Source: an uncultured Flavobacteriaceae bacterium (GTDB lineage: Bacteria; Bacteroidota; Bacteroidia; Flavobacteriales; Flavobacteriaceae). Taken from it: a DNA stretch of 64,000 nucleotides. The stretch covers positions 1 to 64,000 of the forward strand of contig CANNAC010000002.1 of assembly GCA_947502495.1 (NCBI GenBank), written 5' to 3'. Made by a program: the position numbers and the translations under genes. Below the pieces are notes generated by a model. It had not been told where the DNA came from. It did no database searches and saw only the letters and a list, made by a program, of their open reading frames with translations. Positions 1-64,000 of the stretch are shown here, in pieces. Every line of letters starts with the position of its first letter. Positions within the stretch are counted from its first letter, which is position 1.

Positions 1-179
1 CTCCGATCGTTTTCCCTCTAAAGCTCCGCTTTGAAAAAGGAAAAGTTGCATTTACAAATTCAAGTGCCCTTGATTTGGAAGGCTTAAAAGAGGGCTAACT
101 CACTCCGATCGTTTTCCCTCTAAAGCTCCGCTTTGAAAAAGGAAAAGTTGCATTTACAAATTCAAGTGCCCTTGATTTG
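1..179. repeat. 77-bp direct duplication with internal hairpin
   Basis: Positions 1-77 and 103-179 are the same sequence, separated by 25 bases, so the period is 102 bp. Each copy contains a hairpin-like stretch (TTTTCC...AAAGC-TCC-GCTTT...GGAAAAG). An inverted copy of the GGAAAAGTTGCAT end follows at 181-198. No convincing coding frame is seen in 1-203. The left copy starts at the window edge, so the array may extend further left. Confidence 0.85.
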
Positions 180-203
180 ACATGCAACTTTTCCTTTTAT
201 TCG

Positions 204-277
204 TGACCTCGAGAGGGTTCGAACCTCCAACCATCAGAGCCGAAATCTGATATTCTATCCAGTTGAACTACGAGGCC
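204..277 (-). tRNA. tRNA-Arg (anticodon TCG)
   Basis: On the minus strand the sequence folds as a cloverleaf. The acceptor stem GGCCTCG pairs with CGAGGTC (one G-U), the anticodon arm is TCAGA-TTTCGGC-TCTGA giving anticodon TCG (reads CGA, Arg), and the T-arm is GGAGG-TTCGAAC-CCTCT. The discriminator is A and no CCA is encoded, unlike the tRNA-Phe in this window. No clear promoter was seen upstream. A 23-nt copy of its 5' end lies 55 bp upstream. Confidence 0.93.
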
Positions 278-311
278 ATTTTTGGCTTTGTAGTGCAACT
301 AAATCTCAAAA

Positions 312-334
312 ATCCAGTTGAACTACGAGGCCAT
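312..334 (-). repeat. Partial duplicate of tRNA-Arg 5' end
   Basis: These 23 bases are identical to 257-279, which covers the acceptor 5' strand and the D-arm start of the tRNA-Arg gene plus two flanking bases. The copies are in the same orientation, 55 bp apart. The remnant lacks the anticodon and T arms and cannot be a working tRNA. No integrase gene is nearby. Confidence 0.9.
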
Positions 335-335
335 A

Positions 336-355
336 ATTCCTGCGAAAGCAGGAAT
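336..355. repeat. Short palindromic intergenic repeat
   Basis: ATTCCTGCGAAAGCAGGAAT is a hairpin (ATTCCTGC / GCAGGAAT). It belongs to a family of short GC-rich palindromes scattered between genes in this window. Confidence 0.8.
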
Positions 356-356
356 C

Positions 357-382
357 TTATTATTATTATTATTATTATTATT
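357..382. repeat. TTA trinucleotide microsatellite
   Basis: About eight and a half tandem copies of TTA run from 357 to 382 between a palindromic repeat and another dispersed element. It is not inside a gene; its nearest gene is the tRNA-Arg on its left. Confidence 0.9.
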
Positions 383-383
383 T

Positions 384-413
384 GAGACACTTCGACTGCG
401 CTCAGTGTGACAT
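384..413. repeat. Dispersed intergenic element (GACACTTCGACTGCGCTCAG type)
   Basis: GACACTTCGACTGCGCTCAG followed by TGTGACA. Related sequences recur at 6601-6632 (start of murC) and 11706-11757 (upstream of mraY), so it is a dispersed repeat family. It lies just downstream of yqeY. Confidence 0.7.
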
Positions 414-442
414 GCTAACTTTAATACGTATAAAGTGTTTTA

Positions 443-892
443 TTAAGACAATTTAGCCTTTACAATAGTAGAAATTGTTTTACCATCTGCCTGTCCTGCA
501 AGTTTTTGGTTTACCATCCCCATAACTTTCCCCATATCTTTCATTCCTGCTGCTCCAGTTGCTGCAATAGTTTCTACTACTACTTTTTCAATTTCTGCTT
601 CGCTTAATTGTGCTGGCAAAAACTGACTAATAACTACCGCTTGCGCTATTTCTGGTTCTGCTAAATCTTCTCTGTTTTGTTCCGAAAAAATAGCAGCACT
701 ATCTTTACGTTGCTTTACTAATTTAGATAATATCTTTATTTCTTGATCTTCTGTAATTTCTTCTTTAGATCCTGTTTCTGTTTGTGCTAAAAGTATTTCA
801 GATTTCACTGCTCTTAACGCAGCTAATGCTGTTTGGTCTTTAGATTTCATTGCAGCTTTCATAGCTGTCATTATATCTTGTTGTAAGCTCAT
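443..892 (-). CDS. GatB/YqeY domain protein
   Basis: A 149-residue soluble helical protein of the GatB/YqeY family, related to the tRNA-binding tail of the amidotransferase subunit GatB. Its own biochemical role is not established. Family features seen: an N-terminal MTAMKAAMKSKD helix, the ALRAVKSEI segment, and a C-terminal G-x-KDMGKVMG stretch. The start is set at 892 (MSLQQDIM); the frame stays open for 23 more codons upstream but that extension is unlike the family. It follows ftsZ, as is usual in flavobacteria, but a terminator at 1017-1050 separates the two, so it probably has its own promoter. Confidence 0.9.
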   Translation of the reverse strand: MSLQQDIMTAMKAAMKSKDQTALAALRAVKSEILLAQTETGSKEEITEDQEIKILSKLVKQRKDSAAIFSEQNREDLAEPEIAQAVVISQFLPAQLSEAEIEKVVVETIAATGAAGMKDMGKVMGMVNQKLAGQADGKTISTIVKAKLS

Positions 893-1016
893 AATCTTAT
901 TTGTTTTGAATTGCGAAGATATAAAAAAGTGAGCAGTTGATAGTACTCCGTTTTCAAGCATTTCATCAGAATAAACACTTTAATTTATAAGATTCCTTCT
1001 TTTGTAGGAATACAAA

Positions 1017-1050
1017 AACCCGAAAAACCTCTGGGTGAGTTTTTCGGGTT
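1017..1050 (-). terminator. Intrinsic terminator after ftsZ
   Basis: A 12-bp perfect stem, AACCCGAAAAAC (1017-1028) with GTTTTTCGGGTT (1039-1050), and a 10-nt loop. Read on the minus strand it is followed by a T-rich run. It lies 61 bp past the ftsZ stop and ends the dcw transcription unit. Confidence 0.85.
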
Positions 1051-1111
1051 AATTGAAATTAAACACTTAACTTTTTATTTTAGGAGATTCCGTTATAAAA
1101 ATGAAGTTTCA

Positions 1112-3172
1112 TTAATCTACATTATCGTGTAAAAACGAATTATTACTTCTTAATAACATATCATCATTATCATCTGTACTTAAAGTAGTACCAGAAATAC
1201 TGGTTCTTTGTGATGAATGTTGTGCATCTTGTAAATCTACACCTTGACGCTTATATGCTGGAATTTTTTCTATATCCTCAATTTTTGCAGTATTGAATTT
1301 ATAGTTAAAATCTTTCATCTTACGTCTGCGTTCTTCTGCTCTTTCTTTTAGCATGTCTGAAATCGGACTGTTCATTGGGTCAATTTCTTCCACTTGCTCT
1401 TCCACAACATGGTTACGCACAACTTTCTTTTCGAAAACAATTTCTTCTTCTAAAACCTTATTTACAACTTCTACAACTGGCTCTTTTTTCTTTGGCTCGC
1501 TAGTAGCTTCAAATTCTAAATAATCATCTAAAGCATAACGAATTTCGCCATCTTTATTTGTTTCCGTAACATTTACAAGTTCGATAAAATCATTTACAGG
1601 TAATTCCTTAATTTCTTCTGCATTTAAATTATGAATCACTTTTTCTTCTTGCACAACCTCTTTAACCTCTGGTGTTTCTTGTGCAATAGGCGCTACAGGC
1701 TCGCTTAATGGCATATCAAAAGTTAGCGTAATTTGTTGCTCTTCTTCTTCAAAGTCATTAGTAATTTCATTTGTTGGTGTAGCATTGGTGATTACAAAAT
1801 CTTCTTCTATTAAAGTATCTTCTACTTCTTCAAAAATATCTTCTTCAAAATCGTCATCTGCAAAACATTTATCTTCTGTATGTACATCCTTCGTTGCAAG
1901 TACTTCATCATAAACCACATTCATGTTTTTGATGATTTCTGAAGTCGGAATTAAATTTAATGGCTTAGCACCAACTTTTCTTCGTGTTTCAAAAGCGTCT
2001 TCCAATTCATTTAAATCTAAAGTGTGCTTTACAATTACCGGTTCTACCTTCTTTTGTAACTCAATATTTGGCTTTATAATTGCTGGGCTTTTATCCTTTT
2101 TAGACAAATCTTGCTCCGAAGTTTGCTCTTCTTCCAAAGAGTGAATAACTTTTTTTGTTTCGGTATTTGAAATTTCATCTTGTTGTTCAATATCAAAACC
2201 TGTAGCAATAATAGTTACAGCGATAGACTCATCTAAAGAATCATCTTCACCAACACCCATAATGATGTTTGCTCCATGACCTGCTTCGTTTTGAATATGG
2301 TCATTGATTTCTCCTATCTCATCGATAGTAATTTCTTGTGCTCCAGAAACGATTAGCAACAATACGTTTTTGGCACCTATAATTTTATTATCGTTTAATA
2401 ATGGGGAATCTAAAGCTTTACGAATGGCATCATGTGCACGATTTTGCCCTGAAGAACTAGCAGAACCCATTATAGCTGTTCCACTACTACTTAATACCGT
2501 TTTCGCATCACGTAAATCAATATTTTGTGTATAGTGATGTGTAATTACTTCGGCAATACCGCGAGCTGCTGTAGATAATACTTCATCTGCTTTAGAGAAC
2601 CCTGCTTTAAAACCAAGATTACCATAAACGTCACGAAGTTTATTATTGTTTATTACGATTAATGAATCTACTACGTTTCGTAGTTTTTCAATACCATTTT
2701 GCGCTTGTTCGTTACGCATTTTTCCTTCAAACTGGAAAGGCATAGTAACAATTCCAACCGTTAAAATGTCTAAATCTTTAGCCATTTTAGCAATAATTGG
2801 AGCTGCTCCTGTTCCTGTTCCTCCACCCATTCCTGCGGTAATGAAGATCATTTTGGTATTGGTATCTAACATGCGTTGTAGATCCTCAAAACTCTCTATA
2901 GCAGATTGCTCTCCTACATCTGGATTTGCTCCTGCTCCTAAACCTTCGGTAAGGTTAAGACCTAATTGAATTTTGTTGGGTACACCACTATTTTGAAGTG
3001 CTTGCGCATCTGTATTACAGATTACGAAGTCTACTCCTTTAATGCCTTGTTGAAACATGTGATTGATAGCATTACTACCACCACCACCTACTCCAATAAC
3101 TTTAATCACATTGGATTGATTTTTTGGTAAATCGAATGCTATATTGGTTTCGAATTCTTTGTTGCTGCTCAT
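1112..3172 (-). CDS. ftsZ: Cell division protein FtsZ
   Basis: Tubulin-like GTPase that forms the cytokinetic ring. The GTPase core fills roughly residues 20-330: the N-terminal VIGVGGGGSNA loop, the tubulin signature GGGTGTG at 116-122, and the T7-loop region near residue 210. The protein is 686 residues, about 300 longer than E. coli FtsZ. The extra length is an acidic low-complexity C-terminal linker rich in Glu/Val, followed by a basic patch (KERAEERRRKMKD) and a short tail. Long FtsZ tails are known in Bacteroidota. It is the last gene of the dcw operon, 32 bp after ftsA. Confidence 0.98.
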   Translation of the reverse strand: MSSNKEFETNIAFDLPKNQSNVIKVIGVGGGGSNAINHMFQQGIKGVDFVICNTDAQALQNSGVPNKIQLGLNLTEGLGAGANPDVGEQSAIESFEDLQRMLDTNTKMIFITAGMGGGTGTGAAPIIAKMAKDLDILTVGIVTMPFQFEGKMRNEQAQNGIEKLRNVVDSLIVINNNKLRDVYGNLGFKAGFSKADEVLSTAARGIAEVITHHYTQNIDLRDAKTVLSSSGTAIMGSASSSGQNRAHDAIRKALDSPLLNDNKIIGAKNVLLLIVSGAQEITIDEIGEINDHIQNEAGHGANIIMGVGEDDSLDESIAVTIIATGFDIEQQDEISNTETKKVIHSLEEEQTSEQDLSKKDKSPAIIKPNIELQKKVEPVIVKHTLDLNELEDAFETRRKVGAKPLNLIPTSEIIKNMNVVYDEVLATKDVHTEDKCFADDDFEEDIFEEVEDTLIEEDFVITNATPTNEITNDFEEEEQQITLTFDMPLSEPVAPIAQETPEVKEVVQEEKVIHNLNAEEIKELPVNDFIELVNVTETNKDGEIRYALDDYLEFEATSEPKKKEPVVEVVNKVLEEEIVFEKKVVRNHVVEEQVEEIDPMNSPISDMLKERAEERRRKMKDFNYKFNTAKIEDIEKIPAYKRQGVDLQDAQHSSQRTSISGTTLSTDDNDDMLLRSNNSFLHDNVD

Positions 3173-3204
3173 GAATTTCGGTTTTATTTTCTTACTTAAT
3201 TACT

Positions 3205-4527
3205 TTACTCTGCGTTATCTAAAAAATCTTTTACTTTCTCGGTCAGTTTGTCTAAAAACGAACGTCTTTCTTTTACTGGTTGTATTGTTTCCGTTTCTTC
3301 TTTTGTCTCTTCTGTTTCATCGACTAGAAAATCGGATTCTTCCACAATAACTTCGGCTTTCTTTCTTTCATTTCTTTTTAAGCCATCCATTACTAAACCT
3401 ACAGCTGTAGCAAATAGCGGACTTGTAATCTCACCATCGCTATCTCCTGCAAGATGCTCATTAGGAAACCCTATCCTAGTATCCATTCCTGTTATATACT
3501 CTACCAATTGTTTTAAATGCTTTAATTGTGCGCCACCACCAGTTAAAACGATTCCTGCAATAAGTTTCTTTTTTTGCTCTTCGTGACCATAATTTTTAAT
3601 CTCTACATATACTTGTTCCACAATTTCTACTACGCGGGCATGTATAATTTTAGAGAGATTTTTTAATGTGATCTCTTTTGGTTCTCTACCTCTTAAACCT
3701 GGAATAGAAACAATTTCATTGTCTTTATTTTCTCCTGGCCATGCAGAACCAAATTTTATTTTTAAAAGTTCGGCTTGCTTTTCGATAATAGAACAACCTT
3801 CTTTTATGTCTTCTGTAATTACATTTCCTCCAAAAGGAATCACAGCAGTATGTCTAATAATACCATCTCTAAAAATGGCTAAATCTGTTGTTCCTCCTCC
3901 AATATCGATAAGTGCAACTCCTGCTTCTTTTTCTTCTTGACTTAATACGGCATTAGAAGATGCTAAAGGCTCTAGGGTAACTCCTTCCAAATCTAATCCG
4001 GCACTTTGTATACACCTTCCTACATTTCGGATAGAAGAAACTTGTCCGACTACCACATGAAAATTAGCTTCTAATCTTCCGCCATACATTCCTACTGGTT
4101 CTTTTATTTCGGCTTGACCATCTACTTTATATTCTTGTGGTAAAACGTGAATAATTTCTTCACCAGGAAGCATTACTAATTTATGAACTTGATTGATTAA
4201 TCGATCTATATCTTCTTCATCAATAACCAATTCAGAATTTGCTCTCGTAATATAATCGCTATGTTGCAAGCTTCTTATATGCTGTCCCGCAATACCAACG
4301 GTTACCCCTTCAATTTTAATCCCTGCCGCAGTTTCTGCTTCTTGAACTGCTAATTGAATCGATTGAATGGTTTGCGTAATATTATTTACTACACCACGAT
4401 GTACACCAAGGCTTTTAGATTTACCAATACCTAAAATCTCAACCTTACCATATTCATTTTTACGACCAATCATAGCCACAATCTTTGTGGTTCCGATGTC
4501 TAATCCTACTGCTATATTATTCTCCAT
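3205..4527 (-). CDS. ftsA: Cell division protein FtsA
   Basis: Actin-like ATPase that tethers FtsZ filaments to the membrane. The 440-residue protein shows the phosphate-1 loop GLDIGTTKIVAMIG near the start, phosphate-2 DIGGGTTDLAIF around residue 208, and the adenosine motif VLTGGGAQLK around 330. After a Glu/Thr-rich linker the C-terminus ends in an amphipathic segment (FLDKLTEKVKDFLD), as expected for the FtsA membrane-targeting helix. It starts 3 bp after ftsQ, so the two are likely co-translated. Confidence 0.97.
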   Translation of the reverse strand: MENNIAVGLDIGTTKIVAMIGRKNEYGKVEILGIGKSKSLGVHRGVVNNITQTIQSIQLAVQEAETAAGIKIEGVTVGIAGQHIRSLQHSDYITRANSELVIDEEDIDRLINQVHKLVMLPGEEIIHVLPQEYKVDGQAEIKEPVGMYGGRLEANFHVVVGQVSSIRNVGRCIQSAGLDLEGVTLEPLASSNAVLSQEEKEAGVALIDIGGGTTDLAIFRDGIIRHTAVIPFGGNVITEDIKEGCSIIEKQAELLKIKFGSAWPGENKDNEIVSIPGLRGREPKEITLKNLSKIIHARVVEIVEQVYVEIKNYGHEEQKKKLIAGIVLTGGGAQLKHLKQLVEYITGMDTRIGFPNEHLAGDSDGEITSPLFATAVGLVMDGLKRNERKKAEVIVEESDFLVDETEETKEETETIQPVKERRSFLDKLTEKVKDFLDNAE

Positions 4528-4530
4528 AGT

Positions 4531-5253
4531 TTACGTTTTGGTGCACACTACTTGGTTATCAAACTGTAAATTAACTTTACTGTAACTATTAAGTGTTTTT
4601 TCTTTTAACGCCTTTTGATAAAACACCTTTAGGTTATTTATCTTTTTATCTAATTGATTTAAATCCCCTAAATGCACTATAAAAGTGGATTGTCTCAATT
4701 TTAAATGAACACTATTGTCTTCATTTTGATGAATCTCGATAACATACTTATTTAAAAACGCATCGTTATTTATCTTTTCTGCTATTTTAAACACGTTATC
4801 CAACGCATCTTTATTCACTAAACCGGTTACCAAAGGTACTCTTGCCGCATGATTAGAAGACAAAGGCATATAATCTCCTTGGTCATCTATATAATACGAC
4901 GTATTAGCACTAACTCTAGCTATAGGTTTTTTTTGTTTCACTTCTGCTTTAAGTTCCCCATTTACAGAAAGATACACTTCGGCAGATTTGATCATAGGAT
5001 TAGAATTCAGGGCAGATTCTAATTTGTTCAAATCTAAAATTTCTTTAGACGCCTTTGCACCATTTTCTTGATTTTGTATTAACAACTTACTAACATTAGC
5101 CTGCGTGATAAACAAGTTATTATCGCCTAAAAACTGCACTTGAGGTTGCGATACATTTCTAACCTTATTTTTCGTTCCCGAAAAAGCATACAAAAACACT
5201 ACTAACACTAGTAGTACAAACATCTTTATATAGCTCCAATTAACGTTCACCAA
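4531..5253 (-). CDS. ftsQ: Cell division protein FtsQ/DivIB
   Basis: Bitopic divisome protein linking early and late division factors in the periplasm. The 240-residue sequence has a short cytoplasmic start, one membrane helix (about residues 9-27) and a periplasmic region that fits a POTRA-like FtsQ fold (SKLLIQNQENG... through RVPLVTG). Sequence similarity across this family is low, so the assignment rests on the topology and on its place between murC and ftsA. Its start overlaps the murC stop by 14 nt. Confidence 0.9.
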   Translation of the reverse strand: MVNVNWSYIKMFVLLVLVVFLYAFSGTKNKVRNVSQPQVQFLGDNNLFITQANVSKLLIQNQENGAKASKEILDLNKLESALNSNPMIKSAEVYLSVNGELKAEVKQKKPIARVSANTSYYIDDQGDYMPLSSNHAARVPLVTGLVNKDALDNVFKIAEKINNDAFLNKYVIEIHQNEDNSVHLKLRQSTFIVHLGDLNQLDKKINNLKVFYQKALKEKTLNSYSKVNLQFDNQVVCTKT

Positions 5254-6595
5254 GCAATCCTTTTTTAATATGTTTCACTTCTGCTCCAATATCACCAGCA
5301 CCAATAGTTAAAATTATTTGTGCTTTACTTTCTTTTATTTTTGTAACCAACTCATTTTTAGCAACAAGTTGTTTCTTTTCATTTTTAATTTTTTCTAATA
5401 ACCAACTAGAAGTCACGCCTTCTATTGACATTTCTCTTGCTGGATAAATATCTAATAATAGTACTTCATCAAACTGCGACAAGCTTTTAGCAAAATCGTC
5501 TATAAAATCTTTGGTTCTAGAAAATAAATGCGGTTGAAAAACAGCCAACACTTCCTTATTTGGGTACATTTCTCTAACGGCCTGATGCACTGCATTAATT
5601 TCTTCAGGATGGTGTGCATAGTCATCTATAAACACCAATTCTTCGGATTTAATTTGGTACGTAAATCTGCGTTTCACACCTTTATAAGATGCTAAAGCTT
5701 TGGCGAGCTGCTGGTGAGGGCAACCATATTCTACAGCCATCGCCAAGGCTACTAACGCATTCGACAAATTATGTCTACCAGGCAGGTTAAATTGAACTCT
5801 TTCTAGTGTTGCATTTGGCATTTTCACATCAAATACATAAGCACCATTTTCTATTTTTATATTTTTTACGGAATAATCGGAATCGTCTTCAATCCCGTAA
5901 GTAATTCCTTTTAGCGGTAAACCGTTTTTAACAAACAGTTTTCCGTTAGGTTTTATTTTCTCTGAAAAATCTTTGAATGTTTTAATTAACTCGGAAGCAT
6001 CTCCATAAATATCTAAATGATCGGCATCCATAGATGTTATGCATGCTAAATCTGGCGACAAAGTTAAGAAGGATCTATCAAATTCATCTGCTTCTACCAC
6101 AGAAACTTTGTTTCCGTTTAAGATTAAATTAGAGTTATAATTTTCGCTTATTCCTCCTAAAAAAGCAGTTAATTCTATATTACATTCATATAGCAAATGC
6201 CCTAAAATACTTGTTGTTGTGGTTTTACCATGGGTTCCTGCAACAGCCAAACAAAATGTATTTTCTGTAATTAAACCTAGAATTTCAGATCGCTTTAAAA
6301 CGGTGAAATTTCTATCGTTTTTAAAATAAGTCAGTTGTTTATGATCTTTCGGAACTGCCGGAGTATAAACAACTAAAGTAGTATCATAATTTAAAAAAGC
6401 ATCATCCACTTGCGCTATGGAATCTTCAAAATGAACCTGAATACCTAAATCCACCAAACTATCGGTAATTTCTGTTTGGGTTTTATCATAACCAGCCACG
6501 TTTTTATTGCTCGCTTTAAAGTATCGCGCAAGCGCACTCATGCCAATGCCTCCAATGCCAATAAAATAGATGTTATGTATGTTGTTTAAGTTCAT
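5240..6595 (-). CDS. murC: UDP-N-acetylmuramate--L-alanine ligase MurC
   Basis: Adds L-Ala to UDP-MurNAc, the first peptide step of peptidoglycan synthesis. Seen in order: the N-terminal nucleotide fold FIGIGGIGMSALARYF, the ATP loop GTHGKTTTT, the VVEADEFDRSF stretch, and DDYAHHPEEI near the C-terminal domain. The chosen start (MNLNNIHN) gives 451 residues. The frame is open 12 codons further, to 6631, but those codons come from a dispersed repeat element and do not look like protein. It lies 54 bp after murG and overlaps ftsQ. Confidence 0.97.
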   Translation of the reverse strand: MNLNNIHNIYFIGIGGIGMSALARYFKASNKNVAGYDKTQTEITDSLVDLGIQVHFEDSIAQVDDAFLNYDTTLVVYTPAVPKDHKQLTYFKNDRNFTVLKRSEILGLITENTFCLAVAGTHGKTTTTSILGHLLYECNIELTAFLGGISENYNSNLILNGNKVSVVEADEFDRSFLTLSPDLACITSMDADHLDIYGDASELIKTFKDFSEKIKPNGKLFVKNGLPLKGITYGIEDDSDYSVKNIKIENGAYVFDVKMPNATLERVQFNLPGRHNLSNALVALAMAVEYGCPHQQLAKALASYKGVKRRFTYQIKSEELVFIDDYAHHPEEINAVHQAVREMYPNKEVLAVFQPHLFSRTKDFIDDFAKSLSQFDEVLLLDIYPAREMSIEGVTSSWLLEKIKNEKKQLVAKNELVTKIKESKAQIILTIGAGDIGAEVKHIKKGLLGER

Positions 6596-6600
6596 TAATT

Positions 6601-6632
6601 CAAGACACTTTGCCTGCGCTCCGTGTGACATT
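6601..6632. repeat. Dispersed intergenic element before murC
   Basis: GACACTTTGCCTGCGCTCCG followed by TGTGACA, related to the elements at 384-413 and 11706-11757. It fills the murG-murC gap and creates a false N-terminal extension of murC. Confidence 0.7.
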
Positions 6633-6649
6633 TTAGTTTTAAATTTTAT

Positions 6650-7741
6650 TTATTTTAATAGTTTTTCAACTTCGTCTACTATTTCTTTTGTAGCATTCAC
6701 TAATGCTAGCTTTTTTATATTTGCTCCTAATTCTTTTTGTTTCTCTGGTGACGCCATTAATTGGGTAAACTTGTTTTCAAAATCTACTACCAAATCACTT
6801 TCATTAATTAACATCGCTGCATTTTCATTTACAACCGCCATGGCATTTTTAGTTTGATGGTCTTCTGCAACATTTGGCGACGGTATAAAAATTACTGGCT
6901 TACCAACAATACACAATTCACTAACCGAACCTGCACCTGCTCTAGAGATAATAACATCTGCTGCAGCATAAGCCAAATCCATGTTATTTATAAACTCATG
7001 CAATTGCACTTGCTTTTCATTACCATCAATTTTATACGTTTTGTAATACAGTTTACCGCATTGCCAAATCACTTGAATATTTAACGTATTAAAATAATCA
7101 AGTTCTGCTCGTATTAATTCATTAATTCGTTTTGCACCTAAACTACCTCCAATAACCAAAAGCGTTTTCTTTCCTTCAATTAGATTAAAATATTTTTTAG
7201 CTTCGGCAACTTTAGAATCGATATCCAATAAATCTTGACGTACAGGATTTCCTGTTTTAATCATTTTTTCTTTCGGAAAAAAGCGTTCTAAACCATCATA
7301 AGCAACACAAATTTTCTGCACCTTTTTAGATAACAGTTTATTTGTAATTCCCGGATACGAGTTTTGCTCTTGTATCAAAGCAGGCACGCCGTTTGAAGTT
7401 GCCATTTGCAATAATGGTCCGCTTGCAAATCCTCCAGTACCAATAGCTATATCTGGTTTAAACTGTTTTATTATTTTCCTTGCATTATACAAACTGCTTA
7501 ATAACTTAAATGGAAACATTGCATTCTTAAAGGTAAGCTTACGCTGAATACCTGAAATCCAAAGTCCCTTAATAGCAAAACCAGCTTGAGGTACTTTTTC
7601 CATTTCCATCCTGTCTTTTGCACCAACAAACAGAAACTCTGCATTTGGAAAACGAGATTTTAACTCATTAGCAATAGCGATTGCAGGATAGATATGTCCT
7701 CCTGTTCCTCCTCCTGATAATATGATTTTATACTTCTTCAT
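6650..7741 (-). CDS. murG: Undecaprenyl-PP-MurNAc-pentapeptide GlcNAc transferase MurG
   Basis: Membrane-associated GT28 glycosyltransferase that converts lipid I to lipid II. It is 363 residues, the usual length. The N-terminal donor/acceptor loop [15 protein letters not shown] is present, the second glycine-rich loop [10 protein letters not shown] lies near 199, and the C-terminal UDP-GlcNAc pocket includes [12 protein letters not shown]. It shares one base with the ftsW stop, so translation is likely coupled. Confidence 0.98.
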
Positions 7742-8934
7742 TAAATTGCTTCGCTTAAAACCTCTAACGGATTATCTTCACTATTCTCTTTATTCTTATC
7801 TTCTTCTCTCTTTGCACTTACACTTAACACAATACCAATGGCAAGACAAGTCATCCAAATAGACGTTCCTCCACTACTCACTAATGGTAATGTTTGTCCC
7901 GTTACCGGAAATAATTCTACGGCAACCGCCATATTTATCAATGCTTGAAAAACGATTGGCAAACCAACACCAAGCACCAAGAGTTTACCAAAAATGGTAT
8001 CTGATTTCTGCGCTACAATTACAATCCTAAACAGCAACCACATATATAGTATCATTAGCAAAAAACCTCCTATTAAACCGTATTCTTCCACTATAATTGC
8101 ATAAATAAAATCGGATGAGGATTGCGGTAAAAAGTTTTTCTGAATACTTTTACCCGGACCAACACCTTGAATTCCACCAGAGGCAATTGCTGTTTTCGCA
8201 TGCTCTATTTGATAGTCTGCTTCTGTATTATCATCATTTGAGAAACTATCAATTCTACTCATCCAAGTATCAATTCTATTTGGCATTGCATCTGGAAACG
8301 CCTTTGCAACCAAAACAAAGAGCACCAATGCAAAAATACCAGAACCAATAATTACTGCTAAATAGCGTAAAGGGTAACCTCCTAAAAAAACCAACATAAC
8401 CACCATAACAAACATAATTGCAGCGGTTGAAAAATTCGCTGGAAGTATGAGTATTAAAACTAGAAACACAGGTATCCAGAGCGGTAAAATAGTTTCGGCA
8501 AAAGTAATTTCTTTTTCTTGAATTTTAGACATATATCTTGCTACATATACCATAAGCACAACTGCTGCCAAAGTAGATGTTTGAAAAGACATATTCACTA
8601 TCGGAATTTGAATCCAACGACTTGCATTTGCTCCTTCAATAGTAGTTCCTTGCAGCATAGTAACAACCAATAACACTAATACTACAGGAATTAAAACCAT
8701 CGATAATCCTCTAAAATATCGATACGGAATTTTATGCACGCCATACATGATAGCGAAACCTAAAAACAAATGCATAAAGTGCTTAATAAAAAAAGAAAAG
8801 GTATTGCCTGTACCGCCAACGTAAGCTAAATTGCTTGCCGCGCTATACACAGGTAAAAACGAGAAAATTGCCAATAGCGCTGCTATTGCCCAAATTAACC
8901 GATCTCCTTTTATGTTATTAAATATTTCTTGCAT
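7741..8934 (-). CDS. ftsW: SEDS peptidoglycan polymerase FtsW
   Basis: Polytopic SEDS-family glycosyltransferase that works with FtsI at the septum. It has about ten hydrophobic segments and the family's [10 protein letters not shown] motif near the C-terminus, with [19 protein letters not shown] in the large loop. The start at 8934 ([11 protein letters not shown], 397 residues) fits relatives; an alternative Met five codons upstream (8949) lies on the edge of a dispersed repeat. The C-terminal cytoplasmic tail is charged ([14 protein letters not shown]). Confidence 0.95.
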
Positions 8935-8945
8935 TATTTTTTTTA

Positions 8946-9010
8946 TCATTCTACGCTACGACGCAGAATCTATTTTTATTTGTGGATTTTGCATCAAGTG
9001 CAGAATGACA
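8946..9010. repeat. Dispersed intergenic element between murD and ftsW
   Basis: TCATTCTACGCTACGACGCA ... CAGAATGACA. The ends are inverted TCATTCT/AGAATGA. The same layout is found at 10374-10441 between mraY and murD. It separates ftsW from murD and may fold into a hairpin in the mRNA. Confidence 0.75.
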
Positions 9011-9030
9011 AATCATTTTTTTTTATTTTA

Positions 9031-10368
9031 TTACAAACTTCTTACTGCGTCTTTAAATTGTCTTCCTCTATCTTCATAGTTTTCAAACAAATCAAAACTT
9101 GCACAAGCAGGAGACAACAATACATTATCACCAGATTCTGCAATCTTATAAGCAATTTTTATAGCTTCGCTCATAAATTGCGTTTCGACAATAACATCTA
9201 CCATACCTCCAAAAGTGCTCATCAACTTTTCATTATCTACACCTAAGCAAATAATTGCTTTTACTTTTTCGTTTACAAAAGAGAATAATTCATTGTAATT
9301 ATTTCCTTTATCTACACCTCCAACAATCCAAACTGTTGGCGCATCCATACTTTCTAACGCGTAGTATGTTGCATTTACATTCGTAGCTTTAGAATCGTTT
9401 ATATATTGCACCTTGTTAATTTTTAACACATGCTCTAAACGATGCTCCACGCCTTGAAAATTCTCTAAACTTTCACGAATCGTTTGCTTTCTTATTTTTA
9501 ATAAATGCGCTACTGTCGAGGCAGCCATTGCGTTTTTAACATTGTGTTTACCTTCTAATGCTATTTTGCTTGTTGGCATAATTATTTGGTTGTTATCTAT
9601 TGTTATTATTATGTTTTCTTTTTCTAAATACGCGCCATTTTCAATTTTCTTTACCAGAGAAAACGGCAATAATGTGGATTGTACTGGATGCGTTTTTAAC
9701 CAATCGGTAAGCACCTCATCGTCTGCATCATAAATCAGATAATCTTCTTTTGTCTGATTTTTTGCAATGCTAAATTTGGAAGCGATATAGTTTTCAAATT
9801 GATAATCATATCGATCCAAATGGTCTGGAGTAACATTGGTTATTACAGCAATTTTCGGTTTAAAATCAACCATACCATCTAACTGAAAACTACTAATTTC
9901 TAAGACATAGTTTTCATAGTCATCTTCTAAAACTTGTTTTGCAAAACTGTCTCCAATATTACCAGCCAAACCAACGTTTAACTCTTGTTTTAAAATATGA
10001 TCTGTTAGCGTAGCCGTTGTGGTTTTACCATTGCTTCCAGTAATACCAACTAATACTGCGCTAGTATACTTGGCTGCAAATTCAATTTCTGAAATAACAG
10101 GAATACCCTTCTGAATTAACTGCTGTACTATAGCAACCTTTTCAGGAATCCCCGGACTTTTCATTACCACATCTGCATTTAGAATTTTTGATTCTGTATG
10201 CTTCTGCTCCTCCCATTCCACTTCATTATGTATAAGAACTTCTTTATATTTATCTTTAATTAATCCTTTATCGGAAACAAAAACTTGATAGCCTTTTGCC
10301 TTTCCTAAAAGCGCTGTTCCCACACCACTTTCTCCTGCTCCTAATATGACTAATCTCTTTTTTTTCAT
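9031..10368 (-). CDS. murD: UDP-N-acetylmuramoyl-L-alanine--D-glutamate ligase MurD
   Basis: Adds D-Glu to UDP-MurNAc-L-Ala in the cytoplasm. The protein is 445 residues. It has the N-terminal LGAGESGVGTALL nucleotide-fold loop, the ATP-binding GSNGKTTTATLT loop near residue 110, and the DSKATNVNA segment typical of MurD near 310. Position between mraY and ftsW is the normal dcw order. It is separated from both neighbours by palindromic repeat elements rather than by promoters that can be recognised. Confidence 0.98.
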   Translation of the reverse strand: MKKKRLVILGAGESGVGTALLGKAKGYQVFVSDKGLIKDKYKEVLIHNEVEWEEQKHTESKILNADVVMKSPGIPEKVAIVQQLIQKGIPVISEIEFAAKYTSAVLVGITGSNGKTTTATLTDHILKQELNVGLAGNIGDSFAKQVLEDDYENYVLEISSFQLDGMVDFKPKIAVITNVTPDHLDRYDYQFENYIASKFSIAKNQTKEDYLIYDADDEVLTDWLKTHPVQSTLLPFSLVKKIENGAYLEKENIIITIDNNQIIMPTSKIALEGKHNVKNAMAASTVAHLLKIRKQTIRESLENFQGVEHRLEHVLKINKVQYINDSKATNVNATYYALESMDAPTVWIVGGVDKGNNYNELFSFVNEKVKAIICLGVDNEKLMSTFGGMVDVIVETQFMSEAIKIAYKIAESGDNVLLSPACASFDLFENYEDRGRQFKDAVRSL

Positions 10369-10373
10369 TATCT

Positions 10374-10441
10374 GTCATTCTGCGCCACGACGCAGAATCT
10401 GCTTTTGTTAATATGGATTCCGCAACCAGTACGGAATGACA
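10374..10441. repeat. Dispersed intergenic element between mraY and murD
   Basis: GTCATTCTGCGCCACGACGC ... CGGAATGACA, with inverted GTCATTC / GAATGAC ends and an internal TGCGnnnnnCGCA palindrome. Same family as 8946-9010. Confidence 0.75.
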
Positions 10442-10445
10442 AGCA

Positions 10446-11687
10446 TTATCTAATTTTCAGTGTTACGATAGATACGATTGCTAATAAGATTCCGATAATC
10501 CAGAATCTGGTAACAATTTTACTTTCGTGATATCCCGATTTTTGATAATGATGATGCAAAGGCGACATTTTAAAAATGCGTCGTCCTTCACCATATTTTT
10601 TCTTAGTGTATTTAAACCAACTTACCTGCATTACTACAGATAGGTTTTCGGCTAAAAATATCCCACATAACACTGGAATTAACCACTCTTTTCTTACTGC
10701 GATGGCGATTACAGCGATGATTCCTCCAATAGTTAAACTACCAGTATCTCCCATAAATACTTGTGCAGGATATGCATTGTACCATAAAAATCCAATTAGC
10801 GCTCCCACAAATGCAGCGATGTAAATAGTAATTTCTTCTATTCTTGGTATGTACATAATATTCAAGTAATCGGAAAAAACGATATGTCCAGACACAAAGG
10901 CAAATATCCCAAGCGTCAATACGATTATGGCCGAAGTTCCTGCGGCGAGTCCGTCAATTCCATCGGTAAGATTTGCACCATTGGAAACTGCTGTGATAAT
11001 AAAAATGGAAGCAAGGATAAAAATAATCCAAGCATATTTTCCCCATTCTGGATTTATCCATGTAATTAAATCGGCATAATCAAACTCATTTCCTTTTACA
11101 AAAGGGATTGTTGTTTTGGTGGATTGCTCTTCTGCTGCAAAAAACTTTCCTGGTAAAGCATTTGGGTTTTCCGCTAAAATCTCTTGTTGTTGCGCTACAG
11201 GAAGTTTCTCTTTAATAGTGACATTCGGATTAAAGTATAAAGTAGCACCTACAATAATACCTAAACCAACTTGACCTAATATTTTAAACCTTCCTTTTAA
11301 ACCTTCTTTATCGTTTTTAAACTTCTTAATATAATCATCTATAAAACCAATAGTTCCCATCCATAACGTGGTAACAATTAATAAAATGATATACGTGTTT
11401 TTTAGATCGGCAAGTAGTAACACCGGAATTAACGTAGCAAGAATGATTATAATTCCTCCCATGGTTGGTGTTCCTGCTTTTTCTGCTTGACCTTCTAAAC
11501 CTAAATCCCTAATCGTTTCTCCTACTTGTTGTTTTTGTAAAAAACGAATAATACGCTTACCAAATATAGTAGAAAACAATAGCGATATTAGGATAGCCAC
11601 GGCTGCTCTAAAGGTTATAAACCCAAAAAGTGAAGCTCCTGGAAACTGGTAGTGTTTTTCTAAATATTCAAATAGGTAATACAGCAT
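10446..11687 (-). CDS. mraY: Phospho-MurNAc-pentapeptide transferase MraY
   Basis: Integral membrane enzyme that makes lipid I from UDP-MurNAc-pentapeptide and undecaprenyl phosphate. Motifs in order: [40 protein letters not shown] and [11 protein letters not shown]. At 413 residues it is about 50 longer than E. coli MraY. The extra length sits in a soluble insert near residues 150-210 ([19 protein letters not shown] and following), which as I recall is usual in Bacteroidota. It lies between murE and murD. Confidence 0.97.
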
Positions 11688-11705
11688 TCTTTATTGTTTA
11701 TTTTT

Positions 11706-11810
11706 TGAGATGCTTCACTTCGACTACACTCCGTGCAGACTAGCTCAGCATGACATTCTTTAATTTTATTTTTGTTTCTTGTGCTTTCCGCATCTAGTAC
11801 AGAATGACAA
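11706..11810. repeat. Two dispersed repeat elements between murE and mraY
   Basis: Positions 11706-11757 hold GATGCTTCACTTCGACTACA ... AGCATGACATTC and 11777-11810 hold TTCTTGTGCTTTCCGCATCT ... AGAATGACA. Both belong to the dispersed family seen elsewhere in the window. Together they fill the 126-bp murE-mraY gap. Confidence 0.65.
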
Positions 11811-11813
11811 AAT

Positions 11814-13277
11814 CTATTTTTGTAATTGTTTTAAAAACGCTTGCACTGTTTTAAAATCATCAAAATCATGACGCTTACCATTAACTTCCTGATAGGTTTC
11901 ATGTCCTTTCCCTGCTATTAATATAATATCGTTTGCATTTGCTAACTGACATGCTGTTTTAATAGCTTGTTTTCTATCTGCAATCGACATGGTTTTTTTA
12001 AAGTTTACAGGATCTACTCCTGCTTCTATTTCTTCTATAATCGTTTCTGGAACTTCACTTCTAGGATTATCACTTGTAAAAATCACTTTAGTACTTAAAG
12101 CGGAAGCAATATTTCCCATTTTTGGTCTTTTGGTTTTATCTCTATCTCCGCCACAACCAACAACTGTGATAAGCTCTTCATTTTTGGTACGAATACTATT
12201 TATGGTTTCTAACACGTTTTGCAAAGCATCTGGTGTATGTGCATAATCTACAATAGCGGTGATTTTATCTTCAGAAATTAAATACTGAAATCTGCCACTC
12301 ACACTTTCTAGTTCGCTTATTAAACGAAGAATTTCTACTTTTTCCAGACCTAACAATTCCGCAGTACCATAAATCGCTAATACGTTGTAAGCATTAAATT
12401 TTCCGATAAGTTTTGTCCAAACCTCTGCTTCTTCCACCTTAAGCAACAAACCACTAAACTGATTCTCTAAAATTTGTGCTCTATAATCTGCATAACTTTT
12501 TAAAGCGTAGGTATGTTTTCTAGCGACTGTGTTTTGCAGCATCACCATCCCATTCTTATCATCTACATTTACAAGTGCAAATGCTTCGCATGGAAGATTA
12601 TCAAAAAAGGATTTTTTAACATCGCGATATTCCGCAAAAGTGTCATGATAATCTAAATGATCGTGTGATAGGTTTGTGAAAATTCCGCCTTCAAAATAAA
12701 GCGCTTCTGTTCTGTTTTGATGAATCCCATGCGAGCTCACTTCCATAAAGCAAAACTCTACACCTTCGTCATTCATTTCCTTTAAATAACGATTGATAGT
12801 TAAAGAATCTGGCGTGGTATGCGTTGCCTTATATTCTTTATTATCCACCATCACTTTTACAGTAGAAAGCAAACCAACCTTATATCCAGCATTTTTAAAC
12901 AACTGATATAAAAGGGTTGCTATGGTCGTTTTCCCGTTCGTTCCTGTAACACCAACAAGTTTTAAATTTTTAGAAGGAGAACCATAATAGTTATTAGCCA
13001 TAATTGCCAATGCTTTTGTAGCATTTTCTACTTGCACATAAGTGACTTTAGCATTGAGATTGCGTGGCATTTGCTCACAAACAATCACCATCGCTCCTTG
13101 CTTTATCGCAATATCAATATAGTCATGACCATCTACAAGAGAACCTTTAATAGCAACAAAGACATCATTAATAGCAATTTTACGCGAATCGAAATCTATG
13201 TTTCGTATATACACGTTTGTGCTACCAACAACAGCATTGATATTTACCTTATATAATATGTCTTTAAAATCTATCAC
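11814..13277 (-). CDS. murE: UDP-MurNAc-tripeptide ligase MurE (DAP-type)
   Basis: Adds the third stem-peptide residue. The 487-residue protein has the ATP loop TGTNGKTTIATLL near residue 110, THTTPDS for substrate binding, and DNPRSE near residue 400. DNPR is the signature for meso-diaminopimelate rather than lysine, so the peptidoglycan is predicted to be DAP type. Its ATG overlaps the ftsI stop by 4 nt, which indicates translational coupling. Confidence 0.97.
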   Translation of the reverse strand: MIDFKDILYKVNINAVVGSTNVYIRNIDFDSRKIAINDVFVAIKGSLVDGHDYIDIAIKQGAMVIVCEQMPRNLNAKVTYVQVENATKALAIMANNYYGSPSKNLKLVGVTGTNGKTTIATLLYQLFKNAGYKVGLLSTVKVMVDNKEYKATHTTPDSLTINRYLKEMNDEGVEFCFMEVSSHGIHQNRTEALYFEGGIFTNLSHDHLDYHDTFAEYRDVKKSFFDNLPCEAFALVNVDDKNGMVMLQNTVARKHTYALKSYADYRAQILENQFSGLLLKVEEAEVWTKLIGKFNAYNVLAIYGTAELLGLEKVEILRLISELESVSGRFQYLISEDKITAIVDYAHTPDALQNVLETINSIRTKNEELITVVGCGGDRDKTKRPKMGNIASALSTKVIFTSDNPRSEVPETIIEEIEAGVDPVNFKKTMSIADRKQAIKTACQLANANDIILIAGKGHETYQEVNGKRHDFDDFKTVQAFLKQLQK

Positions 13278-15289
13278 GATGCTTCTAAAACTATAGTTTG
13301 TTTATTTTTAAGTTTGGTATTCTTATCTACCGATTGTTTTTTAACAATACCAGAGCCTGATATTTTTACCCGCACATCTACATCCATATTTTCCAATAAG
13401 GAAATAGCATCCATTGCAGGCAAACCAATAACACTTGGCATAATGGTTTTATAGGTTTGCGCGGTATTGTAATATCCTTCGTACTCATTATCTACCGAAG
13501 CATTTCGCACCTCTAAAGATTCTACTTCATCTACAATTGGCGTATCTGTAAATATTTTTTGCGCAATACGCTTAAATACGGGCCCCGTTACATCTGCTCC
13601 ATAATAACCAACTTTCGTACTTGGTTTATGAATAACTACAATGCAAGAATATTTAGGGTTTTCTGCTGGAAAATATCCTGCAAAAGAAGAAATGTACTTC
13701 GGATTTCTATTCCATTCTTCATTATTTGCGTAATCTGTCCTTGCTGTTCCCGTTTTTCCGGCCATAGAAAAAGTTTCCGAATACAACTTCTTCCCAGTTC
13801 CTCTAACCACGATGTTTTTAAGAATATCTTTCATTTGAGAAAGTGTTTCCGCAGAACAAACTTTATCCACTATCACTTCTTTTTCAAAAACTTCAATTTC
13901 TCTATCAAATTCTTTTACCGCTTTTAAAAACCTAGGTTTTATCAATTCCCCATTATTAGCAATAGCGTTATAAAAAGCTAAAGTCTGCAATGGCGTTAAT
14001 TGCATATTGTAACCATAAGCCATAGACGGCAATGCATTTCTACTCCAAATAGCGTCTCCCGGTTTTGGTATTACAGGATTACCTTCTCCAATAATAGAAA
14101 TCCCTAGCGGCTGATCCAGTTTCCATCTTCTTAATCTTCTTAGAAATTTCTCTGGGTTTTCAGAATAGTTATCATCGATAATAGTAGCCATACCTATGTT
14201 TGAAGAAACCTCTAAAGCTCTTGCTGCCGAAATCTTACCAAAACCACCACGATGCGAATCGCTAATCGTTCTTCCGTAAAATCGTTTTTTTCCATTTCCT
14301 GTATCTACAACCGTAGACGTATCTATAACTTTATCTTCTAAAGCAGCCATTAAGGCCATAACCTTAAATGTAGACCCAGGCTCATGCGACTCCCCAACGG
14401 CATAGTTTAGTTTTTCGTAATAATTCCCTTTACTTGTTCTACCAAGATTAGAAATTGCTCGAATTTCTCCCGTTTTCACTTCCATTACAACCACACAACC
14501 ATGTTCTGCTTCGTAATACTCTAATTGTTTTAAAAGGGCATGATGTGCTATATCTTGAATATTTACATCTATCGTTGTGTAGACATCATAACCATCTTTA
14601 GCTTCTACTTGGTCATAATCTACAATAGGCTTCCATTGTCCTTTTCCTATTTTTTGCTTTAAACGCAAACCATCTGTACCTCGTAAATACTTTACGCCGA
14701 AAGCGCCATCAATTCCTGGTCTAGTAACATTTCCATCTTCATCTGTACGCTCATAACCGATAGTACGTTCTGCAATTCCGCCCATTGGATGCTCACGTTT
14801 TGTAGTTTGCTCTACAATAAGACCACCTTTAAAAGCACCAAGTTTTAACATTGGAAAATTGCGAAACTTGATATAATCGGAATACCCAATATTTCTAGCT
14901 AACAAGTAATATCTATTTCTATTTGCTCTCGCTTTGCGAAGTTCTTTTTGATAATACGAAGCAGGTTTTCCTGAATATTTGGATAGCGCCTCACTTAAAG
15001 GTTTTAAATTTTCTTCAAACGTTTTAGCGGAAGGCGTAATAGCATCGATTCTTATATCATACTTAGGCACAGACGTTGCCAATAAATTCCCATTTACAGA
15101 ATATACATTTCCTCTGTTTGCAAGAATTGGCACAGGCTTTATCGTTCTGCTTTGCGCTAACGCTTTATACTTATCTCCTTGTACAAATTGGATAGTCAAA
15201 AGTTTAAACACAACTGCCAGAGCGAAGATGAACATACATCCTGCTATGAAATACAATCGGTTTAATATGTTCTTTTCGCTTGCTGCCAA
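13274..15289 (-). CDS. ftsI: Septal penicillin-binding protein 2B/FtsI with PASTA domain
   Basis: Class B penicillin-binding protein: a DD-transpeptidase working with FtsW in septal wall synthesis. It has one membrane helix (about residues 11-31), a dimerisation/pedestal region, and a transpeptidase domain with the three expected motifs: STFK (nucleophile Ser in EPGSTFK), SSN (in VSSNIG) and KTGT (in GKTGTART). Residues ~610-671 form one PASTA domain (MPSVIGLPAMDAISLLEN). At 671 residues it is longer than E. coli FtsI, mainly because of the PASTA tail. It starts 7 bp after ftsL. Confidence 0.97.
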   Translation of the reverse strand: MAASEKNILNRLYFIAGCMFIFALAVVFKLLTIQFVQGDKYKALAQSRTIKPVPILANRGNVYSVNGNLLATSVPKYDIRIDAITPSAKTFEENLKPLSEALSKYSGKPASYYQKELRKARANRNRYYLLARNIGYSDYIKFRNFPMLKLGAFKGGLIVEQTTKREHPMGGIAERTIGYERTDEDGNVTRPGIDGAFGVKYLRGTDGLRLKQKIGKGQWKPIVDYDQVEAKDGYDVYTTIDVNIQDIAHHALLKQLEYYEAEHGCVVVMEVKTGEIRAISNLGRTSKGNYYEKLNYAVGESHEPGSTFKVMALMAALEDKVIDTSTVVDTGNGKKRFYGRTISDSHRGGFGKISAARALEVSSNIGMATIIDDNYSENPEKFLRRLRRWKLDQPLGISIIGEGNPVIPKPGDAIWSRNALPSMAYGYNMQLTPLQTLAFYNAIANNGELIKPRFLKAVKEFDREIEVFEKEVIVDKVCSAETLSQMKDILKNIVVRGTGKKLYSETFSMAGKTGTARTDYANNEEWNRNPKYISSFAGYFPAENPKYSCIVVIHKPSTKVGYYGADVTGPVFKRIAQKIFTDTPIVDEVESLEVRNASVDNEYEGYYNTAQTYKTIMPSVIGLPAMDAISLLENMDVDVRVKISGSGIVKKQSVDKNTKLKNKQTIVLEAS

Positions 15290-15296
15290 AATGAAA

Positions 15297-15617
15297 CTAT
15301 TCTTTTTGTGATTTAACTTTTATTTTTTTCGGTGGAACTTCTGATATAGCAATTCCTTTTACCGCCATTTCCCCTTCTAGAAACGACTCTTTTTTAAGCT
15401 TCATGAGTCTTCCTCTGCCATCTATCATAGCAGAACGAAGCTCTTTAACATGATTATTTAGTTTTGCAATTTCATGTACTTTTTTATCTGCACTATGCGA
15501 ACTTGCAATCATCACTATAGCCAAACCAGAAATAAACAGAATCATTTTCCAGTTTTTAAAGGCGTCATCGCTAACGAGAAACCTTCCTTTTAATATGCTA
15601 TAGATATTTTTTCTCAT
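15297..15617 (-). CDS. ftsL: FtsL-like divisome protein
   Basis: A 106-residue bitopic protein: a cytoplasmic start (~24 residues), one membrane helix (about 25-41), then a likely coiled coil (KVHEIAKLNNHVKELRSAMI) in the periplasm, and a basic Pro/Lys tail. FtsL proteins diverge too much for motif recognition. The call rests on size, topology and position between rsmH and ftsI. FtsL partners FtsQ and FtsB in activating FtsWI. Confidence 0.82.
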   Translation of the reverse strand: MRKNIYSILKGRFLVSDDAFKNWKMILFISGLAIVMIASSHSADKKVHEIAKLNNHVKELRSAMIDGRGRLMKLKKESFLEGEMAVKGIAISEVPPKKIKVKSQKE

Positions 15618-15623
15618 CTTCGG

Positions 15624-15697
15624 TTTCCGCGAAAGCGAAAATCTATTTATTTGGTTATTAATTTTTTATCGAAACCTCTCGGCTGTGCTCGAGACAA
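15624..15697. repeat. Two short palindromic elements between rsmH and ftsL
   Basis: TTTCCGCGAAAGCGAAA at 15624-15640 and CGAAACCTCTCGGCTGTGCT followed by CGAG at about 15670-15693. They fill most of the 87-bp gap and resemble the dispersed palindromes at 18226 and 23085. Confidence 0.65.
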
Positions 15698-15704
15698 CAC
15701 TTAA

Positions 15705-16601
15705 TTATACTTTTCCTGCAATACGGAGTTTAGCACTCCTTGCCCTATTATTTACTTTAATCTCCTCTCTTGTTGGCACTATCAAACCACCAACTTTTTT
15801 AAGAGGTACTTCAAAGTTCCCAAACATATCGCGCTCTGGTTCACCTTCAAACAAACCATTTCTAATAAAACGCTTCACCAACCTATCTTCTAAAGAGTGA
15901 TAGGATATAAAACTCAAACGCCCATTAGGCTTTAAAACCTCTGGTGTTTGTAATAAAAATTCTTTTAAAGCTTCAATTTCCTGATTCACCTCAATACGAA
16001 TAGCTTGGTAAATCTGCGCTAAAACTTTGTTTTCTTTTTTATGCTGTAAAAAGCTTTTTAATACTTTTTTTAATTGATCACTAGTTACTATTGCCTCGTC
16101 CTTTCTTTGCGCTACAATTTCTTTAGCCATTGCCGGAGCTTGTCTTAATTCACCATATTGCAAAAGCACCTGCTTTAAATCCTCTTCCTCGTAATCATTA
16201 ACGACGTGATATGCAGAAATTTCGCTTTTCTGATTCATTCGCATATCTAAATCTGCTTCAAATCTGGTGGAAAAACCACGCTCTGCAACATCAAATTGAT
16301 GGGATGAAACACCAAAATCCGCCAAAACACCATCTACTTCCTTCACGCCATAAAAACGTAAAAAACGTTTCATATGTCTAAAATTCTCATGAATCAACGT
16401 AAAACGATCATCATCTATCGTGTTTTCAAGCGCGTCTGGATCTTGATCAAAAGCATACAATTTTCCCTTTGGACCAAGTCTTTTTAAAATCTCTTTACTA
16501 TGTCCGCCACCTCCAAAAGTAACATCCACATAAACACCATCTTCTACAATGTTTAAACCGTCAACGGTTTCTTTCAATAAAACTGGGTTATGATATTCCA
16601 T
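15705..16601 (-). CDS. rsmH: 16S rRNA (cytosine-1402-N4)-methyltransferase RsmH
   Basis: SAM-dependent methyltransferase (MraW) that modifies C1402 in the ribosomal P site. The N-terminal substrate motif HNPVLLKE, the SAM loop VTFGGGGHSKEIL near residue 30, DFGVSSHQFD near 97, and the C-terminal SYHSLEDRLVKRF are all present. Start 16601 (MEYHNPVLL, 298 residues) is preferred; a Met three codons upstream at 16610 is also possible. The start overlaps the mraZ stop by 14 nt. Confidence 0.96.
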   Translation of the reverse strand: MEYHNPVLLKETVDGLNIVEDGVYVDVTFGGGGHSKEILKRLGPKGKLYAFDQDPDALENTIDDDRFTLIHENFRHMKRFLRFYGVKEVDGVLADFGVSSHQFDVAERGFSTRFEADLDMRMNQKSEISAYHVVNDYEEEDLKQVLLQYGELRQAPAMAKEIVAQRKDEAIVTSDQLKKVLKSFLQHKKENKVLAQIYQAIRIEVNQEIEALKEFLLQTPEVLKPNGRLSFISYHSLEDRLVKRFIRNGLFEGEPERDMFGNFEVPLKKVGGLIVPTREEIKVNNRARSAKLRIAGKV

Positions 16602-17058
16602 CTTCTTCATCGTCTTGTCCCATTACCTCTTCTGCTAAATCTGCAAAATCTACAGCAGCATCATCAATGGCTTGTTCATATTTATCTTTATCCCAAATTT
16701 CTACAATGTTAATTGCAGAAGAAACTACAATGTTTTTCGCTATATCTGCAAAAGCCACCAAGTCTTTTGGGATCAATAATCGTCCTGTTGTATCTACCTC
16801 AATTATTTTAACTCCTGCGGTAAATCGTCTTATAAAATCATTATTCTTCTTCTTAAAACGATTAAGCTTATTCATTTTAGTCATCAAAGCTTCCCATTCA
16901 CTCATTGGATATAATTCTAAACAAGGCTGAAAAACAGCTCGTTTAAGCACAAATCCATTTTGCAACACCGGAGACAACTGCTTTTTAAGCGCAGCAGGAA
17001 GCATAAGCCTTCCTTTTGCGTCTACCTTGCATTCGTATGTTCCTATTAATGAGTTCAC
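16588..17058 (-). CDS. mraZ: Transcriptional regulator MraZ
   Basis: AbrB-like DNA-binding protein that controls the dcw cluster. Two SpoVT/AbrB-type repeats are visible: residues ~5-47 (YECKVDAKGRLMLPAALKK) and ~76-119 (VKIIEVDTTGRLLIPKDLV). The D-x-x-GR-hydrophobic-x-(L/I)-P core occurs in both. It is 156 residues with an acidic tail (EEVMGQDDEEDG). It is the first gene of the cluster and is preceded by three GTGG repeats at 10-bp spacing, which match the known style of MraZ operators and suggest autoregulation. Confidence 0.96.
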   Translation of the reverse strand: MNSLIGTYECKVDAKGRLMLPAALKKQLSPVLQNGFVLKRAVFQPCLELYPMSEWEALMTKMNKLNRFKKKNNDFIRRFTAGVKIIEVDTTGRLLIPKDLVAFADIAKNIVVSSAINIVEIWDKDKYEQAIDDAAVDFADLAEEVMGQDDEEDGIS

Positions 17059-17090
17059 TGTAACTTTTACGTATTAAAACGATTAAGAGT

Positions 17091-17098
17091 CAAATATA
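17091..17098 (-). promoter_or_regulatory. mraZ promoter -7 box
   Basis: TATATTTG on the minus strand fits the Bacteroidota -7 consensus TAnnTTTG. It lies 33-40 bp upstream of the mraZ ATG. The expected -33 region falls on the MraZ boxes, so binding there could block RNA polymerase. Confidence 0.65.
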
Positions 17099-17110
17099 TT
17101 GAAAATTCTA

Positions 17111-17134
17111 CCACTATTTACCACTATTTACCAC
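17111..17134 (-). promoter_or_regulatory. MraZ operator: three GTGG boxes at 10-bp spacing
   Basis: On the minus strand GTGGTAAATA is repeated twice and followed by GTGGTA. The GTGG cores lie at 17131-17134, 17121-17124 and 17111-17114. MraZ proteins are known to bind short G-rich direct repeats spaced one helical turn apart before mraZ. Spacing and location match here. Confidence 0.8.
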
Positions 17135-17295
17135 ATTGTTAATAAATTTTCGACTAAATGAAGCATTCTTTCGATTACAAAAACAGCAAAAGCCCAAAAA
17201 TCACTAGTTCACAGAAGATTACATTGTGGGTAATAAACTTAAAAGCGATTGTTAACATCTCCGTTAAAAAACTCATCGTAGTGTTTTTATTTAAG

Positions 17296-17327
17296 TTGTT
17301 ATAATATGAATGATTTAACTATATTTG
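17296..17327 (+). promoter_or_regulatory. Promoter for the alpha/beta hydrolase gene
   Basis: TTG at 17296-17298 and TATATTTG at 17320-17327, 21 bp apart, fit the flavobacterial TTG/TAnnTTTG promoter. The ATG follows 27 bp later. This promoter and the mraZ promoter diverge within a 296-bp gap that otherwise holds only the MraZ boxes. Confidence 0.6.
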
Positions 17328-17354
17328 TTTTCAATAGAAATCACTAACTAATTC

Positions 17355-18119
17355 ATGAAGCATCGCTTAAAAAAAGAGAAAGACTACAGCTATATTGAGG
17401 TTGGAGAGGGCAATACTATAATTATACTTCATGGTCTTATGGGAGGTTTGAGTAATTTTGAAGCTGTCACTAAACATTTTAGCACAAAAGGGTACAAGGT
17501 TATTATTCCGGAGCTACCTATTTACAGCATGTCTTTGTTAAAAACTAACGTAAAGGCATTTGCTAAATACTTGCATGATTTTATTGAATTTAAAGGCTTA
17601 AGTGATGTTATTTTATTAGGAAATTCGCTAGGTGGACATATTGGATTATACCACACCAAATTATTTCCAGAAAAAGTTAAAGCTCTTGTAATCACCGGAA
17701 GTTCTGGCTTATATGAAAGCGCAATGGGCGGAGGCTACACCAAGCGTAGTGACTACGAGGTGATCAAAAAGAAAGCACAAGATGTTTTTTACGATCCTGC
17801 AGTAGCAACTAAAGAGATTGTAGATGAAGTTTACGACACGGTAAACGATAGAAATAAACTGATTAAAACATTAGCTATTGCAAAGAGTGCAATACGACAT
17901 AATATGGCTAATGATTTACCACATATGCAAGTACCTACTTGTATTATTTGGGGAAAGAACGATACCGTTACTCCTCCTGAAGTTGCAGATGAATTTAAAG
18001 CTTTGTTACCGGATTCTGATTTATTCTGGATAGACAAATGCGGTCATGCTGCTATGATGGAACACCCCGAAACATTTAACCAAATTCTTAATGATTGGTT
18101 AGCGGACAGAAAGTTCTAA
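17355..18119 (+). CDS. Alpha/beta hydrolase
   Basis: A 254-residue cytoplasmic alpha/beta-hydrolase with the full catalytic triad: nucleophile Ser in GNSLGGHIG (near residue 90), Asp in WGKNDTVTPP (near 200) and His in CGHAAMMEHP (near 230). The oxyanion-hole segment HGLMGG is near residue 27. Substrate cannot be deduced; the cap region is small. It is conserved next to engB in flavobacteria as far as I recall. It has its own promoter and is divergent from mraZ. Confidence 0.9.
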   Translation: MKHRLKKEKDYSYIEVGEGNTIIILHGLMGGLSNFEAVTKHFSTKGYKVIIPELPIYSMSLLKTNVKAFAKYLHDFIEFKGLSDVILLGNSLGGHIGLYHTKLFPEKVKALVITGSSGLYESAMGGGYTKRSDYEVIKKKAQDVFYDPAVATKEIVDEVYDTVNDRNKLIKTLAIAKSAIRHNMANDLPHMQVPTCIIWGKNDTVTPPEVADEFKALLPDSDLFWIDKCGHAAMMEHPETFNQILNDWLADRKF

Positions 18120-18225
18120 ACAAATTTACAGTATAAATAAAGCCACTTATTCTTTTACCGCAACTATTTTGGTAACTTACACGGATGTCTTTACCTTTGA
18201 GCTTTTAGTATTAATTAAATGAGAC

Positions 18226-18242
18226 TTCCGTTTTCACGGAAA
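18226..18242. repeat. Short palindromic element before engB
   Basis: TTCCGTTTTCACGGAAA forms a small stem (TTCCG / CGGAA). It sits 11 bp before the engB start and could affect ribosome access. Confidence 0.65.
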
Positions 18243-18252
18243 TGCTATCGCC

Positions 18253-18858
18253 ATGAAAATAAAATCTGCAGAATTTGTATTGAGTAACTCTGATGTTGCA
18301 AAATGTCCAACCAAAAACATTCCGGAATACGCTTTTATTGGCAGAAGTAATGTAGGTAAGTCTTCACTTATCAACATGCTTACTAGCAGAAAAAGTCTTG
18401 CAAAAACTTCTGGTAGACCAGGAAAAACACAGCTTATAAATCATTTTTTAATTAATGAAGAATGGTACTTAGTAGATTTACCAGGTTATGGTTATGCTCG
18501 TGTTTCTAAATCTGCAAAAAAGACTTTTCAGAAATTTATAACGCAGTATTTTGCTTTACGTGAACAGTTAGTTACTGGTTTTGTTTTAGTAGATATTAGA
18601 CACAAACCGCAGCCAATAGATTTAGATTTCATGAAATGGTTGGGAGAAAATGGTATTCCGTTTTCTATTATTTTCACTAAAGCCGACAAGCTTAAGCCTA
18701 AGGCTATTGAAAACCACGTAGAAGATTACAAGAAAATTCTTTTAGAAACTTGGGAAGAAGTGCCTAACTACTTTATTACTTCTTCATCTAAAGATGTTGG
18801 TAAAGAGGAAGTTTTGGAATATATAGATTCGCTAAATGCGAATATGGAATTGGATTAA
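18253..18858 (+). CDS. engB: Ribosome biogenesis GTPase EngB/YsxC
   Basis: TRAFAC GTPase needed for late 50S subunit assembly. All G motifs are visible: G1 GRSNVGKSS near residue 29, G3 DLPGYG near 75, G4 TKAD near 138, and a G5-like TSSSKDVG near 175. The 201-residue length is normal for the family. It is convergent with the permease gene, 28 bp away. Confidence 0.97.
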
Positions 18859-18886
18859 GGTGGAAGTGGCATATTCTAAAAACGAT

Positions 18887-19981
18887 CTAACTCTTCACAT
18901 CTAGCGCATCGCGAAGCGCATTACCAATTAGCATAAATGCCATCACTAAAGTCATAATACACAATCCAGGTATTAACGCTAAATAAGGTTTTCCTAGAAT
19001 AATATAATTGTAATGATCTTTAATCATTGCCCCCCAACTTGCCATAGGTGGTTGTGCACCGATTCCTAAAAAACTCAAACCGCTTTCTATTAAAATAGCT
19101 CCTGCAAAATTGGCTGCCGAAATCACAATTACTGGCGCCATTATATTTGGTAAAATATGTTTAGTAATAATTCTAAAATCATTAAAACCTAGAGCTCTTG
19201 CCGCAGTAACATATTGCATTTCTTTGGCACTAATTATTTGACCTCTTACCACTCTAGCGACTTCCACCCACATCGTTAAACCTACAGCTATAAAAACCTG
19301 CCAAAAACCTTTACCTAAAGCTAATGTTATAGCAATCACTAATAGCAACGTTGGTATAGACCATGTCACATTAATGACCCACATAATAAAAGCATCTACT
19401 TTACCACCAAAATACCCAGCAATGCTTCCCATGAAAACACCAATAAATAAGGATATAAAAACAGCTACAAAGCCAATAAAAAACGAAATCCTTGCTCCTA
19501 CTAATATTCTACTTAATAGATCCCTTCCGTATTTATCGGTTCCAAAAAGGAAGGTTTTTGTAGTAATTAAAGTTGGTAACTCTACATCTTCTAATTGCTC
19601 AAAATTCATAGTTTTACGCACTCCAACTAATCCATCGGAAGCATATTCGGTATAGATTATACTATTATCTTCTATACTATAACTACTAATAGGAATTTCG
19701 GTTTCTGTATTTTTTCTTCCGAAGAAAAGCGTATCGAAAAAACCTTGTTCGTTTTTAATCGTCGAAGGAATCGTTAGCATTTCCACTTTAAAACCTGGTT
19801 TCTTAGAATGTATTGCCAAATGCATCTGGTTTGCATATTGCGAATTATCTGGAGCTATCGCATAAGCAAAAATAGAGATTAGTCCAATTAAAACGATAAA
19901 CCCGAAACTAAAAACGCCCCAAAAATTGTTTTTAAATTTTTGGAGCGCTAATGCACTTAATGAGTTTGTTGTACTACTCAT
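18887..19981 (-). CDS. ABC transporter permease, DppC/OppC type
   Basis: Inner-membrane permease of the dipeptide/oligopeptide importer family. TM1 is near residues 25-45. Then comes a ~100-residue non-membrane insert, and from residue ~145 the classical core: FGTDKYGRDLLSRILVGARIS, four or five helices, and an EAA-type loop ARALGFNDFRIITKHILPN for the ATPase. No DppB partner, ATPase or binding protein lies beside it. It is 8 bp downstream of the Prc protease and probably co-transcribed. Confidence 0.92.
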   Translation of the reverse strand: MSSTTNSLSALALQKFKNNFWGVFSFGFIVLIGLISIFAYAIAPDNSQYANQMHLAIHSKKPGFKVEMLTIPSTIKNEQGFFDTLFFGRKNTETEIPISSYSIEDNSIIYTEYASDGLVGVRKTMNFEQLEDVELPTLITTKTFLFGTDKYGRDLLSRILVGARISFFIGFVAVFISLFIGVFMGSIAGYFGGKVDAFIMWVINVTWSIPTLLLVIAITLALGKGFWQVFIAVGLTMWVEVARVVRGQIISAKEMQYVTAARALGFNDFRIITKHILPNIMAPVIVISAANFAGAILIESGLSFLGIGAQPPMASWGAMIKDHYNYIILGKPYLALIPGLCIMTLVMAFMLIGNALRDALDVKS

Positions 19982-19989
19982 AAATTTAT

Positions 19990-22110
19990 TTAGTCTTTTA
20001 CTGTAGTAGCTACTTTTTCAATTCTGTAAGACATTTTCAAATCTTCTAAAACATGTAATGCTTCTTCCATATACACATCCTTACTAAGACTTTCATGCCA
20101 TCTATCTCGTTTGTCCTTTAAAATAGAATCTGTTGCAAACAATTGGCTTTCATAAGGCAAAGACTCAAAGGTTAGATTTGTTTGATATTCTGATATTTTA
20201 TCAAATCGTTTTGCTTCTTCTTCAGTTAATTCTATTTTCTGCTTGTAGGCTTTATAGTTTAAAGCGTGTGAATTTTCATCCATTCTGGTTTTTACCCATT
20301 TTGCATTTTCTTCAATTAGCTTTAACTGCGCATTATTACTCATACGCTCTTGACTCTTCTTAATAGTAGAATCGTAATCAAAATAGCTATCCCAAAAAGC
20401 ATAATCTACTGCTTCAATTTTATCCCAAGGTAATGGGTTTTCTTGATCCTTTTCACCAACATTAATATAGCTGTATCTATCTGGAACAACCACATCACTC
20501 TTTACACCTTCTAGTTGTGTAGAGCCTCCATTAATTCTGTAGAATTTCTGCGTAGTAAGTTTTAAAGCTCCTAAATCTCCTTGCGAATTATTACGCACCA
20601 TTCTATTTAAATCCAATACATTTTGAACAGTACCTTTACCATAGGTTTGTTTACTACCTATAATAATCGCTCTTTTATAATCTTGCATTGCTGCTGCTAA
20701 TATTTCGGAAGCAGATGCTGAAAGTTCATTCACTAAAATTACTAATGGCCCATCCCAGCTGATAGATTTATCTTTATCTTTTAAAACTTCTTTTGGTTCA
20801 CCTGTAGAACGAACTTGCACTATTGGTCCATCTTTAATAAACAAACCTGCCATATCCACAACAGTTTGTAAAGATCCTCCTCCATTATTACGAAGATCTA
20901 AAACAAGACCTTCCATTCCTTCTTCTTTTAAGCGCTCAATTTCTTGTTTAATATCGCTTGCTGCATTACGTTTTTTATAGTCTTCAAAATCCACATAAAA
21001 CTTAGGAAGATTAATCACTCCAAAACGTTTATCATTATTCTTTACGATAGAAGACTTAGCGTAGGTTTCTTCTAACTCAACCACATCTCTAGTAATAGAA
21101 ATCACCTCAATAGTACCATCTACTTTTTTAATAGTAAGATTCACGATTGTTCCTTTTGGTCCTTTTATAAGTTTTATAGCATCGTCTAAACGCATACCAA
21201 CGATATTAACCGCTTGCTCTTCGTTTTCTTGACGTACTTTTTGAATAATATCACCAACCTCTAATTCTTTTCCTCTCCATGCTGGACCTCCAGAAATTAG
21301 CTCCACAATTTTAGTGTTATCCATTTTCTTAGAAAGTCTTGCTCCAATTCCTTCTAACTTACCAGACATTTGCTGATCAAAACGATCTTTATCTTCTGGT
21401 GCAAAATAGAATGTATGTGGATCAAACTCCTCTACAATAGCATTTACATATATTGAGAACCAATCTTTACGTTGTTGATCATCGATATAATCATTGTAAT
21501 AATTATCAATAGATTTCAAAGTTTCGCTACGAGATACTTCCTCTAAACTAGCCAATGATTTTTTTTCTTTATCACTTTTTATATTTTCAGTAACTAAGTC
21601 ATCATAATTAGAAATAGTAGTGAATTTAAGCTGTTGTCTCCAACGTTCTTTCATTTGCTTTTTATTCTTAACGTATTCTAATTTCTCGTAATCGGAACTA
21701 TAGCTTTCATTTACAGAATAATTAAATGGTTTATTTAAAATATCCTTATAAATAGTTTTAGTCTCTTCGATACGTTTCAATAAACGTTCGTGTGTCAGGT
21801 TGAAAAAAGCGATATCATAAGCTTTCAGCTGATCGTCCAGTTCTGTTTTATATTTCTCAAATTCTTCAATATCGGATCTATAAAAATAACGTTTTAAAGG
21901 ATCTAATTGCTCTAAATAATCGGTATAAACAGCCGATGAAAAATCATCATTTAAAACTTTAGGATCAAAGTGCCCACGTTCTAAAACGTAAGTGATCACT
22001 TGTATTAGTAGTTTATCTTTATCCGGGTCATCAAAAGTCTTACTAGTAAAACTACAAGATGCAAATGCTAATAAAAGCAACAGGATAAACACATTATATT
22101 TCTTTTTCAT
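19990..22110 (-). CDS. prc: Carboxy-terminal processing (tail-specific) protease Prc
   Basis: S41-family periplasmic serine protease. Residues 1-19 are a lipoprotein signal ending in LAFASC, so it is likely membrane-anchored. The N-terminal helical region (30-230) is followed by a PDZ domain (~240-330), the S41 catalytic domain (~370-560) and a DUF3340-like C-terminal region. The catalytic Ser is in NELSASASEI and the Lys in TYGKGTVQ. The length (706) matches E. coli Prc/Tsp. Likely substrates are envelope proteins; the specific targets are unknown. Confidence 0.95.
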   Translation of the reverse strand: MKKKYNVFILLLLLAFASCSFTSKTFDDPDKDKLLIQVITYVLERGHFDPKVLNDDFSSAVYTDYLEQLDPLKRYFYRSDIEEFEKYKTELDDQLKAYDIAFFNLTHERLLKRIEETKTIYKDILNKPFNYSVNESYSSDYEKLEYVKNKKQMKERWRQQLKFTTISNYDDLVTENIKSDKEKKSLASLEEVSRSETLKSIDNYYNDYIDDQQRKDWFSIYVNAIVEEFDPHTFYFAPEDKDRFDQQMSGKLEGIGARLSKKMDNTKIVELISGGPAWRGKELEVGDIIQKVRQENEEQAVNIVGMRLDDAIKLIKGPKGTIVNLTIKKVDGTIEVISITRDVVELEETYAKSSIVKNNDKRFGVINLPKFYVDFEDYKKRNAASDIKQEIERLKEEGMEGLVLDLRNNGGGSLQTVVDMAGLFIKDGPIVQVRSTGEPKEVLKDKDKSISWDGPLVILVNELSASASEILAAAMQDYKRAIIIGSKQTYGKGTVQNVLDLNRMVRNNSQGDLGALKLTTQKFYRINGGSTQLEGVKSDVVVPDRYSYINVGEKDQENPLPWDKIEAVDYAFWDSYFDYDSTIKKSQERMSNNAQLKLIEENAKWVKTRMDENSHALNYKAYKQKIELTEEEAKRFDKISEYQTNLTFESLPYESQLFATDSILKDKRDRWHESLSKDVYMEEALHVLEDLKMSYRIEKVATTVKD

Positions 22111-22295
22111 TTTCTAAATGCATTAATTAATTTAAGCTCTAATAGCTCAAGTTAGGGGTTTGTCTCAATTCACTAATTTAAAGAAAAAACTGTGCCAATT
22201 ATAGCAAAGAGGTACTAATTTTTTGTTAAACCGCAAATAAGAAGCATATGCTGTATAAAATATGTATTTTAGCGTAGCAAAAAAACGAACGCTAC

Positions 22296-23072
22296 ATGAC
22301 AAAAAAACCGTTAATATTAGTAACCAATGACGATGGTATTACGGCACCTGGAATACGGGCATTAATTGAAGTTATGAATACCATAGGTGACGTGGTTGTT
22401 GTTGCCCCTGATAGTCCGCAAAGCGGAATGGGTCATGCGATCACTCTAGATTCTACCTTACATTTAGAACAAGTAACTATTGACAATGGCAGTCAAAAAG
22501 AATATAGTTGTTCTGGCACACCTGCAGATTGTGTAAAGCTAGGAATTAGTGAAATACTAGACCGTAGACCAGACTTATGTGTTTCGGGTATTAATCATGG
22601 TTCGAACTCCTCTATCAATGTCATTTATTCTGGAACAATGAGCGCTGCAATTGAAGCTGGATTAGAAGGTATACCATCAATTGGATTCTCGTTATTAGAT
22701 TTTAATTGGAATGCCAACTTTGAAGCAGTTAAGGCATATGTCAAAAATATTGCACTAAATGTTTTAGAAAACGGTTTACAAGAAGGTGTTATTTTAAATG
22801 TAAATTTTCCAAAACTAGAAAAAGAAGCCATTAAAGGCGTGAGAATTTGCAGACAAGCAAAAGCAAATTGGGTTGAAAAATTTGATAAAAGAGTTAGTCC
22901 GCAAGGCAAAGAATATTATTGGCTTACCGGAAAATTTGTTAATTTAGACAAAGGAGAAGATACCGATGAATGGGCTTTAGCGAACGGTTATGTTTCTGTA
23001 GTACCCGTACAATTTGATTTAACAGCACATCACTGCATCGCTAAATTGAATACTTGGGATTTAAACAAATAG
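22296..23072 (+). CDS. surE: 5'/3'-nucleotidase SurE
   Basis: Metal-dependent survival-protein phosphatase acting on nucleoside monophosphates. Signature stretches: VTNDDGITAPGI at residues 8-19 (metal-binding Asp pair), PDSPQSGMGHAIT, SGTPADCVKLG and SGINHGSNS. The length of 258 is normal. It is divergent from prc and is followed by palindromic repeats and a small membrane-protein gene. Confidence 0.96.
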   Translation: MTKKPLILVTNDDGITAPGIRALIEVMNTIGDVVVVAPDSPQSGMGHAITLDSTLHLEQVTIDNGSQKEYSCSGTPADCVKLGISEILDRRPDLCVSGINHGSNSSINVIYSGTMSAAIEAGLEGIPSIGFSLLDFNWNANFEAVKAYVKNIALNVLENGLQEGVILNVNFPKLEKEAIKGVRICRQAKANWVEKFDKRVSPQGKEYYWLTGKFVNLDKGEDTDEWALANGYVSVVPVQFDLTAHHCIAKLNTWDLNK

Positions 23073-23084
23073 ACTATTAATACC

Positions 23085-23129
23085 TTCCGCTTTTGCGGAA
23101 ACATAAAAGAAGATTACCGCTTTCGCGGA
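23085..23129. repeat. Two small hairpin repeats after surE
   Basis: TTCCGCTTTTGCGGAA at 23085-23100 and CCGCTTTCGCGG at 23117-23129, two near-identical palindromes in tandem. They lie in the 65 bp between surE and the next gene. They also create an open frame that falsely extends that gene upstream. Confidence 0.8.
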
Positions 23130-23137
23130 AACTAAAG

Positions 23138-23419
23138 ATGAAAAAAGATATTACAATTGGTTTAATCGTTGGTTTTGTTGCCAACATCATAGGATTATTT
23201 ATTGCGACTAAAGTATTAGGGCAAGGAGGCGGTTTCACAGAAGCTATTGAAACAGCTAACGCACAAGGTTTTATTAGTAAACTTATCAGTTTAGGTGCTA
23301 TTTTAAATCTTATTGCTTTCTTCTTCTTTTTAAGCAGAAAACAAGATAATCGCGCAAAAGGCGTGCTTATCGCAACTATATTTATAGCCATCTTAACCCT
23401 TCTTTTTAAATTTATATAA
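23138..23419 (+). CDS. Small membrane protein of unknown function
   Basis: Not recognised as a named family. The 93-residue protein has three likely membrane segments: ITIGLIVGFVANIIGLFIA, ISLGAILNLIAFFFFL and GVLIATIFIAILTLLFKFI. A Gly-rich loop (LGQGGGF) and a conserved-looking basic stretch (SRKQDNRAKG) lie between them. Start 23138 is chosen because the upstream extension is made of palindromic repeat DNA. It lies between surE and lpxB on the same strand and may be co-transcribed with them. Confidence 0.75.
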   Translation: MKKDITIGLIVGFVANIIGLFIATKVLGQGGGFTEAIETANAQGFISKLISLGAILNLIAFFFFLSRKQDNRAKGVLIATIFIAILTLLFKFI

Positions 23420-23509
23420 AGGAAACATTCATAACTAAAAGGTAATAATTACGGATAAAGATTAAATGGATGCTGCATGTGACCATTTAAAAACAATAGA
23501 TATATACAC

Positions 23510-24628
23510 ATGAAATATTACATTATTGCAGGAGAAGCTTCAGGCGATTTGCATGGCTCTAATTTAATGAAGGCATTACAAAAAGAAGATGTACATGCCG
23601 AATTTAGATTTTGGGGTGGAGATCTTATGCAAAGTGTTGGTGGTACTTTAGTAAAGCACTATAAAGAAAGAGCTTTTATGGGTTTTGCAGAAGTACTTCT
23701 AAATATAAACTCCATATTTAAAGCCATTTCATTATGCAAAAAAGATATTGCGACTTATAACCCAGATGTTGTTATTTTTATTGATAATTCAGGGTTTAAC
23801 TTGCGCATTGCAAAATGGGCAAAAGAGCAAAAGTTTAAAACGCACTACTATATTTCACCACAAGTTTGGGCATCTCGAGCGAGTAGAGTCGAAAAAATAA
23901 AAAAATATGTAGATGCTATGTATGTTATTCTTCCGTTTGTGGAAGATTTTTACAAAAAATACGATTACAAAGTGCATTTTGTTGGTCATCCTTTAATTGA
24001 TGCCATTGCGAACAGAACGCAAGTAGATGAATACAGCTTTAGAAAAGAAAATCAACTTAACGATAAACCCATAATTGCATTACTTCCGGGAAGCAGAAAA
24101 CAAGAGATCAAAAAAATGCTTTCGGTGATGCTTAGTGTTGTTAAGAATTATCCGAGTTATCAATTTGTAATTGCAGGAGCTCCAAGTCAGGAGTACCGTT
24201 TTTATCAGCAATTTATAACAACAAAAAATGTCACTTTTATCTCTAACAAAACCTACGATTTACTTAGTATATCTACAGCTGCATTAGTTACTTCTGGTAC
24301 TGCAACGCTAGAAACGGCATTATTTAAAGTACCACAAGTGGTTTGCTATAAAGGTAGTTGGTTATCCTACCAAATTGGAAAACGCATTATCACGCTAAAG
24401 TTTATTTCTTTGGTAAATTTAATCATGAATAAGGAAGTGGTAACCGAGTTAATTCAAGGGGAATTCAACGCTAGACGATTAAAAAAAGAATTAGATATCA
24501 TTCTAGACGAAAACCAGAGAACGAAGTTCTTCATGCAATATTACGAACTAGAAAAAGAGCTTGGAGGAAGAGGCGCTAGTGAAAAAACAGCAAAATTAAT
24601 TTATAAAGCTTTATTACCAAATACTTAA
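23510..24628 (+). CDS. lpxB: Lipid-A-disaccharide synthase LpxB
   Basis: GT19 glycosyltransferase that joins UDP-2,3-diacylglucosamine and lipid X to form the lipid A disaccharide. The N-terminal AGEASGDLHGS motif, FIDNSGFNLR, HYYISPQVWASR, the FVGHPLID stretch and the LPGSRKQEIK loop all match the family. The length of 372 is normal. It shows the organism makes lipid A-based LPS, consistent with the lptC gene later in the window. Confidence 0.96.
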   Translation: MKYYIIAGEASGDLHGSNLMKALQKEDVHAEFRFWGGDLMQSVGGTLVKHYKERAFMGFAEVLLNINSIFKAISLCKKDIATYNPDVVIFIDNSGFNLRIAKWAKEQKFKTHYYISPQVWASRASRVEKIKKYVDAMYVILPFVEDFYKKYDYKVHFVGHPLIDAIANRTQVDEYSFRKENQLNDKPIIALLPGSRKQEIKKMLSVMLSVVKNYPSYQFVIAGAPSQEYRFYQQFITTKNVTFISNKTYDLLSISTAALVTSGTATLETALFKVPQVVCYKGSWLSYQIGKRIITLKFISLVNLIMNKEVVTELIQGEFNARRLKKELDIILDENQRTKFFMQYYELEKELGGRGASEKTAKLIYKALLPNT

Positions 24629-24636
24629 ATTTGTAC

Positions 24637-25185
24637 ATGAAAAAAATTGCCTTAATTCTTATTCTATTCCTTTCCTTTTCGGCTTGTAAATCTAGTAAAA
24701 ACAAACGTGTAGTTACTAAGAAAGCACGAACAACCAAAACCGTTTCTAAAAAAACGAGTTCTAAAAAATCAAAGACAAAAACAGTTACTGCAAAAAGCAA
24801 TACAAATGCAGAAAGCATTATAGATTACGCGAAAACTTTTGAAGGTGTTAAATACAAATACGGAGGAACCACCAAAAAGGGAATGGATTGTTCTGGTTTG
24901 ATATATACTTCCTTTAAAAAAGAAGCTATTACACTTCCTAGAACTACACATGGACTATCTACAACTGGTGATTGGATAGACTTAAAAGAAGTACAAGAAG
25001 GGGATTTGTTATTTTTTGCAACCAAAAAGAACAGCCGAAAAGTAAACCATGTAGGCATTGTAACTACAGCACGAGTTGGTTACGTGGAGTTTATTCATGC
25101 GTCTTCAAGCAAAGGAGTTATGATTTCCAACTTGGCAGAACGCTACTGGTATTTGTCTTACGTACAAGCGAGACGCATATTATAA
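24637..25185 (+). CDS. NlpC/P60 family lipoprotein peptidase
   Basis: Predicted cell-wall endopeptidase, 182 residues. The lipoprotein signal ends in LSFSAC, followed by a Lys/Thr/Ser-rich linker to about residue 60. The C40 domain has its catalytic Cys in MDCSGLIY, His in VNHVGIV and the third polar position near the FIHASSSKG segment. Such enzymes cleave D-Glu-DAP bonds in stem peptides. Start 24637 (MKKIALIL) gives the best lipoprotein signal; another Met lies two codons upstream. It begins 8 bp after lpxB. Confidence 0.93.
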   Translation: MKKIALILILFLSFSACKSSKNKRVVTKKARTTKTVSKKTSSKKSKTKTVTAKSNTNAESIIDYAKTFEGVKYKYGGTTKKGMDCSGLIYTSFKKEAITLPRTTHGLSTTGDWIDLKEVQEGDLLFFATKKNSRKVNHVGIVTTARVGYVEFIHASSSKGVMISNLAERYWYLSYVQARRIL

Positions 25186-25243
25186 AACCTACACGATATA
25201 GAATATTTTCGTTATAAATGTAGATTATTTACTATATTTATGC

Positions 25244-27262
25244 ATGAAGATTCTAAATTTTACAGTAATAAAACTAAGCACCTGTCTTTGTATAGGTATT
25301 CTTTTAGCCTATTACATTGCAATTCCTGTAATTTGGTCCTTATATAGTTCGCTTATTCTTTTTTTGCTTTTAACTGTATTCTTATTTCTTTCTAGAACAC
25401 AATTCATACAAACCATCTGGTTTGGCGTTTTGGTGTACTTCACCACTATTTCTATAGGAATAGTAAGTACAAATATCCATAACCAAAAACTTGGTAAGAA
25501 TCATTATATCCATTTAAAACATACCCCGAAACAAATTACATTTCGGATAAAAGAAATTTTAAAACCTGGTAATTATAATGATAAATATGTCGTGGATATT
25601 CTTCAAGTGGATGCTGAATCGGTAATAGGAAAAGCGCTACTAAACATTCAAAAAGATAGCCTTCAAAGGAAACTAGAAGTAGATGCCATTATACTTACAA
25701 CGGAAGGTTTTCAGGAAATTTCACATACTTTGAATCCGGAGCAATTCGATTATAAAAACTATCTAGAAAAGCAATATATCTATCATCAAATATATGCTAC
25801 CAACGATAAACTATTCCGCGTAAGCGATACCAAACACACATTAATTGGTTATGCTAGTCTATTGCGAAATACGATAAACAAAAAGCTTAAAAAATACGAT
25901 TTTACAGCCGATGAGTTATCCATTATTAACGCGCTAATTTTAGGTCAAAGACAAAACATTAGTAAAAGTGTCTACACCAATTATGTAAACGCTGGTGCTA
26001 TTCATATTCTTGCCGTTTCTGGATTGCATGTTGGTATTTTACTACTGCTATTGAATACGCTTTTTACACCCTTAGAAAAGATACCCAATGGAAAAATCAT
26101 GAAAATGATTATTATCCTAATCCTTCTTTGGTGTTATGCACTCCTTGCTGGCGCTTCCGCCTCGATTATTAGAGCTGCAACGATGTTTAGTATTGTTGCC
26201 GTTGGAATGCATTTAAAACGCCCAAGTAACATCTATAATACATTGGCTATTTCCATCTTTTTTATTCTATTATTTAAACCTTTATTCTTGTTTGATGTTG
26301 GCTTTCAATTAAGTTATCTGGCAGTACTTGCCATTGTTTCTATGCAACCCATATTATACAAATTTTGGAAACCCAGATTTTGGCTAAGCGATAAACTATG
26401 GCAAATTACCACCGTAACTATTGCTGCACAATTTGGCGTTCTCCCTATTAGTTTGTTTTATTTTCATCAGTTCCCAGGATTGTTTTGGTTGTCTAATATT
26501 GTTGTTATTCCGTTAATCGGAATTATTCTTGGGAGTGGAATTCTAGTGATTCTTTTAGCATTATTAAATGCGTTACCATCATTTTTAGCAACTGGCTTCG
26601 GAAGTATTATTCGTTTCATGAATACTTTTTTTGAGTGGATTGCGAGTAAGGAACAATTCTTATTTCAAGGCATTTCTTTTCCTATACTTTATGTACTTAC
26701 TTCTTATTTCATCATCACAGCCTTGGTAAGATTACATGTAAAGCGAAACTACAAAGCTTTGGTATTTCTATGTCTTGCGATACTAGGCTTTCAAATAGCC
26801 ATTTTATATACAAGACACCAAAACAGCACGGATACTTTTATCGTTTTTCACAAAAGCAGAAACACGGTTATAGGTTTAAAACGAAACAGAATGCTTCAGG
26901 TTTTTCATAATTTAGATTCCATTACAGCTAATAAAACCATACCTACTTTTGCGGTAGCTAATTTCACAGAAACGATTACCGAAGACACTTTACAAGACCT
27001 CTTTTTCTTCCGAAACAAAAAAATACTACTCGTAGATAGCCTTGGAATTTATAACATAAAAAGTATAAAAGCCGATTATGTTTTATTGCGAAATTCACCC
27101 AAAATAAATCTAGAAAGATTGATAGACTCTTTAAAACCAAAAGGCATTATTGCAGATGGCAGTAATTACAAATCGTATGTAGCACGTTGGGAAAAGACCT
27201 GTAAAAAAAGAAAACTCCCATTTCACCAAACCGGTAAAAAGGGAGCTTTTATATTAGAATAA
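25244..27262 (+). CDS. comEC: ComEC/Rec2 family DNA uptake channel
   Basis: Polytopic inner-membrane protein expected to carry transforming single-stranded DNA into the cytoplasm. The N-terminal membrane and DUF4131-like region (~1-200) is followed by the Competence domain (~220-490), with ALILGQRQNISKSVYTNYV and AGAIHILAVSGLHVGILL. The C-terminal ~150 residues resemble a shortened metallo-beta-lactamase region, but no HxHxDH motif is seen. At 672 residues it fits the shorter Bacteroidota type. Presence in this window does not prove natural competence. Confidence 0.93.
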   Translation: MKILNFTVIKLSTCLCIGILLAYYIAIPVIWSLYSSLILFLLLTVFLFLSRTQFIQTIWFGVLVYFTTISIGIVSTNIHNQKLGKNHYIHLKHTPKQITFRIKEILKPGNYNDKYVVDILQVDAESVIGKALLNIQKDSLQRKLEVDAIILTTEGFQEISHTLNPEQFDYKNYLEKQYIYHQIYATNDKLFRVSDTKHTLIGYASLLRNTINKKLKKYDFTADELSIINALILGQRQNISKSVYTNYVNAGAIHILAVSGLHVGILLLLLNTLFTPLEKIPNGKIMKMIIILILLWCYALLAGASASIIRAATMFSIVAVGMHLKRPSNIYNTLAISIFFILLFKPLFLFDVGFQLSYLAVLAIVSMQPILYKFWKPRFWLSDKLWQITTVTIAAQFGVLPISLFYFHQFPGLFWLSNIVVIPLIGIILGSGILVILLALLNALPSFLATGFGSIIRFMNTFFEWIASKEQFLFQGISFPILYVLTSYFIITALVRLHVKRNYKALVFLCLAILGFQIAILYTRHQNSTDTFIVFHKSRNTVIGLKRNRMLQVFHNLDSITANKTIPTFAVANFTETITEDTLQDLFFFRNKKILLVDSLGIYNIKSIKADYVLLRNSPKINLERLIDSLKPKGIIADGSNYKSYVARWEKTCKKRKLPFHQTGKKGAFILE

Positions 27263-27266
27263 TAGC

Positions 27267-27285
27267 TTCTGAAACAAGTTCAGAA
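27267..27285. terminator. Hairpin between convergent comEC and thioredoxin genes
   Basis: TTCTGAA (27267-27273) and TTCAGAA (27279-27285) form a 7-bp stem with a 5-nt loop in the 31-bp gap between the two stop codons. It has no long T-run. It resembles the dispersed CATTCTGAA-type repeat family, and may act as a weak bidirectional terminator. Confidence 0.45.
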
Positions 27286-27293
27286 TGCCAATT

Positions 27294-27842
27294 TTAACCT
27301 TTAAATTCTGATTTAAACGCTAAATAATATGCATCAAATGCCTCTTGTGTTGTTAGTTCTTTATAATCATCGCTAGCAAACATTTTTAAGTATAGTTCTA
27401 TCTGAACTGGCGTTTGATATCCTTTAATAGGAGCAATCAATTCTGCTTTTTCGTCTAAGTATACAATAGTAGGATAAGCGTTTACTTGAAAAAACCTAGC
27501 CAATTGATGTGCGCTATTACGTCTCTTCGCTTTAGCAGGATCATAACTTGGATTGGTATATTCTTTCCCTTTATAGTTTGCAACGGCATTACCTTCGGCA
27601 TTAAACTTTACCGCATAGAAATTTTCATTTACATACGCTGCAACTTCCTTATTTTGGAAGGTGTTTTTATCCAACATTTTACAAGGCCCACACCATTCGG
27701 TATACATGTCCATCAGGATTTTTTTAGGTTCTTTCTTCTGAAGTTCTAAAGCTTCTTCAAAAGAAACCCATTTAATTTCTTGTGCAGTAACCGAACCAAT
27801 GGTTAAAACTGCGAGTAAAAGTGTAAGTGCTAAATTTTTCAT
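27294..27842 (-). CDS. Exported thioredoxin-like protein
   Basis: A 182-residue protein with a signal peptide (residues 1-20, cleavage near VTAQ) and a thioredoxin fold. The redox motif is CGPC in TEWCGPCKMLDKNTF, and the cis-Pro is in NAYPTIVYLD. It resembles the thiol:disulfide interchange proteins with a DUF255/DsbD-gamma-like domain found in Bacteroidota. Probably periplasmic, reducing or oxidising envelope protein cysteines. It is convergent with comEC and 74 bp downstream of the POT transporter gene. Confidence 0.92.
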   Translation of the reverse strand: MKNLALTLLLAVLTIGSVTAQEIKWVSFEEALELQKKEPKKILMDMYTEWCGPCKMLDKNTFQNKEVAAYVNENFYAVKFNAEGNAVANYKGKEYTNPSYDPAKAKRRNSAHQLARFFQVNAYPTIVYLDEKAELIAPIKGYQTPVQIELYLKMFASDDYKELTTQEAFDAYYLAFKSEFKG

Positions 27843-27916
27843 GGTATATAAATAACTTATTTGTGGTTTGTATCTTTTCAGAAATACAGTCTCAAAGACT
27901 ATTCCAAAATTACAAA

Positions 27917-29695
27917 TTATTTTACGTTATGCATTAATCTTTTAAGAATAGGGTTTAAAACGATCGATACAAGACCAACAGCAATTGGTACTAATGTAAA
28001 TATTAAAAAGAACGTGGATAAACCGTGTTCTTCGGAAATCTTATCAATCATTCCTCCCATGGTTCCTGCTGCTTTTTGTCCGATAGCAATAGCTAAATAC
28101 CAAATACCAAACATAAAACCAATCATTCTTCCAGGTACTAATTTACTTAAATAAGATAGTCCTACAGGCGAAATACAAAGTTCTCCCATGGTATGCAGTA
28201 AGTATGCAAATATTAAAAAGAACATACTAACAGATGCTGTTTGTGCTCCTTGCTCTACTCCCATAGTCCCCATTACTAAGACGCCAAATCCTAAACCTAA
28301 AAGTATAAGACCTAAACCGTATTTCATTGCAGCACTAGGATTGTATTTACTTTCCCACCATTTTGAAAATAGAGGTGCTAATGTAATAATAAAGAAGGAG
28401 TTTAAAATCCCAAACCAAGATGCTCCAACATCTGTTGCGTCTTTACTAAACTCTCTGTTCACTTTCCAAATTACAATTCCCCAAAGCGAAATAAATGCGA
28501 TTGCTAAAACAATATTAGAATATGGTATTTTGGAATAGGTTTTTTTGAATAGTAAATATAAAACCCAAGTAATAATTGCTAGAGGTCCTACCGTTAAAAT
28601 TAAATCTACAATTTTAAATATCATGGCAGAAGAACCTACTAAAGCCCTATCTGTATAATCTCTTGCAAAAATGGTCATGGACCCTAAAGACTGCTCAAAA
28701 GCAGCGAAGAAAAATACGGTAAATATTCCGAAAATAGAAACCGCAATAATTTTGTCTCTTATAATTTTTGAATATCTAGAAATTCTGGTAATAATTAAAT
28801 ATAAAAATAAAACAAGGGCAGTAAGAATGGTAACGTTAGAACCGTCCATACCTCCAATATTAAAATCTAACATATTCACATTTCCAACTTTAGACATTGG
28901 ATCATTAAATAAATACAGAAGACCTCCTAAAGCAGAAAGTACGATTAATATTTTATCTACTCCTGTGAAAGGGTTTAATTTTTCCTCTGTTGGATTATGT
29001 TCTGTAGGGCTAACTTCATTGATGTTTTGAGGTAATTCTACTTCATGAACCTTAGAAGGTTTTTCACCAATCTGACCGAATAAATCTTTAGCTAACCAGA
29101 ATTGTAACATTCCTAAGAACATAAAGATTCCTGCAAGACCAAATCCCCAAGACCATCCAATATTTTCAGCCAAATAACCACAAAGCATCATACCAAAAAA
29201 GGCTCCGGCATTTACTCCCATATAAAATATGGTGTATGCTCCGTCTTTTTTAGACTCTTTGCCTTTATACATTTCAGAAATCATAGAAGTTACGTTAGGC
29301 TTAAAAAAACCAGTACCAATAACTAATAATGCTAAACCTAAATACAGCGTAAATTGGGTTTCAAAAACCATTGCCGCATGCCCTAGCATCATGATAAAGC
29401 AACCAATGATTACTGCCCATTTATAACCAGTAATCTTATCTGCAACCCAACCACCAACAATTGGCGTTAAATATAAAAGGGATGCATAGGTACCGATTAA
29501 TGCTAAAGCGTGTTCTCTTGGCCATTCCCAGCCAGGATTATCACCTATTAAAGGAGCTGTTAAAAATAATACCAGAAGAATACGCATTCCGTAAAAGGAA
29601 AAACGCTCCCACATTTCTGTAAAAAACAATACAAACAATCCAGCTGGATGCCCAATTACTTTGTCTTTAAATAGATTTTCGATATCTGTATTCAT
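27917..29695 (-). CDS. POT/PTR2 family peptide:proton symporter (copy 1)
   Basis: Inner-membrane di-/tripeptide importer of the POT (MFS) family, 592 residues and about 14 helices. The proton-coupling motif ExxERF is in FFTEMWERFSFYGMR near residue 27, and PTR2 signature stretches FKPNVTSMISEMY and FYMGVNAGAF follow. A soluble insert lies near residues 205-240. It is a close paralogue of the next gene (~60 residues longer) and shares an operon with DPP-IV, which points to uptake of peptides released by that peptidase. Confidence 0.95.
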   Translation of the reverse strand: MNTDIENLFKDKVIGHPAGLFVLFFTEMWERFSFYGMRILLVLFLTAPLIGDNPGWEWPREHALALIGTYASLLYLTPIVGGWVADKITGYKWAVIIGCFIMMLGHAAMVFETQFTLYLGLALLVIGTGFFKPNVTSMISEMYKGKESKKDGAYTIFYMGVNAGAFFGMMLCGYLAENIGWSWGFGLAGIFMFLGMLQFWLAKDLFGQIGEKPSKVHEVELPQNINEVSPTEHNPTEEKLNPFTGVDKILIVLSALGGLLYLFNDPMSKVGNVNMLDFNIGGMDGSNVTILTALVLFLYLIITRISRYSKIIRDKIIAVSIFGIFTVFFFAAFEQSLGSMTIFARDYTDRALVGSSAMIFKIVDLILTVGPLAIITWVLYLLFKKTYSKIPYSNIVLAIAFISLWGIVIWKVNREFSKDATDVGASWFGILNSFFIITLAPLFSKWWESKYNPSAAMKYGLGLILLGLGFGVLVMGTMGVEQGAQTASVSMFFLIFAYLLHTMGELCISPVGLSYLSKLVPGRMIGFMFGIWYLAIAIGQKAAGTMGGMIDKISEEHGLSTFFLIFTLVPIAVGLVSIVLNPILKRLMHNVK

Positions 29696-29737
29696 TTATA
29701 TATAGTTTAGTTCACTTTTTAGTCTAAAAATAACGAC

Positions 29738-31327
29738 TTACTCAATCCCGTGCATTTTTCTTTTAAGCATAGGCGCTAACAGTAACATAATTACAGCTGC
29801 TGCTATTGGAATTACTGTAAATATTAAAAAGAAATTGGATAGACCATATTCTTCTGAAATTGGATCGATATAACTTCCTGTAAAACCTCCTAAAAGGTTT
29901 GCAAAGAAATTAGCTGTAAACCAAATACCGAACATTAAACTAACTAATTTAACAGGCGCTAATTTACTAACGTAAGACAATCCAACTGGTGAAACACAAA
30001 GTTCTCCCATAGTATGTAAGAAATAGGCACCAACTAAGAATATTAAACTTACAGAAGCTGTTTTTGCTCCATCAGGAATTCCTGCTGCTCCGTAAGCTAA
30101 GATTCCAAATCCTAAACCTACTAATAATAAACCGATAGCAAATTTAACTGGTCCTGAAGGATTTAATTTACTTTCCCAAAGCTTAGAAAACAATGGTGCA
30201 AATAAGATAATAAATAAAGAGTTTAATACAGAGAACCATGATGCAGGAACTTCTGTTGCATCCGATTGAAATTCTCTATTTAACATCCAAATTACAATTG
30301 CCCAAATAATCACGAAACTTAAACCTAATAGTATATTTGCCAAAGCGTATTTACTAAATGTTTGTTTAAACAGCATTGCTAAAACATAGGTTATTACCAA
30401 CATTGGCACGACTGTTATTATGGTATTCACGATTTTAAAAGTCATCGCTGCACTACCAACTAAAGCTCTATCGGTATAATCTGCTGCAAAAACGGTCATA
30501 GAACCACCTGCTTGTTCAAAAGCCCACCAGAAAAACACGACAAATAAAGAAAAGACACCAATTACAAACATTCTATCTCTTACTACTTTAGAGTTTTCTA
30601 CTTCATCAATAACCTCTTCAATATTATCTTCTAATTTTTCAACACTATGTTCTATTACCTCTTCAAAATCTTCCGACTGTTTTGGTGATAATCCAATTTT
30701 CCCGAAAATCTTTTGCGTGAAATAGAATTGTAACATTCCTAAAAACATAAATACACCAGCAAGTCCAAAACCGTAATGCCATCCTATATTTTCTCCAATG
30801 TAACCACATAAAAGAATACCTAAAAATGCACCCGCGTTAATTCCCATATAGAAAATGGTATAACCGCCATCTTTCTCTTTTCCTTGTGTTTTGTACAATT
30901 GCCCTACCATGGAAGAAATATTCGGCTTAAAAAAACCATTTCCAATAATTAGACAAGATAATCCAGCATAGAAAAACATAGAGGTAATTCCTTCTAATGC
31001 CATGGAAGCATGACCTAAGGTCATAATAAAGGCTCCAAGCACAACTGCTCTTCGATAGCCCATAAATTTATCTGCTATAAAACCACCAATAATTGGAGTT
31101 AAATAAACAAGTCCGGTATACCATCCATAAAGAACTAATGCATCTGCTCTACTCCATTCCCATCCACCATCGATAATAGTAGATACTAAAAAAAGCACTA
31201 ATAAAGCACGCATTCCATAGTAAGAAAAACGCTCCCACATTTCTGTAAAGAAAAGCACGAACAATCCTGAAGGATGCCCTAAAACTGTTTTTTGATTCTC
31301 TGCAGAACCTCCAAATTTATATTCCAT
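29738..31327 (-). CDS. POT/PTR2 family peptide:proton symporter (copy 2)
   Basis: Second POT importer, 529 residues. It keeps the ExxERF motif in FFTEMWERFSYYGMR, FKPNISSMVGQLY, FYMGINAGAF and the C-terminal GELCVSPVGLSYVSKLAP. An acidic hydrophilic segment (residues ~220-245, EEVIEHSVEKLEDNIEEVI) interrupts the helices. The tandem arrangement suggests duplication followed by specialisation. A TTAG tetranucleotide run sits 10 bp before the ATG and could alter mRNA leader length. Confidence 0.95.
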   Translation of the reverse strand: MEYKFGGSAENQKTVLGHPSGLFVLFFTEMWERFSYYGMRALLVLFLVSTIIDGGWEWSRADALVLYGWYTGLVYLTPIIGGFIADKFMGYRRAVVLGAFIMTLGHASMALEGITSMFFYAGLSCLIIGNGFFKPNISSMVGQLYKTQGKEKDGGYTIFYMGINAGAFLGILLCGYIGENIGWHYGFGLAGVFMFLGMLQFYFTQKIFGKIGLSPKQSEDFEEVIEHSVEKLEDNIEEVIDEVENSKVVRDRMFVIGVFSLFVVFFWWAFEQAGGSMTVFAADYTDRALVGSAAMTFKIVNTIITVVPMLVITYVLAMLFKQTFSKYALANILLGLSFVIIWAIVIWMLNREFQSDATEVPASWFSVLNSLFIILFAPLFSKLWESKLNPSGPVKFAIGLLLVGLGFGILAYGAAGIPDGAKTASVSLIFLVGAYFLHTMGELCVSPVGLSYVSKLAPVKLVSLMFGIWFTANFFANLLGGFTGSYIDPISEEYGLSNFFLIFTVIPIAAAVIMLLLAPMLKRKMHGIE

Positions 31328-31338
31328 GTTTATTTATT

Positions 31339-31362
31339 TTAGTTAGTTAGTTAGTTAGTTAG
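31339..31362. repeat. TTAG tetranucleotide repeat
   Basis: Six perfect tandem copies of TTAG, plus partial units at the ends, fill most of the 40-bp gap between the DPP-IV stop and the POT copy-2 start. On the coding strand it reads CTAA repeats right upstream of the ATG. Such tracts can change length by slippage. Confidence 0.9.
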
Positions 31363-31367
31363 TTCTT

Positions 31368-33599
31368 TTATCCTTTAATCTTTTGTTGTTCTTCTTTAAC
31401 TTCTTGCTTTGGTCTTTTATCTCCAAGTTTATCGTTAATAAAGTTTGTCATTTTTTTATACAAATGCAATCTTGTGTTTCCACCATAAATACCATGGTTT
31501 TTGTCTGGATACACCATCCATTCAAACTGCTTATCTGCTTGTATTAAAGCTTCTACCATGCGCATCGTATTTTGTAAATGTACGTTATCATCTCCAGTAC
31601 CATGAATTAAAAGAAAATCTCCTTTTAACTTATCTACATGGTTTATTGGTGAATTCTCATCGTAACCACTTGCATTTTCCTGCGGCGTAGTCATATAACG
31701 TTCTGTATAAATAGAATCGTAGAATCTCCAGCTCGTTACAGGAGCAACGGCAATTGCCATTTTAAATACATCGTTTCCTTTAAACAATGCATTACTACTC
31801 ATAAAACCACCATAACTCCAACCCCAGATTCCAATTCTTGAGGCATCAATATACGGTCTTGCTCCTAATTGTTTTGCTGCTTCAATTTGGTCTTCTACTT
31901 CGTATTTACCTAATTCGTTTTGTGTTACTTTTTTAAAGTCGGCACCTTTAAAACCGGTTCCTCTTCCATCTACACAAGCAACAATATATCCTTGTTGTGC
32001 TAAATGTTGGTACCAATAATCATTAGCACCATTCCAACGATTTGCAACCTGTTGTGATCCTGGGCCAGAATATTGATACATAAATAATGGATATTCTTTA
32101 TTCGCATCAAAATCTGCTGGTTTAATGATCCACATATTTAAATCATTACCATTTACTTTAATGGTAGAAAACTCTTTTTTAGAAGTGGTATACGCTAATA
32201 CTTTTTTAGAAAGCGCATCATTATCTTTTATGCTTTTTACTAAATCTCCAGAAGCAGCATTGTTTAATGTATATTCTGGAGGGGTTGTTGCGCTCGAAAA
32301 TGTATTTATAAAATATGTAAAATCTGCACTAAACGAAGCATTGTTTGTACCTGTACTTTTTGTTAAACGTGTTTTATTATTTCCGTTTAAATCGATTTTA
32401 TACACATCCCGATTTATAGAACCATTTTCTACCGATTGGTAATAAATGGCATTTGTTTTTTCATCAAAACCATAGTAATTGGTTACTTCCCAGTTTCCTT
32501 TGGTGATTTGATTGATAAGTTTTCCGTTATTATCATAATGGTAAATGTGGTTGTACCCATCTTTTTCGCTAGTCCAAATAAAGCTATCATCCTTTAAAAA
32601 AGTAAGATTATCTGTTACATCTACATAGGCTTTATCTTTTTCAGCTAAAACTAAAGTTGCTTTATCTTTTTTAGCATCAATCATCCAAAGATCTAATTCA
32701 CTTTGGTGTCTGTTCATGTATTGCGCACTTAAGACATTTGCTTCATTGGTCCATTCAATTCTAGGAATATAAAAATCGTTATACGCTTTATCTAATTTTA
32801 CTTCGGAAGCTGTATTCGATTTCAAATCGTATAAATGCAAAGAAACAATTGCATTTTTTTCTCCTGCTTTAGGGTATTTAAAAACTTGCTGTGTTTGGTA
32901 TAAAGCAGAACCGTACACATCCATAGAAAACTCAGGAACATCGGTTTCATCAAATCTTATAAACGCTATTCTATCACTAGCTGCATTCCATTCAAAAGCA
33001 CGAACAAATCCGAATTCTTCTTCATAAACCCAATCGGTAATACCGTTAATTACTTTATTTTTTTCACCATCAAAAGTAATTTGTTTCGTTACTCCAGAAG
33101 TCAAATCTTTAACAAATAAATTATTATTTAAACCATAAGCGACTTTCGTTGCATCTGGCGAGAAGGTTGGTTCTTGTATTTTTTCTTCAGCAATTAAAGT
33201 AACCGAAGCGTCTTTGGTATCATACACATAAAACGTACCTAGCGTAGATCGTCTAAAAATAGACTCCACATCGGTAGCTAAAACAATCTTGCTTTCGTCA
33301 TCACTAAACGTATAATCTGAAAAATAAGGTATTGCTTCTAGGTTAGAAGAACTCACTAAAGTCTTCACTTTACTTAATGTCTTGTAATCGTAAACATCTA
33401 TCGTTGTGATTTTTGAAGCTCTATCGAAATTTAAAACCGAGTATTGTTGTCCGTTTTTCATGGAATGCAAAGCATCCATTCGTTCGGTTCTAAAAGAACC
33501 ATCCCAGATATCTTCTAGTGAAATATTTTTAGTTTGAGCGGTAGTAGAAATTGCTGTTATTAAAAAGCAACTAAATAGGAAGAATTTAAAAGTTCGCAT
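31368..33599 (-). CDS. Dipeptidyl peptidase IV (S9B)
   Basis: Exported prolyl-specific serine peptidase releasing N-terminal dipeptides. Start 33599 gives a signal peptide (MRTFKFFLFSCFLITAIS, cleavage near TTAQ) and 743 residues; an open extension upstream to 33719 lacks these features. Residues ~25-470 form the eight-bladed propeller with the DPP-IV WVYEEEF glutamate loop. The alpha/beta-hydrolase domain carries Ser in GWSYGG, Asp in GDDNVH and His in KNHGIYG. It is the first gene of the operon with two peptide transporters. Confidence 0.95.
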   Translation of the reverse strand: MRTFKFFLFSCFLITAISTTAQTKNISLEDIWDGSFRTERMDALHSMKNGQQYSVLNFDRASKITTIDVYDYKTLSKVKTLVSSSNLEAIPYFSDYTFSDDESKIVLATDVESIFRRSTLGTFYVYDTKDASVTLIAEEKIQEPTFSPDATKVAYGLNNNLFVKDLTSGVTKQITFDGEKNKVINGITDWVYEEEFGFVRAFEWNAASDRIAFIRFDETDVPEFSMDVYGSALYQTQQVFKYPKAGEKNAIVSLHLYDLKSNTASEVKLDKAYNDFYIPRIEWTNEANVLSAQYMNRHQSELDLWMIDAKKDKATLVLAEKDKAYVDVTDNLTFLKDDSFIWTSEKDGYNHIYHYDNNGKLINQITKGNWEVTNYYGFDEKTNAIYYQSVENGSINRDVYKIDLNGNNKTRLTKSTGTNNASFSADFTYFINTFSSATTPPEYTLNNAASGDLVKSIKDNDALSKKVLAYTTSKKEFSTIKVNGNDLNMWIIKPADFDANKEYPLFMYQYSGPGSQQVANRWNGANDYWYQHLAQQGYIVACVDGRGTGFKGADFKKVTQNELGKYEVEDQIEAAKQLGARPYIDASRIGIWGWSYGGFMSSNALFKGNDVFKMAIAVAPVTSWRFYDSIYTERYMTTPQENASGYDENSPINHVDKLKGDFLLIHGTGDDNVHLQNTMRMVEALIQADKQFEWMVYPDKNHGIYGGNTRLHLYKKMTNFINDKLGDKRPKQEVKEEQQKIKG

Positions 33600-33762
33600 T
33601 AAAAATAATGATTTTATTAATTGAATGTCAAGTTTACTAAAAAATAAGCAAAAAACCGTAAACATTAACAGTAAATTGAGGTTGTAAACACTAAAAGCAG
33701 CTTGGGTTTTAAGATACAAAAACTTAAGCTACTTAAATGAAAACCATTAAAAATTGGAATAC

Positions 33763-33770
33763 TATCTTTG
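33763..33770 (+). promoter_or_regulatory. HMG-CoA reductase promoter -7 box
   Basis: TATCTTTG matches TAnnTTTG and ends 19 bp before the ATG. No good -33 TTTG was found at the usual spacing. The 190-bp gap between the divergent DPP-IV and this gene holds no other feature I recognise. Confidence 0.5.
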
Positions 33771-33789
33771 TGTTTCAAAAACATAGTAC

Positions 33790-35088
33790 ATGAGTGCACC
33801 TATTTCTGGCTTTTCTAAATTAACTAAATCTAAAAAAATAGATTGGATTGTAGAAACTTATTTTTCAAATAAAGCCGAAGCTAAAAAAATTATAAAGCAA
33901 TATTGGAATTCCAATATAGCGCTACAAAACTTACATGATGAGTTTATAGAAAATACCATAACCAACTATTATTTACCGTTTGGTGTTGCGCCCAATTTTC
34001 TAATAAATGGTAAAATGCATACCATACCAATGGCAATTGAAGAAAGCTCTGTTGTTGCTGCAGCTAGTAAAGCGGCCAAGTTTTGGTTAGCACATGGCGG
34101 TTTTAAAACAAAGGTGCTTTCTACCACTAAAATCGGACAAGTACATTTTATGTATTCGGGTGATTTTAAAACACTAGAACGCTTTTTTAATACGGTGAAA
34201 AACCAACTTATTACAGACGCTTCTCCAATTACCAAGAATATGGAAAAACGTGGTGGTGGTGTTTTAGATATTGTTTTAAAAGATAAAACCGAAGCTATTT
34301 CTGGCTATTACCAATTGCATGCCACCTTTGATACACAAGATGCCATGGGAGCCAATTTTATAAATTCTTGTTTAGAGCAATTTGCAAAAACGTTTAAAGC
34401 GGAAGCAGAAAATCTTTTACAAGAAACTATTGAAATTGTAATGAGTATTTTATCTAATTACGTTCCAGATTGTTTAGTTCGTGCAGAAGTAAGTTGCAAA
34501 TTAGAAGATCTACCAGAAGACGATTTTGATGCTGAAAAATTTGTACAAGCGGTTCGTATTGCAGAAGTAGAACCATATCGTGCTGTGACACACAACAAAG
34601 GCATCATGAATGGTATTGATGCTGTAGTTCTAGCAACCGGAAATGATTTTAGAGCAGTGGAAGCTGGAGTGCATGCCTATGCTGCTAGAAACGGAAAATA
34701 TAGTAGTTTGACACATGCCAAAATTGAAAATGGTGTATTTACCTTTTGGATGGAAATTCCGTTAGCATTAGGAACCGTTGGTGGCTTAACCAACTTGCAT
34801 CCTTTAGTGAAATTAGCCTTAGAATTATTACATAAACCAAGTGCAAAAGAGTTAATGCAAATAGTTGCTGTTGCCGGATTGGCACAAAATTTTGGTGCTT
34901 TACGTTCTTTAACCACTACAGGAATTCAAGAAGGCCATATGAAAATGCACTTGATGAATATCTTGAATCAAATGGAAGCTACGGAAGTTGAAAAAGAAAA
35001 AATTGTTCATCATTTTAAAACAAACACCGTAACACATAGCGCAGTTGTAGAAGCTTTTAATGCTTTAAGATCGAAAAATAAAAACTAA
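33790..35088 (+). CDS. Hydroxymethylglutaryl-CoA reductase, class II (degradative type)
   Basis: 432-residue class II HMG-CoA reductase. Family landmarks: the N-terminal helix GFSKLTKSKKIDWI, the substrate-loop PMAIEESSVVAAAS, the FDTQDAMGANFINSCLE cofactor segment and GTVGGLTNLHP. Class II enzymes are named for mevalonate breakdown, but in Bacteroidota that use the mevalonate route this type is thought to supply mevalonate for isoprenoids. The GHMP kinase 34 bp downstream supports the biosynthetic role here. This is inference from context. Confidence 0.93.
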   Translation: MSAPISGFSKLTKSKKIDWIVETYFSNKAEAKKIIKQYWNSNIALQNLHDEFIENTITNYYLPFGVAPNFLINGKMHTIPMAIEESSVVAAASKAAKFWLAHGGFKTKVLSTTKIGQVHFMYSGDFKTLERFFNTVKNQLITDASPITKNMEKRGGGVLDIVLKDKTEAISGYYQLHATFDTQDAMGANFINSCLEQFAKTFKAEAENLLQETIEIVMSILSNYVPDCLVRAEVSCKLEDLPEDDFDAEKFVQAVRIAEVEPYRAVTHNKGIMNGIDAVVLATGNDFRAVEAGVHAYAARNGKYSSLTHAKIENGVFTFWMEIPLALGTVGGLTNLHPLVKLALELLHKPSAKELMQIVAVAGLAQNFGALRSLTTTGIQEGHMKMHLMNILNQMEATEVEKEKIVHHFKTNTVTHSAVVEAFNALRSKNKN

Positions 35089-35093
35089 TAAAT

Positions 35094-35120
35094 TGTCCTT
35101 TCGAATTTATCGAAAAACAC
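35094..35120 (+). repeat. Dispersed TGTCCTTTCGA-type element before the GHMP kinase
   Basis: TGTCCTTTCGAATTTATCGA followed by AAAACA. It is a diverged, opposite-strand copy of the element that occurs twice inside the GHMP kinase gene. It fills the gap after the HMG-CoA reductase stop and creates a spurious 10-codon N-terminal extension. Confidence 0.75.
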
Positions 35121-35122
35121 AC

Positions 35123-36145
35123 ATGAAGCATCAAACTTTTTACAGCAGCGGAAAATTATTACTTACCGGAGAATATGTAGTTCTAGACGCTGCTTTAGCA
35201 CTTGCGGTGCCAACAAAATTCGGACAAAGTTTAATTGTTGAAGAAATAGAAGAAGCAAAAATTATCTGGAAAAGTTTCGATGAGCAAAAGCAGGTTTGGT
35301 TTGAAGCCGTGTTTCATTTTGAGAACAATGAGATTTCTCGACAAGCTCGAAAGGACAGCAATATTGAATCACAAGTTAGTATAGACAGTGAAGTTTCTAA
35401 TAGACTAATAGAAATACTACGAGCTGCTCAAGAACTTAATCCGGAGTTTTTAAAAGACAAGAAAGGCTACCAAATAACTACGCTACTAGAATTCCCTAAA
35501 AACTGGGGCCTTGGTACCTCTTCCACTTTAATCAACAATATTGCGAATTGGGCAGATGTAGATGCATACCAACTTTTAGACAAAACATTTGGTGGAAGCG
35601 GATATGATATTGCCTGTGCGAAACATGACTCGGCAATTACGTATCAATTACATAATAGTGAGATTTCTCGACAAGCTCGAAATGACAATAGTCCACTTCA
35701 AAATGACAGTCAAGTTCAAGGAGACAGAAGAACAGTAAATGAAGTGCAATTTAATCCTGCTTTTAAAGAACATTTATATTTTGTGCATTTAAACAAAAAG
35801 CAAAATAGCAGAGATGGTATTGCACAATACAAAAAGAACAACGCTAATATTGAAATGGCGATTTCCGAAATAGATCAAATAACCAAAGATATTATTGCCT
35901 GTAAAACGCTAGACACTTTTGATCTTCTTATGGAAAAGCACGAACAAATCATTTCAAAAATCATCCATTTAAAACCCGTTAAAGAAGTTCTTTTTAAGGA
36001 CTTTAACGGAAGCATTAAAAGTCTTGGTGCTTGGGGAGGAGATTTTGTTTTAGTGAGTTCTAAAACGAATCCGACAGACTACTTTAGGCATAAAGGTTTT
36101 GATACTATTTTAAAGTTTGATGAAATGGTTGCAAGTATTTATTAA
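35123..36145 (+). CDS. GYDIA-family GHMP kinase (mevalonate-type kinase)
   Basis: GHMP-superfamily small-molecule kinase, 340 residues from the preferred start (MKHQTFYSSGKLLLTGEY). The phosphate-binding loop is WGLGTSSTLINN, and the GGSGYDIACA stretch gives the family its name. Beside HMG-CoA reductase it probably phosphorylates mevalonate or phosphomevalonate; the substrate is not proven. Odd feature: two in-frame segments encoding EISRQAR(K/N)D come from the dispersed intergenic repeat and extend the protein by an estimated 20-25 residues each, near residues 70 and 180. The frame is intact, so the gene is probably still expressed. Confidence 0.88.
   Translation: MKHQTFYSSGKLLLTGEYVVLDAALALAVPTKFGQSLIVEEIEEAKIIWKSFDEQKQVWFEAVFHFENNEISRQARKDSNIESQVSIDSEVSNRLIEILRAAQELNPEFLKDKKGYQITTLLEFPKNWGLGTSSTLINNIANWADVDAYQLLDKTFGGSGYDIACAKHDSAITYQLHNSEISRQARNDNSPLQNDSQVQGDRRTVNEVQFNPAFKEHLYFVHLNKKQNSRDGIAQYKKNNANIEMAISEIDQITKDIIACKTLDTFDLLMEKHEQIISKIIHLKPVKEVLFKDFNGSIKSLGAWGGDFVLVSSKTNPTDYFRHKGFDTILKFDEMVASIY
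35327..35358 (-). repeat. Dispersed repeat inserted in the GHMP kinase CDS (copy 1)
   Basis: AGATTTCTCGACAAGCTCGA followed by AAGGACA, coding for EISRQARKD in the kinase frame. It matches the copy at 35659-35688 almost exactly and is the opposite-strand form of the element at 35094-35120. Confidence 0.85.
35659..35688 (-). repeat. Dispersed repeat inserted in the GHMP kinase CDS (copy 2)
   Basis: AGATTTCTCGACAAGCTCGA followed by AATGACA, coding for EISRQARND. Degenerate AATGACAG / AGGAGACAG units follow to about 35730 and encode a polar stretch (QNDSQVQGDRR). Confidence 0.85.
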
Positions 36146-36158
36146 GTGTTAGAATTAG

Positions 36159-36179
36159 ATGCGGAATCTAATTCCGCAT
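36159..36179. repeat. Palindromic repeat after the GHMP kinase
   Basis: ATGCGGAAT (36159-36167) and ATTCCGCAT (36171-36179) make a 9-bp perfect stem with a 3-nt loop, 14 bp after the stop codon. It may also act as a weak terminator. Confidence 0.75.
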
Positions 36180-36311
36180 GACAAAAGAGTATATTTCAGC
36201 ATAATTTCGTTTGTTTACAACTTATCATTAAAAAATGACACTTCAGAAACTCCCTTTTGAGGATTATTTGTTTTGCACCTAATTTTACCTTGTTACCATA
36301 AACAAGATATC

Positions 36312-36947
36312 ATGGAAGAAACAATTAAAATTTTGATTTACATACATGCCTTTTTTGGCGGACTAGGATTAATATCCGGAATTGGAAGTATTATAGTAAA
36401 GAAAGGAAGTATTCCTCATAAAAGAATGGGAAAGCTATTTTCCATTGGAATGCTAACCAGCTCCTTAATTTCCATTCCTATTACCTTAATGCCAAATCAC
36501 AAGAACACTTTTCTTTGTTTAATAGGTCTTTTCACTATTTACTTAGTGATTTCCGGAAACCAAATACTGACTTTTAAATCTAAAAGCAAGCTATCAGCAA
36601 ATGGTTTAGATAAAACAATTTCTGGTAGCATGTTACTCCTTTCTATAGCAATGGTTTTGTTTGGTGCTTATGGTTTACTATTAGGAAAGACTACTTTTAT
36701 ACTGTTTATGTTTTTTGGTGGCTTCGGATTGCTATTAACGATAAAGGATTTTATGTTCTACAAAAATTTTAAAGAGATCAAAAATGGTTGGCTGCGCAAT
36801 CATGTAGGAAAGATGATTGGAGCGTTCATAGCATCTATAACCGCTTTTATAGTTGCCGGTTTAGGTATAGGAAGTATTCTTTCTTGGATCTTACCTTCTA
36901 TTCTTGGAACCATTTACATACTATACTGGAAAAGGAAATTGAATTAG
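36312..36947 (+). CDS. Multi-pass membrane protein of unknown function
   Basis: A 211-residue protein with about seven hydrophobic segments. The start MEETIKILIYIHAFFGG is preferred; the frame is open 13 codons further upstream. The pattern of a first helix, then GSIPHKRMGKLFSIGML and a late WLRNHVGKMIGAF, resembles DUF2306-type predicted membrane proteins. I cannot assign a function. It stands alone between the mevalonate genes and a convergent foldase gene, with a strong bidirectional terminator behind it. Confidence 0.75.
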   Translation: MEETIKILIYIHAFFGGLGLISGIGSIIVKKGSIPHKRMGKLFSIGMLTSSLISIPITLMPNHKNTFLCLIGLFTIYLVISGNQILTFKSKSKLSANGLDKTISGSMLLLSIAMVLFGAYGLLLGKTTFILFMFFGGFGLLLTIKDFMFYKNFKEIKNGWLRNHVGKMIGAFIASITAFIVAGLGIGSILSWILPSILGTIYILYWKRKLN

Positions 36948-37029
36948 TTTTTTAAACCGAATTTAATGCCATTCCCATTAACAGTCCTTCTTAAAGAGAT
37001 ATGGTTTAAGCCTGAAATTGGTACTAAAA

Positions 37030-37063
37030 AAAAGTCCTTTTAGATTTCTCTAAAAGGACTTTT
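37030..37063. terminator. Bidirectional intrinsic terminator
   Basis: A perfect 15-bp stem, AAAAGTCCTTTTAGA (37030-37044) and TCTAAAAGGACTTTT (37049-37063), with a 4-nt loop. A-runs on the left and T-runs on the right let it work in both directions, between the convergent membrane-protein and foldase genes. Confidence 0.9.
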
Positions 37064-37088
37064 ATATTTCTAGTATGTGCTGTAATTA

Positions 37089-39212
37089 CTACTGCACTGT
37101 ATTAGCTCTGTTATCTTCAATATTAGAAGCTTCTTTTAAAGCCGTATATAATCTTGAATCTATAGCCGTTTGTTTTTGTTGTTCTACTTGGTTAGCAAAA
37201 GATTGGTAGTTTGCTAATTCTACTGCTGGAGTAGCTTTAGTTACTTGTACCATATATACGCCGTTTTCACCAACAATTAATTTAGACGTTTCTCCTTCTT
37301 CTAAACCAAAAGCAGCACCTACAACTTTAGGCTCTCTACCAACACCAGTAACCGTTGGTGTTTTCATGTTAATTGCTAAAGCAGTTCTTACTGTTTGTCC
37401 TTCTGCACTTGCAAGCTCTTCTAAGTTCGTTGCAGAGATTCTACTTTTAATCATATCTGCTTTTTTAGCTTTACGTATTGCTGGTAAAGCAGTAACAGAT
37501 GCATTTTGTGTATTCATTAAACCGGCTTTGTTTTTAGCAGTTAATTGCACTACTGCAAAACCGTTAGAGATAGCGAATTTTTTAACATCACCAACTTCTG
37601 CGTCCGCTTCAAATGCCCAACGTACAATTGCTCTTTGGCTATTTAAACCAGGAATATTTTCATCTAAAACTTTAATGCCGTCTACAGGACGAACAACATA
37701 GTTATTTTCTTTAGCTATATCTTGAAATTTACCGTTTGCTAACGCATTTTCAAAACTAGCAGCATCTCTAAATACTTTAGAAATTGTATTCTCACTAGGC
37801 TCAATTTTACGAGCAATCGTTCCTACCTTAATAGTACGTTGCATATTCTTTTGTCCTAATATTTCAATGATATGGTATCCGAAAACAGTTTCTACTACTC
37901 CGAAGTCACCTGTATTGTTTTCAAAAGAAAAATCTCTAAACTCAGGAACCATAGCATTGTATGTAAACCAATCTAAAACACCTTCTTTCTCATTACTTAC
38001 GGTATCTGCTGAGAAATCTAATAAGCTAACAAACTTAGATGGAGAAGATTTAACAACATTCATAATACTGTCTGCTGTTACTTTAGCTTGTTCTTTTGTT
38101 TGTACTGTTTCTGCCGATGCAGAACGAGATCCAATAAATGGTAATAATATATGTCTTGCTTTTACAGAATCTGGCATTTGCGTTACTGCAACTACTTTAG
38201 AAACTTTAAAATTGTTAGCGTCTTTATATGGCCCAAATACTTCACCAGCATTTAAATTAAAAATACTATCTGCAACTGCTACAGGTAAATCTGATTTTTT
38301 AATAAAACGATCATCAAATTTAATATCTGAATTTGCATTTACAAACGCTTCGTTATCTTTTGCTTTTAAGAAACTTAAAACCGTATCATTTCTTTTAGTA
38401 ACCTCGTTATATACTACTTGGTCTTTAAAAAGATTTTTTAAGCTTTGCTTAATAGCGTTTTCATCTTCCAGAGATGCAACTTCATTAAACTGTACATAAT
38501 TAATGTTTCTAGAAGCTTCTACAGTATATTGCTTTACGTGCTTGTTCATATAGCTTGTAATATCACTATTAGAAACAGTAACCGTACTATCTACTATAGA
38601 AGAAAAAGGAACCTGAACAAATTTGATATCTCTTTGGTCTCCTTCTAATTTATGTTGTAATTCTCCTTCTGCAAGAGTACCAACCATTCCCGCTTTAACC
38701 ATATTCACATAGTTTTGGTTAAGCGCGTTTGAAGCAACTCCTTCTTCATAATCGATCCATTGTTGGTACGCTATAGAAGATGTTTCTTTTAAGCTAGCAA
38801 TGTATTCGTTCATTTTGTTTTCATCAAAAACACCTGCAGCATTCTGAAAATCTGCATTGTTTGCTAAATTTGTTTTTAACAAATCACGCATTTGGTCTTT
38901 TTCTACTGTAAAACCTAGAGCATCAAATTGTGTTTGCATAACTGCTTGACGTACTTCTTGGTTCCAAACGTTGTTCATAGCTTGTGTGCTAGTCCCGTTT
39001 CCGCCCATTTGACGTTGCATTGCTTCTACTTTTTGCATGAAATCTTCACGTGTAATGTCTTTGCCATTTATTGTAGCTACTACATTTTGTGATTTTGCTG
39101 TAAGTGCGTCACTGTTTCTAAACAAATCTGCTAATACAAATGAGAATAATGCTAATGCAATTACTACGATAAGTACTAATGATTGCTTTCTAATGTTATT
39201 TAAAATTGCCAT
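37089..39212 (-). CDS. PpiD/SurA-like peptidyl-prolyl isomerase (foldase)
   Basis: Membrane-anchored periplasmic foldase of 707 residues. One membrane helix lies near residues 11-30 (LVLIVVIALALFSFVLADLF). A SurA_N-like chaperone region follows, with INGKDITREDFMQKVE. A parvulin domain (~345-455) contains KARHILLPF, VLDWFTYNAMVPEF and FGYHIIEILG. The tail (600-707) is helical. The domain order matches PpiD rather than soluble SurA. It lies 212 bp downstream of the lptC-CNNM operon and may have its own promoter. Likely job: folding exported and outer-membrane proteins. Confidence 0.92.
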   Translation of the reverse strand: MAILNNIRKQSLVLIVVIALALFSFVLADLFRNSDALTAKSQNVVATINGKDITREDFMQKVEAMQRQMGGNGTSTQAMNNVWNQEVRQAVMQTQFDALGFTVEKDQMRDLLKTNLANNADFQNAAGVFDENKMNEYIASLKETSSIAYQQWIDYEEGVASNALNQNYVNMVKAGMVGTLAEGELQHKLEGDQRDIKFVQVPFSSIVDSTVTVSNSDITSYMNKHVKQYTVEASRNINYVQFNEVASLEDENAIKQSLKNLFKDQVVYNEVTKRNDTVLSFLKAKDNEAFVNANSDIKFDDRFIKKSDLPVAVADSIFNLNAGEVFGPYKDANNFKVSKVVAVTQMPDSVKARHILLPFIGSRSASAETVQTKEQAKVTADSIMNVVKSSPSKFVSLLDFSADTVSNEKEGVLDWFTYNAMVPEFRDFSFENNTGDFGVVETVFGYHIIEILGQKNMQRTIKVGTIARKIEPSENTISKVFRDAASFENALANGKFQDIAKENNYVVRPVDGIKVLDENIPGLNSQRAIVRWAFEADAEVGDVKKFAISNGFAVVQLTAKNKAGLMNTQNASVTALPAIRKAKKADMIKSRISATNLEELASAEGQTVRTALAINMKTPTVTGVGREPKVVGAAFGLEEGETSKLIVGENGVYMVQVTKATPAVELANYQSFANQVEQQKQTAIDSRLYTALKEASNIEDNRANTVQ

Positions 39213-39424
39213 TGTTGGTATAAATTTTATTCAATATAGTGCGCGAAAATACCATTTTCTATTTAATAATGAAAGGGTTATTTTGATAAAATGAAATAGA
39301 AGTGGAAATTGAAGTTAAAATTGGCAGAACGCGAAAGACAGAAGGCCAATGAAATAGCAATTGGTGACGTTTCAAATTCAAAAATACAAACTGTAATTAC
39401 AGTTGTTTATTGCAAGCTTCCTTT

Positions 39425-40714
39425 TTAATCTTCTTCTAAAACCCTAAGCTCTACCAAATCTATTTTAGTATTAGAAACTTCTAAAATGGTAAATTGAAAA
39501 TTCTCTATAATTACTATTTCGTCTTTTTTAGGGATTTCTTCGGTATGCGCAACGATTAAACCACCTAAAGTTTCGTAGTTTTCTTCATCTGGCAAATTAA
39601 TTTTAAACGTTTCGTTTATATAATCGACTTCTATTCGTGCTGAAAATTTATAATTATTTTCATCTAGCTTTTCTTCAATTAAAACTACAGTATCGTGTTC
39701 GTCTTCAATTTCACCAAAAAGTTCTTCGACAATATCTTCAACAGTCATGATTCCAGAAGTCCCTCCGTATTCATCTAAAACCACAGCTATACTTTTACGT
39801 TTCTTAATCAATACGTTAAGCACATCGTTTATTAGCATGGTTTCTGGCACAAACTCTACAGGAAGTATAATAGATTTAATAGTTTTCGGTTTTTTAAACA
39901 ACTCAAAAGAGTGCACATAACCCAAAATATCATCTATATTCTCTTTATAGACAATCACTTTAGAACATCCTGTTTCTGTGAAAATGGTATTTAGATTCTT
40001 AATAGATTCGTGAAGTTCTACGGCAATAATTTCGGTTCGAGGAACCATTACTTCTCTAGATTTCACCTCTGCAAATTCTAAAGCATTTTGAAAAATTTGA
40101 ATTTCGGTATCTATCTCGTCATGTTCTTCAACAGATTCCATTTGCTCACTAATATAGTTACCAAGTTCTACTTTGGTAAAGGCTAATTGTACTTGGTCTC
40201 CTTCGGTTTTAAAGAATTTTTTAAGCACAAAATCAGAAATCCACAGTACAAAATCGGAAATAAAAGTAAAGAGCATATAAAATATATATGCGGGGAAAGC
40301 TAATATTTTTAATAAGGAATTGGCATAAATTTGAAAAAACACTTTAGGTAAAAACTCCGCTGTTATTAAAATGACAATCGTGGAAATGATGGTTTGCGTA
40401 AACAAACTAAAATCTACAAATAGATAGTTTATCACACTATTGTTAGATGGCAACATAGACTGAAACCAATTTACTAACAAATCTCCCATAAAAAAACCAT
40501 AAACAACTAAAGCTATATTGTTACCAATAAGCATGGTTGCAATAAATTTAGATGGTTTTACGGTAAGTTTAGAAAGTATTTTTGCTAAAAATCCGTCTTG
40601 CTTTTTTTCAATTTCTATATGTATTTTATTGGAAGATACATATGCGATTTCCATGCCTGAAAAAAAAGCCGACAGTATTAAGCAAACAATTATAATAACA
40701 ATATAGACGCTCAT
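39425..40714 (-). CDS. CNNM/CorC (HlyC) family membrane protein
   Basis: A 429-residue protein. An N-terminal CNNM/DUF21 membrane domain (residues 1-~190) includes SAFFSGMEIAYVSSN and PSKFIATMLIGNNIALV. A CBS pair follows (~205-330, REVMVPRTEIIAVE), then a CorC_HlyC C-terminal domain (~345-429). Relatives move or sense Mg2+ and other divalent cations. Flavobacterial GldE belongs to the same superfamily, but the operon (coaX-lptC) does not contain gld genes, so I do not use that name. It shares one base with the preceding small gene. Confidence 0.93.
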   Translation of the reverse strand: MSVYIVIIIVCLILSAFFSGMEIAYVSSNKIHIEIEKKQDGFLAKILSKLTVKPSKFIATMLIGNNIALVVYGFFMGDLLVNWFQSMLPSNNSVINYLFVDFSLFTQTIISTIVILITAEFLPKVFFQIYANSLLKILAFPAYIFYMLFTFISDFVLWISDFVLKKFFKTEGDQVQLAFTKVELGNYISEQMESVEEHDEIDTEIQIFQNALEFAEVKSREVMVPRTEIIAVELHESIKNLNTIFTETGCSKVIVYKENIDDILGYVHSFELFKKPKTIKSIILPVEFVPETMLINDVLNVLIKKRKSIAVVLDEYGGTSGIMTVEDIVEELFGEIEDEHDTVVLIEEKLDENNYKFSARIEVDYINETFKINLPDEENYETLGGLIVAHTEEIPKKDEIVIIENFQFTILEVSNTKIDLVELRVLEED

Positions 40715-40908
40715 TACTTGGCGTTATTATTGTCTTCAAATTTTTTATTGAATTTTTTACGGAAGAAAAACATAAAAATAGCCAGAGCTGTAAAAGCTAA
40801 AGATATATAGGTTCTATTCCTGTCTATACTCCAATTGGTTACTGCATCGTATAAAAATAATGCGGCGAAAAATAAGTATATATATTGAAAAAACTTAGCG
40901 GTTTTCAT
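40714..40908 (-). CDS. Small two-helix membrane protein
   Basis: 64 residues with two hydrophobic segments (FFQYIYLFFAALFLYDAV and YISLAFTALAIFMFFF) and a basic Lys/Asn-rich tail. No named family is recognised. It lies between lptC and the CNNM gene with a one-base stop/start overlap to the latter, so it is a real operon member. A role linked to LPS transport or the CNNM protein is only a guess. Confidence 0.75.
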   Translation of the reverse strand: MKTAKFFQYIYLFFAALFLYDAVTNWSIDRNRTYISLAFTALAIFMFFFRKKFNKKFEDNNNAK

Positions 40909-40951
40909 TTTTGGTATTTAGGTTGAAAGTTATTTATAGCAAAGATAAGTA

Positions 40952-41503
40952 TTATTCCTCAAGTGTGATAATACCATCTATTTCTAAAACTTGTGCTTGT
41001 TTGAATTCGGAATCGGAATCAAAACCATTTCCATTGATTAGGTCACGACCTTGTCTAAAGGTTACTGGTTTATTTGTAAACAGCCATTCTTTATCTTGAT
41101 CATAGTACAATTGTTCTGCAAATAAGGTGTCTTTTTTATGCGAAGTCACTATCACATTACCTTGTAAATCGATCAGACTTGTTTCTTTATAGGAAATAGC
41201 ATAATCTGCTATTACTGTATTTTTTTGATTTAAATCATCGTACATATATAAGACAACACCTTCTGGGAATTCATTATAGCCAAAAGTTCTGTTTGTAAAG
41301 TCTAGCATCTTAGGACTAATAAGATTTGCTGTTACTCTACCCGAATCGGTATACTTTAAATTGATATCTTCTGCAACCCCAATTGGTTGATCTTCTGAAA
41401 TACCAATTTTTTGCACTTCGTTAAAGTTGCTTTTACATGAAAAAAGCATAGCCACAGTAAAAACTGTGGCTATGCTTTTTATATATAAATTTTTGTTTTG
41501 CAT
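40952..41503 (-). CDS. lptC: LPS export periplasmic protein LptC
   Basis: Bitopic/lipoprotein component of the Lpt bridge that carries LPS from the inner-membrane LptBFG to LptA. The 183-residue sequence has a lipobox-like signal (VAMLFSCKSN) and a beta-jellyroll pattern with FPEGVVLYMYD, LQGNVIVTSHKKDTLFAEQLYYD and INGNGFDSD, typical of Bacteroidota LptC. The start shares one base with the TPR gene stop. LpxB earlier in the window is consistent with LPS synthesis. Confidence 0.92.
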   Translation of the reverse strand: MQNKNLYIKSIATVFTVAMLFSCKSNFNEVQKIGISEDQPIGVAEDINLKYTDSGRVTANLISPKMLDFTNRTFGYNEFPEGVVLYMYDDLNQKNTVIADYAISYKETSLIDLQGNVIVTSHKKDTLFAEQLYYDQDKEWLFTNKPVTFRQGRDLINGNGFDSDSEFKQAQVLEIDGIITLEE

Positions 41504-42831
41504 TATATTTTTGGTACGGTTACAGTTCTACCAATCCAACATCCAATACTAATAGACTGTCCTGCTTTTCCTGCAGAGAAAATCTCAGATTTACTTGGTG
41601 CTTTAGCTTCATAATTAGCAGCTAAACTACTGTTACCACCTTTTCTTGCTTCTGCTGCAGCTAACCAGAATACTGCTCTTTTGTTAAAGTTTGTATCTCC
41701 ACAACTGTTTGCACTAGCAGCATACATATAAGCGATTTGCACATAAGGGCTTTTATCTGAAGGATTTGCATTTAAAGACTTCATAAAGTACTCTCTTGCT
41801 TTACCATAGCTTCCTTTTTGTTTAAAGTCTTTAGCAATTGTATTGTAAAGTTTCGATTTTCTAAAAGGATCTGTTTCTAACTGTAAGGTTTGATCAAAAT
41901 ATTGTTGCTCTCCTGTTATTAAGTATAAGTAGTATGATGTTTTTGCATTAGGCTCAATGCTGTTTTTTTGTTTTACAACTTTAACAAACATTGGATCTTC
42001 TTTACATCCTTTTTCATATAACTTATTCATTGCTCTTTGTAACCAAACACCATTATTCTTGTTTTCTTCGTAATCTTTTTGGTATAAAGGAATAAGGTTT
42101 GAACAGTTTGCTCTATCTCCTAATTTAGTATCCACACTACCAGAAATCTGATCGAAAGCAGTTAAAGAACTTTCGTAGTATCTTTTGTATTGTCCATCTT
42201 TCTTCGTTAATGGAGTTCCAGCTTCTTCTTTAGCCATTAATTTATTTAAGCCTTCTGAATTACTTTTCACTTCTGTTTCGATTTTATCTACTACGTCATC
42301 ATACTTATCAAACAACTGTTGATCTGTTTTCTTTCCAGCATCAAATAAATCTACCATTAAAGAAAAATAAACGTATAAAGATTTCGCGTTTTTAAAAGTT
42401 TTTAAATCTGTAGTAAATGCTTTATCAAAAGCTTCATATAACTGTGTATCACTTAAACCTAATTCCGTTTTGTAATCATACATTAGTTGCGCTTTATCAG
42501 ATAATAAATCACCTACTTTTGTTTTACTTGGAAAGTTCTCTAACTTTTCATCCCAAAGCTTTAAAAGGTCGTTTATAAAAGCAACTTTTTCAGTTCCTGT
42601 CGAATTTTCAATTTTATGTTTCAATATCTTTTCTCCATCTACTGGAATGGCATTGTTAAATTTTGGGTACTTGGTACGTACTTCCATCCAAGGTCCGTAA
42701 GCTGCGTCAAAATTCCCTGCTTTCACATACTCGTGAAAGATAGATAGTTTGGTCATTGCTTCTTCATTTTGTGCAAAGCCAAAACCAAGTCCCAGGAATA
42801 ATATTGCTAATAATGTGATTTTCTTTTTCAT
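41503..42831 (-). CDS. Exported TPR-like protein
   Basis: 442-residue protein with a signal peptide (residues 1-20, cleavage near GFAQ). The body is helical, and a recognisable TPR unit near the C-terminus (KGSYGKAREYFMKSLNANPS) is followed by YVQIAYMYAASANSC. Exact function is unknown. It is conserved between an outer-membrane beta-barrel gene and lptC in flavobacteria, as I recall, so an envelope-assembly role is plausible. It starts 20 bp after the barrel gene and shares one base with lptC. Confidence 0.8.
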   Translation of the reverse strand: MKKKITLLAILFLGLGFGFAQNEEAMTKLSIFHEYVKAGNFDAAYGPWMEVRTKYPKFNNAIPVDGEKILKHKIENSTGTEKVAFINDLLKLWDEKLENFPSKTKVGDLLSDKAQLMYDYKTELGLSDTQLYEAFDKAFTTDLKTFKNAKSLYVYFSLMVDLFDAGKKTDQQLFDKYDDVVDKIETEVKSNSEGLNKLMAKEEAGTPLTKKDGQYKRYYESSLTAFDQISGSVDTKLGDRANCSNLIPLYQKDYEENKNNGVWLQRAMNKLYEKGCKEDPMFVKVVKQKNSIEPNAKTSYYLYLITGEQQYFDQTLQLETDPFRKSKLYNTIAKDFKQKGSYGKAREYFMKSLNANPSDKSPYVQIAYMYAASANSCGDTNFNKRAVFWLAAAEARKGGNSSLAANYEAKAPSKSEIFSAGKAGQSISIGCWIGRTVTVPKI

Positions 42832-42851
42832 AGTCTTAATAATTTATGCTG

Positions 42852-44165
42852 TTAGTTAAATTTACTTTTTTCGAACCATCTATCATTCAAAGATAAACTT
42901 AATTGGAAATTTATAAAATTCTCTTGAATTAAATTCTTGTTCGTTGTTCCTCTTTTTCCAAACTCAAAACCGAGGTTTGCATTAGAGAACAGATTGTTGC
43001 CAACCGGTAATCCTACTCCAAAAGATATGCCAAACTCATCTATGGACTCTCCATTAATTATTAATCCTGTTTTTTCTGCTCTAACTCCAGCACGGTAAAC
43101 CATGCGTTTTATATACGATCTGTATGCATTATAATCTGGAATATAAAAACCACCTAAAGAAAAAGTATTACTATTTTCGTATGTTGTTTCTGTATTAGCA
43201 GAATCATAAAGCGCATTACCAAATTTACTTGTTTCTTGAAAAACACTTTCTACACCTACAAACCATTTTCTTGCTTCCCCAATACCAACACCAAAAGAAA
43301 ATTTAGCTGGTAATGTTAATGAAGTTTCTTTTAAACCTTTAGATTCTAAATCTGTTTCTAGCGTATTAACTACAAACTCTTGTTCTGTACTAGGAATAAT
43401 CGTTATGGTATTAACAGATCTTTTATTTTTAGAATTTAAATCGCTTTTAGGAGAAAAAGTTACTCCAGAAGTTAATTCTAGTTTGCTATTCAGTTTCGTT
43501 TTATACGTAAGACCGATATTATAATTTAAACCACTTAAGTCTGATCTATTATCTTCTCTTGTTTGGTATTGAATTAATTCACCATCATTATCGTATAAAT
43601 ACTCAATAGTACTTCCTTCAATTTTCCCAAAATTATACTGTGCATCAATACCAACGCTTAACGCTTTTGTTATTTGGTACCCTGCAGACAAATATGTTTT
43701 ATTAACACCTCCATCTCCTTTAAATCTTTTGGTAATACCATTTGCTTCATAATTTTCTAATTTATACCCAACCGAAGTATAAGGCATTAAACCAAAACCA
43801 ATACCTAATTTACCTATCGGCAATGAAACCGCTAAATAATCAAAGGTTGAAGTAGAAGCGCGATCACTGTTCGTTTCACTTTTTAATTTAGTAGACATAT
43901 GACTTCCACCAACAGAAAATATCATTGGTCGACCTTCATTATTATATAATTCTAAGTTTTCTCCTCCATAGGACGCAGGATTTCTTAGATTCACATGTGT
44001 ACTATCTGTATAAATACTAAGTCCACCCATACTTCTATTTTCTACCGTACCTTTAAATTTTAGGCTACCAATTCCATAAAATGAATATGGTGAAGAAGTA
44101 CCTTCTTGAGCGAAACTTTGAATTGCAAAAAAAGCAATAAAAACTATAACCAGTTTTTTTATCAT
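42852..44165 (-). CDS. Outer-membrane beta-barrel protein (FadL/PorV-like)
   Basis: 437 residues with a signal peptide (ending AIQSFAQ). The N-terminal SSPYSFYGIGSL and GGLSIYTDSTHVNLRNPASYGG resemble the hatch of FadL/OmpP1-type barrels. The rest alternates as beta strands, ending in INFQLSLSLNDRWFEK. No plug or substrate motif is recognised. It is coupled to coaX by a one-base overlap. Confidence 0.8.
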   Translation of the reverse strand: MIKKLVIVFIAFFAIQSFAQEGTSSPYSFYGIGSLKFKGTVENRSMGGLSIYTDSTHVNLRNPASYGGENLELYNNEGRPMIFSVGGSHMSTKLKSETNSDRASTSTFDYLAVSLPIGKLGIGFGLMPYTSVGYKLENYEANGITKRFKGDGGVNKTYLSAGYQITKALSVGIDAQYNFGKIEGSTIEYLYDNDGELIQYQTREDNRSDLSGLNYNIGLTYKTKLNSKLELTSGVTFSPKSDLNSKNKRSVNTITIIPSTEQEFVVNTLETDLESKGLKETSLTLPAKFSFGVGIGEARKWFVGVESVFQETSKFGNALYDSANTETTYENSNTFSLGGFYIPDYNAYRSYIKRMVYRAGVRAEKTGLIINGESIDEFGISFGVGLPVGNNLFSNANLGFEFGKRGTTNKNLIQENFINFQLSLSLNDRWFEKSKFN

Positions 44166-44893
44166 TAGTGTGTATTATATTGTAAAATAAAATTTAATCC
44201 TTCTAAAAGGAAATTTGAGTTGGCAAATATGCTACTTTTTAATTGTTTAGACAAAAAATTAGCGTCTCCTCCTGTTAAAATAATTGTTAAATCAGGGTAT
44301 TTTAACTTATATTCTTGAATTGCCCCATCAATTTCGAGCAAAACACCCTCAACAACACCGGAATGCATCGCCGTTGCCGTGGCATCTCCAACAATATTTT
44401 CGGGCATCTTTGTTTCTAACAACGGTAAATTTGCTGTAAAATGATGTAATGCTTTATAGCGCATTCTTATTCCTGGTGAAATTGCGCCGCCTAAGTATTC
44501 GTTTTTATTATTAATAAAATCGAAAGTAATACAAGTTCCCGCATCAATTATTAAAACATTTTTATTTGAAAATTGTTGTACAGAACCGCTAACTAATGCT
44601 ATTCTGTCAATCCCTAAAGTTTTTGGTGTACTGTATAAATTTGTAAAAGGAACTCTTGTTTCATGATTTAAGACCAATGTATCATAATACTTATCTAAAT
44701 AAGCAATATCTATTTTTCTTAATTTCCCAACGGAAGAAAAAATGACTTTCTTAATGTTTTTATGTGCTTTACGAATACCTCTTAAGGTTTTTAAAACCTC
44801 CTTATTTTTCACTTTATGACTAGAGATTATCTTATCCTTCTGAAAAACAGCGATTTTAACAAAGGAATTTCCAACATCAATAATTAAGTTCAT
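44165..44893 (-). CDS. coaX: Type III pantothenate kinase CoaX
   Basis: First enzyme of coenzyme A synthesis from pantothenate. 242 residues of the ASKHA fold. The motifs are the ATP-binding DVGNSFVKIAVF at the N-terminus, the TPKTLGIDRIALVSG segment, DAGTCITFDFI near residue 125, and GGAISPGIRMRYKAL. The length is near the family norm. It heads the operon coaX-OMP-TPR-lptC-small gene-CNNM. Confidence 0.96.
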   Translation of the reverse strand: MNLIIDVGNSFVKIAVFQKDKIISSHKVKNKEVLKTLRGIRKAHKNIKKVIFSSVGKLRKIDIAYLDKYYDTLVLNHETRVPFTNLYSTPKTLGIDRIALVSGSVQQFSNKNVLIIDAGTCITFDFINNKNEYLGGAISPGIRMRYKALHHFTANLPLLETKMPENIVGDATATAMHSGVVEGVLLEIDGAIQEYKLKYPDLTIILTGGDANFLSKQLKSSIFANSNFLLEGLNFILQYNTH

Positions 44894-44909
44894 ATTTTTT
44901 CTTAAGGCT

Positions 44910-44917
44910 TCAAATTT
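44910..44917 (-). promoter_or_regulatory. coaX operon promoter -7 box
   Basis: TAAATTTG on the minus strand fits TAnnTTTG and lies 16 bp before the coaX ATG. No clear -33 element was found, so the call is tentative. Confidence 0.4.
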
Positions 44918-45020
44918 ACAAAATGCGAAATAAACTATATTCTAAATCCCACTTTAATAATCACTTAAAGCGTGATTTTTAATAACAATAAAAAATAATA
45001 TAATTTTTTTGCAAATTTCC

Positions 45021-45051
45021 TTTGTGAATAACAAAAAGGTACATATATTTG
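45021..45051 (+). promoter_or_regulatory. tRNA-Phe promoter
   Basis: TTTG at 45021-45024, a 19-bp spacer, and TATATTTG at 45044-45051 match the Bacteroidota housekeeping-sigma promoter exactly. The mature tRNA starts 22 bp downstream of the -7 box. Confidence 0.85.
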
Positions 45052-45072
45052 CACTCGCAATTTTATGCTACT

Positions 45073-45148
45073 GGTGCCTTAGCTCAGTTGGTAGAGCAAT
45101 GGACTGAAAATCCATGTGTCCCTGGTTCGATTCCTGGAGGCACCACCA
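45073..45148 (+). tRNA. tRNA-Phe (anticodon GAA)
   Basis: Standard cloverleaf. The acceptor stem GGTGCCT pairs with AGGCACC, the anticodon arm is ATGGA-CTGAAAA-TCCAT giving GAA, and the T-arm is CCTGG-TTCGATT-CCTGG. The CCA end is encoded (45146-45148). It stands alone with its own promoter and terminator. Confidence 0.97.
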
Positions 45149-45149
45149 A

Positions 45150-45181
45150 AAAAAACCCGATTCATTTGAATCGGGTTTTTT
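45150..45181 (+). terminator. Intrinsic terminator after tRNA-Phe
   Basis: A 15-bp stem, AAAAAACCCGATTCA (45150-45164) with TGAATCGGGTTTTTT (45167-45181), a 2-nt loop and a following T-rich run. Confidence 0.92.
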
Positions 45182-45408
45182 GGTTTTTATAAGACACGGA
45201 AAATCCATAGTTATTAAATTTCATCTAATAACTAATGCTGTACTCCCTTAAACGCTTTTACTCTATGCGACACCTTTATTGTTTTATCTATAAAACTAGG
45301 GTGTTTAAAATAAGCTTGTAGCCGGTATCCTGCCAATTAAAACCATATTATTCTATTTCTCTTAAAACAAAACTCCTGTTTAAACAAATAGAATCACTCG
45401 CATTTTTT
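45182..45408. other. Intergenic stretch with no recognised feature
   Basis: 227 bp between the tRNA-Phe terminator and the receiver gene stop. No coding frame, RNA fold or promoter was recognised on either strand. Confidence 0.6.
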
Positions 45409-45885
45409 TTACTGAAGTCGCATTCTATCGCTAAATAAACTTACATCTTCTGCTTCTGCATCAAATCGGTTAAGATAAGGTCTAAATTCGACTGTAATCT
45501 TTTCAAAATTACTAGTAGTAAGTGGTTTATTAAGAAAACCAACACAAGAGTTTTGGTTTTGCGCTTTTTTAATGTCTTGAGAATTCGTTGACGAGCTTAG
45601 CATATATATTTTAATTTTAGTTTTATTTATCCTGGTTAACTTATTAAATTCATCTAAGAATTGAAACCCATCCATTTCTGGCATATTAATATCCAGTAAT
45701 ATGATATCTGGTGTAAACATTGTTGGGTAGACATCCTTTCCTTCTAAAATTTTCAAAAAAACGATAGCAGCATTGGCACTAGTAAAAGTTCTAATATTAC
45801 TACCTGCACTTACTTTTTCAATAATTTTTTGACCTACAAACAAATCTATTTTGTTATCATCAACTATCATAATGTTCATATCCAT
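45409..45885 (-). CDS. Single-domain response regulator
   Basis: 158-residue stand-alone receiver. The acidic pair is in MIVDDNKIDLF, the phospho-acceptor Asp in ILLDINMPEMDGF (near residue 65), the Thr/Ser switch in LSSSTNS and the Lys in FLNKPL (near 120). There is no output domain. It lies 15 bp after the PAS histidine kinase gene and is its likely partner. It is the last gene of the operon with a sigma-54-type promoter at 48595-48609. Confidence 0.93.
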   Translation of the reverse strand: MDMNIMIVDDNKIDLFVGQKIIEKVSAGSNIRTFTSANAAIVFLKILEGKDVYPTMFTPDIILLDINMPEMDGFQFLDEFNKLTRINKTKIKIYMLSSSTNSQDIKKAQNQNSCVGFLNKPLTTSNFEKITVEFRPYLNRFDAEAEDVSLFSDRMRLQ

Positions 45886-45900
45886 ATCCCAAATAATTAT

Positions 45901-47745
45901 TTAAATAACAGAAGGCAATACCACTTTAAAAACAGAACCGTTTTTAATGCTACTTTCCACCGTTATTACTCCCTTTAAATCTTCGACCATGTTTTTAACA
46001 ATATAAAGCCCTAAACCATGTCCTGGCACGTCATATTTATTTGCTCTGTAATACAAATCAAATATTTTATCCATCTTATTCTTATATATTCCAACACCAT
46101 TATCCTTAATAATAATTACAGCTTCCTTTTCAGATGTTTTCACTTTAATATTCACAAAAGGAGTTTCATTTTCTCTTGGCTCTCTAGAATATTTTACCGC
46201 GTTGTGAATTAAATTTTGAAGAATAGAATTTAACATTTCTTGATTAGAATAATGCCCATAAGTATCTACAACATCTATATTAAATTTTATGTTATCAAAT
46301 TTAGTAGTACCACTTAACAATTCTAATATATTATCTACCGTTTTCGAAAAGTCAATTTCTTTAGATTCTTTTTTCTTAACTGTGACACTGGATGCCTGAG
46401 AAAGGTTCTCCGACAATTCTTTTCCGTTTTTAATAACGGTATCTAGCATGTCTGTTAAAAACAAGATTCTATCTGGGTTCTTTTCTTCTTTTAACAAACT
46501 AAGTACTCCTTCAGCAGAAGAAAATGGCGCTTTAAGATCATGTGCTGAGCGATATAAAAACAACTCTAATTCTTCTGTTTTTTTCTTTAATTTATTCTCT
46601 AACACTTTACGGTTACTTATATCGAACATCATGGCGCAATAAAAAACATTTTCACCAACACTTCCATTACTTAAAGCAAACTCTACTGGAAAATGCTCTC
46701 CATTTTTACGCAAACAACACATTTCTATGATATCTACATTCTGTTTATTTCTTATCTTATTTACCGCTCTTAACAGCTCTTTAATATTACCATTTCTATA
46801 CTTTTTAGACATTAAAACGGTTAGTGATCTGCCAATCATTTCCTCTTCTACATAACCAAAAGCGGCTTCCGCCCCTTTATTCCATTCGGTAACATTACCT
46901 TTATCATCTGCGACTACAATAATACCCACATTAATAGATTGATAGATGCTTCTGAATTTTGCTTCACTATCTACAAGTTCATCACTAATACCTTTAAAAT
47001 CTGTAACTTCACGCAAAGCAATTGTGGAAGAAATAATTACGCCGAACTTGTCATAATTAGGAGAAACAATTACGGAAAAGAATATTTTCTTTCCGTTAGA
47101 ATCAAAATCATACAATTCAAATTGGTGTGTTGCTTTATCTATATAAACTTTATCAATATTATTTTTAAAGGCTTCAAAACTGGAAGCAATAAAGTAATCA
47201 TAAATATATGTACCAATTAATTTCTTAATCTCTGTATTACAAAAACTCTTATTTGCATTTAAAATCTTACCGTGTCTTGTAATAGTGAACACGTTTAAAG
47301 GCATGGCTTCTAAAAAACTCTCATTAATTGACTTCCCTTCGGAAAGCTTTTCATTCTCGTTATGATACTTAGTAACATCCTTATAAATCGATAAGTATTT
47401 CAAGCCTTTTTCGCCTTCATTTTTTATAGGAATAATGGTAGTATCTAACCAAAATGTTTTTCCTGTACTGGATACATCTGTTAAAACTCCATTCCACTTG
47501 TTCCCCATTTTAATGGTTCTCCACAAGTTTCTATATATTTTCCCTGTATAAAGAGGAGATTTTAGCAATTGATGCGTTTCACCCACGAGCTTATTAGCGT
47601 CACATTCTAAAATTTCACAAAATTTATCGTTTGCATATTCTATTCTGCCTAATGCATCTGTTACAGATACAATAGAATTTTCAATAACATCGATTAATAC
47701 GCTATCATTAAGAACATGAGAAAGGTTATATTTAATTGCTTCCAT
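45901..47745 (-). CDS. Cytoplasmic PAS-domain sensor histidine kinase
   Basis: 614-residue soluble kinase without membrane helices. Three PAS domains (~15-130, 140-255, 262-380) precede a phospho-acceptor helix (YRSAHDLKAPF, near residue 405) and a HATPase domain with N box LIHNAVKYSR, G1 DNGVGI and GLGLYIVKN. The H-box has DLKAP instead of the commoner ELRTP, as in the HWE-independent phytochrome-like kinases. Its start overlaps the STAS-like gene by 14 nt, and the receiver gene follows directly. It is inferred to be a sigma-54 target. Confidence 0.93.
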   Translation of the reverse strand: MEAIKYNLSHVLNDSVLIDVIENSIVSVTDALGRIEYANDKFCEILECDANKLVGETHQLLKSPLYTGKIYRNLWRTIKMGNKWNGVLTDVSSTGKTFWLDTTIIPIKNEGEKGLKYLSIYKDVTKYHNENEKLSEGKSINESFLEAMPLNVFTITRHGKILNANKSFCNTEIKKLIGTYIYDYFIASSFEAFKNNIDKVYIDKATHQFELYDFDSNGKKIFFSVIVSPNYDKFGVIISSTIALREVTDFKGISDELVDSEAKFRSIYQSINVGIIVVADDKGNVTEWNKGAEAAFGYVEEEMIGRSLTVLMSKKYRNGNIKELLRAVNKIRNKQNVDIIEMCCLRKNGEHFPVEFALSNGSVGENVFYCAMMFDISNRKVLENKLKKKTEELELFLYRSAHDLKAPFSSAEGVLSLLKEEKNPDRILFLTDMLDTVIKNGKELSENLSQASSVTVKKKESKEIDFSKTVDNILELLSGTTKFDNIKFNIDVVDTYGHYSNQEMLNSILQNLIHNAVKYSREPRENETPFVNIKVKTSEKEAVIIIKDNGVGIYKNKMDKIFDLYYRANKYDVPGHGLGLYIVKNMVEDLKGVITVESSIKNGSVFKVVLPSVI

Positions 47746-48157
47746 AAAAATTGTTTTTAGTTTCTACGCAATACTCTCTGGCAGATTCTAGATTATTAAA
47801 TACACCAAAAGGTGTAATCGGCTCATAAATTCTTTTATAAGAAGCTATCACAAGTTTTATTTCCATAGAATTAAAAACAAAGGCTTCCGAAATTCTTAGC
47901 TTACTTAGTATTGGAGAATTAGCTAATAAATTAGCGGTTTCACGAGTGTATGTTACTCGAATATCTCTGGAATCAATTAAAAAGGGCATCGCTTTGCCAT
48001 TACATAATTTAGCAATTGCGTCTATATATTGTTTTATTTTACTGGTTTCTAATTTATAATTCGCTTCCTTATTTCTAAACTGACAATAAAGAATATCATT
48101 GTCTGTCCAAAATTTTGAATTTCCAATCTGAATCATATCGTTCATACTAGTTGTCAT
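47732..48157 (-). CDS. STAS/SpoIIAA-like small protein (paralogue C)
   Basis: 141 residues, no signal or membrane helix. The pattern is beta (NSKFWTDNDILYCQF), a helix, beta (MPFLIDSRDIRV), a helix (NLLANSPILSKLRISEAFVF) and a final beta-alpha (GVFNNLESAREYC). This layout matches the STAS/SEC14-like small proteins common in Bacteroidota (DUF7793 as I remember it). It is a diverged paralogue of the proteins at 48147-48569 and 52277-52690. The function is unknown; STAS folds often act in partner switching. It overlaps both neighbours (11 and 14 nt). Confidence 0.8.
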   Translation of the reverse strand: MTTSMNDMIQIGNSKFWTDNDILYCQFRNKEANYKLETSKIKQYIDAIAKLCNGKAMPFLIDSRDIRVTYTRETANLLANSPILSKLRISEAFVFNSMEIKLVIASYKRIYEPITPFGVFNNLESAREYCVETKNNFYGSN

Positions 48158-48569
48158 AGGTTACAGAATTAAAAATTGCATAATTTTGATTACTATATTG
48201 TATCGCCAAATCGGAATCTTTAAAAATTAAATTTGGCACATTAGAATCGCTAAACATCACATAAAATGAAAGTAGCATTTTGTGTTTATAGTTCTTTATT
48301 AAAAACGCTTTAGACAGGACGACACTTTTAATTTTTGCATTATTTGACAAAAGCTTAAATAGTTTTACAGAAAGTCCAATATTGATTTCTCTAAAATCAA
48401 ATATTATAGGTAAATACGTACCATCTGACAACATGGAAATAGCTTCGTAAAACAGATCTTCAATACCCGCATCTGAATAGTCTACATTAGAACTATCATC
48501 TAATTTACAATAGATAACATTTCTGTTTACCCAAAACTTAATGTTGTTTATCCGTATTTCGTCTTTCAT
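48147..48569 (-). CDS. STAS/SpoIIAA-like small protein (paralogue B)
   Basis: 140 residues, cytoplasmic. The same fold pattern as its paralogues: KFWVNRNVIYCKL, YLPIIFDFREINI, LFKLLSNNAKIKSVVLSKAFLI and NLIFKDSDLAIQYS. It is closest to the 52277-52690 protein: both have F-K-x-L-SNN-x-KIKS-x-VLS. It is the first gene after a sigma-54-type promoter, with a leader of about 15 nt. Both sigma-54-type operons here open with this gene type, which suggests a shared regulatory or scaffolding role. Function unknown. Confidence 0.82.
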   Translation of the reverse strand: MKDEIRINNIKFWVNRNVIYCKLDDSSNVDYSDAGIEDLFYEAISMLSDGTYLPIIFDFREINIGLSVKLFKLLSNNAKIKSVVLSKAFLIKNYKHKMLLSFYVMFSDSNVPNLIFKDSDLAIQYSNQNYAIFNSVTYDN

Positions 48570-48594
48570 TATTATCCTTTAGAAAAAACCAACT

Positions 48595-48609
48595 CCAATA
48601 GGAGTGCCA
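48595..48609 (-). promoter_or_regulatory. Sigma-54-type promoter P2 (-24/-12)
   Basis: TGGCACTCCTATTGG on the minus strand. TGGCAC at 48604-48609, a 5-base spacer and TTG at the -12 place match TGGCAC-N5-TTGC except for the last base (G for C). It lies 25 bp before the start of paralogue B. The same kind of element stands in the same place at P1. Confidence 0.78.
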
Positions 48610-48696
48610 AAAATTATTTTAACTAAAAATAAACATATAAACACCTTTAAATTAGATGTTTATAATTTTTATTCAGATTTTTAAAGAATAAAAAAA

Positions 48697-48712
48697 CATC
48701 GAAATACCACGA
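48697..48712 (-). promoter_or_regulatory. Weaker second activator site at P2
   Basis: CATCGAAATACCACGA matches 10 of 16 bases of the dyad at 48737-48752 and lies exactly 40 bp from it, about four helical turns. The equivalent site at P1 (52817-52832) has the same spacing. Confidence 0.5.
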
Positions 48713-48736
48713 AATCTAAAGGCCAAACACAACAAC

Positions 48737-48752
48737 TAACGGAATACCGTTA
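48737..48752. promoter_or_regulatory. Palindromic enhancer-type site upstream of P2
   Basis: TAACGGAATACCGTTA, a dyad with 6-bp arms. It is the exact reverse complement of the site at 52857-52872. It lies 127 bp upstream of the -24 element of P2, the usual range for sigma-54 activator binding, and one base past the stop codon of the preceding gene. Confidence 0.72.
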
Positions 48753-48753
48753 A

Positions 48754-50214
48754 TTATTTTATATTAAGGTTTAGTGAAAAAACAGCTAAAGACGTTGAGC
48801 CAACACCGACTAATCTTTGCCCCCAAATCTCTATATAATCATTTGGAGCAAGCTCTACAGTTCCAGAAATAGAATTACTAGAAATGTCTAATATATTATT
48901 AACACGCATTAACGTATTTGTTTCCGTTAGCGTTGTAGTTCCATTTTTTCTAATAAAAAAGGCATAGTAGTTACCAACTGTAGTAGTTCCTCTAACAGAT
49001 AAGGATGCGCTAATTTGAAATGTTCTAGTTTTTTTACCTAAATACGTAATTCTATTATTTTGAGGAGAAGACACTCGCATTAAGTTCACTGCGGTTGTAG
49101 TATTTGAATTACCATTTCCTAACAAATTTATTCCGGTTCCACTAGAAATGTCTTGTAAGAAACCGCTAGTGATTGTTCCATTGTAATAAATATTACCTGT
49201 TGCAACCTGATCAGACTCTACAGGTAATCCAGGGCAATCTACTGTCCATGCATTATTAAAATTGTATCCTGCATAAGAACCTGCGGTATACTTCTTTATG
49301 TATTGTGTACTAGTACCATTAAAACTGGCTCCTGTTAATATACCGTTTCCAACTACAGGATTAGAACTCACATCTATACCAATAGCAGAACCGTCTATTT
49401 GAGAAAAACCTCCTTGTTTTTCGATGATATTAAAAGTTCCAGTAAATGTTTCATACGTTCCCAGATTACTAGAAAACCACCCCATATTACTCAATAACAA
49501 ATGAGCCACATTATTATAGGTTATTCCTGTTGTATTTCCAGCAAACTGAACAATACTCAAAAATGCTAATCCGTAACCATCAATAGTACCTACTGATGTT
49601 GAATTTTTAACGATAGAATCTCTAAAAACAAAGCTATCGGCTACAGTTCCAGTCATATTAAAAACAGTTCCACCTGCTGCGATAAGCGTCACGTTTTTTA
49701 TACTTCCTCCTGCAGTTCCTACAATCATAGTTCCTCCAGTTTTTGTTAAGGTATCTTCATTGGTATCTATTCCATATATATACGCGTTATTTAAATCTAT
49801 GGAATGTGCCAAAGTAACCACACCATTTATTTCATATAAAGTATCTGAAGACAATAGGTATTTACTTCCTCCACCAGCAGTAAGCTCTGCGCTTAAATCT
49901 GCTGCTGAACTTATCATTTTATGTTTGTTTCTAGATTTTGAATCCATCTTCGTCCAAGATCCTGAACCATAAAAATAAAATGCATTTTCAGTAATATCAA
50001 ATACTAGTAAACCATTTGCTGGGGCAGAAATCGCTATTCTCTGCACAGATGTCATTCTTGGGGCCAACATACCTTTATCGACAGAGGTCAAGTCCAGCAT
50101 AGCGGAAGCGTCTGGTGTTAATGTCCCCACTCCTACTTGAGAAAATGCGCTATAATTACAACTAGCAAAAATTGCTATGGTTAATACGGTTAATCGTAGT
50201 TTTAAATTTTTCAT
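48754..50214 (-). CDS. Exported surface protein with VGVGT repeat-type N-terminus
   Basis: 486 residues with a signal peptide (ending NYSAFSQ). After it comes VGVGTLTPDASAMLDL and GMLAPRMTSVQRIAI, a segment common at the start of Bacteroidota surface and phage-tail-like proteins. The middle is Gly/Thr/Asn-rich beta structure. The last ~110 residues look like a jelly-roll (TYLGKKTRTFQISASLSVRG; LAPNDYIEIWGQR). No T9SS sorting domain is seen. It starts 2 bp after the T9SS protein gene, so they are co-expressed. The exact function is unknown. Confidence 0.85.
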   Translation of the reverse strand: MKNLKLRLTVLTIAIFASCNYSAFSQVGVGTLTPDASAMLDLTSVDKGMLAPRMTSVQRIAISAPANGLLVFDITENAFYFYGSGSWTKMDSKSRNKHKMISSAADLSAELTAGGGSKYLLSSDTLYEINGVVTLAHSIDLNNAYIYGIDTNEDTLTKTGGTMIVGTAGGSIKNVTLIAAGGTVFNMTGTVADSFVFRDSIVKNSTSVGTIDGYGLAFLSIVQFAGNTTGITYNNVAHLLLSNMGWFSSNLGTYETFTGTFNIIEKQGGFSQIDGSAIGIDVSSNPVVGNGILTGASFNGTSTQYIKKYTAGSYAGYNFNNAWTVDCPGLPVESDQVATGNIYYNGTITSGFLQDISSGTGINLLGNGNSNTTTAVNLMRVSSPQNNRITYLGKKTRTFQISASLSVRGTTTVGNYYAFFIRKNGTTTLTETNTLMRVNNILDISSNSISGTVELAPNDYIEIWGQRLVGVGSTSLAVFSLNLNIK

Positions 50215-50216
50215 AA

Positions 50217-52199
50217 TTAATAGGTTAAGATTTTTTGAGTTAATTCGCGATTTGTTGTTTCTACTTTTACAAAATAAATACCGTCACTTTGGTTAAATGG
50301 TATCTCTATTCTGTCTTTATTATTAAGGTTTGTATTTAGTTTTAAAACTTCCTGTCCTAAAACATTAAATATGGCTATTTTTTTTAAGGTAAGTCTATCC
50401 TGGTTATTTACCACAATGTTATTATTTCCATCATAGAAAATCTTTATGTTTTTAGCTTCTTCAGCATCTACAGATAATGTTTCAGACGGAGCAAAAACAA
50501 TAGAATATCTATCTAAATATTCCCCTATTGGCAAATTGACATTATAGCTAGAACCAGTTAAACTATGTGTAGTATTTAAAAGATTATCTTTCAAATAAAT
50601 TGGACCTAAAAAATTATCTATTTCATCGATCATTATTTGATGCGAACCAGCTTCACTAATAAACAATCCTAATGGAAACTCTAAAGCTTCATCAAAACCA
50701 CCCACTCCCTGTATGGCATATTTTTTAGCTGCATCATCCTCAATTACAAAAAACAAATCATCGTTTCTATACTCATTTAACACTGCATCATAACCTAGGT
50801 TATAATCCACATCTGCCGGCGAGTTTGGTAAAAAAGCCAAAAGTAATTGTCTATGAAACCCTTCAGGATCCTCATAACCTATTCGTATATATTGATTATT
50901 GACAGTCAATTCTGGATCTTCATCTGCATCCGCATCCATAGATGATTTATAAAAAATGGCATCACCTGACGATTCTGTTTTAAATTTTCTTTGTGAATTA
51001 TCAAAAACAACAGACCCACTTCCGTAAGCATTAACAAAAAAACCTTGACCAACTGGTACATATTGTTTAGGAGTGGAAACACTACCCGAACTACCAATAC
51101 CTCCAATTAAAGGCGAAGCTACAGATGGCGGAATACCACCGGATAAATTACGTATAGCATAACCACCTAAATAATCTGTAGTAGCATGCGAAGTAGAGCC
51201 TCCATCTACCCAAAAATAAAGAGCATCGAGTATCGTTAAATTATCTGTTATAAATTTAGTAGCATCTAATGCGGAAGGATACGGGTTACCTAGTAATGAT
51301 TCCTCTCCAGCATTTATAGGCATAAGATATTCTCCGTTATTAGGCGCTCCGTAATATGCATAGTTTTGACTAGCAGAAAGCGTATTACTCCCTTTCATAG
51401 TATAACCTTCACCTGGATTCAAAGCACTATTACTATCTAAACCAACCCAATCTGCATAAGCACCTGTTCCTTGCAAGTACTTATATATCCATCTCGTATT
51501 AATAGTCATCGAAGTAGTTACATTAGAACCACCATCTAATACAGATGGCACTCCATTATATGGAGAACTACCGCTAAATAACATTTGTTGTGGTGTAAAT
51601 GGGTTGAGACTAGAATCTGTTCCGTCATACATCGCGCCAGATAAAGAGAATGTCCCACTATTATTTACTGGTGCGGACCAATAATTAAATTTATACCCAG
51701 ACGCATACCCTTGTTGATCTATCAATATCTTACCAGTACTTACGGCATTAGCATCTGTACCTATGTGGGTTTGAATAAGCTGTGCTTCATTTATTAGACG
51801 AACATCTCCGCTCACTAAATTAATGGCATTACTAATATTTAAAGCAAAACCGTCGGCAACAGAAATTCCTTTCTTACTTACTGCTGTAATATCTATTTCT
51901 AGATTATTAAAATTAACAGCATTTGAAGAACCCGAAATACTAACCAATGGGTTGACTGCGCTTTTAAAATAGGTGGTTCCAGAAACAGAGGAAGTAGTAC
52001 CGTTATTTATAAAACTGTTATTTAAATACAGGTTTCCGTTACTGTCGTGTACACCGGTGCTTTTATTCGTGTATTCATTTTCAAAGTACACGTTTTCTGT
52101 TGGTGAGATTAGTAATATACCTTCATTTACAATTTGTGCATAACTGCTTAAAAAGCTAAAAAGAATAAGGCAATTACAAATAAAATATTTCTTTCTCAT
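50217..52199 (-). CDS. T9SS-sorted cell-surface protein
   Basis: 660 residues. The signal peptide ends LSSYAQ; the body is beta-rich and Gly/Ser/Asn-rich with SGSSNAVNFNNLEID-type segments. The C-terminal ~75 residues are a type A T9SS sorting domain (KIFYDGNNNIVV, IAIFNVLGQEV, GIYFVKVET, KILTY). It should cross the outer membrane through the T9SS and be attached or released. No enzymatic motif is seen, so it may be structural or adhesive. It is 77 bp after the STAS-like gene and 2 bp before the next exported protein. Confidence 0.92.
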   Translation of the reverse strand: MRKKYFICNCLILFSFLSSYAQIVNEGILLISPTENVYFENEYTNKSTGVHDSNGNLYLNNSFINNGTTSSVSGTTYFKSAVNPLVSISGSSNAVNFNNLEIDITAVSKKGISVADGFALNISNAINLVSGDVRLINEAQLIQTHIGTDANAVSTGKILIDQQGYASGYKFNYWSAPVNNSGTFSLSGAMYDGTDSSLNPFTPQQMLFSGSSPYNGVPSVLDGGSNVTTSMTINTRWIYKYLQGTGAYADWVGLDSNSALNPGEGYTMKGSNTLSASQNYAYYGAPNNGEYLMPINAGEESLLGNPYPSALDATKFITDNLTILDALYFWVDGGSTSHATTDYLGGYAIRNLSGGIPPSVASPLIGGIGSSGSVSTPKQYVPVGQGFFVNAYGSGSVVFDNSQRKFKTESSGDAIFYKSSMDADADEDPELTVNNQYIRIGYEDPEGFHRQLLLAFLPNSPADVDYNLGYDAVLNEYRNDDLFFVIEDDAAKKYAIQGVGGFDEALEFPLGLFISEAGSHQIMIDEIDNFLGPIYLKDNLLNTTHSLTGSSYNVNLPIGEYLDRYSIVFAPSETLSVDAEEAKNIKIFYDGNNNIVVNNQDRLTLKKIAIFNVLGQEVLKLNTNLNNKDRIEIPFNQSDGIYFVKVETTNRELTQKILTY

Positions 52200-52276
52200 A
52201 GGTTAAGGTTTGGGTTAAGAATAAATTTGCTTAATAGTTATTTCAAGTTAAAAGGGATTATTGATTTTATATAGTA

Positions 52277-52690
52277 CTAACTTAATGCGTTATACATCTT
52301 ATTGTTTTTATTACAATATTGCATTGCAGGTTGAAAATTTTTAAAAATAGCATCCGGAATAATAGTTAGATCCATAATGTTTTGAACAATTAAAAACAGT
52401 TTTAAACGGTAGGAGTTAACCAAGAAAGTTTCGGAAAGCACTATCGATTTAATTTTTGAATTATTAGACAGAAACTTAAACACCTTAATTCCGGCATAAA
52501 AATCGAGCGCTCTTAAGTTTATTAAAATAGGCATGTGCGTACCTTGCGATAATTTAGAAATAGTATTGGAAAAAATTTCTTCTAAATCCTTATCCAACCA
52601 TTTATCATTAAAATCGTTAGATACATTACAGAAGATTATGTTTTGATCTACTCTAAACTTAAAATAATTTGCTAACCTATTGTTTTCCAT
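52277..52690 (-). CDS. STAS/SpoIIAA-like small protein (paralogue A)
   Basis: 137 residues, cytoplasmic. Pattern: YFKFRVDQNIIFCNV, MPILINLRALDF, VFKFLSNNSKIKSIVLSETFLV, DAIFKNFQPAMQYC. Clearly related to paralogue B. It is the first gene of the operon that continues into the two exported proteins, directly after a sigma-54-type promoter with a leader of about 15 nt. The function is unknown. Pairing with surface-protein genes may mean it helps regulate or localise their production. Confidence 0.82.
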   Translation of the reverse strand: MENNRLANYFKFRVDQNIIFCNVSNDFNDKWLDKDLEEIFSNTISKLSQGTHMPILINLRALDFYAGIKVFKFLSNNSKIKSIVLSETFLVNSYRLKLFLIVQNIMDLTIIPDAIFKNFQPAMQYCNKNNKMYNALS

Positions 52691-52714
52691 TGGTGTTATT
52701 TTGAAAAACGTATT

Positions 52715-52729
52715 TCAATACAAGTGCCA
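52715..52729 (-). promoter_or_regulatory. Sigma-54-type promoter P1 (-24/-12)
   Basis: TGGCACTTGTATTGA on the minus strand. TGGCAC at 52724-52729, a 5-base spacer and TTG match TGGCAC-N5-TTGC except for the last base (A for C). It lies 24 bp before the start of paralogue A. Confidence 0.78.
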
Positions 52730-52750
52730 CAAATCACTATAGAGCAAAAA

Positions 52751-52789
52751 AAAATCATAAAACGCTAACAATTAACGTTTTATGATTTT
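52751..52789 (-). terminator. Intrinsic terminator after the giant activator gene
   Basis: AAAATCATAAAACG (52751-52764) and CGTTTTATGATTTT (52776-52789) form a 14-bp stem with an 11-nt loop. On the minus strand it is followed by a T-run. It stands between the activator gene and P1, so the downstream operon depends on P1. Confidence 0.88.
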
Positions 52790-52816
52790 AATTTACATTT
52801 TGGACATTTAAAAAAA

Positions 52817-52832
52817 TATCGCTATACCGCAC
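52817..52832 (-). promoter_or_regulatory. Weaker second activator site at P1
   Basis: TATCGCTATACCGCAC matches 10 of 16 bases of the dyad at 52857-52872 and lies exactly 40 bp from it, as at P2. Confidence 0.5.
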
Positions 52833-52856
52833 ATTTTTAAGACAAAACGCACGAAC

Positions 52857-52872
52857 TAACGGTATTCCGTTA
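52857..52872. promoter_or_regulatory. Palindromic enhancer-type site upstream of P1
   Basis: TAACGGTATTCCGTTA, the reverse complement of the P2 site. It ends 127 bp upstream of the P1 -24 element, the same distance as at P2. It overlaps the stop codon of the activator gene, so that gene's end is also a regulatory site. Confidence 0.72.
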
Positions 52873-55800
52873 TTTTTTTACAGTTTTTGAAACCCCTAAC
52901 TTTGTCATTCTATCTCGTAAAGTACTCGGCTTTAAACCTAGTATAAATGCTGCTCCATTTGGTCCACTAATTTTCCAATTACATTGTTCTAATACTTGCA
53001 TGATATGATCACGTTGCACAGAATCTAAAGTTAGATCCTGATTATTAATTGGTTTTACCTTTTGTGTAGAGGACTCAAAACCTGGTATCACTAATGTTTC
53101 TTTACTTGACAAGATTGAAGCTCGTTCTATTAAATTTTCTAATTCTCTAATATTCCCTGGCCAATCATATGCTTTTAATTGACTCATAGCATCATCTGTA
53201 ATATACTTAATGCTCTTACCATAAGCCTTATTAAACTTATCTACAAAATGCTCTACCAATAAAGGAATATCATCTTTTCTATCTCTTAAGGGAGGAACTA
53301 CTATTGGAAACACATTAAGCCTAAAGTATAGATCTTCTCTAAATTGCTTTTTCTTCACCTCTTCTATAAGATTTCGGTTTGTTGCAGCAATTACCCTAAC
53401 GTCCAGTTTCTTTAATCCGCTACTACCTCCAACTACTTCAATTTCTCCTTCTTGTAAAAATCGTAGTATTTTAGGTTGCATATCTAATGGTAGTTCTCCA
53501 ATTTCATCTAAAAACAAAGTACCACCATCTGCTAACTCAAATTTTCCAACTTTATCATTAATCGCTCCGGTAAACGAGCCTTTTTTATGCCCAAACAATT
53601 CACTTTCAATCAATTCTCTAGGAATCGCAGAACAGTTCACTTTAATCAATGGTTTCTTGTTACGCAAACTAGTGTTATGCACCGCTCTCGCTAATAGTTC
53701 TTTTCCTGTTCCAGATTCTCCTAACAATAACACGGTAGCTGTTGTTGGCGCAACTTTTTCAACCTCGGTTAAAACATTACTAAACACTTCACTTCCATAT
53801 ACCATTTCTTCATAGTTAAATACTAAATCTAACTCATTACGTAGATATACATTTTCTTGTTCTAATTGATTTCTTAATGCATTTAACTCTTTATTAACCT
53901 CAGTAAGCTTCTGGTTTGCAATTGCTATTTTATTTTCTGCTGTTTTACGTTCCGAGCTTTCTATCATTAAAGACACGATACTAGCTATAGAAGTAACAAA
54001 ACTTTCTTCATCTGCACTAAAAACTCTATTATCTGACTTACTCTCAAAACTAATAATACCATAATGGTTACCTCTACCATGAATTAACACATCTATTCTT
54101 GAAGAAATATGGTTAGGGACAAAAAATTCTTCTGCAAAGGCTTTGGTTATAGGGTTAGATTTTACATTGGCTATATTAATGCTGTTTTTAACATTAAATG
54201 CATTAAAATAATTTGGAAAATTCTCTTTTTCTATGGTTAACTCATTTATCTTAATAACGTCATCTTTTGCGCTATAAAACAACCTACTTGCTAGCTCCGT
54301 TTTATCCTTTCCATACTCCCAAATGGTCGCAAAATCGGCATGAAGCGCCTTCGCAGATGTTACTGCAATCTTTTTTAAAGAAGAATCAAAGTCTTCTCCA
54401 ATAAGACTAGCCAGCTCTAAAATAACATCTTTTTTTTCCGTGGATTTTACAGCAATATCTTCTAGTGTTTTTTTAACTTTTTCTTCTTCGGAAACATCTT
54501 TAATAGTTGCAAATATCGCGACAGTTTCTCCTTCATCGTTTTTTATAACTCCAGCCAAAAACGAAGCGATAAACGTACTTCCATCTTTTTTAATAAACTC
54601 TAATTGAAAGGATAGTGCTTCACCTTTTGCTACCGCATCCTTAATTTTCAACATATTGGGATAGTCCTTCTCTTGTGCGAATGGATATGGCAACTCCTGA
54701 CCAATAAGTTCATTTTCTGAATAGCCTAGAATTTCACATAAGGAATCGTTTACTTTCATTATGGTACCATTTAAATCCACCATAAGTAAACCCTCTTGCA
54801 TAGACATTACAAGATTTTCTGTAAATTCGTTTGCTATTTTAAGGTCTATTGCTGCTTTTTTACGAGCAGTAATATCCTGAATGGTACCAACAAAACTTGT
54901 GGCTTTTCCATTTATGTAAATAATTTCCCCTAAACCGTGAATCCATTTTAATTTCTTTGTCTTTTTAGTTAGGATTCTATATTCTAAATCAAACTTTTTA
55001 TTATGTTCTTGGGATTCTAAAACAACTTTTTTGATAATCGATCTGTCTTCAGGATAAACCGCCGATTTCCATGTCTCAAAATTGATTAAAGTATTCTTCT
55101 CTACACCTATAATTTCATTAAAGGTTGTTGAAGTTTCAGCTACTAAATCGATTAAACTTAAATTAAAACTTCCTGTTTTAGCTATTCTTTGCGCTTCTAA
55201 AAGCGACTTTTCACTTTCTTTAATTTTTATTTCTGATTGCTTTCGTTCGGTAATATCTTGAATAGTACCAATCATTTTTATAGGATTACCATCGTTATCC
55301 AAAACCAATTCCCCCATTCCATGTACCCAAACTTCTTCTTTACCATCTACTTTTAGAATCCTATATTCTTTATTAAATTTTTCTTTATTTTTTAAAATGT
55401 TAATATTCAAGTAATCCAATAATTCTTTTTGATCTTCAGGATGCACAATAGCAATCCAGCTTGCTATACTTTTGACATAAGATTTTTTTATACCAAAAAC
55501 ATTATCGAGCACCCCAGAACTTTTCCAAACATCATTTACAATATCTAGCGAATAGGTACCGATGTTTGCTAATATTTGTGATTGTCTTAAATTATATTCA
55601 CTCTCCAAAAGTTGCACTTCTGATTCTTTGCGTTGCGATATATCTTGAATAGTACCAAAAAACTCAACAGGCTCGTCATTATGACGAATAACCTCTCCTA
55701 ACGTATGAATCCACTTTAATTGCTTTGTATTTTTGGTTAGTATTCTAAATTCTAAATCAAATGCTTCCCCAGTTTTCAAACTCTTCTTAAACATTCTTTT

Positions 55801-58800
55801 ATCTAAAAGCGCATCCTCTGGATGAATTATGTCTGCCCAAGATTTAAAAGATAAAGTACTATCTGCATCTAAGCCTAAGATTTTTTTAAAAGTAGTGGAA
55901 GCCTCTATCTTATATGTTTTCAAGTTTAAACTATAACTTCCAATTTTCGCAATTTTTTGGGCCTCTAATAGCGATCTTTCGTTTTTCTGTAATTTTATTT
56001 CCGCCTGTTTCCGCTGCGATATATCTTGTATGGTTGCAATATTAGCGATAATTTCTCCTTCATTATTTTTAACAAAGGATGCAGACATTAAAACAGGGAA
56101 ACGCTCTCCGTTTTTTCGCATTAAAGTCAACTCCACCTTACTATATTCTCCTTTTAGAATATTTGCATAGGTTTCTTGAATTTCATCCCACTTTTCTGGT
56201 GGCCAATAATTAAATGGAGCCTTTTGACCAATTAACTCTTCTTTCTTAAAACGCAACATTTTACAAAGCGCTGGATTTGCTTCTATTTGCACACCTTCTA
56301 AGTTGACAACCGACAAACCTTCGTTTAAATTTAGAATAAGGTTTTCAGAAAAATCTTTGGCTAATTTTAAATCTATTTCTGCTTTTTTACGTTGCGTAAT
56401 ATCTTGTACCGTAGAGAAATTTGCTGTTTTTAGACCATTCTCATCATAAATACTAGAAACCAATACATGCACAGGAAAACGCTCTCCATTTTTACGCATG
56501 TACGTGTTTTCGTAATCTTTTTTATTTTTATTTTGTGTTAATAATTTATACCGTTCATCATTCTCTTTTCTTAATTCAGGTGGTGAGTACGGAAACGGTC
56601 GTTTAACTCCTATTAATTCTTTTTCGGTAAAACCTGTCATCTTACAAAATGCAGGATTTACACTAATTATTTCGGACTCTAAATTTATAGCGACTAAGCC
56701 TTCATGCATCCCTACCAAAAGACTAGTAGAGAATTCATTCGCTTTTTTTAAGTCTAACTCAATGTTTTTACGCTGGGTAATATCTTGAATAGTACCAACA
56801 AAATTTTTGGCTTCTCCATTAACATAAATGACTTCACCTATACCATGAATCCATTTTAATTCCTTTGTATCTTTTGTTATAATTCGATATTCTAAATCAA
56901 ATTTCTTTTTATGTTTTTGACTTTCGAAAACATTTTCTTTTATAATGGACCTATCTTCTGGATGTACTATAGATCTCCAAAGATCAAAATCTATCCGCAC
57001 ATCATTTCCTACTCCAATAATAGCATTAAAAGTCGCTGAAGTATCGCCAACTAAATTTTCAATCCTCAAATTAAAACTACCTATTTTTGCAACCTCCTGG
57101 GCAACTAATAAGGATTTCTCACTCTCTTGAAGTTTTAATTCAGAATGCTTCCGATTGGTGATATCCTGTATGGTACCAATCAATTTTACAGGCTTAGCCT
57201 CCTTATCAAAAACTAGTTCTCCAATACCATGTACCCAAACTTCTTCTTTAGTATCTGGTTTTAAAATTCTATATTCCTTATTGAATTTTTTATTATTTAG
57301 GATACAATTCTCAAAATAATTTAAGAACCCTTCTCTTTCATCGGCATGAACACAATCTCCCCAACTTGTAATGGTTTTCACAAATGTTTCATCCAAACCA
57401 AAAATAGCATCTAGAACGGCAGAACCTTCCCAGGTCTTTTTATTTATATCTACAGAATAAGAACCTATATTACCTACAATTTGAGATTGTCTTAATTGAT
57501 ACTCCCTTTCTTGTAGTTTTATTTCGGCAGTTTTACGATGCGTAATATCTTGTATGGTCCCAATTACTTTTATGGGATTTTCATCCATATCAAAAACCAA
57601 TTCCCCGATACCATGTACCCAAATTTCTTCGTTAGTATCTAATTTTAAAATTCGGTATTCTCTGTTAAACTTTTCATTATTTAGCACACAATTCTCGAAA
57701 TAGCTTGCCATTTCTTCTCTTTCCTCTGGATGAACACGCGCAATCCAGCCTTCCATATTTTTCGCATACGATTGAGGTATCCCAAAAATACTATACAATA
57801 GCACAGAGCCTTCCCAGGTATTGGTTCTTATATCTATAGTATAAGATCCAATATTACCAACTATTTGAGATTGTCTTAAATTATATTCACTTTCTCTAAG
57901 TTTTACTTCGGCTTTTTTACGTTCTGTAATATCTTGTGTAGTTCCTATAATTTTCACAGGATTTGCATCGTTGTCAAAAAGGAATTCTCCTCTTGCATGC
58001 ACCCAAATCTCTTCACGATTATCTATTCTTATCGCTCTATATTCGATATTAATTTTCTTCCTATTAAGAATACAACTTTCATAATAAGCTAAAACGTCTT
58101 CTCTTTCATCTGGATGAATAATCTCCCTCCAACCGCTCTCGGTTTTTAGATACGATTTATCAATTCCAAAAATTTTATTTAGCACAGCAGAACTTTCCCA
58201 AGTCTTTGTAGCGACATCGACAGTATAAGACCCAATATTGGCAACTATTTGAGATTGCCTTAAACTGTACTCACTTTCTAAAAGTTTTAATTCTGCTTTT
58301 TTACGTTCAGTTACATCCCTTGCAATACCAAGTATTTTACCGTCTTTTTGAAGTTTTGCAGAGACCTCTAAATCTAAGAATGATTTATCTTTGCGAAGAA
58401 ATTTTCTAGCAAAAATAATGGCTTCACCTGCAAGTAAACGGTTATGGTTTTCCACATTTTGAACAAAACCACCAACATTAAAATCTTGAATTTTTAAATT
58501 TAAAAACTCATTTCTAGTATATCCTAAACTGGTGTAGGCTGCTTTATTAAAATCATGTATTTCGCCATCTAAAGAATAGGAAATTATAGCATCATTCGCC
58601 TGATCAATTAACGCTCTATACGATTCATCTTTCGTCTTAATCTCTGCTACAATTCTAGATTTCTCAATCGCAATATTAACTAAGTTTAACGTGAAATTAA
58701 GCTCACGAATATCACTTAAAGAAGGCGCACTTATGGACGTACTATAAATAGCAAAAGTACCTATAACCGTTTTGTCTTTTGAAAAAACAGGAATAGACCA

Positions 58801-59655
58801 ACACGAGTTCAAATTGAATTTTAATGCGATAGTTTTATAATCCACCCATAACGGATCTGTACTTATATCGGAAACAATAACCGATTTTTTATGAAATGCT
58901 GCAGAACCACAAGAACCAACATGTGGTCCTACTGGAATTTTTTTCACTGCTAATTTATAGAGCTTAGGCAAGGAAGGTGCCGATTCTAGATCTAGATGCG
59001 TACCATCCTGATTCATCAAACTAATTGAACCGTAATAATCTGGATGAACAGATTCATAATTTAAAAGTAGGCGATCAAAAATTTCGTTTAAAGGTATATT
59101 TAGGGCAATTAAATCTAGTATTTCATTTTTATGAATTAATAATTGCTCTGCTTTTTCTCGTTCTACAACCTCTTTTTCAAGATCTAAATTCTTATGCTCC
59201 AGCTTACTAATCAAGCGCTTACTATAGAGCTTCAATACTTCTTCTTCGGTAAACTCAACATCTTTAGGAGGCTCTACTTCTAGTTTAGCTTTACCCAAAA
59301 GACCTTGAACTACTTCCGCAATTTTATTTTGGTCTGTTGGTTTTCTTAGAAATTGATCTGCTCCTAATTTTATAGCAAAATCTTCATCAAGCGCCTCGGT
59401 ATACGTAGATGTGTAAAAAACAAATGGGATATTTTTAAAAGACTCCTCTTTTTTACATGCTTGACAAAACATATACCCATCCATAACGGGCATTAAAATA
59501 TCGGAGATAATTAAGTCCACGCTACATTCATGTAGTTTTTCTAAGCCTTCTTTACCGTCTTTGGCTTCTACAACCACATACCCTACTTCTTCAAGTATAA
59601 CTCTTAGTAAATATAGGTTCTCAAAAGTATCATCTACTATTAATATAGTTTTCAT
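52870..59655 (-). CDS. Giant sigma-54 activator: REC-GAF-11xPAS-GAF-AAA+-Fis HTH
   Basis: 2261-residue enhancer-binding protein. REC domain 1-125 (acidic pair D8/D9, phospho-acceptor D52, K105), coiled coil, GAF (~185-330), eleven PAS units (~345-1720, period ~127 residues), a second GAF (~1745-1890) and a coiled coil. Then the AAA+ sigma-54 domain (~1955-2180): Walker A GESGTGKE near 1978, Walker B GTLFLDEIGE, and the sigma-54 loop GSFTGA in place of the usual GAFTGA. A Fis-type HTH closes the protein (NGAAFILGLKPSTLRDRM). No kinase domain. Most family members have one sensor domain, so this is very large. It starts 7 bp after the CheY gene. Confidence 0.93.
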   Translation of the reverse strand: MKTILIVDDTFENLYLLRVILEEVGYVVVEAKDGKEGLEKLHECSVDLIISDILMPVMDGYMFCQACKKEESFKNIPFVFYTSTYTEALDEDFAIKLGADQFLRKPTDQNKIAEVVQGLLGKAKLEVEPPKDVEFTEEEVLKLYSKRLISKLEHKNLDLEKEVVEREKAEQLLIHKNEILDLIALNIPLNEIFDRLLLNYESVHPDYYGSISLMNQDGTHLDLESAPSLPKLYKLAVKKIPVGPHVGSCGSAAFHKKSVIVSDISTDPLWVDYKTIALKFNLNSCWSIPVFSKDKTVIGTFAIYSTSISAPSLSDIRELNFTLNLVNIAIEKSRIVAEIKTKDESYRALIDQANDAIISYSLDGEIHDFNKAAYTSLGYTRNEFLNLKIQDFNVGGFVQNVENHNRLLAGEAIIFARKFLRKDKSFLDLEVSAKLQKDGKILGIARDVTERKKAELKLLESEYSLRQSQIVANIGSYTVDVATKTWESSAVLNKIFGIDKSYLKTESGWREIIHPDEREDVLAYYESCILNRKKINIEYRAIRIDNREEIWVHARGEFLFDNDANPVKIIGTTQDITERKKAEVKLRESEYNLRQSQIVGNIGSYTIDIRTNTWEGSVLLYSIFGIPQSYAKNMEGWIARVHPEEREEMASYFENCVLNNEKFNREYRILKLDTNEEIWVHGIGELVFDMDENPIKVIGTIQDITHRKTAEIKLQEREYQLRQSQIVGNIGSYSVDINKKTWEGSAVLDAIFGLDETFVKTITSWGDCVHADEREGFLNYFENCILNNKKFNKEYRILKPDTKEEVWVHGIGELVFDKEAKPVKLIGTIQDITNRKHSELKLQESEKSLLVAQEVAKIGSFNLRIENLVGDTSATFNAIIGVGNDVRIDFDLWRSIVHPEDRSIIKENVFESQKHKKKFDLEYRIITKDTKELKWIHGIGEVIYVNGEAKNFVGTIQDITQRKNIELDLKKANEFSTSLLVGMHEGLVAINLESEIISVNPAFCKMTGFTEKELIGVKRPFPYSPPELRKENDERYKLLTQNKNKKDYENTYMRKNGERFPVHVLVSSIYDENGLKTANFSTVQDITQRKKAEIDLKLAKDFSENLILNLNEGLSVVNLEGVQIEANPALCKMLRFKKEELIGQKAPFNYWPPEKWDEIQETYANILKGEYSKVELTLMRKNGERFPVLMSASFVKNNEGEIIANIATIQDISQRKQAEIKLQKNERSLLEAQKIAKIGSYSLNLKTYKIEASTTFKKILGLDADSTLSFKSWADIIHPEDALLDKRMFKKSLKTGEAFDLEFRILTKNTKQLKWIHTLGEVIRHNDEPVEFFGTIQDISQRKESEVQLLESEYNLRQSQILANIGTYSLDIVNDVWKSSGVLDNVFGIKKSYVKSIASWIAIVHPEDQKELLDYLNINILKNKEKFNKEYRILKVDGKEEVWVHGMGELVLDNDGNPIKMIGTIQDITERKQSEIKIKESEKSLLEAQRIAKTGSFNLSLIDLVAETSTTFNEIIGVEKNTLINFETWKSAVYPEDRSIIKKVVLESQEHNKKFDLEYRILTKKTKKLKWIHGLGEIIYINGKATSFVGTIQDITARKKAAIDLKIANEFTENLVMSMQEGLLMVDLNGTIMKVNDSLCEILGYSENELIGQELPYPFAQEKDYPNMLKIKDAVAKGEALSFQLEFIKKDGSTFIASFLAGVIKNDEGETVAIFATIKDVSEEEKVKKTLEDIAVKSTEKKDVILELASLIGEDFDSSLKKIAVTSAKALHADFATIWEYGKDKTELASRLFYSAKDDVIKINELTIEKENFPNYFNAFNVKNSINIANVKSNPITKAFAEEFFVPNHISSRIDVLIHGRGNHYGIISFESKSDNRVFSADEESFVTSIASIVSLMIESSERKTAENKIAIANQKLTEVNKELNALRNQLEQENVYLRNELDLVFNYEEMVYGSEVFSNVLTEVEKVAPTTATVLLLGESGTGKELLARAVHNTSLRNKKPLIKVNCSAIPRELIESELFGHKKGSFTGAINDKVGKFELADGGTLFLDEIGELPLDMQPKILRFLQEGEIEVVGGSSGLKKLDVRVIAATNRNLIEEVKKKQFREDLYFRLNVFPIVVPPLRDRKDDIPLLVEHFVDKFNKAYGKSIKYITDDAMSQLKAYDWPGNIRELENLIERASILSSKETLVIPGFESSTQKVKPINNQDLTLDSVQRDHIMQVLEQCNWKISGPNGAAFILGLKPSTLRDRMTKLGVSKTVKK

Positions 59656-59662
59656 GCCCTAA

Positions 59663-60031
59663 TTATGCTTTATATATACTTTCCATTTGTTTTACAAAAG
59701 TATCTGGATTAATAGGTTTCTCTATATATCCATTCGCACCAGCTTCAATCGCTTTTTCTTTATCTCCAGCCATTGCGTATGATGTTACTGCTATAATTAC
59801 TGTGTTTTTAGGCAACCCATTATTTCTTAATTTACTACAAATCTCATAGCCATCCATATCTGGTAATTGTATATCTATTAAAATAACTTCAGGATGGTTT
59901 TCATGAGCTAAATTTAATCCATCCATCCCGTTATAAGCCTTAAGCACACCATACTCGCTATTCGTAAGGAGGTATGAAAGCATATACATATTTTGTTCAT
60001 TATCTTCAATTATTAAAATGGTAGGTTTCAT
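59663..60031 (-). CDS. CheY-like single-domain response regulator
   Basis: 122-residue receiver without an output domain. The acidic pair is in LIIEDNEQN, the phospho-acceptor Asp in LIDIQLPDMDGYE (near residue 53), the switch Thr in AVTSYAM and the Lys in YIEKPI (near 104). It lies between the CHASE histidine kinase (86 bp upstream) and the giant activator (7 bp downstream). It may be a phosphate shuttle or sink between the kinase and the activator's own receiver. Confidence 0.95.
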   Translation of the reverse strand: MKPTILIIEDNEQNMYMLSYLLTNSEYGVLKAYNGMDGLNLAHENHPEVILIDIQLPDMDGYEICSKLRNNGLPKNTVIIAVTSYAMAGDKEKAIEAGANGYIEKPINPDTFVKQMESIYKA

Positions 60032-60117
60032 TTCTTTTGTATAAAATTTAATATCAATGAGTTAAGCTCTAAATATATTAAAATTGGCATTATAAACTAA
60101 ATTATAATAACATTTTA

Positions 60118-62646
60118 TTATTCTTTGTAAGAATATTCTAACGGTAACTTAAAGGTGAAATTACTACCTTCCCCTAGCTCACTTTCTACGTGAATTGTTC
60201 CTCCTAATTTCTCCACTAAACTCTTACAAATAGCCAATCCAAGACCAGTACCTTCATGCTTTCTATTAAGACCTCCTTCTATTTGAATAAAAGGCATAAA
60301 TAATTTAATAGCATCTTTTTGAGTAATCCCTATTCCTTGATCTATAACCTGAGTAATAAGCATATTATCTTTAATATTGATTTTAACAAGTATTATTCCT
60401 TTATCCGAAAACTTAATCGCATTAGAAAGTAAGTTTAACAAGACTTGTTCCACACGTCTTTCATCACTTACTAGCGTGATATCAAAGTCAGAAATTTCTG
60501 TTTTTATAACAAGTCCTTTTCTGGAAGCTTGTGGTTCTAGAAAATCAATGGTATTTTCTAAAGACTCTAGATAATTAAATGGATAAAAGGATACTTTTAA
60601 TTTACCTGCTTCTATTTTAGAGATGTCTAATACATCATTAATTAAGCTCAGCAAGTGCGCACTACTATTTTTAACCATAGAGAGTTGTTTTTTCTGCTCT
60701 GCGTTTAATGGCCCTGCTAATTCTTTTAACAAAATTCCTGTAAACCCAATAATAGAATTCATTGGTGTTCTTAACTCGTGTGACATGGTTGCTAGAAATG
60801 CAGATTTCATTAAATCTGCGGATTGCGCTTTTACTTTTTCTTTTTCTAATTCGGTAGATTGCAAATTGATATCTTCTAAAAGATTTAATAAAGCTTCTTT
60901 ACTATCATTGAGTTCTTCGGTTCTTGAATCCACCAATTCTTGTAGATTGTTTTTAAAAATCAACAATTCTTTTTCGTTTGCTATTCTTTCGGTAATATCG
61001 GTAGCGATTCCAATATAACCATGCATACTATTATCTGCATCCAACAACTTTGTTGCCTTTACCGCAACGATAGTATTTTTTTTGTTTTTATCCTGAAATC
61101 TATATTCCGCTTTAAATTCTCTACCTTGAGCTACTGCCTCTCCCCAATCTTTCAATACTCTTATTTTATCTTCTGGGTGCAAGCCGTTGTGCCAACCAAA
61201 CCCCATGGCTTCTAAAAAAGTCATTCCTGTATATTTTAGCCATTCGTCATTTACATATGTACACTCCCCTAATTCATTTGTATTAAAAATAGCTACAGGT
61301 GCATTAGACGTGAGACTACGATACAATAGCTCCCTATTTTTAAGAACTTCTTCTGTTTTTATTCTACTAGTAACATCTTGTATGGTACCAAAGGTTTTTT
61401 TAGCTTTCTGATTTTTATCATAAAATGTTTCGCACTGTTCATTCACATACTTAATACGTTCATTATCGAGCTTTAGCCTATAAATTATTTGATAAGAGCT
61501 TTTATTTTCTACAGAATCGGCATAGATTTCCATTACCATTTCTTTGTCTTCTGGGTGAATAGTATCTACAAACGCCTCATAAGTAACTTCAAAATTTTTA
61601 GGGTCCTTTTCAAATATCCTATACATTTCATTGGACCATGTTAATTTATTCGTTTCCTTATCCAACTCCCAACTCCCAAGTTTAGCAATCTGTTGTGCTT
61701 TTCTTAAATTGGACTCACTTTTTTTTATTTTTTTTGAAGTTGTTTTATAAATGGACTCTAATTGCTTTTCCTGCACTAAAAGTTTAGATACAATCAATCC
61801 TTTTAATCGTGTAGATCGACCACCAAAATACCAAATACTCCAACTACTAAAAAAGGCTATTAAAACACCCAGTATTGAAGACCATATGGCTGTATTAACT
61901 TTTTGCCGCAATGGCACCACATAGAGCTTCCATTCTCCAGAAGACATTTCTACCGGTATTGCAAATTCTTTATAAGGTGACATATCGCTTTCTAAAAAAA
62001 ACTCTTCTTTTCCCGTTTCCAAATTGACTCTAGACAATTGATAAATAAAACGGTGCTCATTAGAGCTATCAATAATCAAATCATTAAAAAAAGTAGAGAG
62101 CTTTGTAACCACGGCCGAAAATCCAGAAAATTCTCCATCTATAAAGATGGGCTGTCTACTTATCATACCAATACCTCCTTGTTCTAGGTGTACCGGACCT
62201 GCAATAAAAAAATCTCTTCTCTTAATGGTCGTAAGAGAACCACTGCGAGCTTCAGGGCTTGTTAGAATATTAAAACCAATAACTTCATTATTTTTTAAAG
62301 GATACACGTGCGTAATAAATCCTTCCCGATCCACGAGCTCTACAACATCAAAATATTTGCTTCTATTTAATAATTCGGCTGCAATTTTATCAAAATCGGG
62401 TGGTACACCATTTCTTTCTACTATATACTCTAATGATTTTGTAGCCGAATAGCTATACATAACTAGCGATTGCAGTTTTTCTTTAATTAAACTTACTTGG
62501 TTATTAATTTCTTGTTTTTGCTCACTTCTACTTATCACATACTCCTGATAAGCAATATATTGGGTAGCAAAAAGCAGTACTATAAAAAACAAAAAAGCTA
62601 ATACTAAAGGTTTTTTAAAAAAAAGAAAAAAAGTACTTTTATTCAT
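60118..62646 (-). CDS. CHASE-PAS membrane sensor histidine kinase
   Basis: 842 residues. TM1 near 12-31, a periplasmic CHASE-type domain (~60-230; YFDVVELVDREGFITHVYP, FFIAGPVHLEQGGIGMISRQ), TM2 near 253-272, a coiled coil, PAS (~310-430), PAS (~440-555) and a second coiled coil. HisKA follows with its phospho-acceptor His in MSHELRTPMNS (near 620), then HATPase (~725-838) with NLLSNAIKFS, DQGIGI and GTGLGLAICK. CHASE domains bind small extracellular ligands; the ligand here is unknown. It has no receiver of its own, so the CheY protein and the activator REC are the likely targets. Confidence 0.94.
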   Translation of the reverse strand: MNKSTFFLFFKKPLVLAFLFFIVLLFATQYIAYQEYVISRSEQKQEINNQVSLIKEKLQSLVMYSYSATKSLEYIVERNGVPPDFDKIAAELLNRSKYFDVVELVDREGFITHVYPLKNNEVIGFNILTSPEARSGSLTTIKRRDFFIAGPVHLEQGGIGMISRQPIFIDGEFSGFSAVVTKLSTFFNDLIIDSSNEHRFIYQLSRVNLETGKEEFFLESDMSPYKEFAIPVEMSSGEWKLYVVPLRQKVNTAIWSSILGVLIAFFSSWSIWYFGGRSTRLKGLIVSKLLVQEKQLESIYKTTSKKIKKSESNLRKAQQIAKLGSWELDKETNKLTWSNEMYRIFEKDPKNFEVTYEAFVDTIHPEDKEMVMEIYADSVENKSSYQIIYRLKLDNERIKYVNEQCETFYDKNQKAKKTFGTIQDVTSRIKTEEVLKNRELLYRSLTSNAPVAIFNTNELGECTYVNDEWLKYTGMTFLEAMGFGWHNGLHPEDKIRVLKDWGEAVAQGREFKAEYRFQDKNKKNTIVAVKATKLLDADNSMHGYIGIATDITERIANEKELLIFKNNLQELVDSRTEELNDSKEALLNLLEDINLQSTELEKEKVKAQSADLMKSAFLATMSHELRTPMNSIIGFTGILLKELAGPLNAEQKKQLSMVKNSSAHLLSLINDVLDISKIEAGKLKVSFYPFNYLESLENTIDFLEPQASRKGLVIKTEISDFDITLVSDERRVEQVLLNLLSNAIKFSDKGIILVKINIKDNMLITQVIDQGIGITQKDAIKLFMPFIQIEGGLNRKHEGTGLGLAICKSLVEKLGGTIHVESELGEGSNFTFKLPLEYSYKE

Positions 62647-62688
62647 AAGTTGACAAAGTTAAATAGATTATTGATTTTAATAGTTAAT

Positions 62689-64000
62689 TTAATTATCCTT
62701 TTTTAACTGCAACTCTTTAATAACATTCTTTAACTCTTTCATTTTTAACTCCCTACCTACAAATAATTTATTCATGCGCTCTAATTGATTATTTTTCAAA
62801 TACACCTCTTCGGTTCTAACTTCAATTAGCTCTTCTAGATTATTCCTGTATTTTTCTAATTCTGCTTCAGCATTTTTCTTTTCTGTTATATCCAATATGG
62901 TTAACAAAACATGACCTTCATTATTTAACTGAAGCGCTTGTAAAGAGATTAAGATATAAAGCTCTCTTCCCGCTTTCATTATGTATTTTAATTCCATATT
63001 GGATACATACCCTTTTTCACTAAAATGACCCCATAACTTCTTTTCATTTTCTAAGTTATCTGAACTATCCTGGTTGAACAACTCTATTTCTTCTGCCGTT
63101 TTCCCTAACATGTTCTCTCTTTCAAATCCAACAATGTTTGCCAACGCTTTATTTACTTCAACAATCTTTTTTTCTTCATTAAGTATGGCTTTCCCTATCA
63201 CATTGGATTCAAAAGCTTTAGCGAATTTTTCTTCATTGTCTTTTATATTCTGTTCGGATTCTATTCGTTCTGTAACGTCTTGCACCAATGATAAAACAGT
63301 TTCTACTTCTCCTTCTGGCGATTGTAAAACAGAATTATTCCATTGGCAATGAATGACTTTTCCTGTTTTTGTATTATTACGGTTAACAATCTTGTTGTTT
63401 TTCACTATTCCTTTCATTAATTGATTAGAGATAATCTCAGTAGCCGCGTAATCTTCTTCATATACGAGATTTAACTCACTAAAATGTCTCCCTACAACGT
63501 CCTGTTCTTTCCAACCAAATATATTTTCAGCCTGTACCGACCAACTACGAATAATTAAATTTTCATCCCATTCAATAATAGCTAATGGCGAATTACTTAA
63601 GTGTGAAGTAAGTCGTTGATGTGCCTTCCGAATTTCTTCATCTGCTCTTTTACTTTCGGTAACGTCTTGAATCAAAGACAAAACAGTTTCTACTTCTCCA
63701 TCGGCAGATTGCAAAACTGAATTATACCACTGGCAATAAATCACTTTTCCTGTTTTGGTATTATTGCGATTAATAATTTTGTTACTTTTCACCTTACCAG
63801 TTCTTAATTCACTAGCAATAGCATCTGTAGAAGAAATATCTTCTTCATAAACCAAGTTCAAGTCAATCAATTGTTTTCCCATGGCTTCAGATTCTGTCCA
63901 ACCAAATATTTTTTCCGCTTGCGCAGACCATTTCGCAACAAAAAAGTCCTTATCCCATTCCACGACGGCTAATGGAGAATTATTTAAGTGCGTAGTAAGT
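62689..64000 (-). CDS. PAS-repeat protein without catalytic domain (5' part outside the window)
   Basis: The frame is open to the right edge and the in-frame codons there continue a PAS unit (LTTHLNNSPLAVVEWD), so the N-terminus is missing. The visible part has three PAS units. The first two are near-repeats (SPLA-x-x-EWD... GKVI-x-CQW-x-NSVLQS... EVETVLSL-x-QDVTE). A coiled-coil tail (YRNNLEELIEVRTEEVY, then RELKMKELKNVIKELQ) ends the protein. No kinase, receiver or effector domain is present. It is 42 bp upstream of the CHASE kinase and presumably acts with it. Confidence 0.85.
   Translation of the reverse strand, partial: LTTHLNNSPLAVVEWDKDFFVAKWSAQAEKIFGWTESEAMGKQLIDLNLVYEEDISSTDAIASELRTGKVKSNKIINRNNTKTGKVIYCQWYNSVLQSADGEVETVLSLIQDVTESKRADEEIRKAHQRLTSHLSNSPLAIIEWDENLIIRSWSVQAENIFGWKEQDVVGRHFSELNLVYEEDYAATEIISNQLMKGIVKNNKIVNRNNTKTGKVIHCQWNNSVLQSPEGEVETVLSLVQDVTERIESEQNIKDNEEKFAKAFESNVIGKAILNEEKKIVEVNKALANIVGFERENMLGKTAEEIELFNQDSSDNLENEKKLWGHFSEKGYVSNMELKYIMKAGRELYILISLQALQLNNEGHVLLTILDITEKKNAEAELEKYRNNLEELIEVRTEEVYLKNNQLERMNKLFVGRELKMKELKNVIKELQLKKDN

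Follow-up and report, generated by a model that had tools for sequence, protein, structure and literature searches.

A conserved dyad array beside a sigma-54 activator gene and its predicted role as an enhancer of two operons in an uncultured Flavobacteriaceae bacterium

Two promoters and an activator gene

The window analysed here, a 64-kb stretch of DNA from an uncultured marine Flavobacteriaceae bacterium, carries the gene of a sigma-54 activator (bEBP) and two sigma-54-type promoters, P1 and P2, each followed by a gene for a DUF7793 or DUF7793-like protein. The features are the following.

52870..59655, minus strand: sigma-54 activator, from Pfam and sequence, with receiver, GAF, many PAS, AAA+ and a C-terminal Fis-type HTH
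52857..52872, minus strand: candidate enhancer site 1 of P1, covering the activator stop codon (52870-52872)
52817..52832, minus strand: candidate enhancer site 2 of P1, degenerate GTGCGGTATAGCGATA, 9.4 bits, 40 bp from site 1
52751..52789, minus strand: 18-bp hairpin with a T run behind it, lying between P1 and site 2 (terminator-like scan), likely the terminator of the activator gene
52770..52782, plus strand: IHF-like element of P1, one mismatch to WATCARN4TTR, centre 47 bp from TGG
52715..52729, minus strand: -24/-12 element P1, TGGCACTTGTATTGA
52277..52690, minus strand: D1, DUF7793-like protein, first gene after P1, paralogue of D2; itself unmatched in Pfam at E 0.001
50217..52199, minus strand: S660, secreted protein with a T9SS type A sorting domain (PF18962, 2.8e-6; TIGR04183, 3e-8), downstream of P1
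48754..50214, minus strand: S486, last gene after P1, predicted to be secreted from its N-terminus; no Pfam or NCBIfam match
48737..48752, minus strand: candidate enhancer site 1 of P2, directly past the S486 stop codon
48697..48712, minus strand: candidate enhancer site 2 of P2, degenerate TCGTGGTATTTCGATG, 9.2 bits, 40 bp from site 1
48650..48662, plus strand: IHF-like element of P2, one mismatch, centre 47 bp from TGG
48595..48609, minus strand: -24/-12 element P2, TGGCACTCCTATTGG
48147..48569, minus strand: D2, DUF7793 protein, first gene after P2 (PF25056, 4.8e-8)
47732..48157, minus strand: D3, DUF7793 protein (PF25056, 1.8e-11)
45901..47745, minus strand: PAS sensor histidine kinase (profile search), likely in the D2-D3 operon
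45409..45885, minus strand: single-domain response regulator (profile search), likely in the D2-D3 operon

The first-pass annotation had described the two sites 1 as 16-bp dyads, reverse complements of each other, each separated by 127 bases from TGGCAC. The sequence bears out both the pair and the distance, the gap on the minus strand being 127 bp at both promoters. The same annotation called the promoters sigma-54-type; this holds for the -24 part, which is perfect, but the -12 part is imperfect, with TTGA and TTGG instead of TTGC. The second dyad, 40 bp downstream of each site 1, had been missed. It is weak in the window, where its copies have no self-complementary stem.

What kind of protein is the activator? 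It is 2261 aa long and has Pfam matches to Sigma54_activat (PF00158, 1.1e-67) and Response_reg (1.7e-22), a Walker A motif GESGTGKE and a loop, GSFTGA, that is a variant of GAFTGA. The Fis-type HTH named by the first-pass annotation is recognisable too, with an HTH_8 match (1.4e-4) whose 21.9 bits fall narrowly below the 22-bit cut-off. Like the FhlA/NorR bEBPs, the activator aligns through its AAA+ domain and HTH, in this case to the FhlA NCBIfam model over its final 352 positions; unlike them, it has a receiver-GAF-PAS input. NorR and FhlA sites differ from the dyad described here. Among the 25 of 110 matches listed, all activator-family NCBIfam models score below their curated cut-offs. The genome encodes RpoN (PF04552, 7.2e-52) and matches the sigma-54 activator domain 11 times, four times strongly (the activator and three other bEBPs). 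It also holds two IHF/HU-family genes (PF00216), a match that does not tell IHF and HU apart.

The dyad in the genome and the array in relatives

The first-pass annotation had proposed a genome search for TAACGG-N4-CCGTTA, wary of a dyad that might be common without sigma-54-type promoters. This pattern occurs at only two places in the 4.07-Mb genome, both in the window and each 127 bp before TGGCAC-N5-TTG, so that -24/-12-type elements are near both; its reversed control has no place. Looser forms are not enriched, neither in the genome with up to two mismatches (116 places vs 138 for the control) nor in the window (4 vs a shuffle mean of 1.41, with 8 of 100 shuffles reaching 4), and it is therefore the exact copies, together with the relatives, that carry the case. 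In pattern searches the dyad core and the promoter are found together at three places in this genome. A third promoter (L154, TGGCACCTAAATTGC) lies on another contig, with a gap of 129 bp, and its array lies ~190 bp behind the preceding gene, or ~350 bp in the relative G168.

How far is this arrangement kept? In 19 loci of the family, with 20 junctions between activator and DUF7793, the first dyad lies at or near the activator stop codon, a second dyad follows 39-42 bp past the first, a spacing that was not a condition of the motif search, and a sigma-54-type element stands 125-139 bp past the first dyad. The dyad centre WATW is kept as well, not the stem alone, while outside the conserved elements the spacers can hardly be aligned (identity 0.38 in the median, 0.34 when shuffled). 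A strict pattern, CGGWATNNCG-N118-145-TGGCAYN5TTG, searched in 22 genomes, gave 21 places in 18 genomes and none for the reversed control; all lie at the third target or at DUF7793 loci, where the activator is adjacent in every case but G233. Of the four genomes without it, three (G118, G063 and G107) have an array whose letters differ, and in G080 there is no array. A laxer -12, T[T/G]G, was needed for both L079 promoters and for the four Winogradskyella promoters. Searched order-wide in 395 genomes, the strict pattern was found in the bacterium's own genome only (3 places), and the reversed control at 3 places elsewhere; no other carrier genome was noticed in that list, so the search measures specificity and not spread. 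All carriers found belong to one family and are thus not independent.

The exact dyad is present in 32 of 299 family genomes. Its places beyond the own genome number 35; of the 29 that were fetched, four have the full array, all at activator/DUF7793 junctions. The copy in G080 was set aside as chance, having no array, and the 3.9-kb locus of the closest activator there (56%) is free of sites. DUF7793 alone was rejected as a marker, with no array in 30 of 42 loci with strong DUF7793 matches (L019-L048, ~3.3 kb each, scanned for the array and not for the activator).

Relatives fetched after the motif matrix had been fixed served as a held-out set. The array is present in all 15 held-out loci with the activator gene. 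It is also present in 2 of 59 loci that lack this gene and absent from 57; neither the reversed nor the shuffled control had an array. Both arrays without a nearby activator stand before relatives of the S660/S486 secreted genes. One such case, L175, has an array before S660-S486 with no adjacent activator, and its genome has a 95% identical activator elsewhere with an array of its own. In G233, where the array at the DUF7793 locus is apart from the activator, a 78% identical activator is encoded elsewhere; no site was found near it in its surroundings. An orthologue elsewhere thus accompanies the separated array in both genomes searched (L175 and G233; L163 was not covered).

Spacing, duplication and a possible bend element

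Is the equal spacing the mark of a fixed DNA loop, as the first-pass annotation proposed? Of 44 promoters, 38 have a gap of 125-131 bp between enhancer and promoter; in four loci of Winogradskyella it is 117-118 bp, and the remaining two stand at 138 and 139 bp. The proposal is supported in part: equality within the window can stem from promoter duplication, and the variation leaves a fixed loop no more than suggested. In the six promoters off the range the gap is about one helical turn shorter or longer. Three lineages are shifted by about -9.5, +10.7 and +11.7 bp, with p ~0.03 by rough estimate; scanning the gaps for a period did not single out 10.5 bp. The constraint on spacing, if there is one, would lie in the geometry, perhaps in the helical face, and not in exactly 127 bp.

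Dyads and equal spacing might merely be inherited from a duplicated promoter and first gene, with the spacing unconstrained. Traces of such an event are visible: the spacers between site 2 and promoter of P1 and P2 are 63% identical, where the median over all pairs among 25 promoters is 38%, D1 is a paralogue of D2 (94.8 bits), and relatives with a single promoter have the order activator-DUF7793-HK-RR-S660-S486, so that the window resembles a split operon with a copied promoter. The equality of 127 and 127 probably owes something to this duplication. It leaves unexplained that other genera have both dyads and a gap of 125-131 bp, and it does not account for the third promoter; as relatives with near-unalignable spacers keep the array, duplication as the whole story is rejected, and we give an unconstrained spacing of this origin little credence.

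The spacers hold a third conserved part that resembles an IHF site. The motif WATCARN4TTR is found in 14 of 25 spacers of the first set (shuffle mean 0.64, maximum 4) and in 10 of 18 held-out spacers (shuffle mean 0.40), nine of which have it where expected (shuffle mean 0.029).

The predicted enhancer and its relation to known systems

The dyads lie within the ~80-200 bp upstream that is typical of upstream activating sequences and are kept among orthologous promoters. The exact dyad is rare and promoter-linked in the genome, and the array is kept in the held-out relatives, which lends support to the enhancer reading of the first-pass annotation. The palindromes are very probably docking sites of a signal-sensing activator for sigma-54 promoters. 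Which activator would this be? We consider it highly likely that it is the adjacent one, and that the dyads act as its enhancer sites, driving both local operons by looping. The link between this protein and the dyads comes from adjacency and co-occurrence, not from contact.

Adjacency is no proof of which protein binds, and the genome has three other strong bEBPs. Another regulator, a repressor or an activator, could occupy the dyads while one of these drives the promoters, an explanation that appears improbable: 19 family loci and 15 held-out ones have the array behind the activator gene, an orthologue is encoded elsewhere in both searched genomes where the two are apart, and the HTH motif STLRD is invariant in 11 aligned orthologues. 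The other operon proteins scanned have no DNA-binding domain by profile search, and no strong site was found in 18-kb stretches around the other three bEBPs. Still less credible is a reading of the dyads as hairpins in RNA that terminate or attenuate transcription where the preceding genes end. As their main role it was rejected after an Rfam search without a match and a terminator scan: both dyads pass that scan, and by eye site 2 of several relatives precedes T runs or sits in a longer hairpin, but the passes are on the plus strand while the genes are on the minus strand, where site 1 has no following T run, WATW is conserved beyond the stem, site 2 in the window is stemless, the third arrays lie ~190 bp (own genome) and ~350 bp (G168) behind the preceding gene, and a separate terminator-like hairpin is present at 52751-52789.

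With the dyads read as enhancer sites of the adjacent activator, a target promoter would consist of site 1, site 2 (40 bp on), a possible IHF-like bend ~35-47 bp before the promoter, and the -24/-12 element. Receiver, GAF and PAS input would switch the activator, which would occupy the two dyads and assemble its AAA+ ring; a DNA loop, perhaps helped by IHF or HU, would bring it to the sigma-54 RNA polymerase. P1 would then express a DUF7793-like protein and two secreted proteins, P2 two DUF7793 proteins, the PAS histidine kinase and the response regulator, and a third target promoter would respond on the other contig.

The nifH promoter exemplifies an enhancer of the NtrC/NifA type with IHF and sigma-54. 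As far as the accessible text of PMC7057263 describes such systems, the present one shares with them dyads ~100-150 bp upstream, an AAA+ activator with a Fis-type HTH, a -24/-12 promoter and, as a candidate, an IHF site between enhancer and promoter. It differs in its own dyad (ACGGWATWCCGT), its clade and its regulon, in that the role of IHF is a prediction here, and in that the enhancer covers the stop codon of the activator itself. In Flavobacterium psychrophilum, sigma-54 promoters control exported proteins and gliding/T9SS adhesin genes, and three proteins have a sigma-54 interaction domain; in the accessible part of that work the promoters are set by -24/-12 alone, with activator sites unassigned (PMC9723704). 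The core letters also occur in a sigma-54 paper, where the accessible text makes them part of a predicted -24/-12 site, and are unrelated (PMC13207237). The open literature, leaving aside subscription papers and the motif data of PMC6615313 (Clostridiales), gave no enhancer site with the dyad motif; with subscription papers likewise aside, it gave no study of the activator family or of DUF7793. The system is of a known kind, with a motif, regulon and clade not found in print.

A bolder proposal, which we hold tentatively and at somewhat less than even chances, is a conserved-geometry enhancer complex in Flavobacteriaceae, with dyads about four helical turns apart, a bend site at a fixed distance from the promoter, gaps that change mainly by whole turns and an enhancer at the stop codon of the activator, in which activator and regulon would form one travelling unit controlling a T9SS secreted-protein module. 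The analysis yields a site open to testing and puts a name to an activator family, with a small regulon that would comprise DUF7793 proteins, feedback through a kinase and response regulator, and secreted proteins; the 44 natural promoters offer a test bed for how much freedom the geometry of such a loop allows.

Paired dyads and genes in the window

Checking the sequence bore out the first-pass annotation's claim of two 16-bp dyads, mutually reverse complementary, at 52857-52872 and 48737-48752, and its distance of 127 bp on the minus strand from dyad end to TGGCAC also held for each (promoters P1 and P2). A second dyad (site 2) lies about 40 bp downstream of each of these (site 1); we call site 1, site 2 and the -24/-12 element the array. 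The site 2 copies in the window are degenerate, scoring 9.2 and 9.4 bits vs 23.2 for the first dyads. The genes under discussion all lie on the minus strand, the activator among them:

52870-59655, minus strand: activator with receiver, GAF, many PAS, sigma-54 AAA+ and Fis-type HTH domains

Downstream of P1 come a DUF7793-like gene and genes for two proteins predicted to be secreted (S660 and S486), one bearing a T9SS sorting domain; downstream of P2 come a pair of DUF7793 genes and then genes for a PAS kinase and a response regulator. A single rpoN match is present in the genome, where 4 of the 11 sigma-54 activator domain matches are strong. Upstream of the activator, 59663-63963 encodes a receiver-only protein, a PAS histidine kinase and a PAS-only protein; relatives of these adjoin the activator in several loci, and they are possible input partners.

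Is the dyad alone informative? Exact TAACGGN4CCGTTA occurs twice in this genome (4.07 Mb, 60 contigs searched), where forms with up to two mismatches are not enriched (116 vs 138 for the reversed control). The exact dyad is present in 32 genomes of a 299-genome family sample; of 35 places beyond this genome 29 were fetched, and the array stands at 4 of them, all activator/DUF7793 junctions. Away from that locus the bare dyad is background.

The array in relatives

A DUF7793 search gave 91 places, of which 42 are strong matches and 49, the window's two included, are weaker ones. The first set took in 44 of the weaker places on 39 stretches, plus one stretch round a dyad in genome G080. The activator adjoins DUF7793 genes in 19 of these 40 stretches, at 20 junctions. 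At every junction the best two dyads, with a consensus of about NMACGGWATWCCGTKN, lie 39-42 bp apart, in a search that required merely at least 16 bp of separation; the first dyad sits at or near the activator stop codon, with a -24/-12-like element further downstream (one of two promoters in locus L079 was detected solely by a laxer -12 pattern). Adding the array of L091 (genome G233, no nearby activator) and a third promoter from our genome and a congener gives 25 promoters, with a gap from site 1 to TGG of 125-131 in 23 and of 138 and 139 in the remaining two. The spacing outlives the sequence, since spacers between site 2 and promoter have a median identity of 38% vs 34% when shuffled.

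L079 holds two tandem activator-DUF7793 cassettes (9253-9436 and 14887-15071) whose first dyads differ at the outer letters (TAACGG..CCGTTA vs CCACGG..CCGTGG), perhaps insulating two paralogous activators. In the promoter regions of L081 and L098, site 2, judged by eye, tops a long hairpin which may terminate the activator gene, so that enhancer and terminator DNA seem to be shared.

Does the association hold in loci chosen differently? With the matrix fixed beforehand, a held-out set was drawn by S660 homology (best 80 of 108 relatives; 79 distinct loci, 5 from genomes already in the first set); as both sets come from a single bacterial family, they do not count as independent. The activator is held by 20 loci, 15 of them new, and the array is found in all 15. 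Loci L163 and L175 carry the array with no activator in the fetched DNA, ahead of either a response regulator plus S660 or S660-S486. The array was not found in any of the other 57 held-out loci, at some of which the activator's absence may be a cut, as several are short contigs. Both sets together contain 44 arrays in 42 loci over 2.25 Mb (five shared genomes counted twice), and the same 2.25 Mb yields none in reversed sequence and none in five dinucleotide shuffles. A stand-alone array leads one to expect the activator elsewhere in the genome, and it was found in both genomes searched: in L. himadriensis (L175) it is 95% identical, with its own array directly behind its stop codon, and in G233 it is 78% identical, with no site found in its 4-kb locus. 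Activator length runs from 784 to 2261 aa among linked orthologues, with a 533-aa frame in the unlinked G233, presumably through PAS copy number.

Possible loop geometry and an IHF-like element

Activator sites some 100-150 bp upstream, looping and help from IHF are described as standard in passages of PMC7057263. Of 44 promoters, 38 have a gap of 125-131; four, all in Winogradskyella loci that match the laxer -12 pattern only, have 117-118, and two have 138 and 139. These shifts are close to one helical turn; coming from three lineages, they are no more than suggestive. WATCARN4TTR, first noticed by eye in the spacers, is the IHF consensus, usually placed between enhancer and promoter (in part of PMC7962754). 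Of 25 first-set spacers 14 contain it, vs a shuffle mean of 0.64, and so do 10 of 18 held-out spacers, 9 at the first-set place (shuffle means 0.40 and 0.029), a place fixed after the held-out matches had been viewed. Aligned de novo, all 43 spacers together reach 18.6 bits vs 5.2-6.1 in eight letter shuffles, run with fewer iterations. P1 and P2 each carry a form with one mismatch 47 bp from TGG, and the genome has two HU/IHF-family genes, either of which may act as IHF.

Candidate distant targets, precedents and operon history

The strict pattern CGGWATNNCG-N118-145-TGGCAYN5TTG was sought in 22 genomes; 18 of them contain it, at 21 places in all, vs 0 for the reversed control. DUF7793 loci account for 19, G233's being the one without a nearby activator. 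Of the four negative genomes, G118, G063 and G107 carry arrays with other letters, and no array was found in G080. The other two places are a distant one in the congener G168, where the promoter lies before the gene for a 254-aa protein with an N-terminus like that of S486, and one on another contig of our genome:

L154:10018-10173 (contig C1:754318-754473), minus strand: third array; its -12 is a full TTGC and its IHF-like site matches the consensus

Behind this third array stand only ~53 C-terminal codons of a homologue; the secreted-protein gene is a decayed remnant here and whole in the congener (L158).

Exported proteins under sigma-54 control are described for F. psychrophilum in part of PMC9723704. 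The sections seen of a 2025 sigma-54 survey (PMC12316311) contained no Flavobacteriia activator sites, and a Clostridiales study (PMC6615313) presents activator motifs in a figure and accompanying files. Those motifs aside, a search of the open literature found no report of the dyad motif, the activator family or DUF7793 function.

How did the window come by two arrays? Five relatives (L085, L087, L089, L090 and L092) share the order activator, array, DUF7793 gene(s), kinase, response regulator, S660, S486, with a single array detected per stretch. In the window, as in Lacinutrix sp. C3R15 (L162), DUF7793-S660-S486 has a promoter to itself and a second one precedes two further DUF7793 genes; in L162, too, the gap is 127 at both. 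This two-promoter arrangement, set against the single-array relatives, explains the paired dyads in the window, and the exact 127/127 equality owes something to duplication, since the P1 and P2 spacers are 63% identical to each other.
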